Shown here: positions 1 through 64,000 of the stretch, piece after piece
Position numbering within the stretch: the stretch's first letter is position 1
How the letters are laid out: every line of letters starts with the position of its first letter
Assembly (NCBI RefSeq): GCF_900115125.1
Contig: NZ_FOVJ01000002.1
Coordinates: 372,001-436,000, forward strand
Direction of reading: 5' to 3'
Length of the DNA stretch: 64,000 nucleotides
From: Nitrosospira briensis
Lineage (GTDB): Bacteria; Pseudomonadota; Gammaproteobacteria; Burkholderiales; Nitrosomonadaceae
Translations under genes and position numbers: made by a program
Notes under the pieces: generated by a model
The model's database searches: none
What the model was told of the DNA's origin: nothing
The model's input: the letters and a program-made list of their open reading frames with translations, nothing else

Positions 1-492
1 AAAGCCGCCTGCTTCCTGAAAAACCTCCCGCCGGACAAGAAACGCGTGACCCTGAAGGCGGTAGGTAGCAATGTAACCGCCGGGCCGCCGCAGGTATTGG
101 TCCATATCGTGCCTGGCATAGTCGTTGCCGCCAGGTATGACCACTGCGAGTTGAGGGTCAGCCGCCAGCGCTGCACAAAGCAGCGGCAGGAAATTCTGGT
201 TTACCGTGGTATCCGAATTGAGTACCAGCACGCAGAATGCATCAGACCGCTCGATTGCCTCATTCACGGAGGCGCCGAAGCCCCGATTGGTTTGCGCGTG
301 AAATACGTGAACGCGCTTGTACGGCAACTGGTCAAGCATCTCGCGGGTCTCAGCACCGGAGGCATCATCCTGTACGTAAAGGTTTCCTATTGATTCGCCG
401 AGGAAAGTAATGACGGAATCAATGCAGCGGCGGGTTAGCGCGGGCGCATTGTAGACCGGGATTACCACATCGATGGACGGCGTGGCCCGCAT
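1..492 (-). CDS. glycosyltransferase family 2 protein (3' end cut by window edge)
   Basis: Translating the minus strand from ATG at 492 gives an open frame to the left edge. It begins MRATPSIDVVIPVYNAP, the typical nucleotide-sugar binding start of a GT-A glycosyltransferase of family 2. It continues with QTNRGFGASVNEAIE and VLVLNSDTTVN, the latter resembling the DxD metal-binding region (here NSD). An AGGAGG lies 12 nt upstream of the ATG. The gene follows the next gene upstream (stop at 538-540) in the same frame with only 45 nt between, so the two are probably co-transcribed. The likely role is transfer of a sugar in surface polysaccharide assembly; acceptor and donor cannot be told. The C-terminus is outside the window. 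Confidence 0.8.
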   Translation of the reverse strand, partial: MRATPSIDVVIPVYNAPALTRRCIDSVITFLGESIGNLYVQDDASGAETREMLDQLPYKRVHVFHAQTNRGFGASVNEAIERSDAFCVLVLNSDTTVNQNFLPLLCAALAADPQLAVVIPGGNDYARHDMDQYLRRPGGYIATYRLQGHAFLVRREVFQEAGGF

Positions 493-537
493 ACGGCTCA
501 GTGTCCTCCTGGCAAAACTACTGGCGGAGCCATCCAA

Positions 538-1857
538 TCATGCGAAAGCAAGATTGGCGGCATCGTCATGCGGATGGGCTTTGGTGCCGGCCTTTTGCCG
601 TACCTGCGCCTCCAGCAGCGACACATAACGCGGGAGTACGTCTGGGTCCCCTACATCAATCATTTCCTTCAAAAAACGTTGACGATGTTCTTCTATATAA
701 AACGAATCGCAGCCGTGGGAAAGAAATCTTTCAATGTTTTTATAAACATCATCCCGGCACCGCAGTTCTGTCTCAGGCATGAATTCAGCCAGTGCGGAAC
801 GTCCCGCATGCAGATAGTCCGCCGCCAATACCGGCTTCCTTGTTTTGACCGCTTCAAACACAACCGAAGTCGCGAGATCGATGACGACATCTGACCAATT
901 CATGAGATAGATCGAATGAACGTCTCCCCCGGCCACGCTCAGGTTGGGCAAGCGCCGCAGGGAAAGATCCCTGGTCAGGGATTGCTGCCAGCCTCCGCGG
1001 GTATGCGGCTTGATCATCAGTTCCACCCCGGGAAAGCTGGTGACAATGCGCACCACCTCGCCCACTTCTTCCCAAAACGTGGAAAAATTGCTCTTTCTCA
1101 AAAATATTGCCACTTTGAGCTTGCTGTCAGAACGGCTCAAAGGCGAAGGCGGCATCAGTTGGGCCAGTTTCGCAAGCCATTCGTCGCAGTAGCGCGGCGA
1201 GCCCAATACGGCAAGCTTCCTGTTATCCATGAATGGACGAAAGCGCACCGAGCATAGCTCGTTCGGCACCACAACCCTTTCAAAAATCCCGGCGTTGGCG
1301 AACGTCGTGTCGGGTTCCAGGCGCAATTCCCGGCGCCGGATCAGCTGACTGGCATGAGGGCTATCGCCGTGCGGCAGCGATACCGTACCGAGACCCATGT
1401 CGCGAGCGGTTGATAGCATCACCTTGACCCATTCCACGCAGATCGATGAATTTCTTTCTATCCAGTCAAATACCACTACCCCTTGGTCATGGGGTCCAAA
1501 ACTTCGCGTCAATAAGCGTTTGGCGGTACTATGCCAGACCGGTTCACGCCGCTTGGCATCGTACCTCTTTGCCAACGCGTCCATGACCGGACCGATGAAG
1601 GGACGGCGCAAGCTACGGATCAATATCAGTGTTTGAAAAAACCATCTGGCAAGCTCGACAGGTGGAAGCACATCCGCGATGTATGCCATTCGCACATCAT
1701 CGAGCCCCTTCAGAAAGTTGATCCGGTAGTCGTTACGAAACCGCGAGTTTCCTATGAGCACAACATCGCAGGTATGCCCGGAATTGATCCACTTGTAGAT
1801 TACCGGTGTAATATGATCTATGTCGTTATAATGACGGAGGAAAAAAAGCGCTTTCAT
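538..1857 (-). CDS. putative GT-B type glycosyl/glycerophosphotransferase of a surface polysaccharide locus
   Basis: A 439-residue protein with no membrane helix or signal peptide that I can see. The C-terminal half holds LMIKPHTRGGW and then SDVVIDLATSVVFEA followed by KPVLAADYL. This pattern resembles the donor-binding half of CDP-glycerol glycerophosphotransferases and related GT-B enzymes (KPHP, then SD...SS..fEa...kPv). The N-terminus (MKALFFLRHYNDIDHITPVI) fits the first Rossmann strand. It lies directly upstream of a family 2 glycosyltransferase and is divergent from a sugar-acid cassette, so a role in capsule or O-antigen assembly is inferred. Exact substrate unknown. Start ATG at 1857 overlaps the stop of a possible small upstream reading frame (ATGA). 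Confidence 0.65.
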   Translation of the reverse strand: MKALFFLRHYNDIDHITPVIYKWINSGHTCDVVLIGNSRFRNDYRINFLKGLDDVRMAYIADVLPPVELARWFFQTLILIRSLRRPFIGPVMDALAKRYDAKRREPVWHSTAKRLLTRSFGPHDQGVVVFDWIERNSSICVEWVKVMLSTARDMGLGTVSLPHGDSPHASQLIRRRELRLEPDTTFANAGIFERVVVPNELCSVRFRPFMDNRKLAVLGSPRYCDEWLAKLAQLMPPSPLSRSDSKLKVAIFLRKSNFSTFWEEVGEVVRIVTSFPGVELMIKPHTRGGWQQSLTRDLSLRRLPNLSVAGGDVHSIYLMNWSDVVIDLATSVVFEAVKTRKPVLAADYLHAGRSALAEFMPETELRCRDDVYKNIERFLSHGCDSFYIEEHRQRFLKEMIDVGDPDVLPRYVSLLEAQVRQKAGTKAHPHDDAANLAFA

Positions 1858-2042
1858 CCCCGCATTCTCATCCTTCGCATGTCGGCAACAAGCGGTATAC
1901 CCATCATTTGATAGAGGATCCCATCGTGTTTCTGGTGGGGAAAAAGCGCGTAATTGTACACTGGCGAATACCCGTTTACTAGCACAGCCGCCGCTTTAAC
2001 TTTGCGGCAGTCTGTTAAAATAGAAAGCTGCTTCGGGTTCAT
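1854..2042 (-). CDS. possible small protein of 62 residues, coupled to the downstream transferase
   Basis: An ATG at 2042 is preceded by AGAGGA with 8 nt spacing, and the frame ends in a TGA that overlaps the ATG of the next gene in the ATGA arrangement typical of translational coupling. The peptide starts MNPKQLSILTDCRK and contains YALFPHQKHDG and YQMMGIPLVADM. I do not recognise the family. It has no signal peptide and ends in an Arg/Met-rich tail. The ribosome site and the overlap argue for a real gene; the absence of any known motif argues against. It could equally be leader sequence of the transferase mRNA. Confidence 0.3.
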   Translation of the reverse strand: MNPKQLSILTDCRKVKAAAVLVNGYSPVYNYALFPHQKHDGILYQMMGIPLVADMRRMRMRG

Positions 2043-2164
2043 GAGGGCATTCCTCTCTCTCCTGCGGCATAGTAACGATAAAGCCGATACGGGAATTCCC
2101 GTTATCACAACCCAAGTCCCGCTACCGGCAAAAGCTGATAAACGCCAAGGAACATGAACAACCA

Positions 2165-2923
2165 ATGAAAACAATTGCTGTAATACCGGCGCGGATGGGT
2201 TCGTCCCGTTTCCCCGGAAAACCGGTTGCAAAACTGTTGGGCCGGACAATGCTGGAACACGTTTACAAGCGCGTGGCGCTGAGCAACGTGCTCCATGCGA
2301 CTTACATTGCCACCTGCGACGAGGAAATCCGCAGAGTGGCGCAAGAATTCGGGGCTCCCGTCATTATGACAGCAGACACCCACGAAAGGGCGAGCGATCG
2401 CGTTGCCGAGGCGGCGGTCAAGATCGAAGCTGAACTTATCGTCATGGTACAAGGCGACGAACCCATGACACATCCGGATATGATTGACGCGGCGGTCGAA
2501 CCGTTCCGGCACGACCCGCAATTGGGCTGTGTAAATCTGGTGCGAGGCATTGACAACCCGGCCGACCTTCACGACTTCAACACAATCAAGGTTGTGATGA
2601 ATCAGCGGGGCGACGCCCTGTACATGTCGCGACAGCCGATACCGACTGCCCCGGCTTCCTCTCGCCCGAACTTTCCGCACGCGTTTGCCTACAAGCAGGT
2701 ATGTATTATCCCCTTCCGCCGCGAAACATTATTTGAATTCGCCCGCCTGCCCTCTACGCCCCTGGAAAAACTGGAATCCGTTGACATGCTGCGATTACTG
2801 GAGCACGGTTACCGGGTGAAGATGGTGAGAACCGAGTTCAACACCCAGGCGGTCGACACGCCGGCCGATCTGGAGCGAGTCGCCAGGCTGATGAAAGCCG
2901 ATCCCTTGCTCACCTCATACTGA
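2165..2923 (+). CDS. kdsB: KdsB-family CMP-keto-deoxy-sugar synthetase (3-deoxy-manno-octulosonate cytidylyltransferase-like)
   Basis: A 252-residue cytidylyltransferase. The N-terminal IPARMGSSRFPGKPVAKLLG is the CTP-binding signature of the family; QGDEPMTHPDMI matches the QGDEP motif and YMSRQPIP the later SR.PIP motif. The length matches KdsB. The family couples CTP with KDO or a related ulosonic acid to give the CMP-sugar used by a glycosyltransferase. It heads a tight plus-strand cassette (aldolase, dehydrogenase, epimerase, HAD phosphatase). This may therefore be a dedicated paralogue for an unusual sugar acid and not the housekeeping lipid A enzyme, and the gene symbol is given on family grounds only. 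Start ATG at 2165; the Shine-Dalgarno (AAGGAA) lies rather far upstream. Confidence 0.85.
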   Translation: MKTIAVIPARMGSSRFPGKPVAKLLGRTMLEHVYKRVALSNVLHATYIATCDEEIRRVAQEFGAPVIMTADTHERASDRVAEAAVKIEAELIVMVQGDEPMTHPDMIDAAVEPFRHDPQLGCVNLVRGIDNPADLHDFNTIKVVMNQRGDALYMSRQPIPTAPASSRPNFPHAFAYKQVCIIPFRRETLFEFARLPSTPLEKLESVDMLRLLEHGYRVKMVRTEFNTQAVDTPADLERVARLMKADPLLTSY

Positions 2924-2972
2924 GCCCGGCCTTTCCCGGACACCTTCAGGAAGTCTTCTAAAGGAAGTACTC

Positions 2973-3734
2973 ATGCAATTAAAATCGAAACTTGCGCGGA
3001 ATGCGTTAACCATCGGGTCGTGGATCACGCTGGGGCATCCGGCCATCGCCGAGATCATGGCGGCGGCCGGGTTTGACTGGCTCGTGCTGGATACCGAGCA
3101 CAGCGTGCTGGAACTGAGCGAGGTTCAAATACTGATCCAGGCACTGGACGGGCAAGGATGTCCGGCAATCGTGCGGCTGACGTCGAACCATCCCGACCAG
3201 ATCAAGCGTGTCATGGACGCCGGCGCAACGGGCGTAATGGTGCCGATGATCAAAACCTCGGCCGATGCCGAGGCTGCCGTCCAGGCAGTCTACTATCCAC
3301 CCCGGGGCGCGCGGGGAGTGGGTCTCGCCCGAGCACAGGGTTATGGTGCACGATTTAAACAATACCGGCTCTGGCTGGATGATAATGCGATCATTGTAGC
3401 CATGATCGAGCATATCGATGCTGTCAACGCCATCGACTCCATTCTTTCCGTACCCGGAATTGACGCCTATATCATAGGTCCCTACGACCTGTCCGGTTCC
3501 ATGGGACGTCCTGGCGAACTCGATTACCCGGAAGTGCAGACGGCCATAGCTCGCGTACTGGAAGCTGGACGCCGCCTCGGCAAGCCGGGGGGGATTCATG
3601 TAGTGGAACCCGATCCCGATCAGTTGCGTCGAAACATCCAGGCCGGCTTCAATTTTCTTGGCTACGGCCTGGACATCCGCATCCTCGACACGCTATGCCG
3701 GAGTCACATGCAAAATATAAGGGAAGGTCTATGA
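2973..3734 (+). CDS. HpcH/HpaI family aldolase
   Basis: A 253-residue metal-dependent class II aldolase that joins or splits pyruvate and an aldehyde. Family features are WLVLDTEHS near residue 31 (acidic metal-site region), TGVMVPMIKTSADA and IIGPYDLSGSMG near the C-terminal half. Known members cut 2-keto-3-deoxy acids such as 4-hydroxy-2-ketoheptanedioate or 2-keto-3-deoxy-rhamnonate; the reverse reaction makes a 2-keto-3-deoxy acid. AAGGAAG precedes the ATG. The stop overlaps the next start (ATGA at 3731-3734). Placed between a CMP-sugar synthetase and a dehydrogenase, it probably serves synthesis of a sugar acid and not aromatic catabolism. Confidence 0.85.
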   Translation: MQLKSKLARNALTIGSWITLGHPAIAEIMAAAGFDWLVLDTEHSVLELSEVQILIQALDGQGCPAIVRLTSNHPDQIKRVMDAGATGVMVPMIKTSADAEAAVQAVYYPPRGARGVGLARAQGYGARFKQYRLWLDDNAIIVAMIEHIDAVNAIDSILSVPGIDAYIIGPYDLSGSMGRPGELDYPEVQTAIARVLEAGRRLGKPGGIHVVEPDPDQLRRNIQAGFNFLGYGLDIRILDTLCRSHMQNIREGL

Positions 3735-4669
3735 ACAAATTCATCATTTCCACCTCGTCGTTCGATGTGGACAACAATCCGCCTATCCAGCATCTGCTAA
3801 AAAAGGGTATGCGTATAACGGCCAACAGTTACGGACGCAAGCTTACAGAAGATGAAGTCATCGCGCTGCTGGGGAAGGATACGGTCGGGATGATCGCGGG
3901 CATAGAACCGCTCACGGAACGCGTTTTCGCTTCCGCCAGCAGCTTGAAAGTGATATCCCGCTGCGGGAGCGGCCTGGATAGCGTAGATCTTGCCGCTGCG
4001 GAGCGCCATGGTATTACTGTTTTAAATACGCCGGAAGCACCCGCCCAGGCAGTGGCCGAGCTTACCCTGGCCTTGATATTGACGATTTCCAGAAAGATAT
4101 GCGAGACTGACAGGCTGGTCCGCGCGGGACAATGGCCACGAACGCAAGGACGGTTGCTTGCCGCACAGCGAGTGGGCATCGTGGGCCTGGGAAGAGTTGG
4201 CGGACGTGTTGCGCGCCTGTGCCAGGCATTCGGCGCCGAAGTGGTGGCGCACGATTCATACGTGCAGCGCTCGCCGGAAGGGGTAGAATTGGTACCCTTG
4301 AAAAAGCTTCTGGCGGAGGCAGACATCGTCACCCTGCATCTGACGTATGACCGCGACACACATCATCTGGTGAATAAGGAAGCTTTGGCACAGATGAAGC
4401 GCGGCGCTGTCGTGATAAACACAGCGCGGGGCGGTCTTATAGATGAGGCCGCGCTGGCGGAAGCTTTGAAATCCGGGCAGCTGAGTGCAGCCGCTCTCGA
4501 TGTCTTCGAGCAGGAACCGTACCAAGGCCCTCTCGTGGAATGCGAAAACGCGATTCTCACCTCACACGTCGGCTCCCTTGCCAGAGAATCGCGCTACCGC
4601 ATGGAGGTTGAAGCCGCGGAGAATCTGCTGCGAGGCCTGACCGAAGCCGGCGTTATCGAAAACGGATAA
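3731..4669 (+). CDS. D-2-hydroxyacid dehydrogenase (phosphoglycerate dehydrogenase-like)
   Basis: I take the ATG at 3731 as start: it overlaps the aldolase stop (ATGA) and has GGGAAGG in front; an upstream in-frame start at 3695 would lie inside the aldolase. The 312-residue protein has the NAD-binding loop GIVGLGRVGGRVA, the substrate/NAD motif VVINTARGGLID, the DVFEQEP motif and a C-terminal SHVGSL, the usual position of the catalytic His. It lacks the ACT regulatory domain of long SerA enzymes. It reduces a 2-keto acid or oxidises a D-2-hydroxy acid with NAD(H). Position inside the sugar-acid cassette suggests work on an intermediate of that pathway. Confidence 0.85.
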   Translation: MNKFIISTSSFDVDNNPPIQHLLKKGMRITANSYGRKLTEDEVIALLGKDTVGMIAGIEPLTERVFASASSLKVISRCGSGLDSVDLAAAERHGITVLNTPEAPAQAVAELTLALILTISRKICETDRLVRAGQWPRTQGRLLAAQRVGIVGLGRVGGRVARLCQAFGAEVVAHDSYVQRSPEGVELVPLKKLLAEADIVTLHLTYDRDTHHLVNKEALAQMKRGAVVINTARGGLIDEAALAEALKSGQLSAAALDVFEQEPYQGPLVECENAILTSHVGSLARESRYRMEVEAAENLLRGLTEAGVIENG

Positions 4670-4676
4670 ACAGGGA

Positions 4677-5606
4677 ATGTCGAACGAAATCGCTATTGTC
4701 TATGGCGCCAGTGGCTTTCTTGGCAGTCACGTGGCGGACGCACTGTCCGCGGCGGGCTACCGGGTGCGCCTGTTTGATCGTTGCCCCTCGCGCTACCAGC
4801 GAGGCGACCAGGAAATGATCATCGGCGATATCATGGACCTTGCCCAAGTGACGGAAGCGGCCAAAGGCGCCGCCGTAGTCTATAATTTTGCCGCCATCGC
4901 GGATATTGATGAAGCCCACGACAAGCCGTTGGCTACTGCAACAATCAACGTGCTCGGCAATATGCACGCGCTGGAAGCAGCCCGCCTCGCTGGGGCACGC
5001 CGCTTTGTTTTTGCCAGCACCATTTACGTCTACTCCGAGTCGGGTTCTTTTTACCGGGCCAGCAAGCAAGCGGCGGAACGCTTCATCGAAACCTATAATG
5101 AACGTTACGGGCTGGACTACAGTATCTTGCGCTATGGGTCGTTATATGGGCGGCGCGCCGACACGCGCAATGGTATCTACCGGATGCTGCATGAAGCTGT
5201 GGAGCGGCATTCGATTACTTATCACGGTACTGGCGAGGCGATTCGCGAGTACATCCATGTGGAGGACGCGGCACGCATGAGCGTACAGGTGCTTGCTCCG
5301 GAGTTTGCAAACCGCCATCTGCTTTTGACCGGGCAGGAGCGGCTGCGGATCAGGGATGTCATGACGATGATTTCGGAAATCATGCCTTGGAAAATCAATC
5401 TGCATTTTGACGAGGCACGGGCGGGGCATCACTATGAAGTGACACCTTACGCGTTCCAGCCCCGCATCGGCCACAAGCTGGTGCTCAACGAGCATGTCGA
5501 TCTGGGCCAGGGCCTGCTGGACTGTCTCCGGGATATACACAAAAGCATGCATCACTCCGGTAAAGATGATGAGGCGACGCCCTTGGCGTCTGACAATAAA
5601 GCATGA
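4677..5606 (+). CDS. NAD-dependent epimerase/dehydratase (extended SDR)
   Basis: A 309-residue extended short-chain dehydrogenase. The N-terminal YGASGFLGSHVADAL is the NAD(P)-binding GxxGxxG motif, and YRASKQAAERFIETY is the catalytic YxxxK. It probably oxidises, epimerises or dehydrates a nucleotide-linked or free sugar. Seven nucleotides separate it from the dehydrogenase stop, and its own stop overlaps the next ATG (ATGA at 5603-5606), so the cassette is translated as a unit. The sugar substrate cannot be read from the sequence. Confidence 0.85.
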   Translation: MSNEIAIVYGASGFLGSHVADALSAAGYRVRLFDRCPSRYQRGDQEMIIGDIMDLAQVTEAAKGAAVVYNFAAIADIDEAHDKPLATATINVLGNMHALEAARLAGARRFVFASTIYVYSESGSFYRASKQAAERFIETYNERYGLDYSILRYGSLYGRRADTRNGIYRMLHEAVERHSITYHGTGEAIREYIHVEDAARMSVQVLAPEFANRHLLLTGQERLRIRDVMTMISEIMPWKINLHFDEARAGHHYEVTPYAFQPRIGHKLVLNEHVDLGQGLLDCLRDIHKSMHHSGKDDEATPLASDNKA

Positions 5607-6244
5607 AGCGAGTAGCATGGCAGGCCATCATTTTCGATTTTGACGGAGTGGTGGTTGAATCCGGTGAAATCAAGACGCAAGCATTTGCCAATCTCTATCA
5701 AGGGTACGGCGAAACAGTGATGGCCGCGGTAGTGCAGTACCACACCTTGAACGGCGGCATGTCGCGCTATCAGAAATTCCGTTATTTTCAGGAAACGCTT
5801 CTGGAGAAACCCCCGCTCACGCCGGAGGAAGAGCAACAGCTCGACCGGCGTTTTTCGGAACTGGTGGTCGAGGCAGTGATTGCAAGCGAGGCAGTGCCGG
5901 GCGCCGCCGAACTGATTCGTAAAGAGGCCGAAAGAATACCTTTATTTGTCGCATCGGGCACGCCGGAAACTGAGCTGAATAACATCGTCATCCGGCGCGG
6001 TCTCGCCTCCTATTTTACCGCGGTGCGCGGCTCTCCCACCCCTAAGCAGAAGTTGATAGCCGATATTCTCGCATCGCACTCCCTCTTGGCCGAGCGGGTG
6101 CTGATGATAGGCGATGCTCTGATAGATTATCAAAGTGCGCGCGTTAATAACGTTTCATTTCTGGGGCGTGTGCGGCCGGGGGATGAAAATCCCTTTCCGG
6201 CGCATGTGGACGTTCTACCCGATCTGAGCCCATTGCTCACCTGA
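5603..6244 (+). CDS. HAD-superfamily phosphatase
   Basis: A 213-residue haloacid dehalogenase-type hydrolase with motif I FDFDGVVVES (nucleophile Asp plus acid/base Asp), motif II VASGTP, a Lys in TPKQKL as motif III and GDALIDYQSA as motif IV. A helical cap of about 60 residues sits between motifs I and II (subclass I, phosphoglycolate-phosphatase-like). In a pathway with an aldolase and a CMP-sugar synthetase, it would remove the phosphate from a sugar-acid phosphate before CMP activation, much as KdsC does for KDO; that comparison is inference. Last gene of the cassette; the next gene is convergent. Confidence 0.85.
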   Translation: MKRVAWQAIIFDFDGVVVESGEIKTQAFANLYQGYGETVMAAVVQYHTLNGGMSRYQKFRYFQETLLEKPPLTPEEEQQLDRRFSELVVEAVIASEAVPGAAELIRKEAERIPLFVASGTPETELNNIVIRRGLASYFTAVRGSPTPKQKLIADILASHSLLAERVLMIGDALIDYQSARVNNVSFLGRVRPGDENPFPAHVDVLPDLSPLLT

Positions 6245-6319
6245 GCAGGCCAACCGGTGTATCAGTCAGATCAACACGGCAATTCGGCCCGCGTGTCACC
6301 GCATCCCGACGCAAGGCGA

Positions 6320-7291
6320 TCACCGCATCAGCCCGCGCCGCAATAACTGCCAGGAGACTTTGAAACCCCACAGCACCGGGTGTCGCCGCAACAAGGGAGT
6401 GACTTCAACGCGAACTCCGGTATGACGCTCGATTTTCCAGGCGGCGTAATTGATGCTGTCGTGAAAGGTAAATGCGGCCTTTGTCAGCCGCAGCACGGAC
6501 AGGACTTTTCCCTGCCAGCGGCGTAACCGCCAATGCCTCAGAGAACGCCGATGATCTGCTGCACTAATCAGGCAGCGGTAATTTCCATCCGCCAGTACCT
6601 CCAGTTCCGCCTCCAGCGCTGGCGCGGCCTGCCGGGTTAATCGCACATACTCATCTGGATTGAACTGGGCAAGCTGACGCGCCCGTCCCGCCCGCTCAGG
6701 CCGCAATTCGGCCGCATAAGTTTGCGTCAAACCGTTGGTCCAGATCGTCTCGGCATCTACCATGGGGGCGTTCAGCGTCGGCAGAGTGGACTTGAGAAAC
6801 GTTATCACCGCTTGTGCCAGCGCACGGCATATGCGCTTGCGGATAACCTCATCGCGAGCATATAACAATCGCGTGGGTTGAGCGAAGCGCGCCCATAGAT
6901 AGGGGTGAAACCAATGCCCGGTCCCTTGTTCGAAATCCGCCACCGAAACCACCGCATATTTGGCGCGAAACTTTTTTTCCTGCTGCGATGCCTCTAAATA
7001 AAAGACGTTCGGAGGCAACCAGGCATTAAGGTAACCCAGATAGCGCTCCGGGTATGCACTCCGGTAGTTGTTCACCACAGCATAAAAATCCACGACCCCG
7101 TCCCCAATTTCCGGGGAGCGCAAGCAGGAACCGTAAAGAAGAACGGCTTCAAGCGAGGAGCCGAAGCGTAACTTCAATGCTTCAACGAGGATGAAAAAAT
7201 CCGCTGATACAGCCAATGAACTCAGGCCGGCCATCTCCGACACCAGACCATCCGGGAGTTGTCGATCATCTGTTGATGTGCGATCCGCCAT
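6320..7291 (-). CDS. Tam41-like phosphatidate/lipid-phosphate cytidylyltransferase
   Basis: A 323-residue soluble protein. LLYGSCLRSPEIGDG then VVDFYAVV resembles the GS...D.D nucleotidyltransferase core. LPPNVFYLEA, AKYAVVSVADF and YLWARFAQPTRLLY recall the LPPNV.y, KyGv and Y..GRl.KPv segments of mitochondrial Tam41, which makes CDP-diacylglycerol from phosphatidic acid and CTP. It starts one base after the stop of a lipid-kinase gene, so the two form a kinase-then-cytidylyltransferase pair. The C-terminal 90 residues are basic and may contact the membrane. Substrate could be phosphatidate or another lipid phosphate such as ceramide-1-phosphate; the sequence does not decide. Confidence 0.65.
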   Translation of the reverse strand: MADRTSTDDRQLPDGLVSEMAGLSSLAVSADFFILVEALKLRFGSSLEAVLLYGSCLRSPEIGDGVVDFYAVVNNYRSAYPERYLGYLNAWLPPNVFYLEASQQEKKFRAKYAVVSVADFEQGTGHWFHPYLWARFAQPTRLLYARDEVIRKRICRALAQAVITFLKSTLPTLNAPMVDAETIWTNGLTQTYAAELRPERAGRARQLAQFNPDEYVRLTRQAAPALEAELEVLADGNYRCLISAADHRRSLRHWRLRRWQGKVLSVLRLTKAAFTFHDSINYAAWKIERHTGVRVEVTPLLRRHPVLWGFKVSWQLLRRGLMR

Positions 7292-7292
7292 G

Positions 7293-8306
7293 TTACGAGT
7301 CAGCGTTTCCGCTATCCGCTACCAGAAAATTGATCGGGCCGACCGCCGAAAGGCGCAGGGGCCCACCGTGACTCGTCGCCCGATAGGACTCACCGTCGAC
7401 GATGTACTCATCATCTACGAGCAATTCCAGCGTTCTGGTATTGCTGCTGTAATAACCATCCCGTTCCTCGAGAACGCTACCCCGGCCAGAAAGCAGCTGC
7501 AACAACGAACGCAAGGGACGCTTTCGTTGCTGCCGGACAAATGTCACATGCAGCGGCTCCCGTTCTCGCCCCCAGTATGGACGCATGCCAAACAGCAGGC
7601 GATCAAGGGTGCTGGCGAAAAGAAACGCATAGGATCCATGATGCAGTTCGATACCCTGCTCGATGACCGACATCTGAACCGGCGCCCAAGCGCCTTGACG
7701 GCGCCCCATTAATGCACCGGCAAGATAACCCAGCATTATGATGGCTGAATAAACTTCCCCTGTGACGCCGAGTTGCTTGATTCTGCCCTGGGAAAATATG
7801 ACAGCACGGGCAATAAGACCAATGCCGAAGAACATGCCATAAACGTTGGCGGCTCCTGCCTGTTCAATGCATAAAACGTGACGCTGTAGCAAAACAGGCA
7901 GGGTCCGGCCCTGCAAGCACTTGCTTAACTTCCGCAGGACATGTTCCGGTTTGCCGTGAATGCCCATATCCAGCGCCGTCATGTTGGTGGTTCCACCAGG
8001 AACGACAGTCAAAACCGGCCAATTGGCCATGGGCCTTGTGGTAAATAAATGATTCAACACCGCCTGCACCGTGCCGTCCCCGCCGACGATCACCAGCAAA
8101 TCAGTATCCTCTTGCAGAAAAGCATCGACAGATGCATTAATCTCTGCCGCACTGGTCGCTTCCCGGGAAGCGGCATTGGGAAATCCGGTCAATTCGTGCC
8201 TTATCGCATCCCTGCGCTTGCGTATGCGGCCGCTCATCGGATTGAACAGAAACCCTACAGTGGCTGACCCTTCTCTGAACCTTTCAATTCTTGATTGTTC
8301 TATCAT
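7293..8306 (-). CDS. DAGK-family lipid kinase
   Basis: A 337-residue protein with the diacylglycerol-kinase catalytic fold. VGFLFNPMSGR is the first ATP-site strand, LLVIVGGDGTVQAVLN carries the GGDGT signature, and VPGGTTNMTALDMGI replaces the common GTxND loop with GTTNM. The family (DAGK, YegS, sphingosine and ceramide kinases) phosphorylates a lipid hydroxyl with ATP. The Asn-Asp to Asn-Met change may mark a different lipid substrate. It stands between lptG and the Tam41-like gene on the same strand. Gene context with a KAS, an ACP and a GNAT-fold protein makes a lipid other than ordinary diacylglycerol plausible. Confidence 0.8.
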   Translation of the reverse strand: MIEQSRIERFREGSATVGFLFNPMSGRIRKRRDAIRHELTGFPNAASREATSAAEINASVDAFLQEDTDLLVIVGGDGTVQAVLNHLFTTRPMANWPVLTVVPGGTTNMTALDMGIHGKPEHVLRKLSKCLQGRTLPVLLQRHVLCIEQAGAANVYGMFFGIGLIARAVIFSQGRIKQLGVTGEVYSAIIMLGYLAGALMGRRQGAWAPVQMSVIEQGIELHHGSYAFLFASTLDRLLFGMRPYWGREREPLHVTFVRQQRKRPLRSLLQLLSGRGSVLEERDGYYSSNTRTLELLVDDEYIVDGESYRATSHGGPLRLSAVGPINFLVADSGNADS

Positions 8307-8465
8307 TCAAATCCGATCTGAGTACTGCACCCTGCCGCATTTGGCCAAGGCTTTGTTCAAGGCAAGCCGCGCAGATTACAACATATGTCAGGTTGGCGCC
8401 ACAGCAACAGCTCATCCACATGAGACAGGGAAGAGCGGCTCTTATAACTGCATGATGAGCAGCGG

Positions 8466-9530
8466 TTAAAAAATCCGCCGCAACCACACACTGGCAAGAG
8501 CGACTAACAGCAATCCGGGCAGGAGCGCGGTCAACGCTGGATTCAGGTGCAACAACAGGCCTGCATTTGCAACAATCTGGTCAAACAGATATACGCTGAT
8601 GCCGAGCATTGACGCAAGTATGAGCCGGTTGCCGAGGCCGGCTCGTGCCGATCCGAAAACAAAGGGTATTGAGAGCAACAGCATTGCGATGGTGGTCACT
8701 GCGCCACCGGCCTTTCGCCATAAGGCCAATGCATAGGCATCTCCTTCTTGGCCGGTCGCCCGTAAAAAACGCACGTGAAAAAACAATTCGACCGGTGAAA
8801 GGCTTTCAGGGGACTTGGTCAGTGTCAGAATATCATCCGGGTTCAGAAACGACTTCCACTGCACTGAATTGGCGCTTACCGACTCTATCCGGTTTCCGTT
8901 AAAGCTCTTGGTGGTAACATCGTGCAGCTCCCACAGATCACCTTCTATGAAAGCAGCGTTCCTGGCGTAGGTATAGGTCAGTAGAAAACCGTTTTCGTCG
9001 AAATGCACTATCTCAATATCCACTGCTTTTCCCGCATGCAGCATCTCGCCGATACGTAATATATTCCGCTCGTCGCGTGTCCAGATCCCCAGATGTTTGC
9101 CCAGCGCCGCGCTCTTCTCAAGCGCAACGGCTCGCGAGGAAATAGCCTGCTGTTGAAATTGCGGCGCGACAAATTGATCCAGCACGGTAATGAATAATAA
9201 AAGAACCGATCCGACAGACAATGAAGCGAGGCTGATGCGAACCGGAGACACGCCTGCTGTGCGCATCGCCGTGAGCTCCGATCCCACTGCCAGCCGTCCC
9301 AATGCGATCACATTGCCCAGCAGCGCAACGAACGGTGCAAGCTGGATAAATCTGCGCGGCAGGAGCAAGCCGGTGTGCAGGAACGCATCCGTGACGCGGT
9401 AGGTCCCTTTCCCCACGTCGTCAAGCTGATCCAGCAAGTCGAGAAAACCGAATAGCGGCAAGAGCACCGCGGTGGCAATTCCCAGACCCATGACAACCTG
9501 GAAGGCCAGGTAGCGGTTGATTATTGTCAT
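8466..9530 (-). CDS. lptG: LptG-family LPS export permease
   Basis: I start it at ATG 9530, which overlaps the lptF stop (ATGA); the longer in-frame extension upstream would lie within lptF. The 354-residue protein begins MTIINRYLAFQVVMGLG and has the YjgP/YjgQ layout: three N-terminal membrane helices, a periplasmic beta-jellyroll domain of about 160 residues and three C-terminal helices. LptF and LptG form the membrane part of the LptB2FG transporter that lifts lipopolysaccharide out of the inner membrane. Here the pair sits inside a lipid-synthesis cassette, so it could be a paralogue serving another lipid. A 159-nt gap separates it from the kinase gene downstream. Confidence 0.85.
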   Translation of the reverse strand: MTIINRYLAFQVVMGLGIATAVLLPLFGFLDLLDQLDDVGKGTYRVTDAFLHTGLLLPRRFIQLAPFVALLGNVIALGRLAVGSELTAMRTAGVSPVRISLASLSVGSVLLLFITVLDQFVAPQFQQQAISSRAVALEKSAALGKHLGIWTRDERNILRIGEMLHAGKAVDIEIVHFDENGFLLTYTYARNAAFIEGDLWELHDVTTKSFNGNRIESVSANSVQWKSFLNPDDILTLTKSPESLSPVELFFHVRFLRATGQEGDAYALALWRKAGGAVTTIAMLLLSIPFVFGSARAGLGNRLILASMLGISVYLFDQIVANAGLLLHLNPALTALLPGLLLVALASVWLRRIF

Positions 9531-10615
9531 CTGCGCAGAAATAGCTTCTGCCAGAAACCGGGTGACAGCAGGGTGAGCGCGCCAAGGAACATCACGATAT
9601 AGAGCCACCAGACACCGGGAACCCTGCCGATGGTGCCCTGCTCGACCCAGGTCTGGGCTAATCCGGTCAGGATATAATAGATTGCGAAAACCAGCGCCGC
9701 AGCATAGTACGTCCTTTCGCCCTTGTCCTGCCGAGGGGAGGCACGGCTGAATGGCACAGCAATAAGCGCTAGCAGGATGGTCGCAAACGTACGCGAGAGC
9801 CTCCACTGGAATTCAGCGATATCCCGCGGCTGATCGGATTTCGCCAACGTCTCCGTTGCTGCAGCTTTCCGTTTGTAATCCAGTACATTCCCGCTGTCAG
9901 TGAAATAAACCAATTTGTCGAACTGGACAACCGTATCCTCTGTTCCGGAATGCATTAGCCGGTAAATGAAGCCGTCGATCAACTGGATCTGCGGACGCTC
10001 GCCGCGCGCGGGTTCAGGCTGATGAGCTTCTTTGGCCAGAATGATCTCGCTGCTGCCGTTTTTATTCATGTAATGAAACACGTCTTTCATCTGTTTGCCC
10101 GCGTCATCCTTGGTTTGAATATAAACCACCCTGCCCTTGCCTTTGTCCTTGCCCTCGCTTCCATAGAAGCGCCCGGCCTGGAAACGTTCCATGTTCAGTT
10201 CAGCCTCTGCCTGGGCATTCAGCAGATAGCTTTCCTCATACGCCCACGGGCGCACGAAAACAGAAAGAACTCCGCTGGCAATTCCAACCGGAATCGCGAC
10301 GATGAGCACCGCGTAGATTATGCGGTTCTCGCTAACGCCGGCAGAACGCAACACGGTGATTTCCTGCTCTCTGTGCAGCCGGCCGAGCCCGATCACCACC
10401 GCGACATAGAGGGAGATCGGCATCAGCACCTCCAGCGCGATCAAGGTCTTCAGCAGCACGAGCTTCAGCATGGACGCAAGGCCCAGTGACTCTGTCACTG
10501 CCCCGGCCAGGAAGCGCGCGCTGCTGAAACTCGCGAACAATATCGCCAGGATAGCGGCGACCACGGTGAACGGTATCAACAATTCACGCGCGACATATCG
10601 TTCTATTATCTTCAC
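9527..10615 (-). CDS. lptF: LptF-family LPS export permease
   Basis: A 362-residue YjgP/YjgQ family permease starting MKIIERYVARELLIPFTVV. Three helices (about 12-32, 50-85, 100-120) precede a periplasmic domain with an Arg/Lys/Glu-rich loop and three helices close the protein. LRSAGVSENRIIYA matches the cytoplasmic coupling region that contacts the LptB ATPase. The stop overlaps the lptG start. The upstream neighbour is a nucleotidyltransferase gene 51 nt away on the same strand, so transcription probably runs from the GNAT gene through to the Tam41-like gene. Confidence 0.88.
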   Translation of the reverse strand: MKIIERYVARELLIPFTVVAAILAILFASFSSARFLAGAVTESLGLASMLKLVLLKTLIALEVLMPISLYVAVVIGLGRLHREQEITVLRSAGVSENRIIYAVLIVAIPVGIASGVLSVFVRPWAYEESYLLNAQAEAELNMERFQAGRFYGSEGKDKGKGRVVYIQTKDDAGKQMKDVFHYMNKNGSSEIILAKEAHQPEPARGERPQIQLIDGFIYRLMHSGTEDTVVQFDKLVYFTDSGNVLDYKRKAAATETLAKSDQPRDIAEFQWRLSRTFATILLALIAVPFSRASPRQDKGERTYYAAALVFAIYYILTGLAQTWVEQGTIGRVPGVWWLYIVMFLGALTLLSPGFWQKLFLRR

Positions 10616-10666
10616 GGATATCTTCTGCCGCTATGAGTAGAATAGTCTTTAAAAACGGGGCACCGC

Positions 10667-11506
10667 CTAGGCGATATCATGCGGGTCGGTTCGCTCTCGA
10701 GCCAGGGGTACCTCTCCCGCCAGCACGGATTCCACAAGCAGCATATCCTCAACCTTGTCAACATCGACGCCAGCCTGTGGATAAGGCAAAAATACCGGCC
10801 GCACAAGAATGCCGGTTTTTGCCGCGACAGTCTTGAGTCCCCTGTCAATTGTCAGCAATCCCAGCAGATAGGAAAGAACGGTTATGATGCCAAAGACTTG
10901 ACCAATCAATAGCCACGGACGTTTACGCAGGTCTTCCGCCCGCTGCCAGAACAAAACCAGGCCCCGGCCGCGCGGATTGAGAAAGGCATAAAGATTACAG
11001 CCGCAAACCCCTCCGTCCCGTAGCCGTATCACGGTACGCTTTACTCCAGGAAACGCCGCTGCCACATCCTCGTGCTTCACGACGCCCACAGTGGCGTCGC
11101 CACCCGCAGCCTGTGATTTACTTAAAAAATACCGGACAATGGAAGGCGTCAATAACGCATGATCCGCCGTTGTCAGCAAGACGGGTGAACCTTGATCGAT
11201 CTGTGCAAGACCGCTGTTAGCACTGCGACTGGGGGAATCCAGATTGGGCACCCAGAGGACACGCCCGCAGCTGATTCGCTTCTCCAGTTCCGGGCAGTCC
11301 GGCAGCACAGACGCGGGGGGACCGCATACAACAATGGCCTTCACCATGCCACTGCCTTCCAGCGCATCCAGCACGCGTATGATCATCGGCGTACCACCGA
11401 CCGGTGCAATTGCCTTGCATGCCATACCTGTTTTAACCGCGATTGGATCGTTGGCCGACCGATCCGCCGCCAGCACCACCGCGGTAAACTGATCTGTTTT
11501 ATTCAT
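10667..11506 (-). CDS. MobA-like nucleotidyltransferase with an internal membrane helix
   Basis: The N-terminal half is an NTP-transferase domain: FTAVVLAADRSA, then a KAIAPVGGTPMI segment equivalent to the K..a...g.p.i motif and LLTTADHALLTP as the acidic metal site (TADH). Residues about 198-219 (WLLIGQVFGIITVLSYLLGL) form one clear hydrophobic helix, unusual for MobA or GlmU-type enzymes. After it comes a short domain ending with VDVDKVEDMLLVE, resembling the dVDtpeDl tail of such transferases. It would make a nucleotide-activated head group or sugar at the membrane. Start ATG 11506 is my choice; a GTG at 11560 is possible, and neither has a strong ribosome site. Confidence 0.65.
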   Translation of the reverse strand: MNKTDQFTAVVLAADRSANDPIAVKTGMACKAIAPVGGTPMIIRVLDALEGSGMVKAIVVCGPPASVLPDCPELEKRISCGRVLWVPNLDSPSRSANSGLAQIDQGSPVLLTTADHALLTPSIVRYFLSKSQAAGGDATVGVVKHEDVAAAFPGVKRTVIRLRDGGVCGCNLYAFLNPRGRGLVLFWQRAEDLRKRPWLLIGQVFGIITVLSYLLGLLTIDRGLKTVAAKTGILVRPVFLPYPQAGVDVDKVEDMLLVESVLAGEVPLARERTDPHDIA

Positions 11507-11649
11507 CTGCAAACGTTTTACTCCATTTTGCGGTCTCCCGGATAATCCGCGGAGACTCACCAGAAAGAAGGCGAAGTGACGCGTAAAGTACTGGCGAACA
11601 TACGCTGAACCAAAAATCGGCAGTCAACCCCTCGGTTCAGGATAACGGA

Positions 11650-12801
11650 TTAGAGCGCCTTTCCATAAATCCGGTAACGCTTGTATTCCCTGCAACCCAA
11701 GCCCGCAAGAATTGCGCGCATGGGCTTGTTATCCTCAAGTATCCATGATAATTCAACGGCCTTAACTCCCAGCGATCGCCCCAGTTCTCTCGGCGCATCA
11801 ATTACCATGAAAGCAAGAGCCATCCCGAGCGGAGTATTATGAAATTGCTTGCGCACTCCCATCAACGGTATTCTGCCGGTACGAACGCCTCCCCTGGATC
11901 TGATCCTGGTCAGTCTGAGCCAGCCGAATGGGAACAGGCTTCCATCAAGCTCGGCAAAAATCTCGTTCAGGTTCGGCAACGCCACCATGAAGGCGGCAGG
12001 AATGCCATCAACCTCTGCAATCTGGATGCAATCGTCGGGCACCAGCAGGCGGAGGCTGGCGCCAAGCTCATCGAACTCGGCCTTGGTAATAGGAACGAAG
12101 CCCCAGTTTTCGGACCAGGCGTCGTTGAATATATCACGCAGCACTTCCATCTCCTGGCTGAATTTGTCCCGGCGAAGCGTCCTCAGACGCACCTGGCCCG
12201 AAAACTTGCTGATCAGGGAGCTCATCAATCGCGGCACCTTGAAATCCACCTCTGCCCAATAGGCAAGCATATCCTTTAACGGCTGATAGCCTTGCTCTTC
12301 GAGCAGCCGCCCATACCATTTGCGCGAATGCGGCATCATCACCACCGGGGGCGTGTCGAAACCATCCACCAGAATGCCGCATTCCTGATTGATCGATAAA
12401 TTAAACGGCCCTGTTATACGGCGGGTGCCGCGGGCAGCCAGCCATTCCTCCGCGATGCGCATCAGCGATGCCGATGGCGCCGCATCATCAATGCATTCAA
12501 ACAGTCCAAAATGGCCGGTGTCCGCCCCGTATCGCTCGCGGTGAAGTTGATCAATTTGAGCGCTGATCCTCCCTACCGGCTGATTATTCCGGTATGCAAC
12601 CCAGGCCTGCCACTCGCCATGTTTGAAAAAGGGATTGAATCTGGAGAAATGAAGGCGCCGTTCCAGGCGTAACGGCGGTACCCACATCGGGTCATCCGCG
12701 TAAATTTGCCACGGGAGATCGATAAACGCCCCCATCTCGCGGCGGTTTGTAACCGGGAGCACGGTAATTCCCGAGGATGCCGATGCAACGCTTTCATTCA
12801 T
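11650..12801 (-). CDS. GNAT-fold acyltransferase-like protein (YghO-type)
   Basis: A 383-residue protein if started at ATG 12801; a TTG at 12864 would add 21 residues. It opens with a segment typical of large GNAT-related proteins (FIDLPWQIYADDPMWVPPL), then FFKHGEWQAWVAYRN, ITGPFNLSINQECGILVDGF and a C-terminal half with ELSWILEDNKPMRAIL, where an acetyltransferase would hold its last conserved strand and helix. Known relatives include the E. coli YghO annotation and, as I recall, the GNAT-fold bacterial ceramide synthase of Caulobacter. Together with the KAS and ACP genes divergent from it, an N-acyl transfer in lipid synthesis is a reasonable guess. Substrate is not visible. Confidence 0.6.
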   Translation of the reverse strand: MNESVASASSGITVLPVTNRREMGAFIDLPWQIYADDPMWVPPLRLERRLHFSRFNPFFKHGEWQAWVAYRNNQPVGRISAQIDQLHRERYGADTGHFGLFECIDDAAPSASLMRIAEEWLAARGTRRITGPFNLSINQECGILVDGFDTPPVVMMPHSRKWYGRLLEEQGYQPLKDMLAYWAEVDFKVPRLMSSLISKFSGQVRLRTLRRDKFSQEMEVLRDIFNDAWSENWGFVPITKAEFDELGASLRLLVPDDCIQIAEVDGIPAAFMVALPNLNEIFAELDGSLFPFGWLRLTRIRSRGGVRTGRIPLMGVRKQFHNTPLGMALAFMVIDAPRELGRSLGVKAVELSWILEDNKPMRAILAGLGCREYKRYRIYGKAL

Positions 12802-12960
12802 GAAGGAAAGTAGCCATATATGCGATTTCAAAACAAAACATATGAAGATATCCGTTTGAGGCAACGCGTTTACGCACTGAATTCACGTTCGGCACGTTTC
12901 CGGACTGCGAATTTTCTCCGACGCCGGTTGTGGGAGATAGACGAAGATTTGTTAACTCAT

Positions 12961-13197
12961 GACATGTTGATGACGTGATATTATAATTGGTGGTTTGCAA
13001 GCTGAGGCGGATTTAAAAAATTTGCTGAGGCCATGAGGACGCGCCGGATGCATCGTGACCGTTGGCTGGCGTCATAATGATCACGCCAACATTCGGGCCG
13101 TGTAAAAGTGACGGATTTATGATTTGCGCTATCCGTGGTCCACTCAGTCCCTGATGACCCCGCCGCGGCGGGAAAAGCTGACATGTTGAGGACGTGA
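12961..13197. repeat. pair of 18-nt direct repeats in the divergent region 12802-13296
   Basis: The 495-nt stretch between the GNAT gene (minus) and the small membrane protein (plus) has no convincing gene. It holds two copies of GACATGTTGANGACGTGA, at 12961-12978 and 13180-13197, differing at one base and starting 219 nt apart. A dyad with TGGCGT and ACGCCA arms lies between them, around 13064-13087. The layout would suit a regulator controlling both divergent units, but no promoter boxes are clear. Confidence 0.5.
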
Positions 13198-13296
13198 ATG
13201 GCGCCGAAGCGGATGGGCCTGACTGGATTTAATCAAAAAGAAAACAACGGTTGAAGATTTTTCTGTAGTGATAATTTACGCAAAGGTTGATTAGTA

Positions 13297-13551
13297 ATGG
13301 AAACATCAGATTATAACCTCCTGATATCGATCGCCCTTATTCCCGTTGTCGTCGGGCTGCAGATATGGGTGAGGAAACGTCGCCTGAGCCGACGCAACGA
13401 ATCCGGACAACAGGAATTCGACAGCCTCGGCACGACGCTCCTTTCGGCAGTTATAGAGGGATTGGCGGTGATTTCGAGTTTGATACTTATTATCTGGATC
13501 ATGGGGGGCATATTGAGATTCCTCTTCCCGATGATGTTCAATGCACAGTAA
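13297..13551 (+). CDS. small two-helix membrane protein, unknown function
   Basis: An 84-residue protein with one helix at residues about 5-22 (LLISIALIPVVVGLQIWV), a basic segment RKRRLSRR, and a second helix at about 51-75 (VIEGLAVISSLILIIWIMGG). By the positive-inside rule the basic loop faces the cytoplasm. I do not recognise the family. It lies 27 nt upstream of a beta-ketoacyl-ACP synthase on the same strand, so it probably belongs to the lipid unit, perhaps as a membrane partner. AAAGG about 9-10 nt before the ATG may serve as ribosome site. Confidence 0.6.
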   Translation: METSDYNLLISIALIPVVVGLQIWVRKRRLSRRNESGQQEFDSLGTTLLSAVIEGLAVISSLILIIWIMGGILRFLFPMMFNAQ

Positions 13552-13578
13552 CGCTCTCATGACTTACAATGGCCGCAT

Positions 13579-14799
13579 ATGCGCGTAATTGTCACGGGAA
13601 TGGGGGTGGTATCGCCGATTGGCATTGGCACTGACCAGTTCTGGTCGGCGGCTGTCAATGGGATTAGCGGAATTAAAAAAATTTCGAGCTTCGATGCATC
13701 AAATCTTCGTTCCCAGATAGCGGGCGAAGTGAGCGAATTCAATCCCTCCACCTTCCTGTCGCCCAAATACATAGAGCAAACCGATAGATTCACCCAACTG
13801 GCGCTGCTGGCGGCGAGCCTTGCTATCGAGGACGCGGGGGGGCTGGATACCTACGCGCCGCAACGTGTGGCCGTAAGTATAGGCTCGGGGATGGGGGGCT
13901 TTGCCACCTTCGAGTCTTCTGCAATACGCAAGTTCCGTAATCAGCCGGTACCTCCTTTTACGGTGCCTCGAACCATGGCAAACTCCGCAGCTGCCTGGAT
14001 CGCGATAAAACATCAGCTGAAAGGAGTGAATCTGACGTGCAGTACCGCCTGCTCTTCCGGTGCCAATGCTATCGGCATGGCGCTTGATCTCCTGCGCGCG
14101 GGGAGGGCCGATGTCGTGGTTGCAGGCGGGGCGGAAGCATGCGTACTACCGCTGACCATGAATGGCTTCGAGATATTGCATGCCTTAACTACAGGCTCCA
14201 ACGCGGACCCGGCCAGGGCATCCCGGCCTTTTGCCAAGGGGCGGGATGGTTTCATTATGGCAGAAGGCGCGGGTATACTTATCCTGGAGAGGGAAGAAGA
14301 GGCAACGCATCGAGGGGCGAAAATGTACGCCCGACTGGCCGGTTATGGACAGGCATGTGATGCCTTGCATATCGTAATGCCAAATATGGAGGGCCAGGTA
14401 TCGGCAATGCGAGGGGCTATCGAGGACGCGGGCATGGCACCTGACTCCATCGATCATATCAACGCGCACGCCACCTCCACGCCGCTTGGAGATATCGTGG
14501 AAACCCGGGCCATTAAAAATCTTTTTGGAAACAGGGCCCGGGATATCGCCATCAGCGCCACCAAGTCGCTGCTGGGGCACACCGTGGGTGCATCCGCCGC
14601 CATCGGCAGTATCGCTACAATCATGGCGCTTCGTACCGGCATGATACATCCAACCATTAATCTTGAAGAAGCTGATCCAGAGTGCGATCTCGATTACACG
14701 CCCAACGTCGCGCAGCAGAAGAACCCCCGTACCGGCCTATGTAACGCTTTCGGATTTGGGGGCAACAATGCCAGTATTCTTTTTACAACCCTTGAATGA
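13579..14799 (+). CDS. beta-ketoacyl-ACP synthase (FabF/KAS II-like)
   Basis: A 406-residue thiolase-fold condensing enzyme with the full catalytic triad: Cys158 in STACSSGANAIG, His297 in NAHATSTPLGD and His334 in LLGHTVGASAA. It would extend an acyl chain on ACP by decarboxylative condensation with malonyl-ACP. FabF is usually beside fabD, fabG and acpP; here it stands with one ACP gene 15 nt downstream and a lipid cassette divergent upstream. That points to a specialised KAS that supplies an acyl chain to that cassette, although a role in general fatty acid synthesis cannot be excluded. Confidence 0.88.
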   Translation: MRVIVTGMGVVSPIGIGTDQFWSAAVNGISGIKKISSFDASNLRSQIAGEVSEFNPSTFLSPKYIEQTDRFTQLALLAASLAIEDAGGLDTYAPQRVAVSIGSGMGGFATFESSAIRKFRNQPVPPFTVPRTMANSAAAWIAIKHQLKGVNLTCSTACSSGANAIGMALDLLRAGRADVVVAGGAEACVLPLTMNGFEILHALTTGSNADPARASRPFAKGRDGFIMAEGAGILILEREEEATHRGAKMYARLAGYGQACDALHIVMPNMEGQVSAMRGAIEDAGMAPDSIDHINAHATSTPLGDIVETRAIKNLFGNRARDIAISATKSLLGHTVGASAAIGSIATIMALRTGMIHPTINLEEADPECDLDYTPNVAQQKNPRTGLCNAFGFGGNNASILFTTLE

Positions 14800-14814
14800 A
14801 GGAAGAGATCAGAA

Positions 14815-15069
14815 ATGGATACAGCGGAGATTGAAGCAAAGGTCATACAGTTTATCGCTACAAAGGTCGAGAATCTGGATACGTCCACAATAAGCAGATC
14901 TTCAAAATTCGAGGAACTCGGGCTTGATTCAATGGATACGATTCAGCTTCTTTTTGACGCTGAAGATACTTTTGGCATTAATTTCGATAGTGAAGAAGCA
15001 AAAGGATTCAGCAGCGTGGGAGATATTATTTCCTACATTGAAAATCATCAGGCACCCGCATCCTCTTAA
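14815..15069 (+). CDS. acyl carrier protein
   Basis: An 84-residue acidic helical protein with FEELGLDSMDTIQL: Ser39 in the DSM motif is the 4'-phosphopantetheine attachment site. GGAAG precedes the ATG. It differs from a housekeeping AcpP at several positions (for example KVENLDTSTISRSS early on), which suits a specialised carrier. It is the last gene of the plus-strand KAS unit and is convergent with topB. Confidence 0.9.
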   Translation: MDTAEIEAKVIQFIATKVENLDTSTISRSSKFEELGLDSMDTIQLLFDAEDTFGINFDSEEAKGFSSVGDIISYIENHQAPASS

Positions 15070-15155
15070 AGGATGAGCGGATACAAGAATCGGGCTCACT
15101 CAGCTGAACAAACGAACCAGAAAGCCGATGGTGCGGCCCTCTGTTATCGATCTCG

Positions 15156-17699
15156 CTACATTTTACCCGATAGTGATTTTTTTGACGGTTGAGCCTTGAT
15201 TTTTGATTTCGTGGCTTTTGTTTCATTTTTTGCTGCTGCGCTTGCTTTTGACTTTGTATCCCTGGGCTCAAACTCGAATCCCACCTTTCCATCCGCACCC
15301 GCAACCAGATAAGCGGAGAATGGTCTTCCCTTCTTCGAAATAAACTTTGGCAACAGATCCGTTTTACCGGTATGCAACAGGTTGACCACCTGCTCGCGTT
15401 CAATGGGACGTGAGAGAATTATCTTCGCTATTTTAAAATTGCACGTGCGTGGCGAGCCCAAAGCTTTTTCGCAAGCGTAACTCATCCCGTGATCGAACAC
15501 CCTGTTGCCACACCGCGGGCATTTTCCCAGCGGCTCCCGATCGGAAAAATCAATCTCTTCCGCGCTCTCTTCGCCATCACCGCCGAAATCGAATTTCATT
15601 TCGAGTTCGTCGGTAAGCTTGACATTCGCATTGAACAGGCGCCCCATCTTGCTGCGGAAGCCCTGTAGCGGCCCCACCTCGCGCCGGGTAATCAACTGTT
15701 CCATTTCCGCTGTTTCAAACTGCCGTCCGGCAAGAATTTTCCATAATGCGAAATCGCATTGCTGGCATTGAAATTTCTTGTAAGTCTCCTGCACCACACC
15801 GCCGCATTTAGGGCAGGGAGACTTGAGCGTGGAAAAATCGCCGGTGATGGTTTCGCCGCGATGACTTTTCGCCTGCTCCACGATGTGGCTCGTCATACCG
15901 GCGATTTCTTCCATGAACTTATTACGTTCAAGTTTTCTCTGCTCGATCTGGCGCAGTTTGAATTCCCAATCACCGGTCAGTTCGGGTGACGTGAGCTCTG
16001 GCACTTTCAGACCGCGCAACAAAGTGATCAGCGAAAAAGCTTTCGCGGTAGGATGCAACTCACGACCGACGCGCTGCACGTAGTTTTCCAATACCAAGCC
16101 TTCAATGATTGAGGCGCGGGTCGCAGGCGTCCCCAGCCCCTTCGCACTCATGGCCTCCCGCAACTCTTCATCTTCCACCAGCTTGCCCGCACCTTCCATG
16201 GCAGACAGCAACGTGGCTTCGTTGAACCGGGGTGGGGGACGGGTCTGGTTGGCGATAACCTTAACCTCTTCGGCGCGAACTCGTTCCCCGGCCTGCACCT
16301 GGATCAACGTTTCATCATCGGCGCCGCTGGCACGCACTTCCTTGCCATATACAGCCTGCCAGCCCGGATTGACCATCACTTTGCCTTCGGTTTTGAAAGG
16401 CTCGCCCTCGACGCGAGTGATGCGTGTGGTAACAAGGAATTCAGCAGCAGGATAAAAAATTGCCACGAAGCGCTTCGTGACGAGATCGTAAAGCTTTGCT
16501 TCCGCCTCGTTCAGCGCTTTAGGCTCAAGCGAAGTCGGGATGATGGCGAAGTGATCGGAAATTTTGGCGTCGTTGAAAATACGCTTGTTGGGCTTGACCC
16601 AGTCTGCCTTGAGAACCTGTTTGGCAAATACGCCGTAACGGGTTTTCTTGAGAGAACCCAGAGTGTCTCTGACAGTTGAAATGTAGTCTTCCGGCAATGC
16701 GCGCGAGTCCGTTCGCGGATAAGTCAGCACCTTATGTTTTTCATACAATGCCTGAGCCAGCCCAAGCGTTGTCTTGGCGGAGAAACCAAAGCGTCCGTTG
16801 GCGTCGCGCTGCAAGCTGGTAAGATCGTACAGCAACGGGCAGATTTCCGTGGCGGGCTTGCTTTCTTCACTGACGATACCGTGTTTACTCTGGCATTTGA
16901 TTTGAATAGCCTTGGCGCCGGCCTCATCCCATATCCGCTCGGCTTTTTGTTCAACATCCTGTTTGTCTTTGGAAAACTTCTCGTCGAACCAGCGGCCGTC
17001 GTATTTTCCAGCACCGGCCGCAAACGTGCCATGCACCTCCCAGTAATTGCGAGGAACGAATTTCTTGATGATATCTTCCCGCTCGATCAGGATTGCCAAT
17101 GTAGGTGTTTGTACCCGGCCCACGGTCGTCTTATGGAAACCGCCTTCCTGCGAGTTGAATGCCGTCATCGCCCGTGTGCCGTTTATGCCCACCAGCCAGT
17201 CGGCCTCCGAGCGGCTTACCGCCGCTTCCGCCAGTGGCTGCACAGCTTCGTCATCGAGCAGTTTCGTAAAACCGTCCTGGATCGAAGCGGGCGTCATCGA
17301 TTGCAACCAAAGCCGTTTTACCGGTTTGTTGGTCCCCACATGACGTGTGATGTACCGAAAGATCAGCTCCCCTTCGCGTCCTGCATCACAGGCGTTGATA
17401 AGCGAATCAACATCCCTGCGTTTTATGAGCTTGGTCAACAGCTTTAGCCGCGATTCGGTTTTCTCGATGGGATTGAGATCAAAGTGCGGCGGGATGATGG
17501 GCAGGTTGGCGAAACTCCATTTTCCCCGTTTGACTTCGTATTGCTCGGGTACGGCCAGCTCAAGCAGATGCCCCACCGCAGACGAAAGCACGAATTTGTC
17601 GTTTTCGAAGTAATCAGCGTGTTTGACAAATCCGCCCAGGACGCGCGCAATGTCGGCGGCGACAGAAGGTTTCTCTGCAATAATCAAAGTCTTGCCCAT
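15156..17699 (-). CDS. topB: DNA topoisomerase III (type IA)
   Basis: Start ATG at 17699 with GGAG just upstream gives 847 residues opening MGKTLIIAEKPSVAADIARV, the Toprim start of the family; an extension to 17723 is less likely. LTYPRTDSRALP carries the active-site Tyr that forms the 5'-phosphotyrosyl link. The C-terminus has two zinc-ribbon-like Cys clusters (CPKCGG...CQQC and CPRCGNR...C...C), followed by a Lys/Ser/Ala-rich tail. TopB relaxes and decatenates DNA behind forks. It is far longer than E. coli TopB (about 650) because of the added zinc domains, a layout common in betaproteobacteria. Confidence 0.93.
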   Translation of the reverse strand: MGKTLIIAEKPSVAADIARVLGGFVKHADYFENDKFVLSSAVGHLLELAVPEQYEVKRGKWSFANLPIIPPHFDLNPIEKTESRLKLLTKLIKRRDVDSLINACDAGREGELIFRYITRHVGTNKPVKRLWLQSMTPASIQDGFTKLLDDEAVQPLAEAAVSRSEADWLVGINGTRAMTAFNSQEGGFHKTTVGRVQTPTLAILIEREDIIKKFVPRNYWEVHGTFAAGAGKYDGRWFDEKFSKDKQDVEQKAERIWDEAGAKAIQIKCQSKHGIVSEESKPATEICPLLYDLTSLQRDANGRFGFSAKTTLGLAQALYEKHKVLTYPRTDSRALPEDYISTVRDTLGSLKKTRYGVFAKQVLKADWVKPNKRIFNDAKISDHFAIIPTSLEPKALNEAEAKLYDLVTKRFVAIFYPAAEFLVTTRITRVEGEPFKTEGKVMVNPGWQAVYGKEVRASGADDETLIQVQAGERVRAEEVKVIANQTRPPPRFNEATLLSAMEGAGKLVEDEELREAMSAKGLGTPATRASIIEGLVLENYVQRVGRELHPTAKAFSLITLLRGLKVPELTSPELTGDWEFKLRQIEQRKLERNKFMEEIAGMTSHIVEQAKSHRGETITGDFSTLKSPCPKCGGVVQETYKKFQCQQCDFALWKILAGRQFETAEMEQLITRREVGPLQGFRSKMGRLFNANVKLTDELEMKFDFGGDGEESAEEIDFSDREPLGKCPRCGNRVFDHGMSYACEKALGSPRTCNFKIAKIILSRPIEREQVVNLLHTGKTDLLPKFISKKGRPFSAYLVAGADGKVGFEFEPRDTKSKASAAAKNETKATKSKIKAQPSKKSLSGKM

Positions 17700-17887
17700 G
17701 AAACTCCAGGTGAAAGTCTGCAAACCGGCAACAGCTGTGGCCAGTAGGGGAGGTTTTTTCTTGCAACTTCAATCCCCGTGTATGATAGCAAGAACTTGGC
17801 CGTTCACTTTCGCTTGCACCAACTGCCGGATTTAGGTTCGGCCGCTTTTCCATTATAAAGAACTAAGCGGCGCGACGCTGCGATGAT

Positions 17888-18997
17888 CTATCTCAGTCGT
17901 TGATAACGCCCGCCAGGCAGACTTGCCACCAGGCCATTCAATTCGAAAGCCAATAGCATCGCTGATACCCTTTCTACCGTCAAGCCGCTCCTGACACACA
18001 GGGAATCGATATTGGTAATGTCATGTCCCAGATACTTCAGCAGCACTGATTCGTCACCCTCAGGTTCATCAGCCTCACGGCGTTCACTATGGGCGGGCCG
18101 CCGGGATTTCAACTCGCCCGGCATTTCGTCTCTTAATTCATCCAGAATATCGCCGGCGCTTTCGACCAGTTTTGCCCCATCCTTGATGAGTGCATGGCAG
18201 CCTTTTGACAGAGGCGAATGAATGGAACCGGGGATGGCAAATACTTCTCGTCCCTGTTCCAATGCCTGTCTGGCAGTAATGAGCGAGCCGCTGCGTAGTG
18301 CGGCCTCCACCACAAGACACCCGTGGCTCATGCCGCTGATAATGCGATTACGGCGTGGAAAATTGCTGGCAATGGCCGGGGTGCCCAAGGGAAACTCGGA
18401 AATGAGCGCGCCCTTTTGCGCCAGTTCATGGGCCAACTCGCGATTGCTCGCCGGGTACACGAGATCCAGTCCGGTTCCTACTACTGCAATGCTGGCGGCG
18501 CCCCCCTGCAAGCCTCCACGGTGTGCCGCGGCATCGATACCGGAGGCCATTCCGCTGACGATACACAACCCCGCATTACTTGCCGCTTCAGCAAAAGCTT
18601 CCGCATTGGCAAGCCCCTGGGGCGTGGCATTGCGGCTCCCGACTATGGCGAGTTTCGATGACTTCAGCAGTTCGCGCTTTCCCTTTAGATAGAGGAGCGG
18701 AGGAGGGTCGGGAATGTTGAGCAGCAGCGAAGGGTAGTCGGAATCGGCGAGCGTAACAACCGAATTTGACGAGTCTTCCAGCCAGTCGAGCGAGGCAGTA
18801 ATCCTTTTTTCGTCCGCGCCCTGCACAATGTTGTACGCTACCTTTTTTTTTACCACCCGTTCGAGCGAGGCGATATTCGCGGAAAAAATTTTCGCGGGAC
18901 TTCCGAACGCTACCAGCAACCGCCGGGTTGAGTCGTCACCCAGGCCGTCAATCAAGCCAAGGGCGAGCCAGGCCTCGATATCGCTCATCGACTTCAT
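17888..18997 (-). CDS. dprA: DNA processing protein DprA (Smf)
   Basis: Start chosen at ATG 18997 with AAGGA 4-5 nt upstream, giving 369 residues; an in-frame extension to 19060 is possible. An N-terminal SAM/HhH-like region (WLALGLIDGLGDDSTRRLL) precedes the Rossmann-like DprA core with LAIVGSRNATPQG, SGMASGIDAAAHRG, VVGTGLDLVYP and SHGCLVVEA. The C-terminal winged helix (about residues 300-369) is the part that meets RecA or single-stranded DNA in some species. DprA loads RecA on incoming DNA during natural transformation. It is divergent from def, as in many proteobacteria. Confidence 0.93.
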   Translation of the reverse strand: MKSMSDIEAWLALGLIDGLGDDSTRRLLVAFGSPAKIFSANIASLERVVKKKVAYNIVQGADEKRITASLDWLEDSSNSVVTLADSDYPSLLLNIPDPPPLLYLKGKRELLKSSKLAIVGSRNATPQGLANAEAFAEAASNAGLCIVSGMASGIDAAAHRGGLQGGAASIAVVGTGLDLVYPASNRELAHELAQKGALISEFPLGTPAIASNFPRRNRIISGMSHGCLVVEAALRSGSLITARQALEQGREVFAIPGSIHSPLSKGCHALIKDGAKLVESAGDILDELRDEMPGELKSRRPAHSERREADEPEGDESVLLKYLGHDITNIDSLCVRSGLTVERVSAMLLAFELNGLVASLPGGRYQRLR

Positions 18998-19356
18998 TTT
19001 ATCCTTGTCAATGGTAGCTTTTTCTCGCGGGCACATGCGAACCGGTTGAATTGCCTGCATGACAGCGAAGCTGAACGGTTTGAACCGGGATACGTCTCAC
19101 GCGGACACTCGTCTGAAAAGAAAAGAAGATGTATCGCGCCCGCTCTCATTCTGAATCCGGGGGGGCGTGGCGCGAAGGCTGGAAAACGGGTTTCCTGCGA
19201 AATCAGATATAATGAACCTTACACCGAACCTGGAACAGCGTTTTCCGCCCTTAGAGGACGTGGAGGGAAATATCGTAACAGCACTGTTTGAATTTTGCAT
19301 TCAGATTATTTAATGTTCAAGCTCCGCTAGTTCCCGCAAACCCTGCAAACCTGTTT
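18998..19356. promoter_or_regulatory. divergent dprA/def control region
   Basis: A 359-nt region without a convincing gene. It holds a perfect TATAAT at 19208-19213 reading toward def, but no good -35 box at the right distance. It may carry promoters for both dprA and def; I see no operator or riboswitch structure. Confidence 0.35.
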
Positions 19357-19860
19357 ATGGCACTTCTAAAAATATTGCAATATCCGGATGAACGGCTGCA
19401 TACCATCGCGAGCCCGGTATCGGAAGTTACGCATGAAATTCGCACTCTGCTGGAGGATATGGCGGAAACAATGTATGCCGCGCCTGGAATTGGACTGGCG
19501 GCGACCCAGGTCGATGTGCATCTGCGGGCAATCGTGATTGACATTTCCGATACGCATGACCAGTTGCATGTGTTGATCAATCCAGAAATCATCTCGCAAA
19601 GCGGCGAATCCGAGTATGAAGAAGGTTGTTTGTCGGTACCGGGAATATTCGGGAAAGTACCACGCGCCGAGCGGATCACGGTCGAGGCGCTGGATCGGGA
19701 CGGAAAGCTTTACACACTTGAAGCCGATGGCTTGCTCGCCGTGTGTATTCAGCATGAAATAGATCATTTGGCAGGCAAGGTATTTGTCGAGTACTGGTCG
19801 CGGATGAAGCAAACGCGTATTCAGGCCAAATTCAAAAAGCAGCGGCGAAAAGTAATGTGA
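19357..19860 (+). CDS. def: peptide deformylase
   Basis: Start ATG at 19357 gives 167 residues beginning [14 protein letters not shown], the usual start of the family; longer in-frame forms from 19288 are unlikely. The three signature motifs are intact: [16 protein letters not shown] (metal Cys) and [12 protein letters not shown] (two metal His plus catalytic Glu). It removes the formyl group from nascent proteins. It is followed by fmt, which adds that formyl group, 99 nt downstream. Confidence 0.95.
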
Positions 19861-19959
19861 TATCGGAATTTTGCCGGCAAACGCGGGACACCCGAGGGAC
19901 CTCCTGATTAATAAACGAAGCAATTGCGGCATGCCTTTGAATATTTTCGCACTCGTTAC

Positions 19960-20895
19960 ATGAGAATCATTTTCGCTGGTACCCCGCCATTTGCCGCTCC
20001 TGCTCTTCAATCCCTGCTCAATGCCGGACATGAAGTCGCATTGGTGTTGACTCAACCTGACCGTCCGGCCGGCCGTGGCATGAGAACTGCCTCAAGCGTA
20101 ATCAAATTGCTGGCGCAGGAATACAAACTTGCCCTGTTGCAGCCACATTCGCTCAAACAGCCCGAGCTGCACGGACAACTGGACGCCGCCGGTGCGGATA
20201 TTATGGTCGTCGCCGCTTATGGAATAATCCTGCCTTCCGCGATTTTAAGCATACCAAGGCTTGGCTGCCTTAACGTTCATGCTTCCTTGCTGCCGCGCTG
20301 GCGAGGCGCGGCGCCTATTCAGAGGGCGATATTGGCAGGTGACCGGGAAACCGGAATCACGATCATGCAAATGGATCGAGGCCTCGATACCGGCGCCATG
20401 CTATTGCAGAAAAGCATTCCCATCGAACAGGATGACAGCGCCCAAACTCTGCACGACAAACTTGCGCTGCTGGGAGCGCAGTGCATTGTGGAAGCACTGG
20501 CATTTTTGCAACAGGGAAAACTTCATGCAATTCCCCAGGATGAAACCGCCGCCACCTATGCATCGAAACCGGAAAAATACGAAGCTGAAATTGACTGGCG
20601 GCTGGATGCGGAAAATATCAACCGTACAGTGCGCGCTTTCAATCCTCGTCCTGGGGCGCATTCCCGGATAGCTGGAGCACCAATGAAAATATGGCAGGCA
20701 AGCACGGGGACGGATTCGGCTGGAAAACCGGGAGAAATCGTTGCGGTAACGCGCCACGGCATTGTGGTTGCATGCGGTGAGGGTTCGCTCGTACTGGAAA
20801 TCGTACAGAAATCCGGCGGAAAAAAATTGAGCGCAGCAGAATTTCTTTCAGGGCATCCATTGCGGCCAGGCGATCGCTTTGAACGCCGCGAATGA
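19960..20895 (+). CDS. fmt: methionyl-tRNA formyltransferase
   Basis: A 311-residue protein from ATG 19960 (MRIIFAGTPPFAAPALQSL). SLLPRWRGAAPIQRAI contains the loop that binds formyl-tetrahydrofolate, and GITIMQMDRGLDTGAML follows as in the family. The C-terminal OB-like domain (from about residue 210) binds the initiator tRNA. An in-frame upstream TTG start at 19924 adds a sequence unlike the family. The stop overlaps the rsmB start (ATGA). Confidence 0.95.
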   Translation: MRIIFAGTPPFAAPALQSLLNAGHEVALVLTQPDRPAGRGMRTASSVIKLLAQEYKLALLQPHSLKQPELHGQLDAAGADIMVVAAYGIILPSAILSIPRLGCLNVHASLLPRWRGAAPIQRAILAGDRETGITIMQMDRGLDTGAMLLQKSIPIEQDDSAQTLHDKLALLGAQCIVEALAFLQQGKLHAIPQDETAATYASKPEKYEAEIDWRLDAENINRTVRAFNPRPGAHSRIAGAPMKIWQASTGTDSAGKPGEIVAVTRHGIVVACGEGSLVLEIVQKSGGKKLSAAEFLSGHPLRPGDRFERRE

Positions 20896-22190
20896 TCAAG
20901 ATTCAGCGTTTGGCTGCCGCAACGGTGGTAAAGGTGCTGGGGGGCGCAAGCCTGACTGCGGTATTGCAGGAAACGTGGCGCGCCCATTCCGATCTCTCGG
21001 GGCAACAGCGCGGCGCAATTCAGGACCTGAGCTATGGCGTACTGCGCTTTTATGGCCAACTCGATGCCTTGCTTGGCTTCTTGCTGAACAAGCCGCTGAA
21101 GGACCAGGACCTGCGTAGTTTATTATTGGTCGGTTTATATCAGCTGGAATACAGTAAGGCGGCGCCCCATGCCGTGGTGAACAGTGCCGTGTCCGCTTCT
21201 CGCAGCCTCGGCGGCAGCAAGAACAAGCAGGACGTGGGTAGCCTGGTCAACGCCGTCCTGCGCAGCTTCATGCGTAAACGTGCGACACTGCTTGAGCAGG
21301 CAGCCGAAAGCGAGGTAGGACGTTACTCGCACCCGCAATGGTGGATAGATAGACTTCGCCTGCAATATCCCGAGAACTACGAGGCAGTATTGGAGGCGGG
21401 CAACAAGCGGCCGCCCATGACGCTGCGAGTCAACCGGCGCAGGATAGGGGTTGAGGAATATCTGAGCCTTCTAAGCCAGGCTGGCATGGAGGCAAAACTG
21501 TCAGAAAATGGCGTGCTTACTGACGCGGTTGCGCTGGCACAACCCCTGGCTGTGGAAAAACTGCCTGGATTCGCGGAGGGTCTGGTATCGGTTCAGGATG
21601 AAGGCGCCCAGATGGCAGCGCCATTACTGGATGCGCGCAGCGGCATGCGTGTTCTGGACGCGTGCGCCGCTCCAGGAGGAAAAAGTGCACATTTGCTGGA
21701 ATTGGCCGAGGTAGAGTTAACCGCCATAGACAATGACATCGCGCGAGTAGCGCGCATAAAACAGAATTTTTCCCGGCTGGGCCTTGAAGCATATCGCGTC
21801 ATTCATGGCGACGCATCGGAGCCGGCAGCATGGTGGGACGGAAGACAATTCGATCGCATTCTGGCGGATGTTCCCTGCTCTGCTTCTGGCGTGACGCGCC
21901 GTCATCCGGATATAAAATGGCTGAGGCGGGAAAGCGACCTTCCCCGATTTGTCGCGAAACAGCGGGAGATCCTTGACGTCCTTTGGCAGATCCTCGCCAG
22001 AGGTGGTAAATTGCTCTACGTCACCTGTTCTGTATTTGCCGAGGAAAACGGACTGCAGGTGGAAAACTTTTTGCGCCGTCATGCGGACGCTCGTCTTCTG
22101 CCTCTTTCCCTGGTTGACATAACCGACGGGCAACTACTGCCGAATTCCCATCATGACGGTTTTTTTTATGCTCTGTTTCACAAAGCCTGA
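20892..22190 (+). CDS. rsmB: 16S rRNA (cytosine-967-C5)-methyltransferase
   Basis: A 432-residue protein with an N-terminal NusB-like RNA-binding domain (residues 1-140) and a C-terminal SAM methyltransferase. DACAAPGGKSAHLLEL binds SAM; DVPCSASGVTRRHPD and the later VTCSVFAEENG hold the two conserved Cys, the second being the catalytic nucleophile in the family. It overlaps fmt by four bases and the following DUF4390 gene by 38 bases, so the unit is tightly packed. Confidence 0.95.
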   Translation: MIKIQRLAAATVVKVLGGASLTAVLQETWRAHSDLSGQQRGAIQDLSYGVLRFYGQLDALLGFLLNKPLKDQDLRSLLLVGLYQLEYSKAAPHAVVNSAVSASRSLGGSKNKQDVGSLVNAVLRSFMRKRATLLEQAAESEVGRYSHPQWWIDRLRLQYPENYEAVLEAGNKRPPMTLRVNRRRIGVEEYLSLLSQAGMEAKLSENGVLTDAVALAQPLAVEKLPGFAEGLVSVQDEGAQMAAPLLDARSGMRVLDACAAPGGKSAHLLELAEVELTAIDNDIARVARIKQNFSRLGLEAYRVIHGDASEPAAWWDGRQFDRILADVPCSASGVTRRHPDIKWLRRESDLPRFVAKQREILDVLWQILARGGKLLYVTCSVFAEENGLQVENFLRRHADARLLPLSLVDITDGQLLPNSHHDGFFYALFHKA

Positions 22191-22791
22191 GTCCATCGTA
22201 CGGTTATTGCGCGCCGGCATGATAACGCTGCTGACCGTCCTGGTGTCGCCGATGGCCACAGCACAGGCGGAAGGGGGCATACAGATAACGTCCATAAAGC
22301 TGGAAGCGGCGGACGACGGTTATCAGTTTGATGCCGATTTCGAGATAACGCTCAACCACAAACTGGAATACGCACTCGAGAAAGGTATCGTGCTTTATTT
22401 CGTAACCGAACTCAACCTGATGAATTCGCGCTGGTATTGGCTGGACGAGAGAATTGCTCATAGCAGAGTGCGGGAAGGGCTGAGTTATTACGCCCTGACT
22501 CGCCAATACCGGTTGAGCCGTGGCGCGTTGTCGCAGAACTTTGGCACGCTGAAGGAAGCGTTGCAGGCTCTGAGCCGGGTACGCAATCGTCCCATTATCG
22601 CGAGTTCCGAGGTAAAGCAGAACACTGAATATACTGTCGAATTACGCATGCGGCTCGATATTGCCGCATTGCCTAAACCGTTCCAGGTCGAGACGCTGGG
22701 CGGGTCGAAGGAGTGGGACCTTAGCTCCGGCATATTGAGATGGAATACGATATTGCCGCCACAGAGACATTCGGGCAGCAACACGCCGTGA
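22153..22791 (+). CDS. DUF4390 family exported protein
   Basis: A 212-residue protein with an N-terminal hydrophobic export segment (residues about 20-38, ending near MATAQA) and then a beta-rich domain: IQITSIKLEAADDGYQFDA, ALEKGIVLYFVTELNL and RYSHWW-like aromatic content (here SRWYWLDERIAHSR). This is the DUF4390 pattern, found between rsmB and ntrY in many betaproteobacteria. Function unknown; position suggests a periplasmic input or partner of the NtrY-like kinase. Its TGA overlaps a GTG of the next gene (GTGA). A later start at ATG 22219 is possible. Confidence 0.8.
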   Translation: MTVFFMLCFTKPESIVRLLRAGMITLLTVLVSPMATAQAEGGIQITSIKLEAADDGYQFDADFEITLNHKLEYALEKGIVLYFVTELNLMNSRWYWLDERIAHSRVREGLSYYALTRQYRLSRGALSQNFGTLKEALQALSRVRNRPIIASSEVKQNTEYTVELRMRLDIAALPKPFQVETLGGSKEWDLSSGILRWNTILPPQRHSGSNTP

Positions 22792-24959
22792 AGTACGTAA
22801 TTATCATCAGCGCGGGGCTAGGCGCAGTCATGCTGTTCCTGCTTGCCACAGCGGGGGCCGATACAGGGCTTTTCGACCGGAAATACCGGCTTTTGATCCG
22901 GCTCAACGTCGGCTTCGTATTGTTTCTGATGGCCGTGGTGGGATACCTGCTATGGAGACTCAGGCGCAGGCTTAACGCCGGGGTATTTGGATCCCGGCTG
23001 GCGTTGCGCCTGTTGCTGATCTTTTCGCTCATGGCCGTTCTCCCCGGTGCGCTGGTATATGGCATATCGGTGCAATTCCTGGGTAAGAGCATCGAATCAT
23101 GGTTCGACGTCAAGGTGGACCGGGCGCTCGAGGGGGGCTTGAATCTGGGACGCAACATCCTCGACAATCTCGTGGAGGATCTTCACAATAAAGCGCGGAC
23201 TACCGCGCTTACCCTGTCCGAGCAATCGGAGCCGCCGCTGCTGACACTGAGCCGGCTCGTAAAGCAATCACAGATACAGGAAGCCACACTGTTCGATTAC
23301 GACGGTAGCGTAGCCGTGTTCTCGCGCGCGGATGATACCGCGCCCGTTCCCCAAGCGTTAAGCACCGCGCTCATGCATCAGTTAAAGACGGAAGAATCGT
23401 ACCGGGCGGTGGAATCCATTCCCGGCAAGGGCTTGTATTTAAAGGTGCTGATGCCGATTCAAGCGGCAGAAGGGGCAAATGATAGCCAAGTCTTGCAGTT
23501 GTTGCAGCCAGTACCGAAACAACTTGCCGAAGATGCGGAAATAGTGCAGGGCGCGTTTCGGGATTATCAGGAATTGCTGCTATCACGCGAAGGCTTGAAA
23601 AGCCTTTACGGCGTGACGCTCACACTGGCACTGCTGCTCTCGCTTTTTTCCGCTCTGGCTGCGGCATTTCTGATCAGCGAACGGCTGAGTGCGCCTTTGG
23701 GCATGCTGGCAGAAGGGACCCGTGCTGTCGCGCAAGGCGACTTTAGCAGGCGCCATCCGGTGCAAAGCCGGGATGAGCTGGGAGTACTGACCGAATCCTT
23801 TAATCTGATGACTCATCAACTGGAAGAAGCCCGCACGATGGCACAACGCCATCAGCAGGAAGTGGAAAGCGCCAGAGCCTACCTGGAAAACGTACTGGCC
23901 AACCTTTCCTCAGGCGTCCTGGTATTTGATGAAAATCTACGAATGCGTACCGGGAATCTGAGTGCAGAACAAATTCTGAAGGTTCCACTGTCCGGTCTCC
24001 AGGGCCTGACAATTGAAGAATGCGCAATGCGCCAACCTCAACTGGACTCTTTCAAAACCGAGATTCTCGAGGGGTTTCATTCGGGAAAAAAGGGTGAGTG
24101 GCAGTGTCAGCTGGAGCGATCGAGAGATGGGGCCAACCAGGTATTGCTGCTGCGCGGGACACGTCTCCCCGATGAGTCGGGCGGGGGCGGTGTCGTGGTA
24201 TTTGATGACATAACCAATCTGTTGCAGGCTCAGCGTACCGCCGCATGGGGAGAGGTGGCGCGCCGCCTGGCCCATGAAATCAAGAATCCCCTGACCCCGA
24301 TACAGCTTTCCGCCGAACGCGTGCAGCACAAGCTTGCGGATAAGCTGGGCCGGGACGATGCGCAAATCTTGAGGCGGTCCACTGAGACAATCGTCAACCA
24401 GGTGGAAGCGCTCAAAAAAATGGTTAACGAATTCAGCGAATATGCCCGCGCACCCGAGCTGGAGTTTCATCTCCTGGACTTTAATGGCCTGGTTCGGGAA
24501 ATTCTTGCATTATATGAAGCCGCAGGCTCTGCAACGCCAGGAAATCCGCAACCACGAATTTATTTGACGCTGGCTCCCGACCTCCCGGCGGTGAGAGGTG
24601 ATTCAGCGCGGCTGCGCCAGGTTATACATAACCTGCTGCAGAACGCACAGGATACGTTGATAGGAGTGGCGGAACCGGCCATCATGGTCCGAACCGAACC
24701 CGCGCCGGGCGGAATACGATTTAGCGTAAGCGATAACGGTGGCGGCTTTTCCGAGCAGGTCCGGGCGAGGGTGTTCGAGCCTTATGTGACCACTAAATCA
24801 AAAGGTACAGGACTGGGGCTGCCCATTGTCAAAAAAATAATTGAAGAACACCGCGGCATGATACAAATCGAAAATATTCAGCCGCGGGGCGCCCGAATTT
24901 CAATAACCCTGCCTGCCACCAGGAAAAACAGTGTAGACGCATACCGGACAGCCATGTAA
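22788..24959 (+). CDS. ntrY: NtrY-like membrane sensor histidine kinase
   Basis: I prefer GTG 22788, which overlaps the DUF4390 stop and puts the first membrane helix (KYVIIISAGLGAVMLFLL) right at the N-terminus; an ATG at 22740 would add 16 residues. About 723 residues: three N-terminal helices, a periplasmic sensor segment, a further helix near LTLALLLSLFSALAAAFLIS, HAMP (RLSAPLGMLAEGTRAVAQGD), PAS, and a kinase core with HEIKNPLTPIQLSAERVQHKL (phospho-accepting His), DNGGGFSEQ and GTGLGLPIVKKI. NtrY family kinases respond to nitrogen or redox state. Followed by the ntrX-like gene. Confidence 0.88.
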   Translation: MKYVIIISAGLGAVMLFLLATAGADTGLFDRKYRLLIRLNVGFVLFLMAVVGYLLWRLRRRLNAGVFGSRLALRLLLIFSLMAVLPGALVYGISVQFLGKSIESWFDVKVDRALEGGLNLGRNILDNLVEDLHNKARTTALTLSEQSEPPLLTLSRLVKQSQIQEATLFDYDGSVAVFSRADDTAPVPQALSTALMHQLKTEESYRAVESIPGKGLYLKVLMPIQAAEGANDSQVLQLLQPVPKQLAEDAEIVQGAFRDYQELLLSREGLKSLYGVTLTLALLLSLFSALAAAFLISERLSAPLGMLAEGTRAVAQGDFSRRHPVQSRDELGVLTESFNLMTHQLEEARTMAQRHQQEVESARAYLENVLANLSSGVLVFDENLRMRTGNLSAEQILKVPLSGLQGLTIEECAMRQPQLDSFKTEILEGFHSGKKGEWQCQLERSRDGANQVLLLRGTRLPDESGGGGVVVFDDITNLLQAQRTAAWGEVARRLAHEIKNPLTPIQLSAERVQHKLADKLGRDDAQILRRSTETIVNQVEALKKMVNEFSEYARAPELEFHLLDFNGLVREILALYEAAGSATPGNPQPRIYLTLAPDLPAVRGDSARLRQVIHNLLQNAQDTLIGVAEPAIMVRTEPAPGGIRFSVSDNGGGFSEQVRARVFEPYVTTKSKGTGLGLPIVKKIIEEHRGMIQIENIQPRGARISITLPATRKNSVDAYRTAM

Positions 24960-25133
24960 TGAATCAATCTGAGCGGCCAGCGGCTACTCATAACATAATA
25001 CCGTGATGACTCCAGATCGAGATATCGAACCGGAATCGCGGCACGCAGCGTCCTTGATAATTTTTTTGCGAGGCTATGCCGGGGCTGCGTTAGATAAAGC
25101 AATCTTATACCTCGTAAGCGTGACTCCTGAATT

Positions 25134-26384
25134 ATGAGTAACAATACAATACTTATTGTGGATGATGAAATCGGCATACGCGAATTATTGTCCGAGATCT
25201 TGCGTGACGAAGGCTACGGCGTAGCGCTTGCAGAGAATGCAGGGCAAGCCCGCACCTGGCGCAAGCAAACGCGGCCCGATCTGGTATTGCTGGATATCTG
25301 GATGCCCGATACTGACGGAATCACCCTGCTGAAAGAATGGGCCAGCGGGGGGCTGCTCACCATGCCGGTAGTGATGATGTCCGGGCATGGCACCATCGAC
25401 ACGGCTGTGGAAGCGACACGCATGGGCGCGGCCGGCTACCTGGAGAAACCGGTACCACTGCAAAAACTGTTGACTACGGTCGGCCGCGCGCTCCGTGGGG
25501 GGCAACTCAAACCGCACATGACGCTTCCGCTTTCCAGCCTGGGACGGGGATCGGTAATTGAAGATCTGAAAAAAAGGCTGGAACAGGTAGCCAATCTGAG
25601 AACGCCGCTATTACTCACAAGCGAACCGGGAACGGGAGTAGATCTTTGCGCCCGTTTCTTGCACCGACCGAACACGCCCTGGGTAGAACCCGATACACTC
25701 GCCTCTCTGGCGAATGCTCCGTTTGATTTGCTTGAACAGGCAAAAGGCGGTTTGCTGTTTCTCAAGGAGATCGGGGATCTCAATAGATTGGCGCAAAAAG
25801 GGTTGCTCCTGCTATTGGGCAAACTGGAAAAATACAGCGTCCGGCTCGTTTGCGTTACGTCGACCCCCTTGGCTGCACTGGCGGCCCAGGGAGTCTATGA
25901 TCCCAGGTTGTACGAGCTTTTAAGCGGCCTCTGCATCAACGTTCCCGCATTAAGGGAACACCGGGAGGATATTCCCGAACTCGCAGCCCAGATACTCTCG
26001 CGCTACGTTGAATCGGGCGAGGTTCCCTTGCGTCAGTTCAATACCGCTGCGCTCAATTGCCTGCGCAACCATGACTGGCCTGGTAATCTCGCCCAACTCA
26101 CGGGCGTTGTGCACTCCCTTGCGTTGACTTGTGCCGGGGATGAGATATCTGTCGATGATGTGAAGCAGATACTTGCGTCCTCATCCTCCGCACCGGCCGT
26201 GGCTGGTATCCCGCTCAACATGCCATTGCGTGAAGCACGCGATATGTTCGAGAAAGTCTATTTTGAACAGCTTATCGATCAGGAAAACGGCAATATGACG
26301 CGGGTGGCCGAGCGGGCCGGACTGGAGCGTACCCATCTTTACCGAAAGCTCAAGCTGCTGAGCATCAAGCTGCGGAACAATTGA
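25134..26384 (+). CDS. ntrX: NtrX-like response regulator with degenerate AAA+ domain
   Basis: 416 residues. The receiver domain is intact: DDEIG (acidic pocket), LVLLDIWMPDTDG (phospho-accepting Asp) and a GYLEKP lysine. The central domain has the outline of a sigma-54 activator but lost its working parts: Walker A reads SEPGTGVD (no Lys), Walker B reads LLFLKEIGD (Lys for Asp) and no GAFTGA loop is present. The C-terminal Fis-type helix-turn-helix is intact (NMTRVAERAGLERTHLYRKL). It therefore probably binds DNA without driving sigma-54 open complex formation. It lies 174 nt after ntrY. Confidence 0.85.
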   Translation: MSNNTILIVDDEIGIRELLSEILRDEGYGVALAENAGQARTWRKQTRPDLVLLDIWMPDTDGITLLKEWASGGLLTMPVVMMSGHGTIDTAVEATRMGAAGYLEKPVPLQKLLTTVGRALRGGQLKPHMTLPLSSLGRGSVIEDLKKRLEQVANLRTPLLLTSEPGTGVDLCARFLHRPNTPWVEPDTLASLANAPFDLLEQAKGGLLFLKEIGDLNRLAQKGLLLLLGKLEKYSVRLVCVTSTPLAALAAQGVYDPRLYELLSGLCINVPALREHREDIPELAAQILSRYVESGEVPLRQFNTAALNCLRNHDWPGNLAQLTGVVHSLALTCAGDEISVDDVKQILASSSSAPAVAGIPLNMPLREARDMFEKVYFEQLIDQENGNMTRVAERAGLERTHLYRKLKLLSIKLRNN

Positions 26385-26560
26385 GAAGCTTCGAATAGAT
26401 CCGCTTTTGCAACTGCGAGATGAATTGCCGCATCCGCAGAGGCTAATATAATCGGCTGACTCTCCGTCACGGAAGTTCAAGCATTCAAACGGAGACAACT
26501 TGGAATTTGCCATGTTGTCTGACTTCGTATCTTAAGCGATAATAATGGCTTTGCCGATCC

Positions 26561-26595
26561 CGCACCGCTACCCGGGTTAGGGAGCGGTGTTTTTC
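26561..26595 (+). terminator. hairpin plus T-run between ntrX and tkt
   Basis: CACCGCT at 26563-26569 pairs with AGCGGTG at 26583-26589, with extra CCC/GGG pairing inside, and TTTTT follows at once. It fits an intrinsic terminator for the ntrY-ntrX transcript. It is only about 40 nt before the tkt start, so it could act as an attenuator if tkt is transcribed from further upstream. Confidence 0.65.
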
Positions 26596-26635
26596 TGTGC
26601 CACACATATATCATATCCGTTGAGTAAGGGAGTCC

Positions 26636-28657
26636 ATGTTCATGGGAACATTTAGAGATTTTGATGCGCCGGTATTCAAGAACCTGACCAGCGCCATCCG
26701 TGCGCTAGCCATGGATGCTGTGCAAAAAGCCAATTCGGGTCATCCGGGCATGCCCATGGGTATGGCGGAAATCGCCGAGGTATTATGGATTCATCACTTG
26801 CGCCACAACCCTGCAAACCCGCAGTGGGCTGACCGGGACCGTTTCGTGTTGTCCAACGGGCATGGCTCGATGCTGATATATGCCTTGCTGCACCTCACCG
26901 GGTACGACCTGCCCATGGAGGAAATCAAGCGCTTCCGCCAGCTTCACTCCAAGACTCCCGGACACCCGGAGTATGGCTATACGCCCGGAGTGGAAACCAC
27001 CACCGGACCTCTGGGGCAGGGAATCACCAATGCGGTAGGCATGGCGCTCGCGGAAAAAATACTCGCCGCCGATTTCAACCGCCCCGGTTTTGACATCGTC
27101 AACCACCACACTTACGTATTTCTGGGCGACGGCTGTTTAATGGAAGGAATTTCGCATGAAGCCTGCTCGCTGGCGGGTACGCTGGGGTTGGGCAAGCTGA
27201 TCTGTTTTTACGACGACAACAACATTTCGATAGACGGCCACGTCGAGGGCTGGTTTACGGATGATACGCCCAAGCGCTTTGAAGCCTATGGCTGGCATGT
27301 GGTGCCAAATGTCAACGGTCATGATCCGGTTGCCATAGAGGCGGCTATCAACGCAGCCAAGCAGGCCAACGGCAAACCCTCGATGATATGCTGCAAAACG
27401 GTGATCGGCATGGGTTCGCCCAACAAAGCCAATACTCACGAGGTTCACGGCGCTGCGCTGGGCGATGCGGAAATAGCCGCTGCCCGCCCGCATATCGGCT
27501 GGAATCACCTGCCGTTCGAAATTCCCGAAGACGTTTATGCGACATGGGATGGCCGCGAGAAAGGCAAGAGACTGGAGGATGAGTGGGATCACAAGTTTGC
27601 GGAGTATGCCGGCAAATACCCCGCCGAGGCTGCCGAGTTCACGCGTCGCATGTCGGGCGAACTGCCTGCTGGCTGGGGCGAGCACGTGGACGGGTTGATC
27701 GCGCGCGTGAACGCGAAGGAAGAAACCATCGCTACCCGCAAGGCATCGCAGAACGCCATCGAGGGACTGGCACCCCAATTGCCGGAACTCGTGGGAGGCT
27801 CGGCGGATCTGGCCGGATCCAATCTTACGCTCTGGTCGGGCTCGAAGGCCGTCAGCGGTGAGACCGGAGGCAACTACGTTTATTACGGCGTGCGGGAATT
27901 TGGCATGAGCGCGATGATGAACGGGCTATCGCTGCACGGGGGTATCATTCCATACGGCGCGACTTTCCTCATGTTCTCCGAATATGCCCGTAATGCCTTG
28001 CGCATGGCGGCCCTGATGAAAATTCGCAATCTGTTTGTTTTCACCCACGATTCCATCGGGCTGGGTGAAGATGGTCCGACACACCAGCCGGTGGAGCAAA
28101 CGGCCACGCTTCGTTATATTCCCAACATGAACGTGTGGCGGCCATGCGATACGGTCGAGTCGACCGTCGCCTGGGCGCGGGCAATTGAACGCACGGATGG
28201 CCCATCCACGCTCATTTTCAGCCGCCAGAACCTGCCTTTCCAGAAACGTGATGCGGAAACCATCAAGCAGATTGACAAAGGCGGGTATATTTTATCTGAA
28301 GCGGCAGGCGGCAAACCTCGGGCAATCATTATCGCGACCGGCTCTGAAGTCGGATTGGCGATGATGGCGCAGAAGGCGCTGGCGGAAACGGATACTCACG
28401 TGCGCGTGGTGTCCATGCCTTGCACGAACGTATTCGACCGCCAGGATCCGGATTATAGGGATAGCGTATTGCCGAAGGGTATAGGGCGGGTGGCAGTGGA
28501 GGCAGGCGTCACTGATTTCTGGCGGAAATATGTGGGGCTCGAAGGCGCAGTGATCGGCATTGATACATTTGGCGAATCCGCACCGGCGGGCGAACTCTTC
28601 AAGCACTTCGGCTTCACCGTGGAAAATGTGGTAAAGGCGGTGAATAGCGTTATTTAA
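26636..28657 (+). CDS. tkt: transketolase
   Basis: A 673-residue thiamine diphosphate enzyme. The N-terminal [29 protein letters not shown] followed by the ThDP/metal region, and the Pyr-domain [16 protein letters not shown] are family signatures. It moves two-carbon units between sugar phosphates in the Calvin cycle and pentose phosphate pathway. Two possible starts (ATG 26636 and 26642) follow GGGAG; the second has the better spacing. First gene of a plus-strand block with gap, pgk, pyk and fba, which in an autotroph would serve CO2 fixation as well as glycolysis/gluconeogenesis. Confidence 0.95.
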
Positions 28658-28738
28658 ATTCAGATAAGTTGTGATACGCAACGCGTCGGGACGCACGAGT
28701 TCCTGCGCCTGGGCTTTTTTTTATCCAAGGAGTATTAA

Positions 28739-29743
<1,005 letters not shown>

Positions 29744-29823
29744 CAAAAAGGGATGCACCGCAGGGGAGAGGGACGAAATGCCGGTTTCTTTCCCCTCACC
29801 TCCCATCTTTCCCTTCAATTCAT

Positions 29824-29852
29824 CATAAGGAACCGCACCGGACTTCCTTATG
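29824..29852. repeat. inverted repeat in the pgk leader
   Basis: CATAAGGAA at 29824-29832 is the exact reverse complement of TTCCTTATG at 29844-29852, with an 11-nt loop. It sits 21 nt before the pgk GTG start. It lacks a proper T-run, so an mRNA-processing or stabilising stem between gap and pgk is more likely than a terminator. Confidence 0.5.
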
Positions 29853-29873
29853 CTTTAAAACTTGGAGTTTTTC

Positions 29874-31052
29874 GTGTCTGTCATTAAAGTCACCGACCTT
29901 GATCTTAAAGGTAAGCGCGTATTCATCCGCGCCGATCTCAACGTACCAGTGAAGGACGGCAAGGTTACATCCGATGCCCGCATAAGCGCCTCCATGGCCA
30001 CCATCAATCACTGCCTGGAACAAGGCGCCAGGGTGATGGTGACATCCCATCTGGGCCGTCCCGAGGAAGGCGTGTGGTCCGAGGAAAATTCGCTCAGGCC
30101 GGTGGCCGACAATATTTCGGAGCGGCTGGGAAAACCCGTGCGCCTGATCAAGGATTGGGTGGAGAATGGCTTTGAAGTTGCTGAAGGCGAGCTGGTCGTG
30201 CTGGAAAATTGCCGCATCAACAAGGGCGAAAAAAAGAATGCGGATGAGACCGCAAAAAAGTATGCCGCGCTGTGCGACGTGTTTGTTATGGACGCCTTCG
30301 GCACAGCCCATCGCGCCCAGGCTTCAACCTACGGTATTGCAAAATACGCTCCGGTTGCCTGTGCAGGGATTCTGCTGACGGAAGAATTGGACGCACTTAC
30401 CAAAGCCCTGCTGGATCCGGCGCGGCCTATGGTAGCGATAGTAGGCGGCTCCAAGGTCTCCACAAAACTGACCGTACTGGAGTCCTTGTCGGAAAAAGTA
30501 GATCAGCTCGTGGTTGGCGGCGGCATCGCCAATACTTTTCTGAAGGCTACCGGAAAGAATGTCGGGAAATCCTTATGCGAAGACGACCTGATCCCTACGG
30601 CAAAAATGCTGATGGATAAAATGGCAAAACGCCATGCCTCCATCCCTGTTGCAACAGATGTCGTGGTGGGAAAGAAATTCGACGCGAATGAACCGGCGGT
30701 AACCAAGGATGCGGGTGCGGTTGGCGATGACGAGATGATTTTCGACATCGGTCCCAAGAGCGCACAAGAGTTGGCGGACATCATCATGAATGCGGGTACG
30801 GTGGTCTGGAATGGGCCTGTTGGCGTGTTTGAGTTTGACCAGTTTGGCGCAGGCACCAGGACCATCGCCATGGCCATCGCCAATACCAAAGCCTTTACCC
30901 TGGCTGGTGGCGGAGACACCATCGCCGCGATCCAGAAATACGATATTTATGACGAGGTATCCTATATTTCCACAGCCGGAGGCGCTTTTCTTGAGTTTCT
31001 GGAAGGAAAGAAGCTGCCTGCTGTGGAAATACTTGAACAGCGAGCACGCTGA
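29874..31052 (+). CDS. pgk: phosphoglycerate kinase
   Basis: I place the start at GTG 29874 (reading [15 protein letters not shown]), with GGAG 6 nt upstream; an in-frame TTG at 29862 lies on that ribosome site itself. 392 residues, the usual length. [17 protein letters not shown] is the N-terminal signature with the substrate-binding Arg and Asp; [13 protein letters not shown] and the late [13 protein letters not shown] are nucleotide-site motifs. It interconverts 1,3-bisphosphoglycerate and 3-phosphoglycerate with ADP/ATP. Confidence 0.95.
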
Positions 31053-31109
31053 CGAGATGGGCCGACTCTTCAGTATGAGCATCTTGTACGCCCCTTACCT
31101 TACCCAAAG

Positions 31110-32564
31110 ATGATCCGAAGAACAAAAATTGTAGCAACACTTGGCCCCGCATCCAGAGACCCCAAGGTACTGGAGCGAATGATTAATGCCGGGGTGGATG
31201 TAATACGTGTCAATTTTTCTCACGGCACGAGAGAGGAGCATATCGAATGCGCTGAACTAACTCGCTCGCTTGCGCGTGCCGCCGGCCATGCCGTGGGTGT
31301 TCTGGCGGATCTGCAGGGACCAAAAATTCGGATTGGCAAGTTTGAGAAAGGTAATATTCTGCTCAAAACCGGGGACCGGTTCATACTTGACGCCGAATGT
31401 GATCTGGGCGATCAGGAACGGGTAGGACTTGATTACAAGGAACTGCCAAATGACGTGGAAACGGGCTCGACCCTTATCCTGGACGACGGCCGCATCGTGC
31501 TCGGGGTTTCAGAAGTCAAGGGACGCAAGGTGTATTGCGTGGTTGAGCAGGGGGGGGTGCTATCCAACAACAAGGGCATCAACCGTAAGGGCGGGGGACT
31601 GAGCGCGCCTGCATTGACCAGTAAGGACGTGGAAGATATCAGGACTGCCGCAGCGCTTAAAGCAGACTACCTCGCGGTATCATTCCCACGATCCGGCGAT
31701 GATATGCGATGGGCGCGGGACGTGATGCGGGAGGCGGGCGGCAAAAGCCTTTTGATGGCAAAAATCGAGCGATCCGAGGCTATTTTGGCGCTGGACGACA
31801 TTTTGCAGGCCTCTGACGCCATCATGGTGGCGCGTGGCGATCTCGCAGTGGAGGTGGGCGACGCGGTGGTGCCTGCATTGCAGAAGCGGATGATCCGCAC
31901 CGCGCGCGCCAACAATAAATTGGTGGTAACCGCCACCCAGATGATGGAATCCATGGTCAGCAGTCCCATTCCTACTCGCGCGGAGGTATCCGATGTGGCT
32001 AACGCGGTGCTGGATGGCACTGATGCGGTCATGCTGTCGGCGGAATCCGCCACTGGCCAGTACCCGGTCGAAGCTGTTGCCGCCATGGCCAGAGTCTGTC
32101 TTGAGGCTGAAAAGGAATATCTCGTGGCCAGTGAACTCCGGCGGATTCAGGGCGGTTTGCCGGACACCATAGAGGAAGCGATTGCGCGCGCGACCATGTT
32201 TACGGCAGGCGGATTGAAGATACGCGCGATCGCCGCCCTCACGCAAAGCGGCAGAACGGTATTGCTGATGTCGCGGCGAAGTTCCAACGTACCTATTTTT
32301 GCATTAAGCCCGCAAGAGGATACGCGACGCAAAATGACTTTGTTTCGCGGAGTGTATCCGGTGAGATTCGGCGGGGGTTCGAATGATCCCGAGATCATTC
32401 TGAATCACGCCGAAAACGAATTGCTCAAGCGCGGCGCCGTGCGTAACGGTGATCTGATCATCATGACCATCGGCGAACCGGTGGGTAAAGCCGGTGGCAC
32501 CAATACGATGAAAATCGTCAAGGTAGGAGAATACCGGAAGCACGAACGGAAGCCTGAATCCTGA
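31110..32564 (+). CDS. pyk: pyruvate kinase
   Basis: 484 residues. MIRRTKIVATLGPASRD is the family start, VNFSHGTREEH the ATP/phosphate region, and LLMAKIERSEAILALDDIL with MVARGDLAVEVGD forms the catalytic Lys and metal-binding signature. The C-terminal allosteric domain is complete. It makes pyruvate and ATP from phosphoenolpyruvate. It sits in a gene block otherwise reversible in direction, between pgk and fba. Confidence 0.95.
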   Translation: MIRRTKIVATLGPASRDPKVLERMINAGVDVIRVNFSHGTREEHIECAELTRSLARAAGHAVGVLADLQGPKIRIGKFEKGNILLKTGDRFILDAECDLGDQERVGLDYKELPNDVETGSTLILDDGRIVLGVSEVKGRKVYCVVEQGGVLSNNKGINRKGGGLSAPALTSKDVEDIRTAAALKADYLAVSFPRSGDDMRWARDVMREAGGKSLLMAKIERSEAILALDDILQASDAIMVARGDLAVEVGDAVVPALQKRMIRTARANNKLVVTATQMMESMVSSPIPTRAEVSDVANAVLDGTDAVMLSAESATGQYPVEAVAAMARVCLEAEKEYLVASELRRIQGGLPDTIEEAIARATMFTAGGLKIRAIAALTQSGRTVLLMSRRSSNVPIFALSPQEDTRRKMTLFRGVYPVRFGGGSNDPEIILNHAENELLKRGAVRNGDLIIMTIGEPVGKAGGTNTMKIVKVGEYRKHERKPES

Positions 32565-32684
32565 GGGAACCCGCAGGAGGATGGGGTTCTGTTTTCAGCT
32601 TTCAGAACCTTCCAGGCCTTCACAGCAGCGGTTCGCTATTTACGGTTTCAAGATATAACTGATTCTAACTTGGAGGAAGCTCAA

Positions 32685-33749
32685 ATGGCACTCGTATCAT
32701 TGCGTCAACTTTTGGATCACGCGGCGGAAAATGGCTATGGCCTGCCCGCTTTCAATGTAAACAACCTGGAGCAGATTCAAGCCATCATGCAGGCGGCAGA
32801 TGAATGCGACAGCCCGGTGATCATGCAGGGTTCCGCCGGCGCTCGCAAATACGCTGGCGAAGCATTTCTGCGCCACCTTATAGCCGCGGCGGTGGAGGCA
32901 TACCCTCATATCCCCATTGTCATGCATCAGGACCATGGCGCTTCTCCAGCGGTGTGCATTAATGCCATTCGCAGCGGATTTTCCAGCGTCATGATGGATG
33001 GCTCGCTGGAGGCGGACGCAAAGACGCCATCTTCTTATGAATACAATGTCGAGGTCACTGCCAAGGTAGTGGAGATGGCCCACGCAGTCGGAGTTTCCGT
33101 CGAGGGAGAACTGGGTTGCCTGGGCTCGCTCGAATCCGGCATGGGGGAGGCAGAGGATGGTCACGGAGCGGAGGGCAAGCTAAGTCATGACCAATTATTG
33201 ACAGATCCAGAGCAGGCCGCCGACTTCGTCAAGCAAACAGGTGTGGATGCCTTGGCGATCGCTATCGGGACTTCTCATGGCGCGTACAAATTTACGCGCA
33301 AGCCGACAGGCGACATCCTTGCGATTGAGCGGGTAAAGGAAATTCATCAGCGCATTCCAAACACCCATCTTGTCATGCACGGTTCCAGCTCCGTACCGCA
33401 GGATTGGCTCGACATCATCCGTGAGTACGGCGGGGAAATGAAAGAAACTTATGGCGTGCCGGTGGAAGAAATTCAGGAAGGCATCAAGCACGGGGTACGC
33501 AAGATCAATATCGATACTGACATCCGTCTTGCCATGACCGGCGCAATCCGTCGTCACCTGGCAAAAAACAAGAGCGAGTTCGACCCGCGCAAATTCCTCA
33601 AGGATGCGACCGCCGCGGCAAAAGATATTTGCAAAGCACGCTTTGAGGCGTTCGGCTGCGCTGGTCAAGCCGCCAAAATCAAACCTGTGATGCTGGACAA
33701 CATGGCGGGAAAATATGCCAAAGGCGAGTTGAAAGCTGTCATCAAGTAA
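32685..33749 (+). CDS. fba: class II fructose-bisphosphate aldolase
   Basis: Start ATG 32685 with GGAGG 8-9 nt upstream (an upstream TTG would overlap that site) gives 354 residues, [30 protein letters not shown] holds a zinc-binding His, SVMMDGS the following strand, and [13 protein letters not shown] another part of the metal/phosphate site. It is the Calvin-type class II enzyme that also can act on sedoheptulose bisphosphate. A weak hairpin with GAACCC/GGGTTC arms lies in the 120-nt gap after pyk. Confidence 0.95.
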
Positions 33750-33833
33750 ATTGTATAACAACGCAGAAGCGCTCTTCCGGGCGCGCGCGGCCTGGTCCTG
33801 ACGAGTGTTAAGCTCAATCGGAACTGGCAGGAT

Positions 33834-33869
33834 GAAAAAAGGCGATCAGCAATCCGATCGCCTTTTTTT
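33834..33869. terminator. bidirectional intrinsic terminator
   Basis: GGCGATC (33841-33847) pairs with GATCGCC (33856-33862), flanked by an A-run on the left and seven T on the right. It can stop transcription from fba on the plus strand and from the CYTH-CHAD gene on the minus strand. Confidence 0.85.
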
Positions 33870-33914
33870 CTCTTCCTGGAACTGAGCCCTGCCATGCTAT
33901 TGCCGGTTTCCTGC

Positions 33915-33960
33915 CTTCCTCTTTCCTCTTTTCTCTTTTCTCTTTTCTCTTTTCTCTTCT
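33915..33960. repeat. polypyrimidine tandem repeat
   Basis: A run of about 45 nt made only of C and T, with a core of about four tandem TCTTTTC heptamers and degenerate copies at the edge. It is non-coding and lies between the fba terminator and the 3' end of the CYTH-CHAD gene. Such tracts slip easily in replication. The limits are approximate. Confidence 0.7.
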
Positions 33961-33979
33961 GCAGGATTTGATACAAGCT

Positions 33980-35530
33980 TTACCAGAACGGACTGTTTCT
34001 CTCGAAACCAGCCCACGTCCTATTCAACTTCGTTTTTTCTGCTAATGCCACGCTCGCGGCCCAGCCGAGAACAATACCGATGGCTTCATGCTCGCCGCTT
34101 CGGTTTTCACCGGCGGGCAGTTCGCTCAGCAGTTGTCCGGCAACGACAGTGTCGTTCATCCCGCCCAGTACATCCTGAAGCTCGGCCAGAGACTTGATGT
34201 AACGCTTCGTTTTGCCATGAGGGTAGAGCGCCGCAAAAAACTCAGCGGCATAACGTTGTTTCTTGGCAACGATACGCATCGAATGTAAGGCCCGCGGGCT
34301 TAGATTCTTCAGCTTCCTGCCGTATTTTTTCAGTTGTTTGTGACGATGGGCGAGCAGTCCTGTTGAGAATTCTTTCGCCGGCATCTTTGCCCGGACTTCA
34401 AGCAGGCCGGTCGAAACCGGTAAACCGGGCGGCACAGGCCACGACTCTGCATTTAGCCAAGCGCCCAGCCTCAGCATCATTTCCGTGTAGCGGGTAGATC
34501 CGATGGCCTTGCGGGCGACATCGTTGTGGTGGCGCCGTATTTGCTCACATTTTTCCTGCAGCACCATCATCTCCGCGTGCCCGGGGAACTGCGTGCAAAT
34601 GTCAGCCAGCGTTTCAGTTACGAACACATCCCAATCCCGGGCGGGCCCGAGTTGCCCCGAAAGCCATTTCAACTCCTGTGTTACAGGGACAAACGCAGAT
34701 TTGGAAAATGCTTTCGAAAAAATACTGAAGGCCGAACGTACTCTGCGTAGCGCAACACGCATCTGGTGGAGGTATTCGATATCGCCGCACTCCAGCATAC
34801 CGGCCTCGTTGCTGTGCAAATGATCGAGGCAATTGCGGACGATAACCTGGAACGCTTCACCCGAGCTCATCTCGGTAACAATGGAAACCTGCGCTGCTTT
34901 CACCATTGGTGGCTTATCGCCGGATGCAAGCCTGTAGCCCCGCTCTGCCTTGCTTACACTTTCCAGCCTGAGGGGAACAGCGGGTAAAAGGTCCAAGGCG
35001 AGCTGAAATAATGGCAGTGGACTGCCCGATTTCAGCTCCAGTTCAATCTCGCAAAACGGCATGCTGACGTTACCTGCAACGATTTTTCCTTGATCAAGGC
35101 AGAGCTCTGCTTCAGTATTGTCCATGAATCGCAGCGAGCGGGTGCTACGCTTGAATTCGGTGGTAAATAGAGGACGCAATTGCTCGCACAGGGTATCGCT
35201 GTCGAATATTCTGCCGAGAGCGGAATTGGGAATTTTTTTAAACTCGGGTTGCGCTCCCAACACAGGCGCTTCCCATTCATAGCGCTGATGCAATCCCGCT
35301 ACCGCGCTGCCTCCGCCTTTAATTGACTGTATCCAGTTTTTGCCGATACGTCGCAGACGGAACGCCACATTATTACGTTTGAGATCGTAATCAGAAGTAT
35401 CGTAATAGACGGTGTGGATTTTTTCCGCAACGGGACGAGAAGTACTCAGGGATTTTAACAGCGGATGCCGTTGCAATCGGACAATGCTATCCGCCGGCAA
35501 GCGCAATTTGAGTTCAATTTCGGTAGGCAT
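33980..35530 (-). CDS. CYTH-CHAD domain protein (inorganic triphosphatase-like)
   Basis: 516 residues. The N-terminal half is a CYTH (triphosphate tunnel) domain with the diagnostic ExExK at residues 4-8 (MPTEIELKLRL) and further acidic/basic strand ends such as YDTSDYDL and CEIELEL. The C-terminal half is a CHAD domain, helical and rich in His, Arg and Lys (LHQMRVALRRVRSAF, LHSMRIVAKKQRYAAEFF). CYTH enzymes hydrolyse tripolyphosphate; CHAD domains bind polyphosphate granules. It is encoded beside ppk1 on the same strand, which supports a polyphosphate role. Confidence 0.88.
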   Translation of the reverse strand: MPTEIELKLRLPADSIVRLQRHPLLKSLSTSRPVAEKIHTVYYDTSDYDLKRNNVAFRLRRIGKNWIQSIKGGGSAVAGLHQRYEWEAPVLGAQPEFKKIPNSALGRIFDSDTLCEQLRPLFTTEFKRSTRSLRFMDNTEAELCLDQGKIVAGNVSMPFCEIELELKSGSPLPLFQLALDLLPAVPLRLESVSKAERGYRLASGDKPPMVKAAQVSIVTEMSSGEAFQVIVRNCLDHLHSNEAGMLECGDIEYLHQMRVALRRVRSAFSIFSKAFSKSAFVPVTQELKWLSGQLGPARDWDVFVTETLADICTQFPGHAEMMVLQEKCEQIRRHHNDVARKAIGSTRYTEMMLRLGAWLNAESWPVPPGLPVSTGLLEVRAKMPAKEFSTGLLAHRHKQLKKYGRKLKNLSPRALHSMRIVAKKQRYAAEFFAALYPHGKTKRYIKSLAELQDVLGGMNDTVVAGQLLSELPAGENRSGEHEAIGIVLGWAASVALAEKTKLNRTWAGFERNSPFW

Positions 35531-35716
35531 GGCTTGATTTTCCGTATTTACTCACCTATGCCCTCGGAAACCGCCGAGCAAGCCTCTGCGCCTCGGCAGC
35601 AGAAGCGCGACGTCAGCTATATGCCCTGAATGCCACGAATGCAAGGGAGGCAACAACACGAACAACCGGCCTACTGTGATGAAAGAACTGGCGAAAGCCT
35701 GGCTGATCCCATTAGA

Positions 35717-37798
35717 TCAATCCTCTTTTGCCGCCGCGAGCTGCGTCAGCAAGGCCTCCTGCGCGCAAAGCCGTTTCCCCCTTCGGCCGGTTTTGAGATG
35801 ATAATTACCCTGGCCGTCCATTTCCCATGCCTGTCTGTTATCCTTGATATACACGTTCAAGCCTTCGGTAAGCACGCGCTTTTTCAATCTCGCTTCAAGA
35901 ACGGGAAAACATATTTCAATACGGCGAAAGAAATTTCGATCCATCCAGTCAGCGCTCGAAAGATAGACGGCCTGGGTACCCCCACGCCGAAAATAAAAAA
36001 TCCGTGTATGCTCCAGGAAACGCCCTATTATTGACCGTACCCGGATATTCTCGGACAATCCTCTGATGCCGGGGCGCAAGGCGCAGACTCCGCGAACGAT
36101 GAGATCAATTTTAACCCCCGCGCCAGATGCTGCATAAAGCGCCTTGATGATTTCCGGCTCAAGCAATGCGTTCATTTTTGCGATAATGCGAGCGGACTTT
36201 CCGGCTTTGGCATTTCGAGCTTCGTTATCGATTGCTTCGAGCATCTGGCTGTGAAAGCTGAACGGAGATTGCCACAAATATTTTAGTTTTCCCGCCTTGC
36301 CGAGGCCAGTCAATTGCATGAATACCTCGTTCACATCGGCGCAGACATCCTCGTTGCAGGTAAACAAGCCGAAATCCGTATAAAGGCGGGCCGTGCTGGC
36401 GTGGTAATTGCCGGTACCCAGATGCACGTAGCGCCGCAGCTTCCCTTCTTCACGCCGCACTACCATTGCCATTTTGGCGTGGGTTTTATGGCCCACGACC
36501 CCATACACCACATGCGCACCAACCTCCTCCAGCCGGCTTGCCCAGTTGATATTTGCCTCTTCATCGAAACGGGCCAGCAATTCCACCACTACGGTGACTT
36601 CCTTGCTGCTACTCGCAGCGGCGATAAGGGCCGCCATAACCAGGGAATCGGTTCCGGTGCGATATACAGTCTGTTTGATCGATACCACATCGGGGTCCGC
36701 TGCGGCCTGCTGCAAAAAATGAATTACCGGCTGGAATGACTGAAAAGGATGATGCAAAAGGATATCGTTCCTGCGTATCATCTGAAAAATATCCAGGGCT
36801 TTTTTCTTTTGCAGCGTTACCGGCAGGCCGGGAATGAATGGCGGATATTTCAGGCCGGGACTATCGATGCGGTCGGGGACCTGCATCAGGCGCACCAGAT
36901 TCACGGGCCCCTCCACTTGATAAAAATCATCACGCGAAAGGCCCAGTTGGTCGAGCAGAAAGTCCGACATGTGCGGCGGGCAATTGTCCGCGACCTCCAG
37001 CCGTACTGCATTTCCCAGATGCCGCTGAGGTAACTCGCCTTGTAGCGCAATGCGCAGGTTCTTCACTTCTTCCTCATCCACGAACAGATCGCTATTGCGG
37101 GTTGCACGGAATTGATAGCAGCCCACTACGCTCATGCCGGAGAATAGTTCGCCCACATGGGCGTGCAAAATGGATGAGAGAAACACAAAGTTATATTCGC
37201 TGCTGCTGATTTCAGGCGGTAGCAGAATTACGCGCGGCAACACACGTGGCGCCTGCACGATAGCCGTTCCCGAACTGCGGCCAAAAGCATCCTTGCCTTC
37301 CAGTTCAACCGCGAAATTGAGGCTCTTGTTGAGTACTCGTGGAAACGGATGCGAGATATCAAGACCAATAGGCGTCAGCACCGGCATCAACTCACGGAAG
37401 AAATAAGCCTTGATCCACTCGCGCTGAATGTCGTTCCAGGCCATACGACGCAGGAAACGGATGCCCTCATCCACAAGCCCGGGTAGAATTTCCTGATTCA
37501 ACAACTGGTATTGCCGTGCTACCAGCGCATGAGTCCGCTCGGATACCACCTTGAATACCTGGCGTGGCAACATACCGTCCGGCCCGAATCCAGGTGTATC
37601 CAGCTTGATCTGCTCTTTTAGTCCGGCGACCCGAACCTCGAAAAATTCGTCCAGATTACTACTTAATATACATAGAAACTTCAAGCGCTCGAGAAGTGGA
37701 GTGCTCTTATCTTCAGCCTGAGCGAGAACCCGCCGATTGAACTCGAGCTGTCCCACCTCACGATTGAGAAATTGGCTGCCGGCCTGGGAATTCGTCAT
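35717..37798 (-). CDS. ppk1: polyphosphate kinase 1
   Basis: 693 residues. The N-terminus (FLNREVGQLEFNRRVLAQAED) and the SNLDEFFEVRVAGLKEQ segment are family hallmarks, and GHKTHAKMAMVVRRE holds the phospho-accepting His. The late SSADWMDRNFFRRIEICFPV is the second conserved C-terminal signature. It polymerises ATP gamma-phosphate into polyphosphate. A 186-nt gap separates its stop from the downstream CYTH-CHAD gene. Confidence 0.95.
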   Translation of the reverse strand: MTNSQAGSQFLNREVGQLEFNRRVLAQAEDKSTPLLERLKFLCILSSNLDEFFEVRVAGLKEQIKLDTPGFGPDGMLPRQVFKVVSERTHALVARQYQLLNQEILPGLVDEGIRFLRRMAWNDIQREWIKAYFFRELMPVLTPIGLDISHPFPRVLNKSLNFAVELEGKDAFGRSSGTAIVQAPRVLPRVILLPPEISSSEYNFVFLSSILHAHVGELFSGMSVVGCYQFRATRNSDLFVDEEEVKNLRIALQGELPQRHLGNAVRLEVADNCPPHMSDFLLDQLGLSRDDFYQVEGPVNLVRLMQVPDRIDSPGLKYPPFIPGLPVTLQKKKALDIFQMIRRNDILLHHPFQSFQPVIHFLQQAAADPDVVSIKQTVYRTGTDSLVMAALIAAASSSKEVTVVVELLARFDEEANINWASRLEEVGAHVVYGVVGHKTHAKMAMVVRREEGKLRRYVHLGTGNYHASTARLYTDFGLFTCNEDVCADVNEVFMQLTGLGKAGKLKYLWQSPFSFHSQMLEAIDNEARNAKAGKSARIIAKMNALLEPEIIKALYAASGAGVKIDLIVRGVCALRPGIRGLSENIRVRSIIGRFLEHTRIFYFRRGGTQAVYLSSADWMDRNFFRRIEICFPVLEARLKKRVLTEGLNVYIKDNRQAWEMDGQGNYHLKTGRRGKRLCAQEALLTQLAAAKED

Positions 37799-37889
37799 GT
37801 CAGAGCCATTTCCGCTTTATATGGCTTTTGCCGTAACGAACCCAAGGTCCCAGGCGAAGACTTTTCGTCCTTCTGCATCATGCACTGTG

Positions 37890-38162
37890 TTACTTCGCGG
37901 GGGGCACGTAACCCAACGGCTGCTCTGCCCCCCTTCCGAAAAAATATGCCTCGAGCTGTTCGGCCAAGTACTTGCGTGCCTTGATATCGGAGAGATTCAG
38001 GCGGTACTCGTTGACCAGCATGGTTTGGTGGTTTATCCATCCGGCCCACGCCTGCTTCGATACGTTATCGAAAATACGCTTTCCCAGCTCGCCCGGATAA
38101 GGGGGGAAATCCAGTCCTTCCAATTCCCTCCCGAGCTTAATGCAATTGACCAACCTCGTCAT
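37890..38162 (-). CDS. yggX: YggX family Fe(II)-trafficking / oxidative damage protection protein
   Basis: A 90-residue protein beginning [20 protein letters not shown], with [12 protein letters not shown] and [16 protein letters not shown], as in the YggX family. The conserved Cys7 is present. YggX protects iron-sulphur clusters from oxidative damage and helps move Fe(II). It lies 91 nt upstream of ppk1 on the same strand. Confidence 0.93.
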
Positions 38163-38297
38163 TAGATCGTCTCCCGATATGATGATAGATAAAGTTTAAA
38201 GCCTCGGGCTCCTCCGGGTTATCTGCGTTTTTATCCGCGGCGGCAGCCGCTCGCCATTGTAAGGACGGCGGGCGATAGGGTGCGAGCTACTTGCCTG

Positions 38298-39680
38298 TTA
38301 TATCTGTTTTACGAAAACCTTGGAGCGTCGCTGGTAATTGTATAGTCCCCGTTTGACTTTAGGTAATTCACTTACATCGGTTTCGATAAAGCCGCGCTCG
38401 ACGAACCAGTGGGCGGTACGGGTAGTCAGGACAAATAATTTCCTGCTTTCCTGAGACCTGGCCCTGCCTTCGATATTCTTGAGCAAGGCGTCGCCGCAAC
38501 CTCCACTACGATAATCAGGATGTACCGTAAGACAGGCAAGCTCGCTTGCTTTCTCGTCGGGAAACGGATAAAGCGCCGCGCAGCCAATTATCATTCCGTC
38601 ATGTTCGACCACTACAAACCGGCCGATTTCCATTTCCAGCAACTCCCTGCTGCGTCGGACCAGCGTCCCCTCGATTTCCAGCGGTTCGATCAACTGCAGG
38701 ATGGCACCAACATCCTCTATTCTCGCTTCCCTCAAATTCTGCAGCGGACCCTTTGATATCATGCTCCCTATCCCGCTGTGAGTGAATAGCTCCTGGAGTA
38801 TGGCGCCATCCACATGGCGGCTGATGAGATGAACTCTGAATACACCGCCCTCGCAAGCTCGTATCGCAAAGGGCAGATACAACTGCGCGTCGTCGGAAAG
38901 TTGGGCTGCCTCACCGGCATCTTTCTTCAGCAGCGCCTTGCTTTCATCCACTGTCAGTTCTCGCGGCAGCAATACTTCGGCGCAACCAGAACCTTTTTTT
39001 CCCCTGCCTTCGGCATCCTCGGCATCCATTAGAAAAACGAGCTTTTCAGCCTTGAGTGCAATTGCCGTTTCAGCTGCAACATTTTCCAGCGTCAGATTGA
39101 AAATCTCGCCGGTGGGCGAATAGCCAAGTGGCGAAAGGAGCGCCAGTTCACCCTGCTCCAACCGGGAACGGATGGCAGCGGTATCTACCCTGCGCACCTC
39201 TCCGGTATGCATCAGGTCGACGCCCTCTATCACGCCAATAGGGCGCGCGGTTACAAAATTTCCGCTGGCAACCCGAATGGCGGCATTGGCCATCGGCGAC
39301 TGGGGCAGCCCCATTGATAATAATGCCTCGATCTCGACGCGCACCCGGCCTATTGACTCCTTGACGCATTGCAGCGTCGCGGCGTCGGTCACGCGCATGT
39401 CTCTGACATATGTTGTCTGCAACTTCTGCTCGTTGAGCCTTGATTCGATCTGCGGCCGGGCTCCATGTACCAATACCAGGCGCACACCCAGGCTGGCGAG
39501 CAAGTTGAGGTCATGTACCAGTTCTATAAATTTTCCATCGGCGACCACTTCGCCGCCAAAAGCGACGACAAAGATCTTATTCCGGAACGCATTGACATAA
39601 GGCGCTACAGAGCGGAACCAACTTACAAAATCGGCATTGAGCTTCACTATATTGTGGGTATGTGAAAGCAGCACGGACAT
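38298..39680 (-). CDS. argA: N-acetylglutamate synthase (amino-acid kinase fold plus GNAT)
   Basis: 460 residues. The N-terminal two-thirds is an amino-acid kinase-like domain (FVVAFGGEVVADGKFIEL, LGVRLVLVHGARPQIESRL), the last 150 residues an acetyltransferase with LTVHPDYRSGGCGDALL as the acetyl-CoA site. This is the bifunctional-looking ArgA of proteobacteria; it makes N-acetylglutamate from glutamate and acetyl-CoA, the first step of arginine synthesis, and is normally inhibited by arginine at the kinase domain. Stands alone between yggX and rsmE. Confidence 0.95.
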   Translation of the reverse strand: MSVLLSHTHNIVKLNADFVSWFRSVAPYVNAFRNKIFVVAFGGEVVADGKFIELVHDLNLLASLGVRLVLVHGARPQIESRLNEQKLQTTYVRDMRVTDAATLQCVKESIGRVRVEIEALLSMGLPQSPMANAAIRVASGNFVTARPIGVIEGVDLMHTGEVRRVDTAAIRSRLEQGELALLSPLGYSPTGEIFNLTLENVAAETAIALKAEKLVFLMDAEDAEGRGKKGSGCAEVLLPRELTVDESKALLKKDAGEAAQLSDDAQLYLPFAIRACEGGVFRVHLISRHVDGAILQELFTHSGIGSMISKGPLQNLREARIEDVGAILQLIEPLEIEGTLVRRSRELLEMEIGRFVVVEHDGMIIGCAALYPFPDEKASELACLTVHPDYRSGGCGDALLKNIEGRARSQESRKLFVLTTRTAHWFVERGFIETDVSELPKVKRGLYNYQRRSKVFVKQI

Positions 39681-39787
39681 GTGGCCGTGCCAGATTGGAT
39701 AAAGTCAGGCTTCAAGTGAGCTCTACAGTTTACCGTTCAAGAAACGAAACCTCAAAGTCGTGCATCTGCCTGACGGGAATTATCCGA

Positions 39788-40546
39788 TCAGTAATCGCCC
39801 CACAGGGTTTGCATTGCTGCGATAGCCGACAGTGCAGCAGTCTCTGTCCGAAGTATGCGCGTGCCCAGGCGCAACTGCGCAAAACCCGCCACGAGAGCAG
39901 CTGCTTCCTCATCGGCGGTAAAGCCGCCTTCCGGGCCCACAAGCAGGTTGATCGCGGCGCTTGTGGAATGACCGGGGAAATCACGCAAACTCCTTTTTGC
40001 TCCCGGCGAAAGCATCAAATGCAAATCGGCGGAAATATTTTTCCTGTCGTCGCCAGCTTGCATGCCGAGCCATGCCTGAAGCGATGTCAACGCCAGAACC
40101 CGAGGAATACGATTTCTGCCGCACTGCTCGCACGCCGAAACAGCCACGTGTTGCCAGTGGTTCATCCGCCGCTCCGCTCGCTCGCCGGTCAACTTGATTA
40201 CGCTTAGCTTTGTAGTCAAGGGTTGAACGCGGCTTACCCCCATTTCCACTGCTTTTTGTATGATCCAATCCATTTTCTCGCTGGCACACACCGCCTGGGC
40301 CAGCGTTATGACGAGCTGCGACTCACGTTCTATATCCAGGTGCTTTTCCGGTATGACGGTGACAACATTTCTTCCGATATGCGCGATAACCGAGAGGAAC
40401 TCCCCACCATTACCGTTGAACAGAGTCAACTTAGCGCTTCTTTCAAGCCTTAATACGCGTGATGCATGATGCGCGGCGCTGGCAGGCAACTCCATTGCCT
40501 TGCCAGTGCAGATTTCACCGGGGCAGTAAAATCGGGGAAGGGTCAT
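39788..40546 (-). CDS. rsmE: 16S rRNA (uracil-1498-N3)-methyltransferase
   Basis: From ATG 40546, 252 residues starting MTLPRFYCPGEICTGKAMEL; a TTG at 40558 is possible. The N-terminal PUA-like domain is followed by a SPOUT knot: QKAVEMGVSRVQPLTTKLS, LLVGPEGGFTADEEAAAL and LRLGTRILRTETAALSAIAA, which form the SAM-binding knot. It methylates U1498 in 16S rRNA. Divergent from the redoxin gene. Confidence 0.93.
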   Translation of the reverse strand: MTLPRFYCPGEICTGKAMELPASAAHHASRVLRLERSAKLTLFNGNGGEFLSVIAHIGRNVVTVIPEKHLDIERESQLVITLAQAVCASEKMDWIIQKAVEMGVSRVQPLTTKLSVIKLTGERAERRMNHWQHVAVSACEQCGRNRIPRVLALTSLQAWLGMQAGDDRKNISADLHLMLSPGAKRSLRDFPGHSTSAAINLLVGPEGGFTADEEAAALVAGFAQLRLGTRILRTETAALSAIAAMQTLWGDY

Positions 40547-40732
40547 CTTGGAAACCAAGGCAATACAGGCCCTCGCTCATGTTAGTATTCGCTTTCTACG
40601 AAGTAGATCCGCCTGAAACATGCCGTTCAGTAACTTTCCGCTTTACTACCGATTATATCTGGTAGTGGCAATGTTTTACCGCAAGTTATGCTCGGAGCAG
40701 GTTCAGGTGCATCATCAGTCAGGAGATAATTT

Positions 40733-41290
40733 ATGGCAAGCCTGGAAACACCTGTTTGTGATTTCGGTTGGAAGGCACCGGATTTCGATTTATTGGGAGT
40801 AGACGGAAAGCGCTATAACCTGGCATCGGCCAGGCGCGAGAACGGATTGCTGGTGATGTTCATCTGCAATCATTGTCCTTATGTCAAAGCGATTCGTGAT
40901 CGCATCGTCCGCGACGTGGCTGAGTTGCAGGAATACGATATAGGCGCGATCGCAATCATGTCGAACGATCCCACGGAGTATCCCGAAGATTCATTTGATA
41001 ACATGGCACGGGTAGCAAAGGAAAGTGGTTTTTCCTTCCCCTACGTTTGGGACGAGACACAGCAAGTCGCCAAAGCATATGGCGCCGTTTGCACACCTGA
41101 TTTCTTTGGCTTCAATCATGGGCTCGAGCTACAGTACCGCGGACGTCTGGATGCTTCGCGCAAGGAAGCGGCGCCTCCCGGCGCGCGGCGCGACCTTTTC
41201 GAAGGTATGCTCCAGGTCGCGAAGACAGGCCAAGGGCCCAATGAGCAGATTCCCAGCATTGGGTGTTCAATCAAGTGGCGGACGGAATAA
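40733..41290 (+). CDS. thioredoxin-fold redoxin (AhpC/TSA-like)
   Basis: 185 residues. MFICNHCPYVKAIRDRIV has a CxxC in a thioredoxin-like position at about residue 46-49, and AIAIMSNDPTEYPEDS with FPYVWDETQQVAKAYGAVC is typical of the redoxin family of thiol reductases or peroxidases that lack a known partner. No signal peptide, so cytoplasmic. It is followed three bases later by the inositol-monophosphatase-type gene, likely an operon. Confidence 0.88.
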   Translation: MASLETPVCDFGWKAPDFDLLGVDGKRYNLASARRENGLLVMFICNHCPYVKAIRDRIVRDVAELQEYDIGAIAIMSNDPTEYPEDSFDNMARVAKESGFSFPYVWDETQQVAKAYGAVCTPDFFGFNHGLELQYRGRLDASRKEAAPPGARRDLFEGMLQVAKTGQGPNEQIPSIGCSIKWRTE

Positions 41291-41293
41291 CAG

Positions 41294-42076
41294 GTGCTCG
41301 ACGCGGTCATTGCTGCCGTTAAAGCAGTTGCACAGCAGGAAATACTGCCGCGCTATCTTAAGGTGGCACGGCAACGCAAGGTTGACGGCAGCCTGTTTAC
41401 CGAAGCCGACATCGCCACTCAGGAAACGCTGTCGCGCGAATTGCGGAAGATTTATCCCGGGCCGGTGGTCGGCGAGGAAATGACGGAGCATGAGCAAGTC
41501 GATCATTGGCACGCAGGTGATGCCGGGTTGTGGTGTATGGACCCGATCGATGGCACTACCAATTTCGTCAACGGCCTGCCTTATTTTGCGGTTTCGGTGG
41601 CCCTGATGCGGCGGGGTAGAAGCGTGCTCGGCGCAGTTTACAACCCGGTCGCGGACGAAATGTTCTATGCCGAGCAGGGTAAAGGAGCCTATCTCAACGG
41701 GGAGAAATTACCGATCAAGGAACACGTTCCAACGTTTCGAGGCGCGATGGCAAACGTGGACTTGAAACGCCTTAGCCACAGACTCGCAGAGGGAATCTGC
41801 GCGGCAAGGCCGTTTTCGTCACAGCGAAATTACGGTTCTTGTTCGCTTGAATGGTGTTATACCGCCGCCGGGCGGTTTGACCTGTACCTGCATGGGGGGC
41901 AAAAATTGTGGGATTACGCGGCGGGCAGCCTTATTCTGGAAGAGGCCGGGGGCCATATGTGCGGTCTCGATCAAGATGATTTTTGGGCAGAGCCGCTATG
42001 GCACCGCTCAGCCATTGCTGCGCTTGACTTGGGCCTGTTTGTGCAATGGCGCGACTGGGTGCGAGCGCATCGCTGA
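41294..42076 (+). CDS. inositol monophosphatase family protein
   Basis: 260 residues from a GTG start at 41294. Metal-binding motifs of the lithium-sensitive phosphatase family are clear: VGEEMTEHE, DPIDGTTNFVNGLPYFAVSVA and WDYAAGSLILEEAGG. Family members hydrolyse inositol-1-phosphate, 3'(2'),5'-bisphosphate nucleotides or histidinol-phosphate (HisN-like); the sequence alone does not choose. Nothing nearby is in histidine synthesis. Confidence 0.9.
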   Translation: MLDAVIAAVKAVAQQEILPRYLKVARQRKVDGSLFTEADIATQETLSRELRKIYPGPVVGEEMTEHEQVDHWHAGDAGLWCMDPIDGTTNFVNGLPYFAVSVALMRRGRSVLGAVYNPVADEMFYAEQGKGAYLNGEKLPIKEHVPTFRGAMANVDLKRLSHRLAEGICAARPFSSQRNYGSCSLEWCYTAAGRFDLYLHGGQKLWDYAAGSLILEEAGGHMCGLDQDDFWAEPLWHRSAIAALDLGLFVQWRDWVRAHR

Positions 42077-42425
42077 CAACGGCGAGAAAAACGGGTAAGA
42101 CCGCAGTCTGCTTCTTACTGAACGTCACGCCGGCTTATCCTCTAAGGTAACTGGCCTTCAGTCCATGACCCGCGCCTCCATGATGCATAATATCAGAAGC
42201 CCATGGGTCGCCGCTGGTAATCCTCTTTTCCTTATCCCTGGCTTCCCCGGTCTTCCACAAATAGCAGGTGCAGCCCCGTCTGCCCATTATTGTCTCCTTT
42301 TAGCGACAATAATATACGTTTATATACAGCCTGTTATCACCATCCATCCATTATTCGAGAATGTTTAGCGACAGTTGAGGCCTTGGGTCTGACGGTAACT
42401 ATCGGTTAATAAACGGGAAGAAATA
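42077..42425. other. non-coding stretch upstream of the FeeM-like gene
   Basis: No convincing gene in this stretch. Its main content is the inverted repeat at 42286-42313. The sequence runs on into a sigma-54 promoter at 42426 and then a 5' leader of about 250 nt before the next gene. Confidence 0.5.
42286..42313. promoter_or_regulatory. inverted repeat, candidate activator site or terminator
   Basis: ATTATTGTC (42286-42294) and GACAATAAT (42305-42313) are exact reverse complements with a 10-nt spacer. The centre lies about 150 nt upstream of the start expected from the sigma-54 promoter at 42426, a usual distance for a bacterial enhancer-binding protein. It might instead end the upstream operon, but the stem is AT-rich and no strong T-run follows. 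Confidence 0.4.
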
Positions 42426-42441
42426 TGGCATGATTATTGCT
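42426..42441 (+). promoter_or_regulatory. sigma-54 (-24/-12) promoter of the FeeM-like gene
   Basis: TGGCATGATTATTGCT matches the sigma-54 consensus TGGCAYRNNNNTTGCW at every fixed position. Transcription would start near 42452, giving a 5' leader of about 247 nt before ATG 42699. Sigma-54 control by PrsK/PrsR-type regulators is known for PEP-CTERM regulons, so the promoter suits its place. Confidence 0.8.
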
Positions 42442-42698
42442 CACTCGTAAGACAACGCAGGTTCACAACGATAAAATCGGGTTGCCGAACACGGTTGCCT
42501 TGCGGGTTTGACGCGATCTCTAGCAAATATTCCCTCCTTTACTGGTTCGACTTGATTCTTTATACATAACGAGATGACATAACTCATCCATCGAGGAGAA
42601 CGACGCGGTTGGGAGTCGCTTCAACCCCATGTCGCCATGTTGTCAATGTCGTATTTCTGACTTGAATTATCCCGATTAAAACCCTGGACACTACTCCC

Positions 42699-43532
42699 AT
42701 GCAATTAGATAATGGCAAAAACATTCGTCTTCATCGACCCGCGTCTTCTGTTGAAACCACTGAAGACCGTTTTGCTCCCCCCTGTCAACCGCGGATTGAA
42801 GAAAAACCTTCTTTGGCTCAAACGTCTGACCCGAGATGCGTTTTGAGACAAGGCAACTATAATATCTGTCTAGCTGATTCACCTGTACGGTGCAGCCTTG
42901 TGAGCAAGCTGATCAAGTGCATGTATTCTTGGCGAGGCTACCATACCGAGAACGCAGTAATTTCTTCGCATAACCCCAATCAATTCACACTTGAGGCATC
43001 GATCGAGCGGCATCCCGTCGGGACTCTCACTCTGGGGCTTGATTCAGAGGAAGGGCTGCTTGCCGACGAACTTTACAGACGGGAAATCAACGTTTTCCGC
43101 TCAAAACAAAGAAACGTCTGCGAGCTCTCCAAGCTCGCCGTAGACCCGCAGCATAGCTCAAAAGAAATATTGGCCTCGCTGTTTCACCTTGCTTATATCT
43201 ATGGGCGTAACCTCCACGGCGCGACCGACCTGTTTATCGAAGTCAATCCACGTCATGCACGGTTTTATAAACAGATGCTGGGGCTCCGCCAGATCGGAGA
43301 AAAACGCATGTGTCATCGGGTCAACGCTCCAGCTATCTTGATGCATCTGGATCTTGATTATGCTGACGACCAGATTGCTTTGGTGGTGGATTCGTGCGAA
43401 CCGAGGGAAAGGTCGCTTTATGCTTATTTTCTATCCAAGCATGAGGAGGAAAGGGTGACCCATACGCTTAGGCAGCGTATTCATGGCCGAAACGCTACGC
43501 AACCGTTTTCCCGGCAGATCCTGCACGCTTAG
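42699..43532 (+). CDS. FeeM-like N-acyl amino acid synthase, PEP-CTERM/exosortase-associated
   Basis: 277 residues, soluble. After a disordered N-terminal 50 residues the FeeM-like GNAT fold begins. Typical parts are LEASIERHPVGTLTLGLDS, CELSKLAVDPQHSSKEIL (the E(l/v)sKLav motif) and LFIEVNPRHARFYKQMLG with the late R(H/A)RFYk motif. These enzymes link a fatty acyl chain from ACP to an amino acid. A perfect sigma-54 promoter lies 258 nt upstream. The Shine-Dalgarno is weak. It is convergent with a PEP-CTERM gene; whether the product is a signal or a membrane lipid is not known. Confidence 0.8.
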   Translation: MQLDNGKNIRLHRPASSVETTEDRFAPPCQPRIEEKPSLAQTSDPRCVLRQGNYNICLADSPVRCSLVSKLIKCMYSWRGYHTENAVISSHNPNQFTLEASIERHPVGTLTLGLDSEEGLLADELYRREINVFRSKQRNVCELSKLAVDPQHSSKEILASLFHLAYIYGRNLHGATDLFIEVNPRHARFYKQMLGLRQIGEKRMCHRVNAPAILMHLDLDYADDQIALVVDSCEPRERSLYAYFLSKHEEERVTHTLRQRIHGRNATQPFSRQILHA

Positions 43533-43660
43533 GTTCACGATAACTATATTCTGTTCACTTATTGTCGATAGTCTTTACATACCCTAGAAACAATAAGTTG
43601 TTATCCTCCCCGAGAAAATCTTGGTACTGAATCTCGATAAATAACGGATTTTCATTGGGC

Positions 43661-43690
43661 AAAAAAAGGGGATCACTATGATCCCCTTTT
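43661..43690. terminator. bidirectional terminator between FeeM-like and PEP-CTERM genes
   Basis: GGGGATC (43668-43674) pairs with GATCCCC (43680-43686) around a 5-nt loop, with seven A before and four T after. It suits both converging transcripts. Confidence 0.85.
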
Positions 43691-43711
43691 ATAAAACTCC
43701 TGGTTGGCAGC

Positions 43712-44707
43712 TTATGCGCGACGGCGACGGCTCAGGCCCAAGCCCAGAATTCCCAATCCAACCAATGCCAGCGTCGCTGGCTCAGGAACGGCTTGGCGGG
43801 CATCCGCTTCAGCACTGGATCTGATGGTCAGTTGATAAGGCGTACCGGCGGTCAGCAGCGTGGTAGCGCTCCAACCGCCGTCAAATGCTACCCCCTCGCT
43901 CGCGCCCCTGAACCGAGCCAGATCATTAAGGAAGGGAGCATTGGCCGAGACGCTATCGTTTAACCTGAAGGGATCGATCTCTGCAGTAATTCCGAAGGCG
44001 CTAGCACCGCCGGCATTGCTTACACCGTCGGGAGACCAGGTGGCAACGTTGGCGCCCGTAAGCAGATTGTCAATGGTGAAGGTCAGGTTAAACGCTGCTG
44101 AAGCGGCGGTGGGGAACACCTCACCTGAGCCGTTCCAGGCTTCCAGGTAGGCGCGCGCATCGAACCTGATCTCGAACGCGCCGTCGTTGCCCATTTCGAA
44201 TACAAAGCCGGATTGCAGGCCATTGTTGGCCGTGCTGCTGCCATCAGCGAAGCTATCCAGAACCACATAGGCGCCGTGCGAGGCCGTTGCAGGAGCACTG
44301 ATAGGTGTTCCATTAACTACCAGGCCGGTTATGGGCGAGCCGAATTGCGACTGATCCGCCAGGGAAAACGTCGACGCGGACGGATTGGAGTAGACCGCGT
44401 AGCTGTTTTCAGTGTATCCCGGCACCGGGGTGCCCAGGACTATGTGAGCCATGTCGATGTCCTCGCCTGCACGAGTCATTTCATTGCTCAAGGTTGTCCC
44501 ATTCAGCGAAGTGGATATGTCCGCCGTATTCGTGGGGCCGATTGCGGAAAAATCGCTTCTATCCAATATGTTGCCCGCCCCATCCCGGAAAGTAAGATTT
44601 CTGATATCCAATATCGAGGTGGCCAGGGCGGTGGCTTGCGCTGTGCCGACAACCGACATCGCCGCCAAGGCAAAACCAGTGGCAAGCGCTAATTTTTTTA
44701 ACTTCAT
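43712..44707 (-). CDS. PEP-CTERM sorting-domain protein
   Basis: 331 residues. A signal peptide (MKLKKLALATGFALAAMSVVGTAQA region, cleavage near residue 25) is followed by a beta-rich secreted domain with many Asn, Thr, Ser and Asp and no Cys. The tail, from Val307, is VPEPATLALVGLGILGLG, then LSRRRR: a PEP motif, one helix and an Arg cluster, the signal cut by exosortase (EpsH). GGAG precedes the ATG. A sigma-54 promoter lies 70 nt upstream. The protein is probably released to the outer surface or matrix; its own function is unknown. No exosortase gene is in the window. Confidence 0.93.
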   Translation of the reverse strand: MKLKKLALATGFALAAMSVVGTAQATALATSILDIRNLTFRDGAGNILDRSDFSAIGPTNTADISTSLNGTTLSNEMTRAGEDIDMAHIVLGTPVPGYTENSYAVYSNPSASTFSLADQSQFGSPITGLVVNGTPISAPATASHGAYVVLDSFADGSSTANNGLQSGFVFEMGNDGAFEIRFDARAYLEAWNGSGEVFPTAASAAFNLTFTIDNLLTGANVATWSPDGVSNAGGASAFGITAEIDPFRLNDSVSANAPFLNDLARFRGASEGVAFDGGWSATTLLTAGTPYQLTIRSSAEADARQAVPEPATLALVGLGILGLGLSRRRRA

Positions 44708-44776
44708 ATGTTCTCCGTTATAAATTATGTTGAATCATGTTACTTCAGGTACTTCTTTTTCCGACAATACTTATTA

Positions 44777-44792
44777 AGCACAGACTGTGCCA
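44777..44792 (-). promoter_or_regulatory. sigma-54 (-24/-12) promoter of the PEP-CTERM gene
   Basis: On the minus strand TGGCACAGTCTGTGCT matches TGGCAYRNNNNTTGCW with a single change (G for the first T of TTGC). The expected start lies near 44767, about 60 nt before ATG 44707. Confidence 0.75.
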
Positions 44793-45207
44793 CCTTTAAA
44801 GAGTAACGTTAACCTGATGACTCTTAAGGTCATTTTTTCCTCAAATGAGGAATTTACCAGTAGCTACGAGGAGGACTGTAAGAAAACCCGACACTTCGGC
44901 TCGGCCCGCTGGTTTATAATTCCGCAGGAGTGAAAATCTCTTTATTTGGGTTCGGCTCCCGCCCTCACCTCACGAGAACCTTTTCCGAGAGCCTGCTGTT
45001 GAGCATCCGATCTAGTGAAGCAGCTGAAGAATCGATATCTCAGGCTCATCCTCGTGCAATATACCCGCGGCAGAATATAGGGTCAATGCATATGAACCTG
45101 CTTAACAGCTGGAAAAAACAATGGCCAGCTTCCTTCCCTCCAGATATTTCTGTGCATGCCACCCGTCATCCGATGACGATACCGGCTGAACCGAGGACCT
45201 GTACCCG
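44793..45207. other. non-coding region between PEP-CTERM gene and permease genes
   Basis: About 415 nt without a gene I can support. It contains the short palindrome CCTCAAATGAGG (44838-44849) and a 6-bp dyad AAGAGT/ACTCTT just upstream of the PEP-CTERM sigma-54 site, either of which could bind its activator. No sigma-54 or clear sigma-70 promoter was seen for the plus-strand permease at 45208. Confidence 0.4.
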
Positions 45208-46437
45208 GTGAGAATATTCTGGCTTGACTTTAATTTGGCGTTTCGGAATGTCATCCGCCAAAAACGCCGTAGCGCGATCGCGGTAGGAGCGGTTACGTTC
45301 GGCATCACGGCGCTCATCCTGGCGAACGGTTTTATAGAGTGGATTTTTCTCGATTTTCGGGAATCCACGATCAAATCGCAATTGGGCCACCTGCAAATCG
45401 TGCGTCCAGGCTATCATGACGCGGGAAAAGCGGACCCCTTTGCCTTTTTGCTGCCGGATGCCGTCCCCGAACTCGAAACACCAGGTGAACCGGCGGAAAT
45501 CAAGGCAGTCGCTACGCGCCTCTCTTTCAGTGGCCTGATCAGCCATGGTGAGGCGACCATTTCGTTTATCGGTGACGGCGATGACCCCCGGCAACAAACG
45601 GTTTTCGGCGATGCCTTGCAAATTTCCGCAGGTCGGCATCTCTCCCTCGACGATCCACTGGGAATCATAGTGGGCGAAGGCCTTGCGCGTAACCTGGGCG
45701 TGGGCGTTGGCGACCAGGTCATATTATTGGCGACCACCGCATCGAGAGGAACCAATGCGGTGGAGGTTACGATACGCGGCCTTTTCTCCACGGTTACCAA
45801 GTCTTACGACGACGCCGCGCTGCGCATGCCCATTGAAACAGCACGGCAATTGCTCCGCACAAAAGGTTCTCATGTCTGGATGGTGTTACTGAACGATACC
45901 GCGCAAACAGACCCCATGCTTGCGAAATTTCGCGACAAGCTGCAAAAGGAAAAGCTTGAAATTGTTCCATGGTATGCACTGGCCGACTTCTACAACAAGA
46001 CTGTCACACTGTTCACCAGGCAAATCTACGGTATCAGGCTGATCATAGCCATTATCATCCTTCTCAGCATTACGAATACCATGACGATGAGCGTAATGGA
46101 GCGTATCGGGGAAATCGGCACTTCCATGGCGCTAGGCGTGAAGCGCATGGGCATTATGCGTCTATTCATTAGCGAAGGGGTTCTCATCGGCTGCTTTGGG
46201 GGGATATCAGGCTTGCTGCTGGGGATTTTTTTCGCCCATATGATCTCAGCTGCCGGGATTCCAATGCCGCCCCCTCCCGGGATGGCGCGGGGCTATACCG
46301 GGCAGATTCTCGTTACCTGGGACATCGCACTGGAATCGCTCACGCTTGCCGTCGGCACGACACTGATCGCGAGCGTATACCCTGCCTGGCGTGCATCGAG
46401 AATGCAGATCGTCGATGCCTTAAGGCACAACCGGTAG
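45208..46437 (+). CDS. FtsX/MacB-type ABC transporter permease (first of a tandem pair)
   Basis: 409 residues from a GTG start. One N-terminal helix (SAIAVGAVTFGITALILANG), a periplasmic domain of about 210 residues, and three C-terminal helices (about 270-290, 315-345, 370-395): the MacB/LolC/FtsX layout. FRNVIRQKRRSAIAV is the cytoplasmic entry helix. AAGIPMPPPPGMARGYTG sits in the loop before the last helix. Such permeases move lipids, lipoproteins or peptides out of the inner membrane and do not carry a substrate channel. The cognate ATPase is the minus-strand gene at 49499-50281. Confidence 0.9.
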   Translation: MRIFWLDFNLAFRNVIRQKRRSAIAVGAVTFGITALILANGFIEWIFLDFRESTIKSQLGHLQIVRPGYHDAGKADPFAFLLPDAVPELETPGEPAEIKAVATRLSFSGLISHGEATISFIGDGDDPRQQTVFGDALQISAGRHLSLDDPLGIIVGEGLARNLGVGVGDQVILLATTASRGTNAVEVTIRGLFSTVTKSYDDAALRMPIETARQLLRTKGSHVWMVLLNDTAQTDPMLAKFRDKLQKEKLEIVPWYALADFYNKTVTLFTRQIYGIRLIIAIIILLSITNTMTMSVMERIGEIGTSMALGVKRMGIMRLFISEGVLIGCFGGISGLLLGIFFAHMISAAGIPMPPPPGMARGYTGQILVTWDIALESLTLAVGTTLIASVYPAWRASRMQIVDALRHNR

Positions 46438-46446
46438 TTACCAAGA

Positions 46447-47658
46447 ATGTTCAAGCTTGCGTTGCGCAATATCTTTCGACAGAAATCGCATACAGCCATG
46501 ACGCTGGCAGCAATCATTGGCGGAGTAGCGGGGCTTATCGTTGCCGGCGGCTGGGTAAACGATATCTTCGTGCAACTATCCGAAGCGCTCATACATTCCC
46601 AATCGGGGCATTTGCAGGTTTATAAAAAAGGATTTTTTGCCGAGGGCGCCCGTGCGCCGGAGAAATATCTGATAGCCGCGCCTGACGCCATCAAAAGCAG
46701 CATTGCTGCCGAGGCCGAGGTTGCCGGCGTGATGGCGCGGCTGAATTTCTCCGGACTGCTCAACAATGGCCGCAGTGACCTCCCCATAATCGGTGAAGGG
46801 GTGGAAGCAGGGCCCGAAGCCGTACTTGGAAGCTCTGTCTCCATCATCGCGGGACGCCAACTGGAGGACAAGGATTCGTTTGGCGTCCTGCTCGGACAGG
46901 GTGTCGCACAGGGGTTGAAACTGAAACCCGGCGACTACGTGACAGTGCTTGCGAATTCCCTCGAGGGTGCCCTGAACAGTATCGATCTCCAAGTGATTGG
47001 GGTATTCCAGAGCTTCTCCAACGACTATGACGCCCGCGCAATAAAAATTCCGCTCGCGGCCGCCCAGGAATTGCTCGGCACGGAGAGCGTGAACGCGCTC
47101 GTGATCTCCCTGAATAAAACCAGTGACACCGATCACGTCGCAGCGCACTTGAAGGAACAACTCGGCGTATTGGGTCTGGAAATCAAGACCTGGGTTGAAC
47201 TAAATGATTTTTACGAAAAAACCGTGGAAATGTATAAGGGCCAGTTCGGCGTTCTGCAATTGATCATTCTCGTCATGGTTCTGTTGAGTGTTGCCAACAG
47301 TGTAAACATGAGCATTTTCGAACGTATGGGAGAATTTGGCACGATGATGGCGCTTGGCAACCGTAGAAGCCTGGTATTCCGATTGATCGTAACCGAAAGT
47401 GTATTGATCGGAGTGATCGGCAGTTGCCTCGGGCTTGCGCTTGGCCTGGCGCTGGCATTCGTTATCTCTGCAATCGGCATTCCGATGCCCCCACCTCCAA
47501 ACGCCAATATCGGTTATACCGCGCACATCCAGGTTCTCCCCCCGGTCTTGCTGATGTCCTGCGCCATTGGCATTGCTGCAACAGCCTTGGCGGCTATACT
47601 GCCGGCAAGGCATGTTTCCCGGACGCCGGTGGTTGAGGCGCTGCGGCAGAACTTCTGA
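46447..47658 (+). CDS. FtsX/MacB-type ABC transporter permease (second of a tandem pair)
   Basis: 403 residues, nine nt after the first permease stop. It is clearly its paralogue: FRNIFRQKSHTAMTLAAIIG against FRNVIRQKRRSAIAV, the SGHLQVYK strand against LGHLQIVR, and AIGIPMPPPPNANIGYTA against the same loop. Helices as in the first gene. The pair would form a LolC/LolE-like heterodimer. Downstream lies a 189-nt convergent gap with the porin gene. Confidence 0.9.
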   Translation: MFKLALRNIFRQKSHTAMTLAAIIGGVAGLIVAGGWVNDIFVQLSEALIHSQSGHLQVYKKGFFAEGARAPEKYLIAAPDAIKSSIAAEAEVAGVMARLNFSGLLNNGRSDLPIIGEGVEAGPEAVLGSSVSIIAGRQLEDKDSFGVLLGQGVAQGLKLKPGDYVTVLANSLEGALNSIDLQVIGVFQSFSNDYDARAIKIPLAAAQELLGTESVNALVISLNKTSDTDHVAAHLKEQLGVLGLEIKTWVELNDFYEKTVEMYKGQFGVLQLIILVMVLLSVANSVNMSIFERMGEFGTMMALGNRRSLVFRLIVTESVLIGVIGSCLGLALGLALAFVISAIGIPMPPPPNANIGYTAHIQVLPPVLLMSCAIGIAATALAAILPARHVSRTPVVEALRQNF

Positions 47659-47847
47659 TTTCGATATGCCGTAGGGTTGAACCATTTATCGGGGCTATTA
47701 CCGGCACGAAAATACTGCTAATTTTTCCGATCTTGTTACTCTGGCTCGGCCTGAAATCAAGCCCAGCCAAGCAAGGCGTGCTTTACCCGCCAATACTCGC
47801 TTCCGGCGCCAAGATGTCTGTATTCCTTCCCTACGGAATCAATAGCA

Positions 47848-49515
47848 TCAGAATGAATAGCGCAATTCGGTATAGACGCGGTCATTATTTTGGAAACGGC
47901 CAAACAAGCCGGTAGGTCCTCCCCCAAAAACGTCAGCCCCCAGCGCCCAGCGCCAGTTCCTCTCAAATTGCCAGGTCAGCCGCGGGCGGAACATCCAGTC
48001 GCTGCGGTTCAGGCTGTGGATCAGTAGTGCCTGTCCTTCGAGTTTCCGCCAGAGCTTGGCGTTGAGAAGAATGCTGGCGCCATTCTCTACCCTGTCTGAA
48101 AAATTGTCGCGGTCATACGCGAAAAAAACACGCTGAAAAAATTGAAGATTCAGGCGTGTGTCGGCCGGCAGGTTGAAGTCCAGGCCAACTGCATAATCCA
48201 GGGTATCTTGCCTGACGAGTCCATTCATTGCGGTGGGTCGTGAGACGTTAAATTTGCGCCCGTCTGTATAGACCAGCTCGCCTTTAAGCACAACCGAACC
48301 AAAATCCTTGGAAACGGTTGCACCGACCTGATCGATGTCATCATGCCGAGGCTGAAATACCAGGGGCTCGGTTGGCCCGCTGACACGGTAGAAGGTGGAA
48401 GCGGCATCCAGGCTGTGGTAGTAAAAACCCGAAATATCCCAGCCCTTTACCAGTTGCGATACCCGAAGCCCGTAATTCGAGTTTCCGACGTTGCGCCCCG
48501 ACCGGTCTTCCCCCAGGAAGGAAGCGTTTGCGCGTAGCGGACCGGGGTAAAAGTCTGCGCCCGGCTTGCCGATCTCGTCAATAGTTGGCACTGGAATCCA
48601 GAGCACCTCAACATGGGTATCATTCCTTGAATATTCGGCCCGCATTGCCCACTGCGGGATACGCATTATATCGAATGACGGCAGGATGAATTCGCGCATA
48701 TCCTTCGCGGATACCACGTCAGCGAAAAACAACCCTACCATCTCGCCCCATATCACGTGTTGACGGCCAAGGCGGAAATCGAAGTTTCCTGCTGAAATAT
48801 CGAGATAGTTTTCCCGAATAAAGAAGTCATAGCGTTGATCCTGCCGCACTGCGGAGGGATAAAAGCCGGATAAATCATAGGCAGCGTCATAATCGAACCG
48901 GCCGCTTACTTTCCATTTTATATGCTCGTTGAATTGTCCCGTCCTCGACAATTCAGTTCGCAGTTTCGCTTTGGAAAAATGCTCCGGGCTGCTATAGTTA
49001 TCCGCGATTTCCAGTTGAGAGAATCCCCTCCAGCCGGTCACCAATTTCTTCCATGCCGGCTCGGATGACGCCTCCTTTCGCGGCTGTTCATCATCCCCGA
49101 ATAGGGACTCGCGCGAAACGGGTTCATCGCCGGGCTTTTTGCCAATAGCGACCGTATCTGTATCTACAGTGTCTTTGGCCATGTCTTTAGCTGCCAGAAC
49201 CAAGGATGAAGATATGGATAGAGACAAAGGCAAAGAAAGGGTTTCAGCCCCATCAGCTGCCGTAATATCCATATCTTTAACGGGGGGTGCGGGAGATAAG
49301 GCTGTCTGACGAAGGGACGGCGGCGTCATGGATAAAGACAGGGACAGGAATAAAGGCTCGCCTTCCTCATTGTCGGACAGCGAATTAGACGGAGCGTAGG
49401 CCACGAGAGTCCCGGAATGAGATGTTTCAGACCCGGCAAAGCTGAGTAGCGGCGAGGCGACAACAATCAGTGCGCCAACAAAGGCGGAATATTCAAATTT
49501 ACGTCTGCGTTCCAT
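47848..49515 (-). CDS. outer-membrane beta-barrel protein (DUF1302-like)
   Basis: I start it at ATG 49515 (MERRRKFEYSAFVGALIVV), giving 555 residues with a signal peptide ending near LLSFAGS; an in-frame start at 49608 lies deeper inside the ATPase gene. Residues about 30-150 are low complexity with repeated SLSLS and KDMDIT/KDMAKDT segments. From about 180 a barrel of alternating strands runs to the C-terminal Phe (YTELRYSF), typical for BAM-inserted porins. RQHVIWGEMVGLFFADVV resembles the qvv.WGe motif of DUF1302 proteins, which accompany LolA-like proteins and lipid exporters. It overlaps the ATPase gene by 17 nt. Confidence 0.78.
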   Translation of the reverse strand: MERRRKFEYSAFVGALIVVASPLLSFAGSETSHSGTLVAYAPSNSLSDNEEGEPLFLSLSLSMTPPSLRQTALSPAPPVKDMDITAADGAETLSLPLSLSISSSLVLAAKDMAKDTVDTDTVAIGKKPGDEPVSRESLFGDDEQPRKEASSEPAWKKLVTGWRGFSQLEIADNYSSPEHFSKAKLRTELSRTGQFNEHIKWKVSGRFDYDAAYDLSGFYPSAVRQDQRYDFFIRENYLDISAGNFDFRLGRQHVIWGEMVGLFFADVVSAKDMREFILPSFDIMRIPQWAMRAEYSRNDTHVEVLWIPVPTIDEIGKPGADFYPGPLRANASFLGEDRSGRNVGNSNYGLRVSQLVKGWDISGFYYHSLDAASTFYRVSGPTEPLVFQPRHDDIDQVGATVSKDFGSVVLKGELVYTDGRKFNVSRPTAMNGLVRQDTLDYAVGLDFNLPADTRLNLQFFQRVFFAYDRDNFSDRVENGASILLNAKLWRKLEGQALLIHSLNRSDWMFRPRLTWQFERNWRWALGADVFGGGPTGLFGRFQNNDRVYTELRYSF

Positions 49516-50281
49516 CCGTCTCACTTTGACCGGCAGCTCGATCCGGAGGATTATCCCTCTCGCGCCGCTGCTTGGCCGACAAGCTGGTCTCCTGCTCCTC
49601 CGCCTCATGCCTTACGATTTGCCCGTCCTCTATGCGTACCAGCCGGTTAGCCATTTCCATGACGCGCCGGTCATGAGTAGAAAAAATAAAGGTTGTCCTG
49701 AAGCTGCCGTTGATATCCTTCATCAATTGCAGAATGCCTTCGCCGGTTTTGTGATCGAGATTCGCGGTTGGCTCGTCAGCCAGCACGATCTTTGGTTGCG
49801 TTGCCAGCGCGCGCGCTATCGCCACTCGCTGCCGCTGCCCCCCGCTAAGCTGGTTGGGCCGGTGGCGGGCGAACCTGGAAAGACCTACGATCGCAAGATA
49901 TTTTGAAACCCGGCTGCGGCGCTCCGTGACGCTCAGCTCCTTGAATTGCAGCAAAGGATACTCGACGTTCTCTGCAGCCGAAAGAACGGGAAACAAGTTA
50001 AACGTCTGGAAAATAAAACCGATAGCGCGCGCCCTGAGGTCGGACAACTCATCTGGCGTGCGTCCGCTGATATCCTGATGATCTATAAATATTTTTCCAA
50101 GAGACGGGGTATCGATACATCCGATCAGATTCAGCAAAGTCGACTTGCCACTGCCCGACGGACCCGCGATCGCCATGAAGGAGCCATCTTCAATACTCAA
50201 CGAGATGTCGTTAAGTGCGCAGACTTGCTGTTCACCGAGGGTATACTCTTTGAAAACATGCTCAAGCCGTACTATGCTCAT
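49499..50281 (-). CDS. LolD/MacB-type ABC transporter ATP-binding protein
   Basis: 260 residues with Walker A GPSGSGKSTLL, Q-loop FIFQTFNLFPVLSA, signature LSGGQRQRVAIARAL and Walker B IVLADEPTANLD. NLFPVLSAAENVEYPLL is typical of the LolD/MacB/FtsE branch, which pairs with FtsX-type permeases. The C-terminal 30 residues (rich in Glu, Arg, Gln) are an extension. It is convergent with the two permeases and divergent from the LolA-like gene, with 64 nt between. Confidence 0.93.
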   Translation of the reverse strand: MSIVRLEHVFKEYTLGEQQVCALNDISLSIEDGSFMAIAGPSGSGKSTLLNLIGCIDTPSLGKIFIDHQDISGRTPDELSDLRARAIGFIFQTFNLFPVLSAAENVEYPLLQFKELSVTERRSRVSKYLAIVGLSRFARHRPNQLSGGQRQRVAIARALATQPKIVLADEPTANLDHKTGEGILQLMKDINGSFRTTFIFSTHDRRVMEMANRLVRIEDGQIVRHEAEEQETSLSAKQRRERDNPPDRAAGQSETDGTQT

Positions 50282-50345
50282 GAAAATTATCCTAAAGGGC
50301 AGATCCCAAGAGCGTCAGGGATAAGCATCCATAACAGGAGCCAAA

Positions 50346-51098
50346 ATGCAAAAATTTTCGCAATACCTTTTTACTATGATTTGCCTGTTTGTTGCGGTGG
50401 CGTCCGCCCGATCGGACGACGCGGAATTAGCTCGAGATATATTGGAAAAATCCGACCAGATACGCTTCCCCCGGGAGAGCTTCCAGGTCGATGTCAATAT
50501 CAATACCACTGCACCTGACCAGCCTGTCGACATGCACAAGTTCCGCGTCTTATCCAAAGGCAATGAAAACAGCGTGGTGATGACTACCGAGCCTGCGTCA
50601 GAGAGGGGCCAGATTCTACTGATGAAAGGACGCGATCTGTGGATATTCATGCCTAGCGTTTCGCAACCCATACGCCTATCATTGTCGCAACGGCTTACGG
50701 GTCAAGTTGCCAACGGCGACCTGGCACGTGCGAACTTTACCGGCGATTACACACCTACTATTTTACGTACCGAGGTCATCGATGGCGAGAAATACTGGGT
50801 ACTGGAGCTTCTCGGCGTTGACCGAAGCGTCACGTATCATAAGGTCTTATTCTGGGTACGGCAATCTAATTTCTGGCCATACCGTGCGGAGTTCTACTCG
50901 CTATCCAACCGGCTGCTTAAAACCAGCCGCTATGAAAATTTCGAGATGACTCTAGGAAAGTTGCGTCCGACCCGCCTGGTTATGGAAGATGCGCTCCATA
51001 AGGATGAGGTGTCCGTACTGGAATATTCTGGCATGAAGTTACGAGACCTGCCAGACAAGATCTTCACTAAGGATTACTTGAAAAAACTGGAGCAGTAA
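50346..51098 (+). CDS. LolA-like outer-membrane lipoprotein-sorting protein
   Basis: 250 residues with a signal peptide (FSQYLFTMICLFVAVASA, then RS). The mature protein is a run of beta strands: FQVDVNINTT, NSVVMTTEPAS, GQILLMKGRDLWIFMPSVS and RPTRLVMEDALHKDEVSVLEY, as in the large LolA-like family near MMPL or ABC exporters. It would carry a lipid or lipoprotein from the inner-membrane transporter across the periplasm. AGGAG precedes the ATG by 6 nt. Confidence 0.85.
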   Translation: MQKFSQYLFTMICLFVAVASARSDDAELARDILEKSDQIRFPRESFQVDVNINTTAPDQPVDMHKFRVLSKGNENSVVMTTEPASERGQILLMKGRDLWIFMPSVSQPIRLSLSQRLTGQVANGDLARANFTGDYTPTILRTEVIDGEKYWVLELLGVDRSVTYHKVLFWVRQSNFWPYRAEFYSLSNRLLKTSRYENFEMTLGKLRPTRLVMEDALHKDEVSVLEYSGMKLRDLPDKIFTKDYLKKLEQ

Positions 51099-51269
51099 CG
51101 AGCCGTGGCATTACCAGAGGAGGGTTATATGCAATGTCTCGTTTATAGTGTGAAAGGTTATTTTTCCGGAACACTCGGTCCAACGAAGTCAGCAGCCGGT
51201 TTATCGGGTAATGCTTCCTTGCAGATTGAATTGTGATCCGGGGAAGGACCCTATCAGTTCCCCCAATCC

Positions 51270-52283
51270 ATGAACCGACCAAAATCCCTTCCGCCGGCAC
51301 TGCTCGGCGATAAAAATAGTTTGTCTGATCACGCGCGTGCGGAGATACTTGATCTCAACGGGGCCAGACCACAGGCATTCCTATGGCAGGCATTCGGTGC
51401 CTGGGCCGTAATTATCGCAACGATTACCCTTGCCACTCATGTCGATAGCGTCTGGATGAGTGTCCTCGCCATAATTATAGTCGCGACGAGGTTTAATATC
51501 TTTGCTCTATTGGTGCATGAGCAGGTGCATTTTCTTGGGTTACGTGGGCGCTATGGCGATTTGATCGCAGATCTGTTGGTGGCTTATCCATTATTCGGTG
51601 TCACGGTGGAAAGTTATGCAAAGGTACACCTGTCGCATCACAAATTTTACTTCACTGAAAAAGATCCGGATCATTTACGTAAGGCGGGTGTGGATTGGAC
51701 CTTTCCGATGTCCCATTCACATCTTGCCAGACTTTTGATAAGTGATGTGACGGGCTTGAGTTTCATAAAACTTTTGAAAGGAAAGCGCCACGAAAACACG
51801 AATTTTTTCGGGCGCCCCCGTCCTTCCCCAAAATGGACTCGGCCCGTGTTTTATCTTCTGGTGGGCGCATTATTGACTTACACGGGTGCATGGAGCATCT
51901 TTCTGATGTACTGGGTGTTGCCCTTGCTTACTGTTTTTCCGCTTATCGTGCGACTCGGGGCGGTAAGCGAACATGTATACAATTTGCCCGGTGCCAGCGT
52001 CATCGAGTCCTCGCCACTCATTATACAAAAATGGTGGGAAAAACTTTTATTGCCCAATCTCAATTTTACATTTCACGCTTACCATCACTTCTACCCAGGG
52101 ATTGCATGGATCAACTTGCCAAAAGTACATGAAATCTTTGCTCGGGAGAAGCTTCTAAGCGAGCAACATATATTTCAAGGGTATTGGGCCTACCTGAGAT
52201 ATTTGCAGTCTTTGGGGGATAAGTCTTCAGCGATGGCGACAACGCCCGGCCCTGCTCCCGCCCGTAATCCCCGCAATACCTAG
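51270..52283 (+). CDS. membrane fatty-acid desaturase family protein
   Basis: 337 residues with four predicted helices and three His boxes: HEQVH (83-87), HLSHH (120-124) and HAYHH (269-273), the di-iron site of membrane desaturases and hydroxylases. YSRK-type substrate contacts cannot be read. The family puts a double bond or hydroxyl on an acyl chain, either on ACP or on a membrane lipid. Its place beside acyltransferases suggests it modifies the acyl group of the proposed lipid. The C-terminal 20 residues are low-complexity. Confidence 0.9.
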   Translation: MNRPKSLPPALLGDKNSLSDHARAEILDLNGARPQAFLWQAFGAWAVIIATITLATHVDSVWMSVLAIIIVATRFNIFALLVHEQVHFLGLRGRYGDLIADLLVAYPLFGVTVESYAKVHLSHHKFYFTEKDPDHLRKAGVDWTFPMSHSHLARLLISDVTGLSFIKLLKGKRHENTNFFGRPRPSPKWTRPVFYLLVGALLTYTGAWSIFLMYWVLPLLTVFPLIVRLGAVSEHVYNLPGASVIESSPLIIQKWWEKLLLPNLNFTFHAYHHFYPGIAWINLPKVHEIFAREKLLSEQHIFQGYWAYLRYLQSLGDKSSAMATTPGPAPARNPRNT

Positions 52284-52291
52284 CTCGTCGC

Positions 52292-53167
52292 TCATGTAAG
52301 GTCTTTTCCGGCTTTTATACGCGCGAGTTGCCTGCGAGCGATCCACAAACTGATACGCTGCAAAATATTTCGATTACCGCCCGGCCGCCAGGTTTTCACG
52401 AACCGATTGCAGTAAGCATCAAAATGATAGCCTCGTGGAGCAGAAATCGTTTTACCCCGGTCGAGCAGGATCTTTAAAACGTCGACAGCCGCGAGTCCGG
52501 CACACATTTGGCATGCTGCAATGGTTGAGGGACTTCGCCTCTCCTCGAAATTTACCCGGCTAGGATCCGCAAGATAGCCGCGCTGCAGCATCGCCGGGGA
52601 GAGCCCGAGCAGGAAGCGAATCGCCATCTCCTCCTCGTCGCATCCTTCCAGGCAAAAATACTGTTCAAAAGACATCCCCCCGGGCAGAAACACCAGCACA
52701 GCCGCCCCCATGCCCAGTGGCGCAGCAGTAACAGCAGGAATGCCCAAACGAAAGCATGCAGCAAAAACCGCGCGTCGAATGGCAATGGCAAAGAAGTCGA
52801 GTCCGTCTACATAAATATCGACATCCTTTAGAAAATCATCCAGGTTGGAAAGCGTAATACCTTCGGAAAACTGCCGAATGTTTAGCCCCGGATTGATATC
52901 CCATGCCATCTCGGCCAGCATCTGGACTTTGGGCCTGCCGAGGGACGATACCGCAGCACCTGCTTGCCTATTGAAATTTGCGAGTTCAAAAGTATCGAAA
53001 TCGGCAATGTTGAACGCTCCAATTCCCAGCCTCGCCAAGGTGAGCAAATGGCCGCCACCAACACCTCCCATGCCTGCAATGGCGACCCGCTTCCGGCGCA
53101 GGATCGCCTGCTCCTTTTCCGTAACCCAGCCAATATTGCGGGAAAAGGCAACTTCGTAATCAAAAAT
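52292..53167 (-). CDS. ThiF/MoeB/HesA-family adenylating enzyme, apparent ATT start
   Basis: No ATG, GTG or TTG can begin the domain. The frame stays open to a TAG at 53180-53182 and reads FDYEVAFSRNIGWVTEKEQ before AGMGGVGGGHLL. Within this stretch only ATT (53167-53165) lies at good distance (6 nt) from a ribosome site, AAGGGG, and gives a start reading (M)FDYEVAFSRNIGW as in relatives I recall. From there 291 residues: GxGGxG at 32-38 and DFDTFELANFNRQ at 55-67 for ATP, a CQMC pair but no second Cys pair. It adenylates a carboxylate in a substrate yet unknown. The first ATG inside the frame (53071) would cut the ATP site. Confidence 0.8.
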   Translation of the reverse strand: MFDYEVAFSRNIGWVTEKEQAILRRKRVAIAGMGGVGGGHLLTLARLGIGAFNIADFDTFELANFNRQAGAAVSSLGRPKVQMLAEMAWDINPGLNIRQFSEGITLSNLDDFLKDVDIYVDGLDFFAIAIRRAVFAACFRLGIPAVTAAPLGMGAAVLVFLPGGMSFEQYFCLEGCDEEEMAIRFLLGLSPAMLQRGYLADPSRVNFEERRSPSTIAACQMCAGLAAVDVLKILLDRGKTISAPRGYHFDAYCNRFVKTWRPGGNRNILQRISLWIARRQLARIKAGKDLT

Positions 53168-53270
53168 AGCGTTCCCCTTCTAAGAACAGCATTTCTGCTT
53201 CAGATAATCGTATCCGTGGCCGTAAATATATTAAGAAATGCCTCGGATCAATCAGGCCGATACCCATCAT
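53160..53270 (-). CDS. possible short ORF of 36 residues ahead of the ThiF gene
   Basis: ATG at 53270 has AGGGG about 5 nt upstream and encodes MMGIGLIDPRHFLIYL up to LEGERYF, ending at TGA 53160-53162, overlapping the ThiF start by eight bases in another frame. Its end would join smoothly with ThiF by a -1 shift on TTTTT. It could be a leader for coupled translation, a frameshifted N-terminus, or chance. No family recognised. Confidence 0.25.
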   Translation of the reverse strand: MMGIGLIDPRHFLIYLRPRIRLSEAEMLFLEGERYF

Positions 53271-53340
53271 TCGATCCCCTGGCTTATCCCTCCGAGAGAT
53301 AATTCCGCCAGTTAGTCTAAAAGTACCGCAGGAAACCGCT

Positions 53341-54084
53341 ATGTTCTTACCCGAAATTTTTAATCTTGGCAGCGCCTTCAAACAATACTTTGAAATCGTA
53401 CCCGCTTACTCCAGGGAACTAAAGGATGAAGTCTATCGGGTACGGCATCAGGTTTATTGTGAAGACCTGGAATTCGAATCGGTGCAACCGGACAGGCGGG
53501 AAATCGACGAGCATGATCCGTACTCGCTACATCTGCTGATGCGCAGCGTGAAGACAAACGAATTCGTGGGCTGCACCCGCATCGTCTGCCCTCGACCCGA
53601 GAATCCGGGCTACCCCTTGCCTTTCGAAACAACCTGTGCGGCCACTCTTGACCGGTCTATCATTGATCCCGCGCTGCTGCCGCGCCATCGTATAGCTGAA
53701 GTATCCCGCCTCGCGGTCATATCCCGCTATCGCAGGCGTAAAGGCGAAGCAAATAGCGCCATTGGCATCTCGCGCGAAGATTTTGGCACTCCAAAGCAAC
53801 CGCGCTTTCCATTCATTCCGATCGGCCTGTATCTTGGCACCACGGAATTGGCGCGTCTGAACGGGATCGACACCTTATTCGTGTTGACGGAACGACGCCA
53901 AGTGGCGCATTTTAGTAAACTGGGCGTCAAGCTTCAAGTGATCGGCAAGGCGGTCGAGCACCGCGGAGAACGCGTTCCTTCCGTAATGAACGTCACCAGC
54001 ATTATCGACAACATGCGGAGCGTCTTCCGGTCGCTTTATCGTACCATTGCAGAGGACGTTGAAAGAGGTATTAAGCAGGAATAA
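53341..54084 (+). CDS. PEP-CTERM/exosortase system-associated acyltransferase
   Basis: 247 residues resembling the exosortase-associated acyltransferase family (TIGR03694-like), itself related to N-acyl-homoserine lactone synthases: VYRVRHQVYCEDLEFES matches the (f)RlRyqVyc.e.gfe start, FVGCTRIVCPRP the following strand and IAEVSRLAVISRYRRRK the E(v/i)SRlav motif. AGGAA stands 6 nt before ATG. It joins an acyl group to an amino-acid or amine. It is divergent from ThiF and precedes Rh50. Confidence 0.85.
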   Translation: MFLPEIFNLGSAFKQYFEIVPAYSRELKDEVYRVRHQVYCEDLEFESVQPDRREIDEHDPYSLHLLMRSVKTNEFVGCTRIVCPRPENPGYPLPFETTCAATLDRSIIDPALLPRHRIAEVSRLAVISRYRRRKGEANSAIGISREDFGTPKQPRFPFIPIGLYLGTTELARLNGIDTLFVLTERRQVAHFSKLGVKLQVIGKAVEHRGERVPSVMNVTSIIDNMRSVFRSLYRTIAEDVERGIKQE

Positions 54085-54332
54085 AGATATTTTTGTAGAA
54101 AGTGAATCGGAAAAATACCGCTCATTGCCTTCCGGCATCGCGCCCATTGCAGCTATCCCCGTACCCGGCAATCGTCGGGTCTCGCTAACCCATAGCGGCA
54201 CTCCTTTTACACCAATAAGTTGTGTGTCTTTCCGATGATGATTTATTTGATATACCCCTATTGTATTTAAGGCTATCGAGGTTCACACTCTGCGTGGGTA
54301 CCCAATAACTCTAAAGATGGGGGACGAATCAA

Positions 54333-55553
54333 ATGAACAAAAGTCTCTGCTTGATGCTGTTTGGTGTAACTAACCTGTTTCTCCTGTCTTTCGATGCCTG
54401 GGCCAGCGTCAGCGGCGTTGCTCCCGAACTGAGCGAGGCGCGGCAAGTGGCTCAGTACAATTATGTGATCCACATCCTCGCCATGTTGCTGGTAGGCTTT
54501 GGTTTCCTCATGGTATTTGTCAGAAGATACGGATTCGGCGCCACAACCGGCACATATCTGGTAGTGGCTGTTGGCCTTCCTCTCTACATGCTGCTGCGAG
54601 CGAACGGTGTCTTTGCTCACGAAATTCCCGCCAATACAGTCAAGGCGCTGCTTTTTGCCGAATTCGCCGTGGCTGCCGCATTGATTGCCATGGGTGCCGT
54701 ACTTGGACGTCTGCGGGTTTTTCAATACGCGTTACTGGCGCTCTTTCTGGTTCCCGCATATCTAATGAATGAATGGCTGGTGCTGGACAACGGAATGGGC
54801 TTGACGGAAGGCTATCAGGATACTGCCGGTTCGGTCATCATCCACGCCTTCGGCGCCTATTTCGGCCTGGGGCTCTCCCTTGCGCTTACAACGGCGGCGC
54901 AGCGGGAGCAACCAATCGAATCGGACGCCACTTCCGATCGTTTTGCAATGCTGGGATCGATGGTGTTGTGGCTTTTCTGGCCGAGTTTCGCTACAGCCAT
55001 CGTTCCTTTCGAAGAGATGCCGCAAACAGTGGTCAATACGGTGCTCGCACTGTGCGGAGCAACCATCAGTACTTATTTTTTGAGCACTTACTTTCACAAG
55101 GGCAAGACATCCATGGTCGATATGGCGAATGCGGCTCTGGCTGGAGGGGTCGCCATAGGGTCGACATGCAATATCGTGTCTCCGACCGGCGCGTTCGCGA
55201 TTGGTCTGTTGGCCGGGGCTGTAAGCGTAATCGGGTTTGTATTTATCCAGCCGGCGCTGGAAGAACGTTTCAAGATCGTTGATACCTGCGGGGTCCACAA
55301 TTTGCATGGAATGCCCGGACTGCTGGGCGCGTTGATTGCCATCCTGGTGGTTCCCGGCATAGCCGCCGCTCAATTCATCGGCATTGCCTTCAGCGTAACG
55401 TTTGCCTTCATAACCGGTCTCGTCGCGGGCAAGCTGATAAGAGCCACCGGCACAACGCATCTTGCCTATGAGGACAGCGAGGAATTCACGCATCTGGAAG
55501 GGCCGGAAGTACAGAAAATCGTACCTGTAGCGGGACTGGAACCGGAGACCTGA
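54333..55553 (+). CDS. rh50: Rh50-type ammonium/ammonia transporter
   Basis: 406 residues, 11-12 helices after a cleavable signal-like first helix (LMLFGVTNLFLLSFDAWA). The Rh branch is shown by SVIIHAFGAYFGLGLSLA (His171, with Asp163) and CGVHNLHGMPGLLG (His325), the twin-His pore. The position and spacing match the Rh50 of Nitrosomonas europaea. It moves NH3/NH4+ (and may help CO2) in ammonia oxidisers. GGGGG stands before the ATG. Its presence is the best taxonomic clue in the window. Confidence 0.93.
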   Translation: MNKSLCLMLFGVTNLFLLSFDAWASVSGVAPELSEARQVAQYNYVIHILAMLLVGFGFLMVFVRRYGFGATTGTYLVVAVGLPLYMLLRANGVFAHEIPANTVKALLFAEFAVAAALIAMGAVLGRLRVFQYALLALFLVPAYLMNEWLVLDNGMGLTEGYQDTAGSVIIHAFGAYFGLGLSLALTTAAQREQPIESDATSDRFAMLGSMVLWLFWPSFATAIVPFEEMPQTVVNTVLALCGATISTYFLSTYFHKGKTSMVDMANAALAGGVAIGSTCNIVSPTGAFAIGLLAGAVSVIGFVFIQPALEERFKIVDTCGVHNLHGMPGLLGALIAILVVPGIAAAQFIGIAFSVTFAFITGLVAGKLIRATGTTHLAYEDSEEFTHLEGPEVQKIVPVAGLEPET

Positions 55554-55619
55554 GCCTGAAAACCGAACGTAGTAATTGAACCTGAATCAGGTGGTTGACC
55601 GCTCGCACATCCGCATCTG

Positions 55620-57071
55620 CTACATCAGAATAACGTCGTATTGCTCCTGCGTATAAGTTGCCTCCACCTGAAGGCTGATGGGCTTGGCGATGAAATCCGC
55701 GAGTTGCGCGAGGCTTTGGGATTCTTCATCAAGGAATAGATCAATAACCTGTTGCGAGGCCAGAATGCGAAATTCCCGCGCGTCGAATTGACGGGACTCC
55801 CGCAATAACTCGCGCAGGATCTCATAACACATCGTCTGTGCGGTTCGCACCTTGCTGCGGCCCTGACAGGTGGGACACGTCTCGCACAGGATGTGCGCCA
55901 GGCTCTCCCGCGTCCGCTTACGCGTCATTTCCACCAGCCCGAGTGCAGTGAAACCATTCAAGGTCATGTGTGTCCGGTCTCTCATCAATGATTTCTTGAA
56001 TTCCGTGAGAACGGCATTTTTGTGTTCCGTGCTCTCCATGTCGATAAAGTCGACAATGATTATGCCGCCCAGATTTCGCAGACGCAACTGGCGGGCTATG
56101 ACCTGAGCCGCTTCGAGATTGGTTTTGAAAATGGTATCGTCAAAGCTGCGTATCCCGATGAATCCGCCCGTATTGACATCGATGGTAGTAAGCGCCTCGG
56201 TCTGATCAATTATCAGATATCCGCCGGATTTCAGGTTCACCCGTCTCGCCAGGGATTTTTCGATTTCGTCTTCCACTCCATAAAGATCGAATAATGGCCG
56301 CTCTCCGGCGTAATGATCTATTCGGCCCATCACATTGGCCATATACACTTGAGCAAATGCAAGCATCTTCTGATAGGTCTCGCGAGAATCCACGAGAATA
56401 CGCGTTGTTTCGTCGTTTATGAAATCTCGCAGCACTCGATAGCTAAGGTTCAGGTCCTGATACAGCAGCCCAGGCTGAGATGTGGAGAATTTTTCTCTGA
56501 TGTCGTACCACAGCTTGTGCAGATATTCGATATCCGCTTGCAAATCCTGCTCGCTCGCGGCTTCGGCCATGGTACGGATGATGAAGCCGCCTTTTTCATC
56601 AGGCGGCAGCAGATGCGTCAGTTTTTCGCGCAACAACTTTCGCTCGGTCTCATCCTCGATACGCTGGGAAATACCGATATGAGATACCTGGGGAAGATAA
56701 ACCAGCAGCCTGCCTGCGATACTCACTTGAGTAGACAGTCGCGCTCCCTTCGCGCCAATGGAATCCTTGATAACCTGAACGAGGATATTTTTTCCTTCGT
56801 GCAGCAATCTCTCGATGGGCTTGCCCGCATCCTCACCCTGGCGTAACCGCCAAATGTCGGCAAGATGCAGGAACGCAGCACGATCCAGGCCGATGTCCAC
56901 GAAGGCCGACTGCATTCCCGGCAGCACGCGCGTAACGCGGCCATTGTACAGGTTGCCGACAATGCCGCAACTGCTGGTGCGCTCGATATGAAGCTCTTGC
57001 ACCGCGCCTTGCTCGACTACGGCAACGCGTGTTTCCTGCGGGGTGATGTTGACGAGAATCTCGCTGTTCAT
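55620..57071 (-). CDS. rng: ribonuclease G
   Basis: 483 residues of the RNase E/G family. An S1 domain is set in GNLYNGRVTRVLPGMQSAF near residues 36-95, the catalytic core with DFIDMESTEHKNAVL (metal Asp) follows, and CETCPTCQG holds the zinc-link Cys. The short length without a long C-terminal tail marks RNase G and not E. It processes 16S rRNA 5' ends and mRNAs. Ends with the nadD-rsfS-rlmH-maf chain on the same strand; 10 nt after maf. Confidence 0.93.
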   Translation of the reverse strand: MNSEILVNITPQETRVAVVEQGAVQELHIERTSSCGIVGNLYNGRVTRVLPGMQSAFVDIGLDRAAFLHLADIWRLRQGEDAGKPIERLLHEGKNILVQVIKDSIGAKGARLSTQVSIAGRLLVYLPQVSHIGISQRIEDETERKLLREKLTHLLPPDEKGGFIIRTMAEAASEQDLQADIEYLHKLWYDIREKFSTSQPGLLYQDLNLSYRVLRDFINDETTRILVDSRETYQKMLAFAQVYMANVMGRIDHYAGERPLFDLYGVEDEIEKSLARRVNLKSGGYLIIDQTEALTTIDVNTGGFIGIRSFDDTIFKTNLEAAQVIARQLRLRNLGGIIIVDFIDMESTEHKNAVLTEFKKSLMRDRTHMTLNGFTALGLVEMTRKRTRESLAHILCETCPTCQGRSKVRTAQTMCYEILRELLRESRQFDAREFRILASQQVIDLFLDEESQSLAQLADFIAKPISLQVEATYTQEQYDVILM

Positions 57072-57081
57072 AAAAGATCTG

Positions 57082-57723
57082 TTAAGAATTGTTACAAGGC
57101 CGGTGAAATATTTTTATTCCGGACTCTTCCAGCATTTGCGCCGTTTCGAATAAGGGCAGCCCCATTACGCCGCTATAGCTGCCCGAAATCTCCGCAATGA
57201 AAACTGCCGCCATCCCCTGAATCGCATAAGCTCCCGCCTTGTCCTGCGATTCGCCATAAGCGAGGTAGTTACAAATCTCCTGTTCGCTGATGTTGCGGAA
57301 TCGCACCGAGGACCTGGATAGGGACACCCGCATCCCGTTTTGTGCAGACATCGCCACTGCAGTGAATACCTGGTGGGTCTCGCCGGAAAGTGCGCGCAGC
57401 ATCTCTTTCGCGTGCTCTGAATTTTCGGGTTTACCGAAAATACGCCCTCCCAACACAACTATAGTGTCGGCTGCCAATACGGGAAGGTCGGGCAGTCTGC
57501 GCTCTGCAAGCCGGGCGCGCCCAATCTCGGCTTTTCCTTGCGCAATGCGTTGTGCGTAGTCCGGCGGCGCCTCATCCGGCAAGGAGGCTTCATCCATATC
57601 CGCCACCCTGGGTACAGCTTCGCGCAGCAACAACGTTCCGAAATTCACGCCGATCTGCTTCAATAAATCCCGCCGGCGCGGGCTGCGGGACGCAAGGTAA
57701 ATGCGATTTTCAGTTGGAGTCAT
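57082..57723 (-). CDS. maf: Maf-family nucleotide pyrophosphatase
   Basis: 213 residues opening IYLASRSPRRRDLLKQIG, the Maf signature, with LAADTIVVLGGRIFGKP and the late GVMGLPLFETAQML. It hydrolyses non-canonical or modified NTPs and is often beside rlmH and rng. Confidence 0.93.
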   Translation of the reverse strand: MTPTENRIYLASRSPRRRDLLKQIGVNFGTLLLREAVPRVADMDEASLPDEAPPDYAQRIAQGKAEIGRARLAERRLPDLPVLAADTIVVLGGRIFGKPENSEHAKEMLRALSGETHQVFTAVAMSAQNGMRVSLSRSSVRFRNISEQEICNYLAYGESQDKAGAYAIQGMAAVFIAEISGSYSGVMGLPLFETAQMLEESGIKIFHRPCNNS

Positions 57724-57818
57724 GTGTGTGCCAGGAGCTTTTTTTTATATGCATGCGCTCACAATCGATGTAAAGCCGTCATTCATATGCCGGGAGGGCT
57801 ATTGCCTTGCGCTCGCCG

Positions 57819-58289
57819 TTATGCCCGGTGATAGGGATGGCCCTTGATAAGTGACACGGCGCGGTATAGTTGTTCCGCAAGCAGTATTCGCGCTAAACCA
57901 TGCGGAAGTGTCAAAGCGGATAACGCCAGTATCTCGTCAGCCGAATTCTTGATATTGGCGTCCAGTCCATCTGCTCCCCCGATGACGAAAACGGTATCAC
58001 CTCCGTCCTTCATCCATCCGGTAATGGAATCAGCGAACTTGGCGGTAGTCCATTGTTTACCGTGCTCGTCCATCGCCACCAGACGGCACCGTGCCGGCAA
58101 CACGGTCCTGATACGGATGCTTTCTGCTGCCAGCAACTGTTCCGGTTTTTTACCGGTACCGCGTTTTTCGGGTTTTATTTCAAGCAGTTCAATCGTAGCC
58201 GCACGGGGCATCCGCTTCACATATTCCTGAAAACCGGTTGCAACCCACTCCGGCATTTTGTGCCCGACCGCGCAAACGATGAATTTCAT
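57819..58289 (-). CDS. rlmH: 23S rRNA (pseudouridine-1915-N3)-methyltransferase
   Basis: 156 residues of the SPOUT family: [20 protein letters not shown] at the start, [13 protein letters not shown] for SAM, and [17 protein letters not shown], the last family motif. Methylates pseudouridine 1915 of 23S rRNA. Twelve nt after rsfS. Confidence 0.95.
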
Positions 58290-58301
58290 GCGTTAAGCTG
58301 T

Positions 58302-58841
58302 TCAAGCCTCGTCCGGTCCGGACCTGCCAATTTTATTTTTCCTGACCGTGGAGGCCGTCCGAGCGGAAGCCCTGCGGCGTCTGACAGCAGGTGGCTCGGC
58401 AGGTGGCTCGACGGGCGACTCAACTTGTGGTTCACCAGGCTGCTCCCGGGGTTGCTGAGCAGGTGCTTTTGCGCCAGTCTCGATCGTCTTTGCCACCGCA
58501 GACATTTTTTTTATATTCTTTGCCTCCGCCCACAATTCCTCAAGATTGTAATGCGCGCGTACAGCGGTCTGCATGACATGGACCAGCACATCGCCCAGAT
58601 CCACCAGTATCCATTCGCCGGTTTGCTCACCTTCAATACCGTAAACGGCGCCTCCAGCAGCTTTGACCTTCTCCGCGACGTTGTTCGCGATCGCTCTTGT
58701 CTGGCGGGTAGACTCCCCACTGGCGATAATCATGCGATCGAATAATGTTGTTATTTTTCGCACATCCAGCACTTCGACGTCGCGTGCCTTGATTTCTTCC
58801 AATGCGGCAACTATCGTTTTGACCAGCTTGGCAAGCGTCAT
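58302..58841 (-). CDS. rsfS: ribosomal silencing factor RsfS with C-terminal extension
   Basis: 179 residues. The first 115 form the RsfS fold (LVKTIVAALEEIKARDVEVLD, GEQTGEWILVDLGDVLVHVM), which binds uL14 and blocks 70S assembly in starvation. The last 60 residues are a Pro/Glu/Ala-rich repeat tail (QQPREQPGEP, EPPAEPPA) ending in RRRRASARTAS; the family is usually nearer 110. The start overlaps the nadD stop (ATGA). Confidence 0.93.
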   Translation of the reverse strand: MTLAKLVKTIVAALEEIKARDVEVLDVRKITTLFDRMIIASGESTRQTRAIANNVAEKVKAAGGAVYGIEGEQTGEWILVDLGDVLVHVMQTAVRAHYNLEELWAEAKNIKKMSAVAKTIETGAKAPAQQPREQPGEPQVESPVEPPAEPPAVRRRRASARTASTVRKNKIGRSGPDEA

Positions 58842-59512
58842 CCTTTTTCCGAATATAGGTAATTTGCTGCAATATAGTCGAGTATGGCGTCGGGAGTCAG
58901 ATAACGAATGCTCTGCCTGGCGGCAACCCGTACACGAATAACAGTCGCCGAAATATCCAGCAAAGTCGTTGGAGCGATAAAAATCAATCCACTGGAGGCC
59001 TGTTTGAGGCTATTCCCATCCGAAACCCAGCGAGACGCGCATTCCTCTTTTAACTCACGCGGCAGGGCATCGCGATAGGTTGCCAACGCATGACCTGGAC
59101 GGGCCGCAATGATGAAGTGGGATAGCTTGAAAAGTTCACGCCAACTGTGCCATTCGGCTAGTTTCATGAAAGCGTCTGCTCCTGTAATGAAGCATAGTAT
59201 GACGTCGTCTCCCAGTTCCTGTTTGAGTTCACGCAACGATTCCACCGTATAACTTATCCCGTCGCGCTGGACTTCGCGCTCATCCAGAATAAATCCGGAG
59301 TTGCCTTGAATCGCTAAACGAATCATCGCTACCCGGTGCTGTAGCGATGCCATGGGAGCGCGGCGCAAACGAGGACGAGCGGCGGGAATAAAACGCATTT
59401 CCCGCAAACCAGTCATTTCGGCAATTTCTTCAGCTACCCGCAAATGACCATAGTGAACAGGATCGAAGGTGCCGCCAAAAATACCAATAAGGGAGAGTTC
59501 GGGGCTATGCAT
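58838..59512 (-). CDS. nadD: nicotinate-mononucleotide adenylyltransferase
   Basis: 224 residues, GIFGGTFDPVHYGHLRVAEE (the ATP-binding T/HxGH motif) at the start and the late ISATVIRVRVAARQSIRYL (ISST-R-like). It adenylates nicotinate mononucleotide in NAD synthesis. Confidence 0.95.
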   Translation of the reverse strand: MHSPELSLIGIFGGTFDPVHYGHLRVAEEIAEMTGLREMRFIPAARPRLRRAPMASLQHRVAMIRLAIQGNSGFILDEREVQRDGISYTVESLRELKQELGDDVILCFITGADAFMKLAEWHSWRELFKLSHFIIAARPGHALATYRDALPRELKEECASRWVSDGNSLKQASSGLIFIAPTTLLDISATVIRVRVAARQSIRYLTPDAILDYIAANYLYSEKG

Positions 59513-59586
59513 CGTCTGACCAAGGCCACACTCGTCTGTGGCGGAAAATTTTACGTGTCCTCATATTCATTGCAAAGAGCTTTTTT

Positions 59587-60921
59587 TTACAACAATACCC
59601 GGCGCAGGTCGCCCAGCACCTCTACCAAGTGAGACGTGAAGCGAGCCGCGGTTGCGCCGTCGATCACGCGATGATCATAGGACAGGGATAAGGGCAGCAT
59701 CAGACGGGGAACAAATTGCCCATCTCGGTAGACAGGCTTCATGCTGGCGCGGGAGACGCCCAGAATGGCCACTTCAGGCGCATTGATGATAGGGGTAAAC
59801 GCAGTACCGCCGATGCCCCCCAGGCTGGATATCGTAAAGCTTGCTCCTTGCATGTCGGCAGGTTTCAACTTGCCCTCGCGGGCAAGTGCGGCAAAATGAG
59901 CCATCTCGCTGGCGATTGCAATCACGCCTTTTTGATCGACGTTGCGAATGACGGGCACCACCAATCCATGTGGCGTATCCGCTGCAAAACCGAGGTGGTA
60001 GTAGTTCTTGACCACCAGATTCATTTCTTCGCCATCGCGGTCGAGAGAAGCATTGAATTCGGGAAACTTTTTTAACGCTGATATCGATGCTCGCATCAGA
60101 AACGCGAGTATCGTGACTTTCACGCCTTCTTCTTTTGCCACCTCGTTGGACTCCTTGCGCAAGGCTTCCAGTTCGGTAATATCAGCCTCATCGAATTGGG
60201 TCACATGCGGAATCATTACCCAGTTACGATGCAAATTCGCCCCGGATATCTTTTTGATGCGCGATAGCGGTTTTATTTCGACTGGACCGAATTTCGCGAA
60301 ATCGACCTGGGGCCAAGGCAGCAAATTGAGTTCCGGCCCATTGCCGCGCGGCCGGGATAACTCGGCTTTGACGTAGGCCTGTATGTCTTCCTTGAGTATG
60401 CGTTGCTTCGGACCGCTGCCCTTCACCAGGCCCAGATTCACACCCAGTTCACGCGCGAATCGCCTCGCTGAAGGGCTTGCGTGAGCCTTTGCGAAAGTCG
60501 CCTCATCTATTGGAGGAGGGACGTATGCGCCCCCGCCGGCGGGCTGTGCGGAGGGTTTTGGTTGGGGAACGGGCTGCGGGGCCGATTGCGGGGCTGGTGG
60601 CGGGGCTGGTTGGGGGTTCGGCCTGGGAGTCGGGGCCGGAACCGGCGCTGACTGAGAGTCAGGCGCGCTTTTATCCGTTTCAGAAACTTCCATCGACAAA
60701 ACCGGCGTGCCTTCGGAAACCTTATCGCCCACTTGCACAGATACGTTTTTGACGACCCCTGCAAAGGGAGAAGGCACTTCTATTGTTGCCTTATCCGATT
60801 CCAGCACGATTACCGGATCTTCCATCTCGATAGAATCGCCAGGTTTCACCAGTACTTCTATCACGGGAACGTCTGTAAAATCGCCAATATCGGGAATCAA
60901 TACCTGTTTAGTCTCTGCCAC
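59587..60921 (-). CDS. aceF: dihydrolipoamide acetyltransferase (E2) of pyruvate dehydrogenase
   Basis: I start at GTG 60921 (reading AETKQVLIPDIGDFTDVPV) with GGAAG close upstream; a longer frame to 61035 adds no E2-like sequence. 444 residues: one lipoyl domain with the modified Lys in ESDKATIEV, a Pro/Ala linker of about 45 residues, the E1/E3-binding domain PSARRFARELGVNLGLVKG, and the trimeric catalytic core with SYDHRVIDGA holding the active-site His. There is only one lipoyl domain. No lpd (E3) follows; nadD is next. Confidence 0.93.
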   Translation of the reverse strand: MAETKQVLIPDIGDFTDVPVIEVLVKPGDSIEMEDPVIVLESDKATIEVPSPFAGVVKNVSVQVGDKVSEGTPVLSMEVSETDKSAPDSQSAPVPAPTPRPNPQPAPPPAPQSAPQPVPQPKPSAQPAGGGAYVPPPIDEATFAKAHASPSARRFARELGVNLGLVKGSGPKQRILKEDIQAYVKAELSRPRGNGPELNLLPWPQVDFAKFGPVEIKPLSRIKKISGANLHRNWVMIPHVTQFDEADITELEALRKESNEVAKEEGVKVTILAFLMRASISALKKFPEFNASLDRDGEEMNLVVKNYYHLGFAADTPHGLVVPVIRNVDQKGVIAIASEMAHFAALAREGKLKPADMQGASFTISSLGGIGGTAFTPIINAPEVAILGVSRASMKPVYRDGQFVPRLMLPLSLSYDHRVIDGATAARFTSHLVEVLGDLRRVLL

Positions 60922-61162
60922 GCCTCTTCCTTCACTCGTTTTTACATGATCCCCTGCGAAAACGGAATACCGCATTGGCTTCGTTCTCGCCCCCTGGCGT
61001 ACCATTCGTTCGATCTGCGTGGCCCGCTCCCGCATCTTGCTCTACCTTGTCTGCGGCGAGCCCCTGCTTAAGATGAGCAAAGCGTGGCTCCGCTATCTGA
61101 ATCCGTGCACTGGGTGTACAAAGCAGCCAGCATTTTTACGTCTCACTTGTGCCGTCTCACCT

Positions 61163-63832
61163 TCATACCATCACCGGATTTGGCTTGCCGGGATCGATGC
61201 CGAACCTGCTTATCGCTTCCGTCACCTTTTCCGCCGTTATTTCGCCTTCGTCGGCAAGCGCTTTGAGCGTCGCCACGGTAATGTAGTAGCGATCGACTTC
61301 AAAGAACTGACGTAGGCGTTCACGCGTATCGGAGCGTCCGAAACCGTCCGTGCCCAATACCTTGTACCGTCCCGGGACAAATTCGCGTATCTGGTCCGCA
61401 AAAATTTTCATATAGTCGGTGGCGGCCACCACGGGCCCTTTCCGATCCTTGAGACACGCGCCAACATAGGACAATCGGGCCGGTTCAGCGGGATGGAGCA
61501 TGTTCCAGCGCACTGCGTCCAATGCCTCGCGCCTCAGCTCGGTAAAGCTGGTGACGCTCCAGATATCGGCAGCAACGCCGTATTCCTTTTTCAGTATCTC
61601 CGCCGCTGCGATGACTTCGCGCAGAATGGTGCCGGAACCGAGCAATTGAGCCTGCAATCCCGAACTCTTCTCTCCTGCCTCGCTGCCCTCGCGGAACAGA
61701 TACATGCCTTTCAATATACCCTGTTCCGCGTTTGCCGGCATTTCCGGATGTGAATAGTTTTCGTTCATCACGGTTATATAGTAATAAACGTCCTCCTGCA
61801 CCTCATACATTCGGCGGAGGCCATCCCGGATAATGACAGCCAGTTCGTAGGCAAACGTAGGATCGTAGGATATGCAATTGGGAATGGTCGAGGCAGCCAG
61901 GTGGCTGTGACCATCCTCATGCTGCAGGCCCTCTCCGTTCAGCGTCGTGCGGCCCGCGGTTCCTCCGAGCAAAAATCCCCGGCAACGCATGTCCCCCGCT
62001 GCCCAGGCCAGATCACCTACCCTTTGAAAGCCGAACATCGAGTAAAAAATATAAAACGGGATCATTTGCACACCATGCGTACTATAGGCAGTTGCCGCCG
62101 CCATCCACGATGACATGGCCCCCGCCTCATTGATGCCCTCTTGAAGAATCTGCCCGTTCTTGTCTTCCTTGTAATACATCAATTGATCAGCATCCTGTGG
62201 CGTATAGAGCTGTCCCGTCGAAGACCAGATACCTAATTGCCGGAACATTCCCTCCATGCCGAAAGTACGCGATTCGTCCGCAACGATCGGCACCACCCTT
62301 TTACCGATGTTCTTGTCTTTTACCAGAATATTGAGTATGCGTACGAAAGCCATGGTGGTGGATGATTCCCGCCCTTCGCCGCTGGCCTTGAGCAGCGTAT
62401 CGAACGCGGACAACGGCGGTATCTGGAGCGCGTCAGCCTTGCGCTGGCGATGATGAATAAAGCCTCCCAGCGCCTGCCGCTGCTGGTGCATATAGATGGC
62501 TTCGGGGGAATCCTTGTCAAATGTCAGATACGGTATGTCGTCTATCGTGTCGTCGGAAATTGGCAATGCAAAGCGGTCGCGAAATGCTTTCAGCGAAGTG
62601 GTGCCCATTTTCTTTTGCTGGTGGGTAATGTTCTGCGCCTCGCCTGCTTCCCCCATCCCGTATCCCTTGATTGTCTTCGCGAGAATCACGGTCGGCTGCC
62701 CGGTATGCCGTACCGCTGCGGCATATGCCGCATAGACTTTGTGCGGATCGTGACCACCGCGATTCAAACGCCATATGTCATCGTCGGACATGCTGGCGAC
62801 CATCTCCAGCAGCTCCGGATATTTTCCGAAGAAGTGTTCACGAACATAGGCGCCGTCTCTCGACTTGAAGGTCTGGTATTCTCCATCAACGCATTCCATC
62901 ATGCGTTGCTGCAGCAGGCCTTTGGTGTCCTTTGCAAATAGCGGGTCCCAATACGAACCCCAGATCACCTTGATGACGTTCCAGCCCGCGCCGCGAAAAG
63001 CGGCTTCGAGTTCCTGGATGATCTTCCCATTTCCTCGCACGGGTCCGTCCAGGCGCTGAAGGTTGCAGTTGATGACAAAAATCAGATTGTCCAGATTCTC
63101 CCGTGTGGCCAGCGAAATAGCGCCCATCGATTCCGGCTCGTCCATTTCCCCGTCGCCCATGAATGCCCAGACTTTGCGCCCCTGCGTCTTGACCAATCCG
63201 CGGCTGTCCAGATATTTCATGAAACGGGCCTGGTAGATCGCCATCAACGGTCCCAAACCCATCGATACCGTCGGGAACTGCCAGAAATCCGGCATTAGCC
63301 AGGGATGCGGATAAGAGGAAAGCCCCTTGCCCCCAACCTCGCGACGAAAATTATTGAGCTGGTCCTCCGTCAACTCTCCCAGCAGAAAGGCGTAGGCATA
63401 AAGGCCGGGGGAAGAGTGCCCCTGTGCGAATACCAGATCCCCACCGTGACTTTCCGAGGCTGCATGCCAGAAATGATTGTAGCCGACGTCATAGAGGGTA
63501 GCGGCGGACGCGAAGCTGGCAATATGCCCGCCGACATTGGAATTCTTGTTGGCGCGCAGCACCATCGCCATGGAATTCCAGCGGACGTAGGAACGAATGC
63601 GATGCTCCAGAGCATGATTGCCAGGCGACCGGTCTTCCTTCCCCGGTGGAATGGTATTGATATACGCAGTGGTGGCGCTGTAAGGAAGGTATGCGCCTGA
63701 ACGGCGGGCTTTTTCCACCAGCCGCTCCAGCAGGTAGTGCGCCCGCTCGGTTCCTTCGTGCGTTAGCACGGAGTCCAGCGCCTCCAGCCACTCCTGCGTT
63801 TCTGGTGGATCTATGTCGGGTATGGGTTCCAT
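61163..63832 (-). CDS. aceE: pyruvate dehydrogenase E1 component (homodimeric)
   Basis: 889 residues, the size of the single-chain AceE. FMGDGEMDEPESMGAIS holds the ThDP-binding GDG; HPWLMPDFWQFPTVSMGLGP and the late GFGRSDTRERLRQFFEVDR are family signatures. It decarboxylates pyruvate and passes acetyl groups to E2. The gap to aceF is 241 nt, long for this operon, with no gene in it. Confidence 0.96.
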   Translation of the reverse strand: MEPIPDIDPPETQEWLEALDSVLTHEGTERAHYLLERLVEKARRSGAYLPYSATTAYINTIPPGKEDRSPGNHALEHRIRSYVRWNSMAMVLRANKNSNVGGHIASFASAATLYDVGYNHFWHAASESHGGDLVFAQGHSSPGLYAYAFLLGELTEDQLNNFRREVGGKGLSSYPHPWLMPDFWQFPTVSMGLGPLMAIYQARFMKYLDSRGLVKTQGRKVWAFMGDGEMDEPESMGAISLATRENLDNLIFVINCNLQRLDGPVRGNGKIIQELEAAFRGAGWNVIKVIWGSYWDPLFAKDTKGLLQQRMMECVDGEYQTFKSRDGAYVREHFFGKYPELLEMVASMSDDDIWRLNRGGHDPHKVYAAYAAAVRHTGQPTVILAKTIKGYGMGEAGEAQNITHQQKKMGTTSLKAFRDRFALPISDDTIDDIPYLTFDKDSPEAIYMHQQRQALGGFIHHRQRKADALQIPPLSAFDTLLKASGEGRESSTTMAFVRILNILVKDKNIGKRVVPIVADESRTFGMEGMFRQLGIWSSTGQLYTPQDADQLMYYKEDKNGQILQEGINEAGAMSSWMAAATAYSTHGVQMIPFYIFYSMFGFQRVGDLAWAAGDMRCRGFLLGGTAGRTTLNGEGLQHEDGHSHLAASTIPNCISYDPTFAYELAVIIRDGLRRMYEVQEDVYYYITVMNENYSHPEMPANAEQGILKGMYLFREGSEAGEKSSGLQAQLLGSGTILREVIAAAEILKKEYGVAADIWSVTSFTELRREALDAVRWNMLHPAEPARLSYVGACLKDRKGPVVAATDYMKIFADQIREFVPGRYKVLGTDGFGRSDTRERLRQFFEVDRYYITVATLKALADEGEITAEKVTEAISRFGIDPGKPNPVMV

Positions 63833-63870
63833 ATTTCATCTCGAAATTGTTGGTTTGCCGGTAGGTCTCA

Positions 63871-63901
63871 GCCGGCAATATGGTTCGCCGTATTGCCCGG
63901 C
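63871..63901. other. hairpin between folD and aceE
   Basis: GCCGGCAATA (63871-63880) pairs with TATTGCCCGGC (63891-63901) with one bulged C and a 10-nt loop. It lies in the 81-nt gap between the folD stop and aceE start. No T-run follows on the minus strand, so it may be a processing or attenuation stem and not an intrinsic terminator. Confidence 0.45.
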
Positions 63902-63913
63902 GGCGCAGCTCGG

Positions 63914-64000
63914 CTAAACGCTGCTAAACCCGGAATGCGCGCGTTCCGCGGCCTCGATTGTATTACACAGCAACATGGCGATTGTCATTGGGCCTACACC
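63914..64000 (-). CDS. folD: FolD C-terminus (5' part cut by window edge)
   Basis: The minus-strand frame from the right edge reads GVGPMTIAMLLCNTIEAAER and stops at TAG 63914-63916. GGVGPMTiamLl.NT is the invariant C-terminal signature of methylenetetrahydrofolate dehydrogenase/cyclohydrolase. Only 28 residues are within the window. It is upstream of aceE on the same strand. Confidence 0.9.
   Translation of the reverse strand, partial: GVGPMTIAMLLCNTIEAAERAHSGFSSV

Follow-up and report, generated by a model that had tools for sequence, protein, structure and literature searches.

Do the N-acyl amino-acid synthases (NAS) of an ammonia-oxidising soil bacterium and the Lol-like transport genes next to them belong to one path? 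A first-pass annotation of the 64-kb stretch of DNA analysed here (the window) had claimed such a path, leading from synthesis to export. Family searches of the island proteins recovered every gene that it had named. The island contains two NAS, one of FeeM type and one of TIGR03694 type, a ThiF-family enzyme, a diiron desaturase, a PEP-CTERM protein and five transport genes, i.e., two MacB/FtsX permeases, a LolD-like ATPase, a LolA-like carrier and a DUF1302 barrel. Housekeeping genes lie on both flanks: RsmE, AhpC-like and IMPase on one side, Amt, RNase G and Maf on the other; the name Maf is our own reading, the other flank genes were identified by search. The grouping of NAS with LolA-type transport recurs in PEP-CTERM relatives, which suggests a dedicated envelope route for N-acyl amino-acid lipids.

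N-acyl amino acids have been found recurrently in screens of soil metagenomes, where their physiological role was called unclear (PMC4897644). The FeeM-type NAS (42699..43532, + strand) matches PF21926 at 4.8e-54, with 182.8 bits against a cut-off of 27, and the FeeM structure 2G0B at only 7.5e-9. Its Glu142 (in CELSKL) is aligned to the Glu of AEVVQF, chain index 96 of 2G0B by our count. If this index is taken, with an offset of one residue, to be the catalytic Glu95 of FeeM (PMC4897644), the predicted catalytic Glu is present. The second NAS, a TIGR03694 exosortase-associated acyltransferase (53341..54084, +; 2.4e-76), scores 256 bits against the curated cut-off of 112; a search of solved structures at E 0.01 yielded no match. 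Acyltransferases of this type were reportedly described as an NAS family by Craig, Cherry and Brady in 2011.

The linkage of NAS to PEP-CTERM genes is not new. It was published for metagenomic fee/NAS genes (Craig, Cherry, Brady 2011), where, as here, a FeeM-type NAS adjoins a PEP-CTERM gene. As far as that work is conveyed by citing papers, a linked ABC/LolA/DUF1302 set, alternative cassettes and a shared sigma-54 promoter are not described in it; the original may hold more. The PEP-CTERM protein of the island belongs to the EDSAP-1 family (43712..44707, −; NF041538, 1.9e-74).

The two genes share a type of promoter. The FeeM gene is preceded by a sigma-54-type (−24/−12) promoter, TGGCATGATTATTGCT (42426..42441, +), which begins where the first-pass annotation let the island begin. 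Nowhere else in the 64 kb is TGGCAYRNNNNTTGCW matched without a mismatch. This pattern was picked from the consensus after the stretch at 42426 had been read; with up to two mismatches, 39 sites are found versus 36.3 expected by chance, i.e., there is no enrichment. Upstream of FeeM, a promoter of this type is seen in 25 of 31 relatives. That of the PEP-CTERM gene (44777..44792, −) has one mismatch. The PEP-CTERM sigma-54 regulon was described as a motif pair, a −24/−12 motif 2 and an activator motif 1 ending in TTTACA (Haft 2006, PMC1569441). The pair upstream of the PEP-CTERM gene, a TGTCG...CTTACA box with −24/−12, may correspond to it; the box upstream of FeeM differs, with GCGACA boxes here and GCGACA in 17 of 25 FeeM genes. 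Motif 2 was found before FeeM and the PEP-CTERM gene only. Before the transport genes tested, the ThiF gene and the TIGR03694 gene no sigma-54 promoter was seen (0/181 over ten gene families), so that the island is not a single regulon.

What kind of transporter is this? Permease A (45208..46437, +) and permease B (46447..47658, +), which are kept adjacent in relatives, both consist of MacB_PCD and FtsX domains. The ATPase (49499..50281, −) is of the LolD/DevA/MacB type, with LolD as the best model. Like LolCDE-LolA, the set thus combines two FtsX/MacB-type permeases with a LolD-like ATPase and a carrier of LolA fold. A canonical Lol system is nevertheless not upheld. The permeases score 102.7 and 91.9 bits versus the lolCE cut-off of 362 and the ATPase 214 versus the LolD cut-off of 308, a DUF1302 barrel and adjacent NAS genes are added, and a canonical LolCE is present at another place in the genome. 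MacAB-like drug efflux, with which the MacB_PCD and FtsX domains are shared, is not upheld either, since the ATPase is a separate protein and neither a MacA-like adaptor nor a TolC-like channel was detected among the ten island proteins scanned.

The LolA-like periplasmic carrier (50346..51098, +; PF17131, LolA_like, 3.9e-49) is divergent from the ATPase gene. Its fold is in the LolA/LolB class, with 3BUU and LolA structures as neighbours and LppX and LprG as distant matches. It is 76% identical to 3BUU, which is NE2245 of Nitrosomonas europaea, a member of the same LolA subfamily that was solved as an uncharacterised protein and for which no paper was found in the open-licence literature. For the carrier of the candidate exporter, a structure from the subfamily is available. 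The outer-membrane barrel (47848..49518, −; DUF1302, PF06980, 8.4e-14) lies in an ORF spanning 47848-49608, with 49518 as the likely start by our reading. The nearest folds of its AlphaFold model are porin-like barrels, about 150 N-terminal residues being of low model confidence. Among the matches listed, TM is about 0.5 to the target and rmsd 8-11, which is too weak to name a function. The ATPase gene lies upstream of the DUF1302 gene, and the two were same-strand neighbours in 71 cases among the 80 loci that were found through LolA; DUF1302, ATPase and LolA occur jointly in 77 of these 80.

Within one genome such a neighbourhood might be fortuitous; both strands are used and there are several intergenic gaps. 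That unrelated genes adjoin here by chance is practically inconceivable, as the LolA subfamily recurs in 27 of 250 genomes sampled from the order, spread over 12 families and each with NAS, and the set in 7 of a further 249 genomes of the class. In the order sample, NAS is found in 60 and an exosortase in 90 genomes; all 27 LolA genomes have both. The parts thus are not mostly independent, nor do the permeases accompany a known MacAB or Lol system only, and the claim that they form a recurrent unit holds. NAS lies within 20 kb of LolA in 22 of the 27 genomes and outside this range in five; in the family, a strong FeeM and a LolA of the window's type are at most 20 kb apart in 20 of the 27 genomes having both, by our count. 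Outside the order, the five transport genes lie within one 20-kb stretch in 7/7 genomes. All seven also have a PF21926 match above cut-off, within 10 kb of LolA in five, some of these matches being weak (29-41 bits, a level that TIGR03694-type proteins also reach).

The transport set could still serve another cargo. It might be a second, specialised Lol-like sorting system for an exosortase lipoprotein such as the TPR protein PrsT, its closeness to NAS merely reflecting shared exosortase regions. The resemblance to LolCDE/LolA fits this idea, as do PrsT-like TPR genes near the set in three loci (L192, L194, L195) and XrtA polysaccharide genes near LolA loci in several Rhodocyclales. We nevertheless consider it unlikely. 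Among the 90 exosortase genomes, LolA was found in 27 of 58 with NAS versus 0 of 32 without (p 3.8e-7, uncorrected for phylogeny), the genome already has its canonical LolCE, and ThiF is present with every member of a second clade of permeases (11 rows, 6 genomes). A DUF1302 porin-like barrel is not known from the Lol machinery.

Alternatively, NAS with its tailoring enzymes and the transport set could be two separate exosortase/exopolysaccharide modules, the transporter carrying a different lipid of the envelope or a glycolipid linked to polysaccharide. The promoters of FeeM and the transport genes indeed differ. No exporter was seen beside FeeM in L065, L067, L102 and L103, L065 and L067 (in G014 and G052) containing a LolA remnant with stops. 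With our own models, NAS was not seen in the stretches examined of 28/80 LolA loci (16/50 among loci of at least 20 kb), FeeM itself was present in just 9/80, and the permeases were not seen within the examined stretch in 35/80. A glycosyltransferase is found in 12/80, and 33 of the 60 NAS genomes of the order sample are without the LolA subfamily. Yet positional linkage extends over many families and beyond the order, and the subfamily is missing from exosortase genomes devoid of NAS, which makes two modules quite improbable. Of the single path once claimed, the recurrent unit stands; it is not one regulon, and some relatives retain FeeM with no exporter seen next to it.

The tailoring genes, which are situated between NAS and exporter, are interchangeable: either a ThiF set, with or without nitroreductase, or a flavin oxidase of the p-cresol/vanillyl type. 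The latter was never found in one locus with ThiF or nitroreductase (0/120 loci, 40 from the family and 80 from the wider set), and on the permease tree ThiF and flavin oxidase were exchanged at least 10 times. Its matches are p-cresol methylhydroxylase and vanillyl/eugenol oxidases, which indicates a para-hydroxyphenyl substrate. In the order sample, the ThiF family was found in 44 genomes; NAS was present in all of them, within 12 kb in 40. NAS, ThiF and nitroreductase are known to constitute an oxazolone/dehydrotyrosine pathway (PMC10404671, PMC12856293, PMC12479983). The clusters for OxzAB, TyzABC, TrzAS, stieleriacine, thalassotalic acid and kyonggic acid contain this trio, split or fused, as does a second locus of the present genome, where FeeM, ThiF and nitroreductase are consecutive. 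There, next to the second FeeM-ThiF pair, a nitroreductase-family protein (57% identical) is encoded at C10:1042539. The island, too, has an NAS with a linked ThiF cyclase-like gene (52292..53167, −; PRK08223, 5.3e-118; TyzB/OxzB-like by family context); unlike those clusters it lacks a nitroreductase, which was searched for in the island, and has a diiron desaturase and the transport set. The adenylation step proposed for ThiF in the first-pass annotation thus needs rewording: the link to NAS is real, but the precedent is a ring closure that turns N-acyl amino acids into oxazolones (PMC10404671), not generic adenylation. The desaturase, a membrane diiron protein of the FA_desaturase/hydroxylase family (51270..52283, +; PF00487, 9.4e-31; His boxes HEQVH, HLSHH, HAYHH) without a match among solved structures at E 0.01, is no fixed part of the path. 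Tailoring genes come as variable cassettes, and it occurs in only 10/40 family loci and 2/80 of the wider set.

From the observed gene identities, linkage, co-occurrence, mutual exclusion and promoter sharing we infer substrate, product and direction of transport, and a path from NAS via tailoring to LolA-type export, with NAS tied to the PEP-CTERM/exosortase programme, appears rather probable. FeeM and the TIGR03694 enzyme would acylate an amino acid, with acyl-ACP as the donor. The product would be altered by the exchangeable enzymes: in many relatives by ThiF and nitroreductase, i.e., oxazolone cyclisation and desaturation, in others by the 4-cresol/vanillyl-alcohol-type flavin oxidase, in the island presumably by ThiF and the diiron desaturase, the nitroreductase being present just at the second FeeM-ThiF locus. 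The permeases and the ATPase would extract the lipid from the inner membrane by the mechanotransmission principle of LolCDE/MacB, the LolA-like protein would carry it through the periplasm, and at the outer membrane the DUF1302 barrel may receive it. NAS output would be coupled to the PEP-CTERM/exosortase programme by the sigma-54 promoter of FeeM.

The conserved five-gene set adjoining the synthases is thus a direct candidate for an N-acyl amino-acid exporter. For acyl-tyrazolones, the fate was said still to be found, export being considered possible (PMC10404671). The combined unit had been thought undescribed. This applies to the exporter: no description of one linked to NAS was found among the matches listed from the open-licence literature, which contained none with DUF1302 or lipoprotein sorting and one NAS paper, on a mammalian enzyme; papers on lipoprotein-releasing or LolA proteins did not involve exosortase. 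It does not apply to the NAS-PEP-CTERM linkage and the NAS-ThiF-nitroreductase pathway, which are published. The candidate exporter also bears on the exosortase system. In Methylomonas LW13, disruption of an exosortase-associated NAS impaired the formation of a polysaccharide band, which complementation restored, though the mutant also did not multiply in the device used (PMC11072679). An exported N-acyl amino acid or reactive oxazolone might even be the missing lipid partner of exosortase, which on arrival at the outer membrane would serve PEP-CTERM proteins or the associated exopolysaccharide as anchor or acceptor. This would account for the promoter shared by FeeM and the PEP-CTERM gene and for LolA being confined to genomes with NAS and exosortase in the order sample; 32 of the 90 exosortase genomes are, at the thresholds used, without NAS, and we regard the idea as very improbable.

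A detail concerns the ThiF gene. The ORF called with table 11 (52292-53071) does not cover the beginning of the ATP-binding fold and might be mistaken for a broken gene. A frameshift is rejected, because the frame remains open upstream to about 53167 (295 aa), and in the related species of L073 a purine-rich stretch is likewise followed by ATT at this position; the two genes differ by a dN of 0.11 and a dS of 1.70. A start of translation at AUU is likelier.

All genes that the first-pass annotation had named in the island, positions 42426-54084 of the window, and had combined into one path making and exporting an N-acyl amino-acid lipid in a PEP-CTERM context, are recovered by family models. 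Two types of N-acyl amino-acid synthase (NAS), FeeM (PF21926) and TIGR03694, stand there beside a transport set of MacB/FtsX permeases A and B, a LolD-like ATPase, a LolA-like carrier and a DUF1302 barrel. Housekeeping genes flank the island on both sides, and no nitroreductase is found within it, which weighs against the proposed path. A second FeeM locus of the same genome (L101; contig C10, 1035001-1055000) has FeeM, ThiF and nitroreductase genes in direct succession at 6322-10593 of the locus, an Oxz/Tyz-like run adjoined by a PEP-CTERM gene; two more TIGR03694 proteins above cut-off are encoded elsewhere. A canonical LolCE gene (C13:198597; near 18588-19835 of the stretch L200) lies about 11 kb from the exosortase gene at C13:186854.

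Among 250 genomes of the order, 27 had LolA (at least 200 bits), 90 exosortase (at least 60 bits, leaving out 8 weaker matches), 49 FeeM (at least 80), 44 ThiF (at least 300) and 27 TIGR03694 (its cut-off). The 27 LolA genomes, spread over 12 families, all contain an exosortase (Fisher p 5.8e-14, relatedness ignored) and all contain a NAS. The two effects can be separated by splitting the 90 exosortase genomes: LolA occurs in 27/58 with a NAS versus 0/32 without (p 3.8e-7, again by a Fisher test that ignores relatedness). LolA lies within 20 kb of a NAS in 22/27 and within 40 kb of an exosortase in 9/27. A NAS is present in 44/44 ThiF genomes, at most 12 kb from ThiF in 40. The absence of LolA from 33 of the 60 NAS genomes counts against a single path.

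In the class sample LolA was present in 8/249 genomes, the window's own included, and in all seven others the complete transport set falls into one 20 kb stretch. This stretch includes ThiF in four, fused to a nitroreductase domain in two, and a TIGR03694-like protein in four. PF21926 is matched above cut-off in 7/7: the match lies at most 10 kb from LolA in five genomes, at least 27 kb away in a sixth and on a different contig in the seventh. Four of the seven have a weak best match of 29-41 bits, a level given by TIGR03694-type proteins.

Within the family (100 genomes), strong FeeM (above 100 bits) was found in 34 and LolA of the window type in 30, counting full-length matches that begin at model position 1 and score 160-182 bits; a second LolA type (190-211 bits) is separated by score. 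Both occur in 27 genomes, in 20 of them on one contig and at most 20 kb apart; in the other seven they are on separate contigs (five) or have about 45 kb and 886 kb between them (two). Maps of 40 chosen stretches reveal a recurrent core, PermA-PermB-DUF1302-ATPase-LolA-acyltransferase. In four loci (L065, L067, L102, L103) no transport set adjoins FeeM, which again speaks against the proposed unit. In L065 and L067 (genomes G014 and G052), the stretch lacks a transport set and LolA persists as remnants with stop codons; FeeM, desaturase and the TIGR03694 gene are retained.

A LolA-alignment scan of the genome collection yielded 280 relatives. Among the best 80 of these, taken as loci, many of which end at contig ends, DUF1302, ATPase and LolA occur together in 77, permeases in 45, the TIGR03694-type enzyme in 46, ThiF in 20, nitroreductase in 17 and FeeM in 9. 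A NAS of either type, as detected by family-built models made for this analysis, which distant forms may escape, is present in 52/80 and in 34/50 of the loci of at least 20 kb. Its absence from 28/80 within the stretches examined is unfavourable to the reading, as are many Accumulibacter loci, where the permeases do not adjoin the core. In six genomes of the window's genus (L068, L072, L077, L080, L083, L098) a distant permease pair displaces the usual one. The LolA beside it stays near the window's (74-84% identity), ThiF accompanies it in 11/11 rows, and the ATPase adjoins it in 3/6 (L068, L072, L083).

Between NAS and transport genes lie variable enzymes: ThiF with nitroreductase, as separate genes or fused (as in the locus L069), a flavin oxidase of the p-cresol methylhydroxylase/vanillyl-alcohol oxidase family, glycosyltransferase, methyltransferases, hexapeptide acyltransferase, GDSL lipase and AMP ligase. 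ThiF and flavin oxidase (at least 60 bits) never share a locus among the best 80 of 280 (ThiF 20, oxidase 14; p 0.012) or the 45 permease-bearing loci (19 and 13; p 1.4e-4), nor does the oxidase occur with ThiF or nitroreductase in 120 loci overall, some genomes being counted twice. This exclusion arose repeatedly, since on the permease tree, built by a quick method without bootstrap, one state must have given way to the other at least 10 times. The two enzymes may be alternative oxidation routes for an N-acylated para-hydroxyphenyl amino acid, and tyrosine would therefore be favoured.

In the most probable scheme, the NAS enzymes would make an N-acyl amino acid, to be modified by ThiF, elsewhere by nitroreductase or flavin oxidase. 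Permeases and ATPase would extract the product, and the carrier, which has a LolA fold and 3BUU as its nearest solved relative, would deliver the lipid to the DUF1302 barrel, modelled as porin-like (mean pLDDT 67). Family likeness and linkage suggest substrate and direction of transport. Already known are the oxazolone-type enzyme set and the NAS-PEP-CTERM linkage, the latter reportedly described by Craig et al. in 2011, to go by citing papers. Precedents are the oxazolone pathways TyzABC and OxzAB (PMC10404671), TrzAS (PMC12856293) and the stieleriacine clusters (PMC12479983). Among the matches listed from the open-licence literature, none described the transport set, its confinement to exosortase genomes that also have a NAS, the mutually exclusive tailoring cassettes or the promoter common to FeeM and PEP-CTERM genes.

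This promoter was scored in 40 family stretches with weights set by hand from the sigma-54 consensus, a site being called when its score exceeded the 99% level obtained from 1000 window stretches drawn at random. Sigma-54-type sites precede FeeM in 25/31 cases and PEP-CTERM genes in 33/36; Haft et al. 2006 (PMC1569441) describe a motif pair of this kind before PEP-CTERM genes. The count is 0/181 over ten other gene families from this region, namely three housekeeping families and those of the TIGR03694 enzyme, LolA, ATPase, permease A, ThiF, flavin oxidase and GDSL lipase. Upstream of the FeeM site stands the box GCGACA (17/25 FeeM genes; window 42290-42426 and relatives), in place of the TTTACA of PEP-CTERM genes (21/37), which hints at a different activator for FeeM. 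From this distribution of sites, FeeM expression seems to coincide with that of the PEP-CTERM cargo, unlike that of the transport genes tested, and the difference between their promoters argues against a single path.

The ThiF frame is under strong purifying selection between the window and L073, a related species. Its apparent start in the window (53150-53170) is an ATT codon downstream of a purine-rich stretch, and the matching place of L073 has the same arrangement; judged from these two sequences, the gene seems to initiate at AUU in both species.
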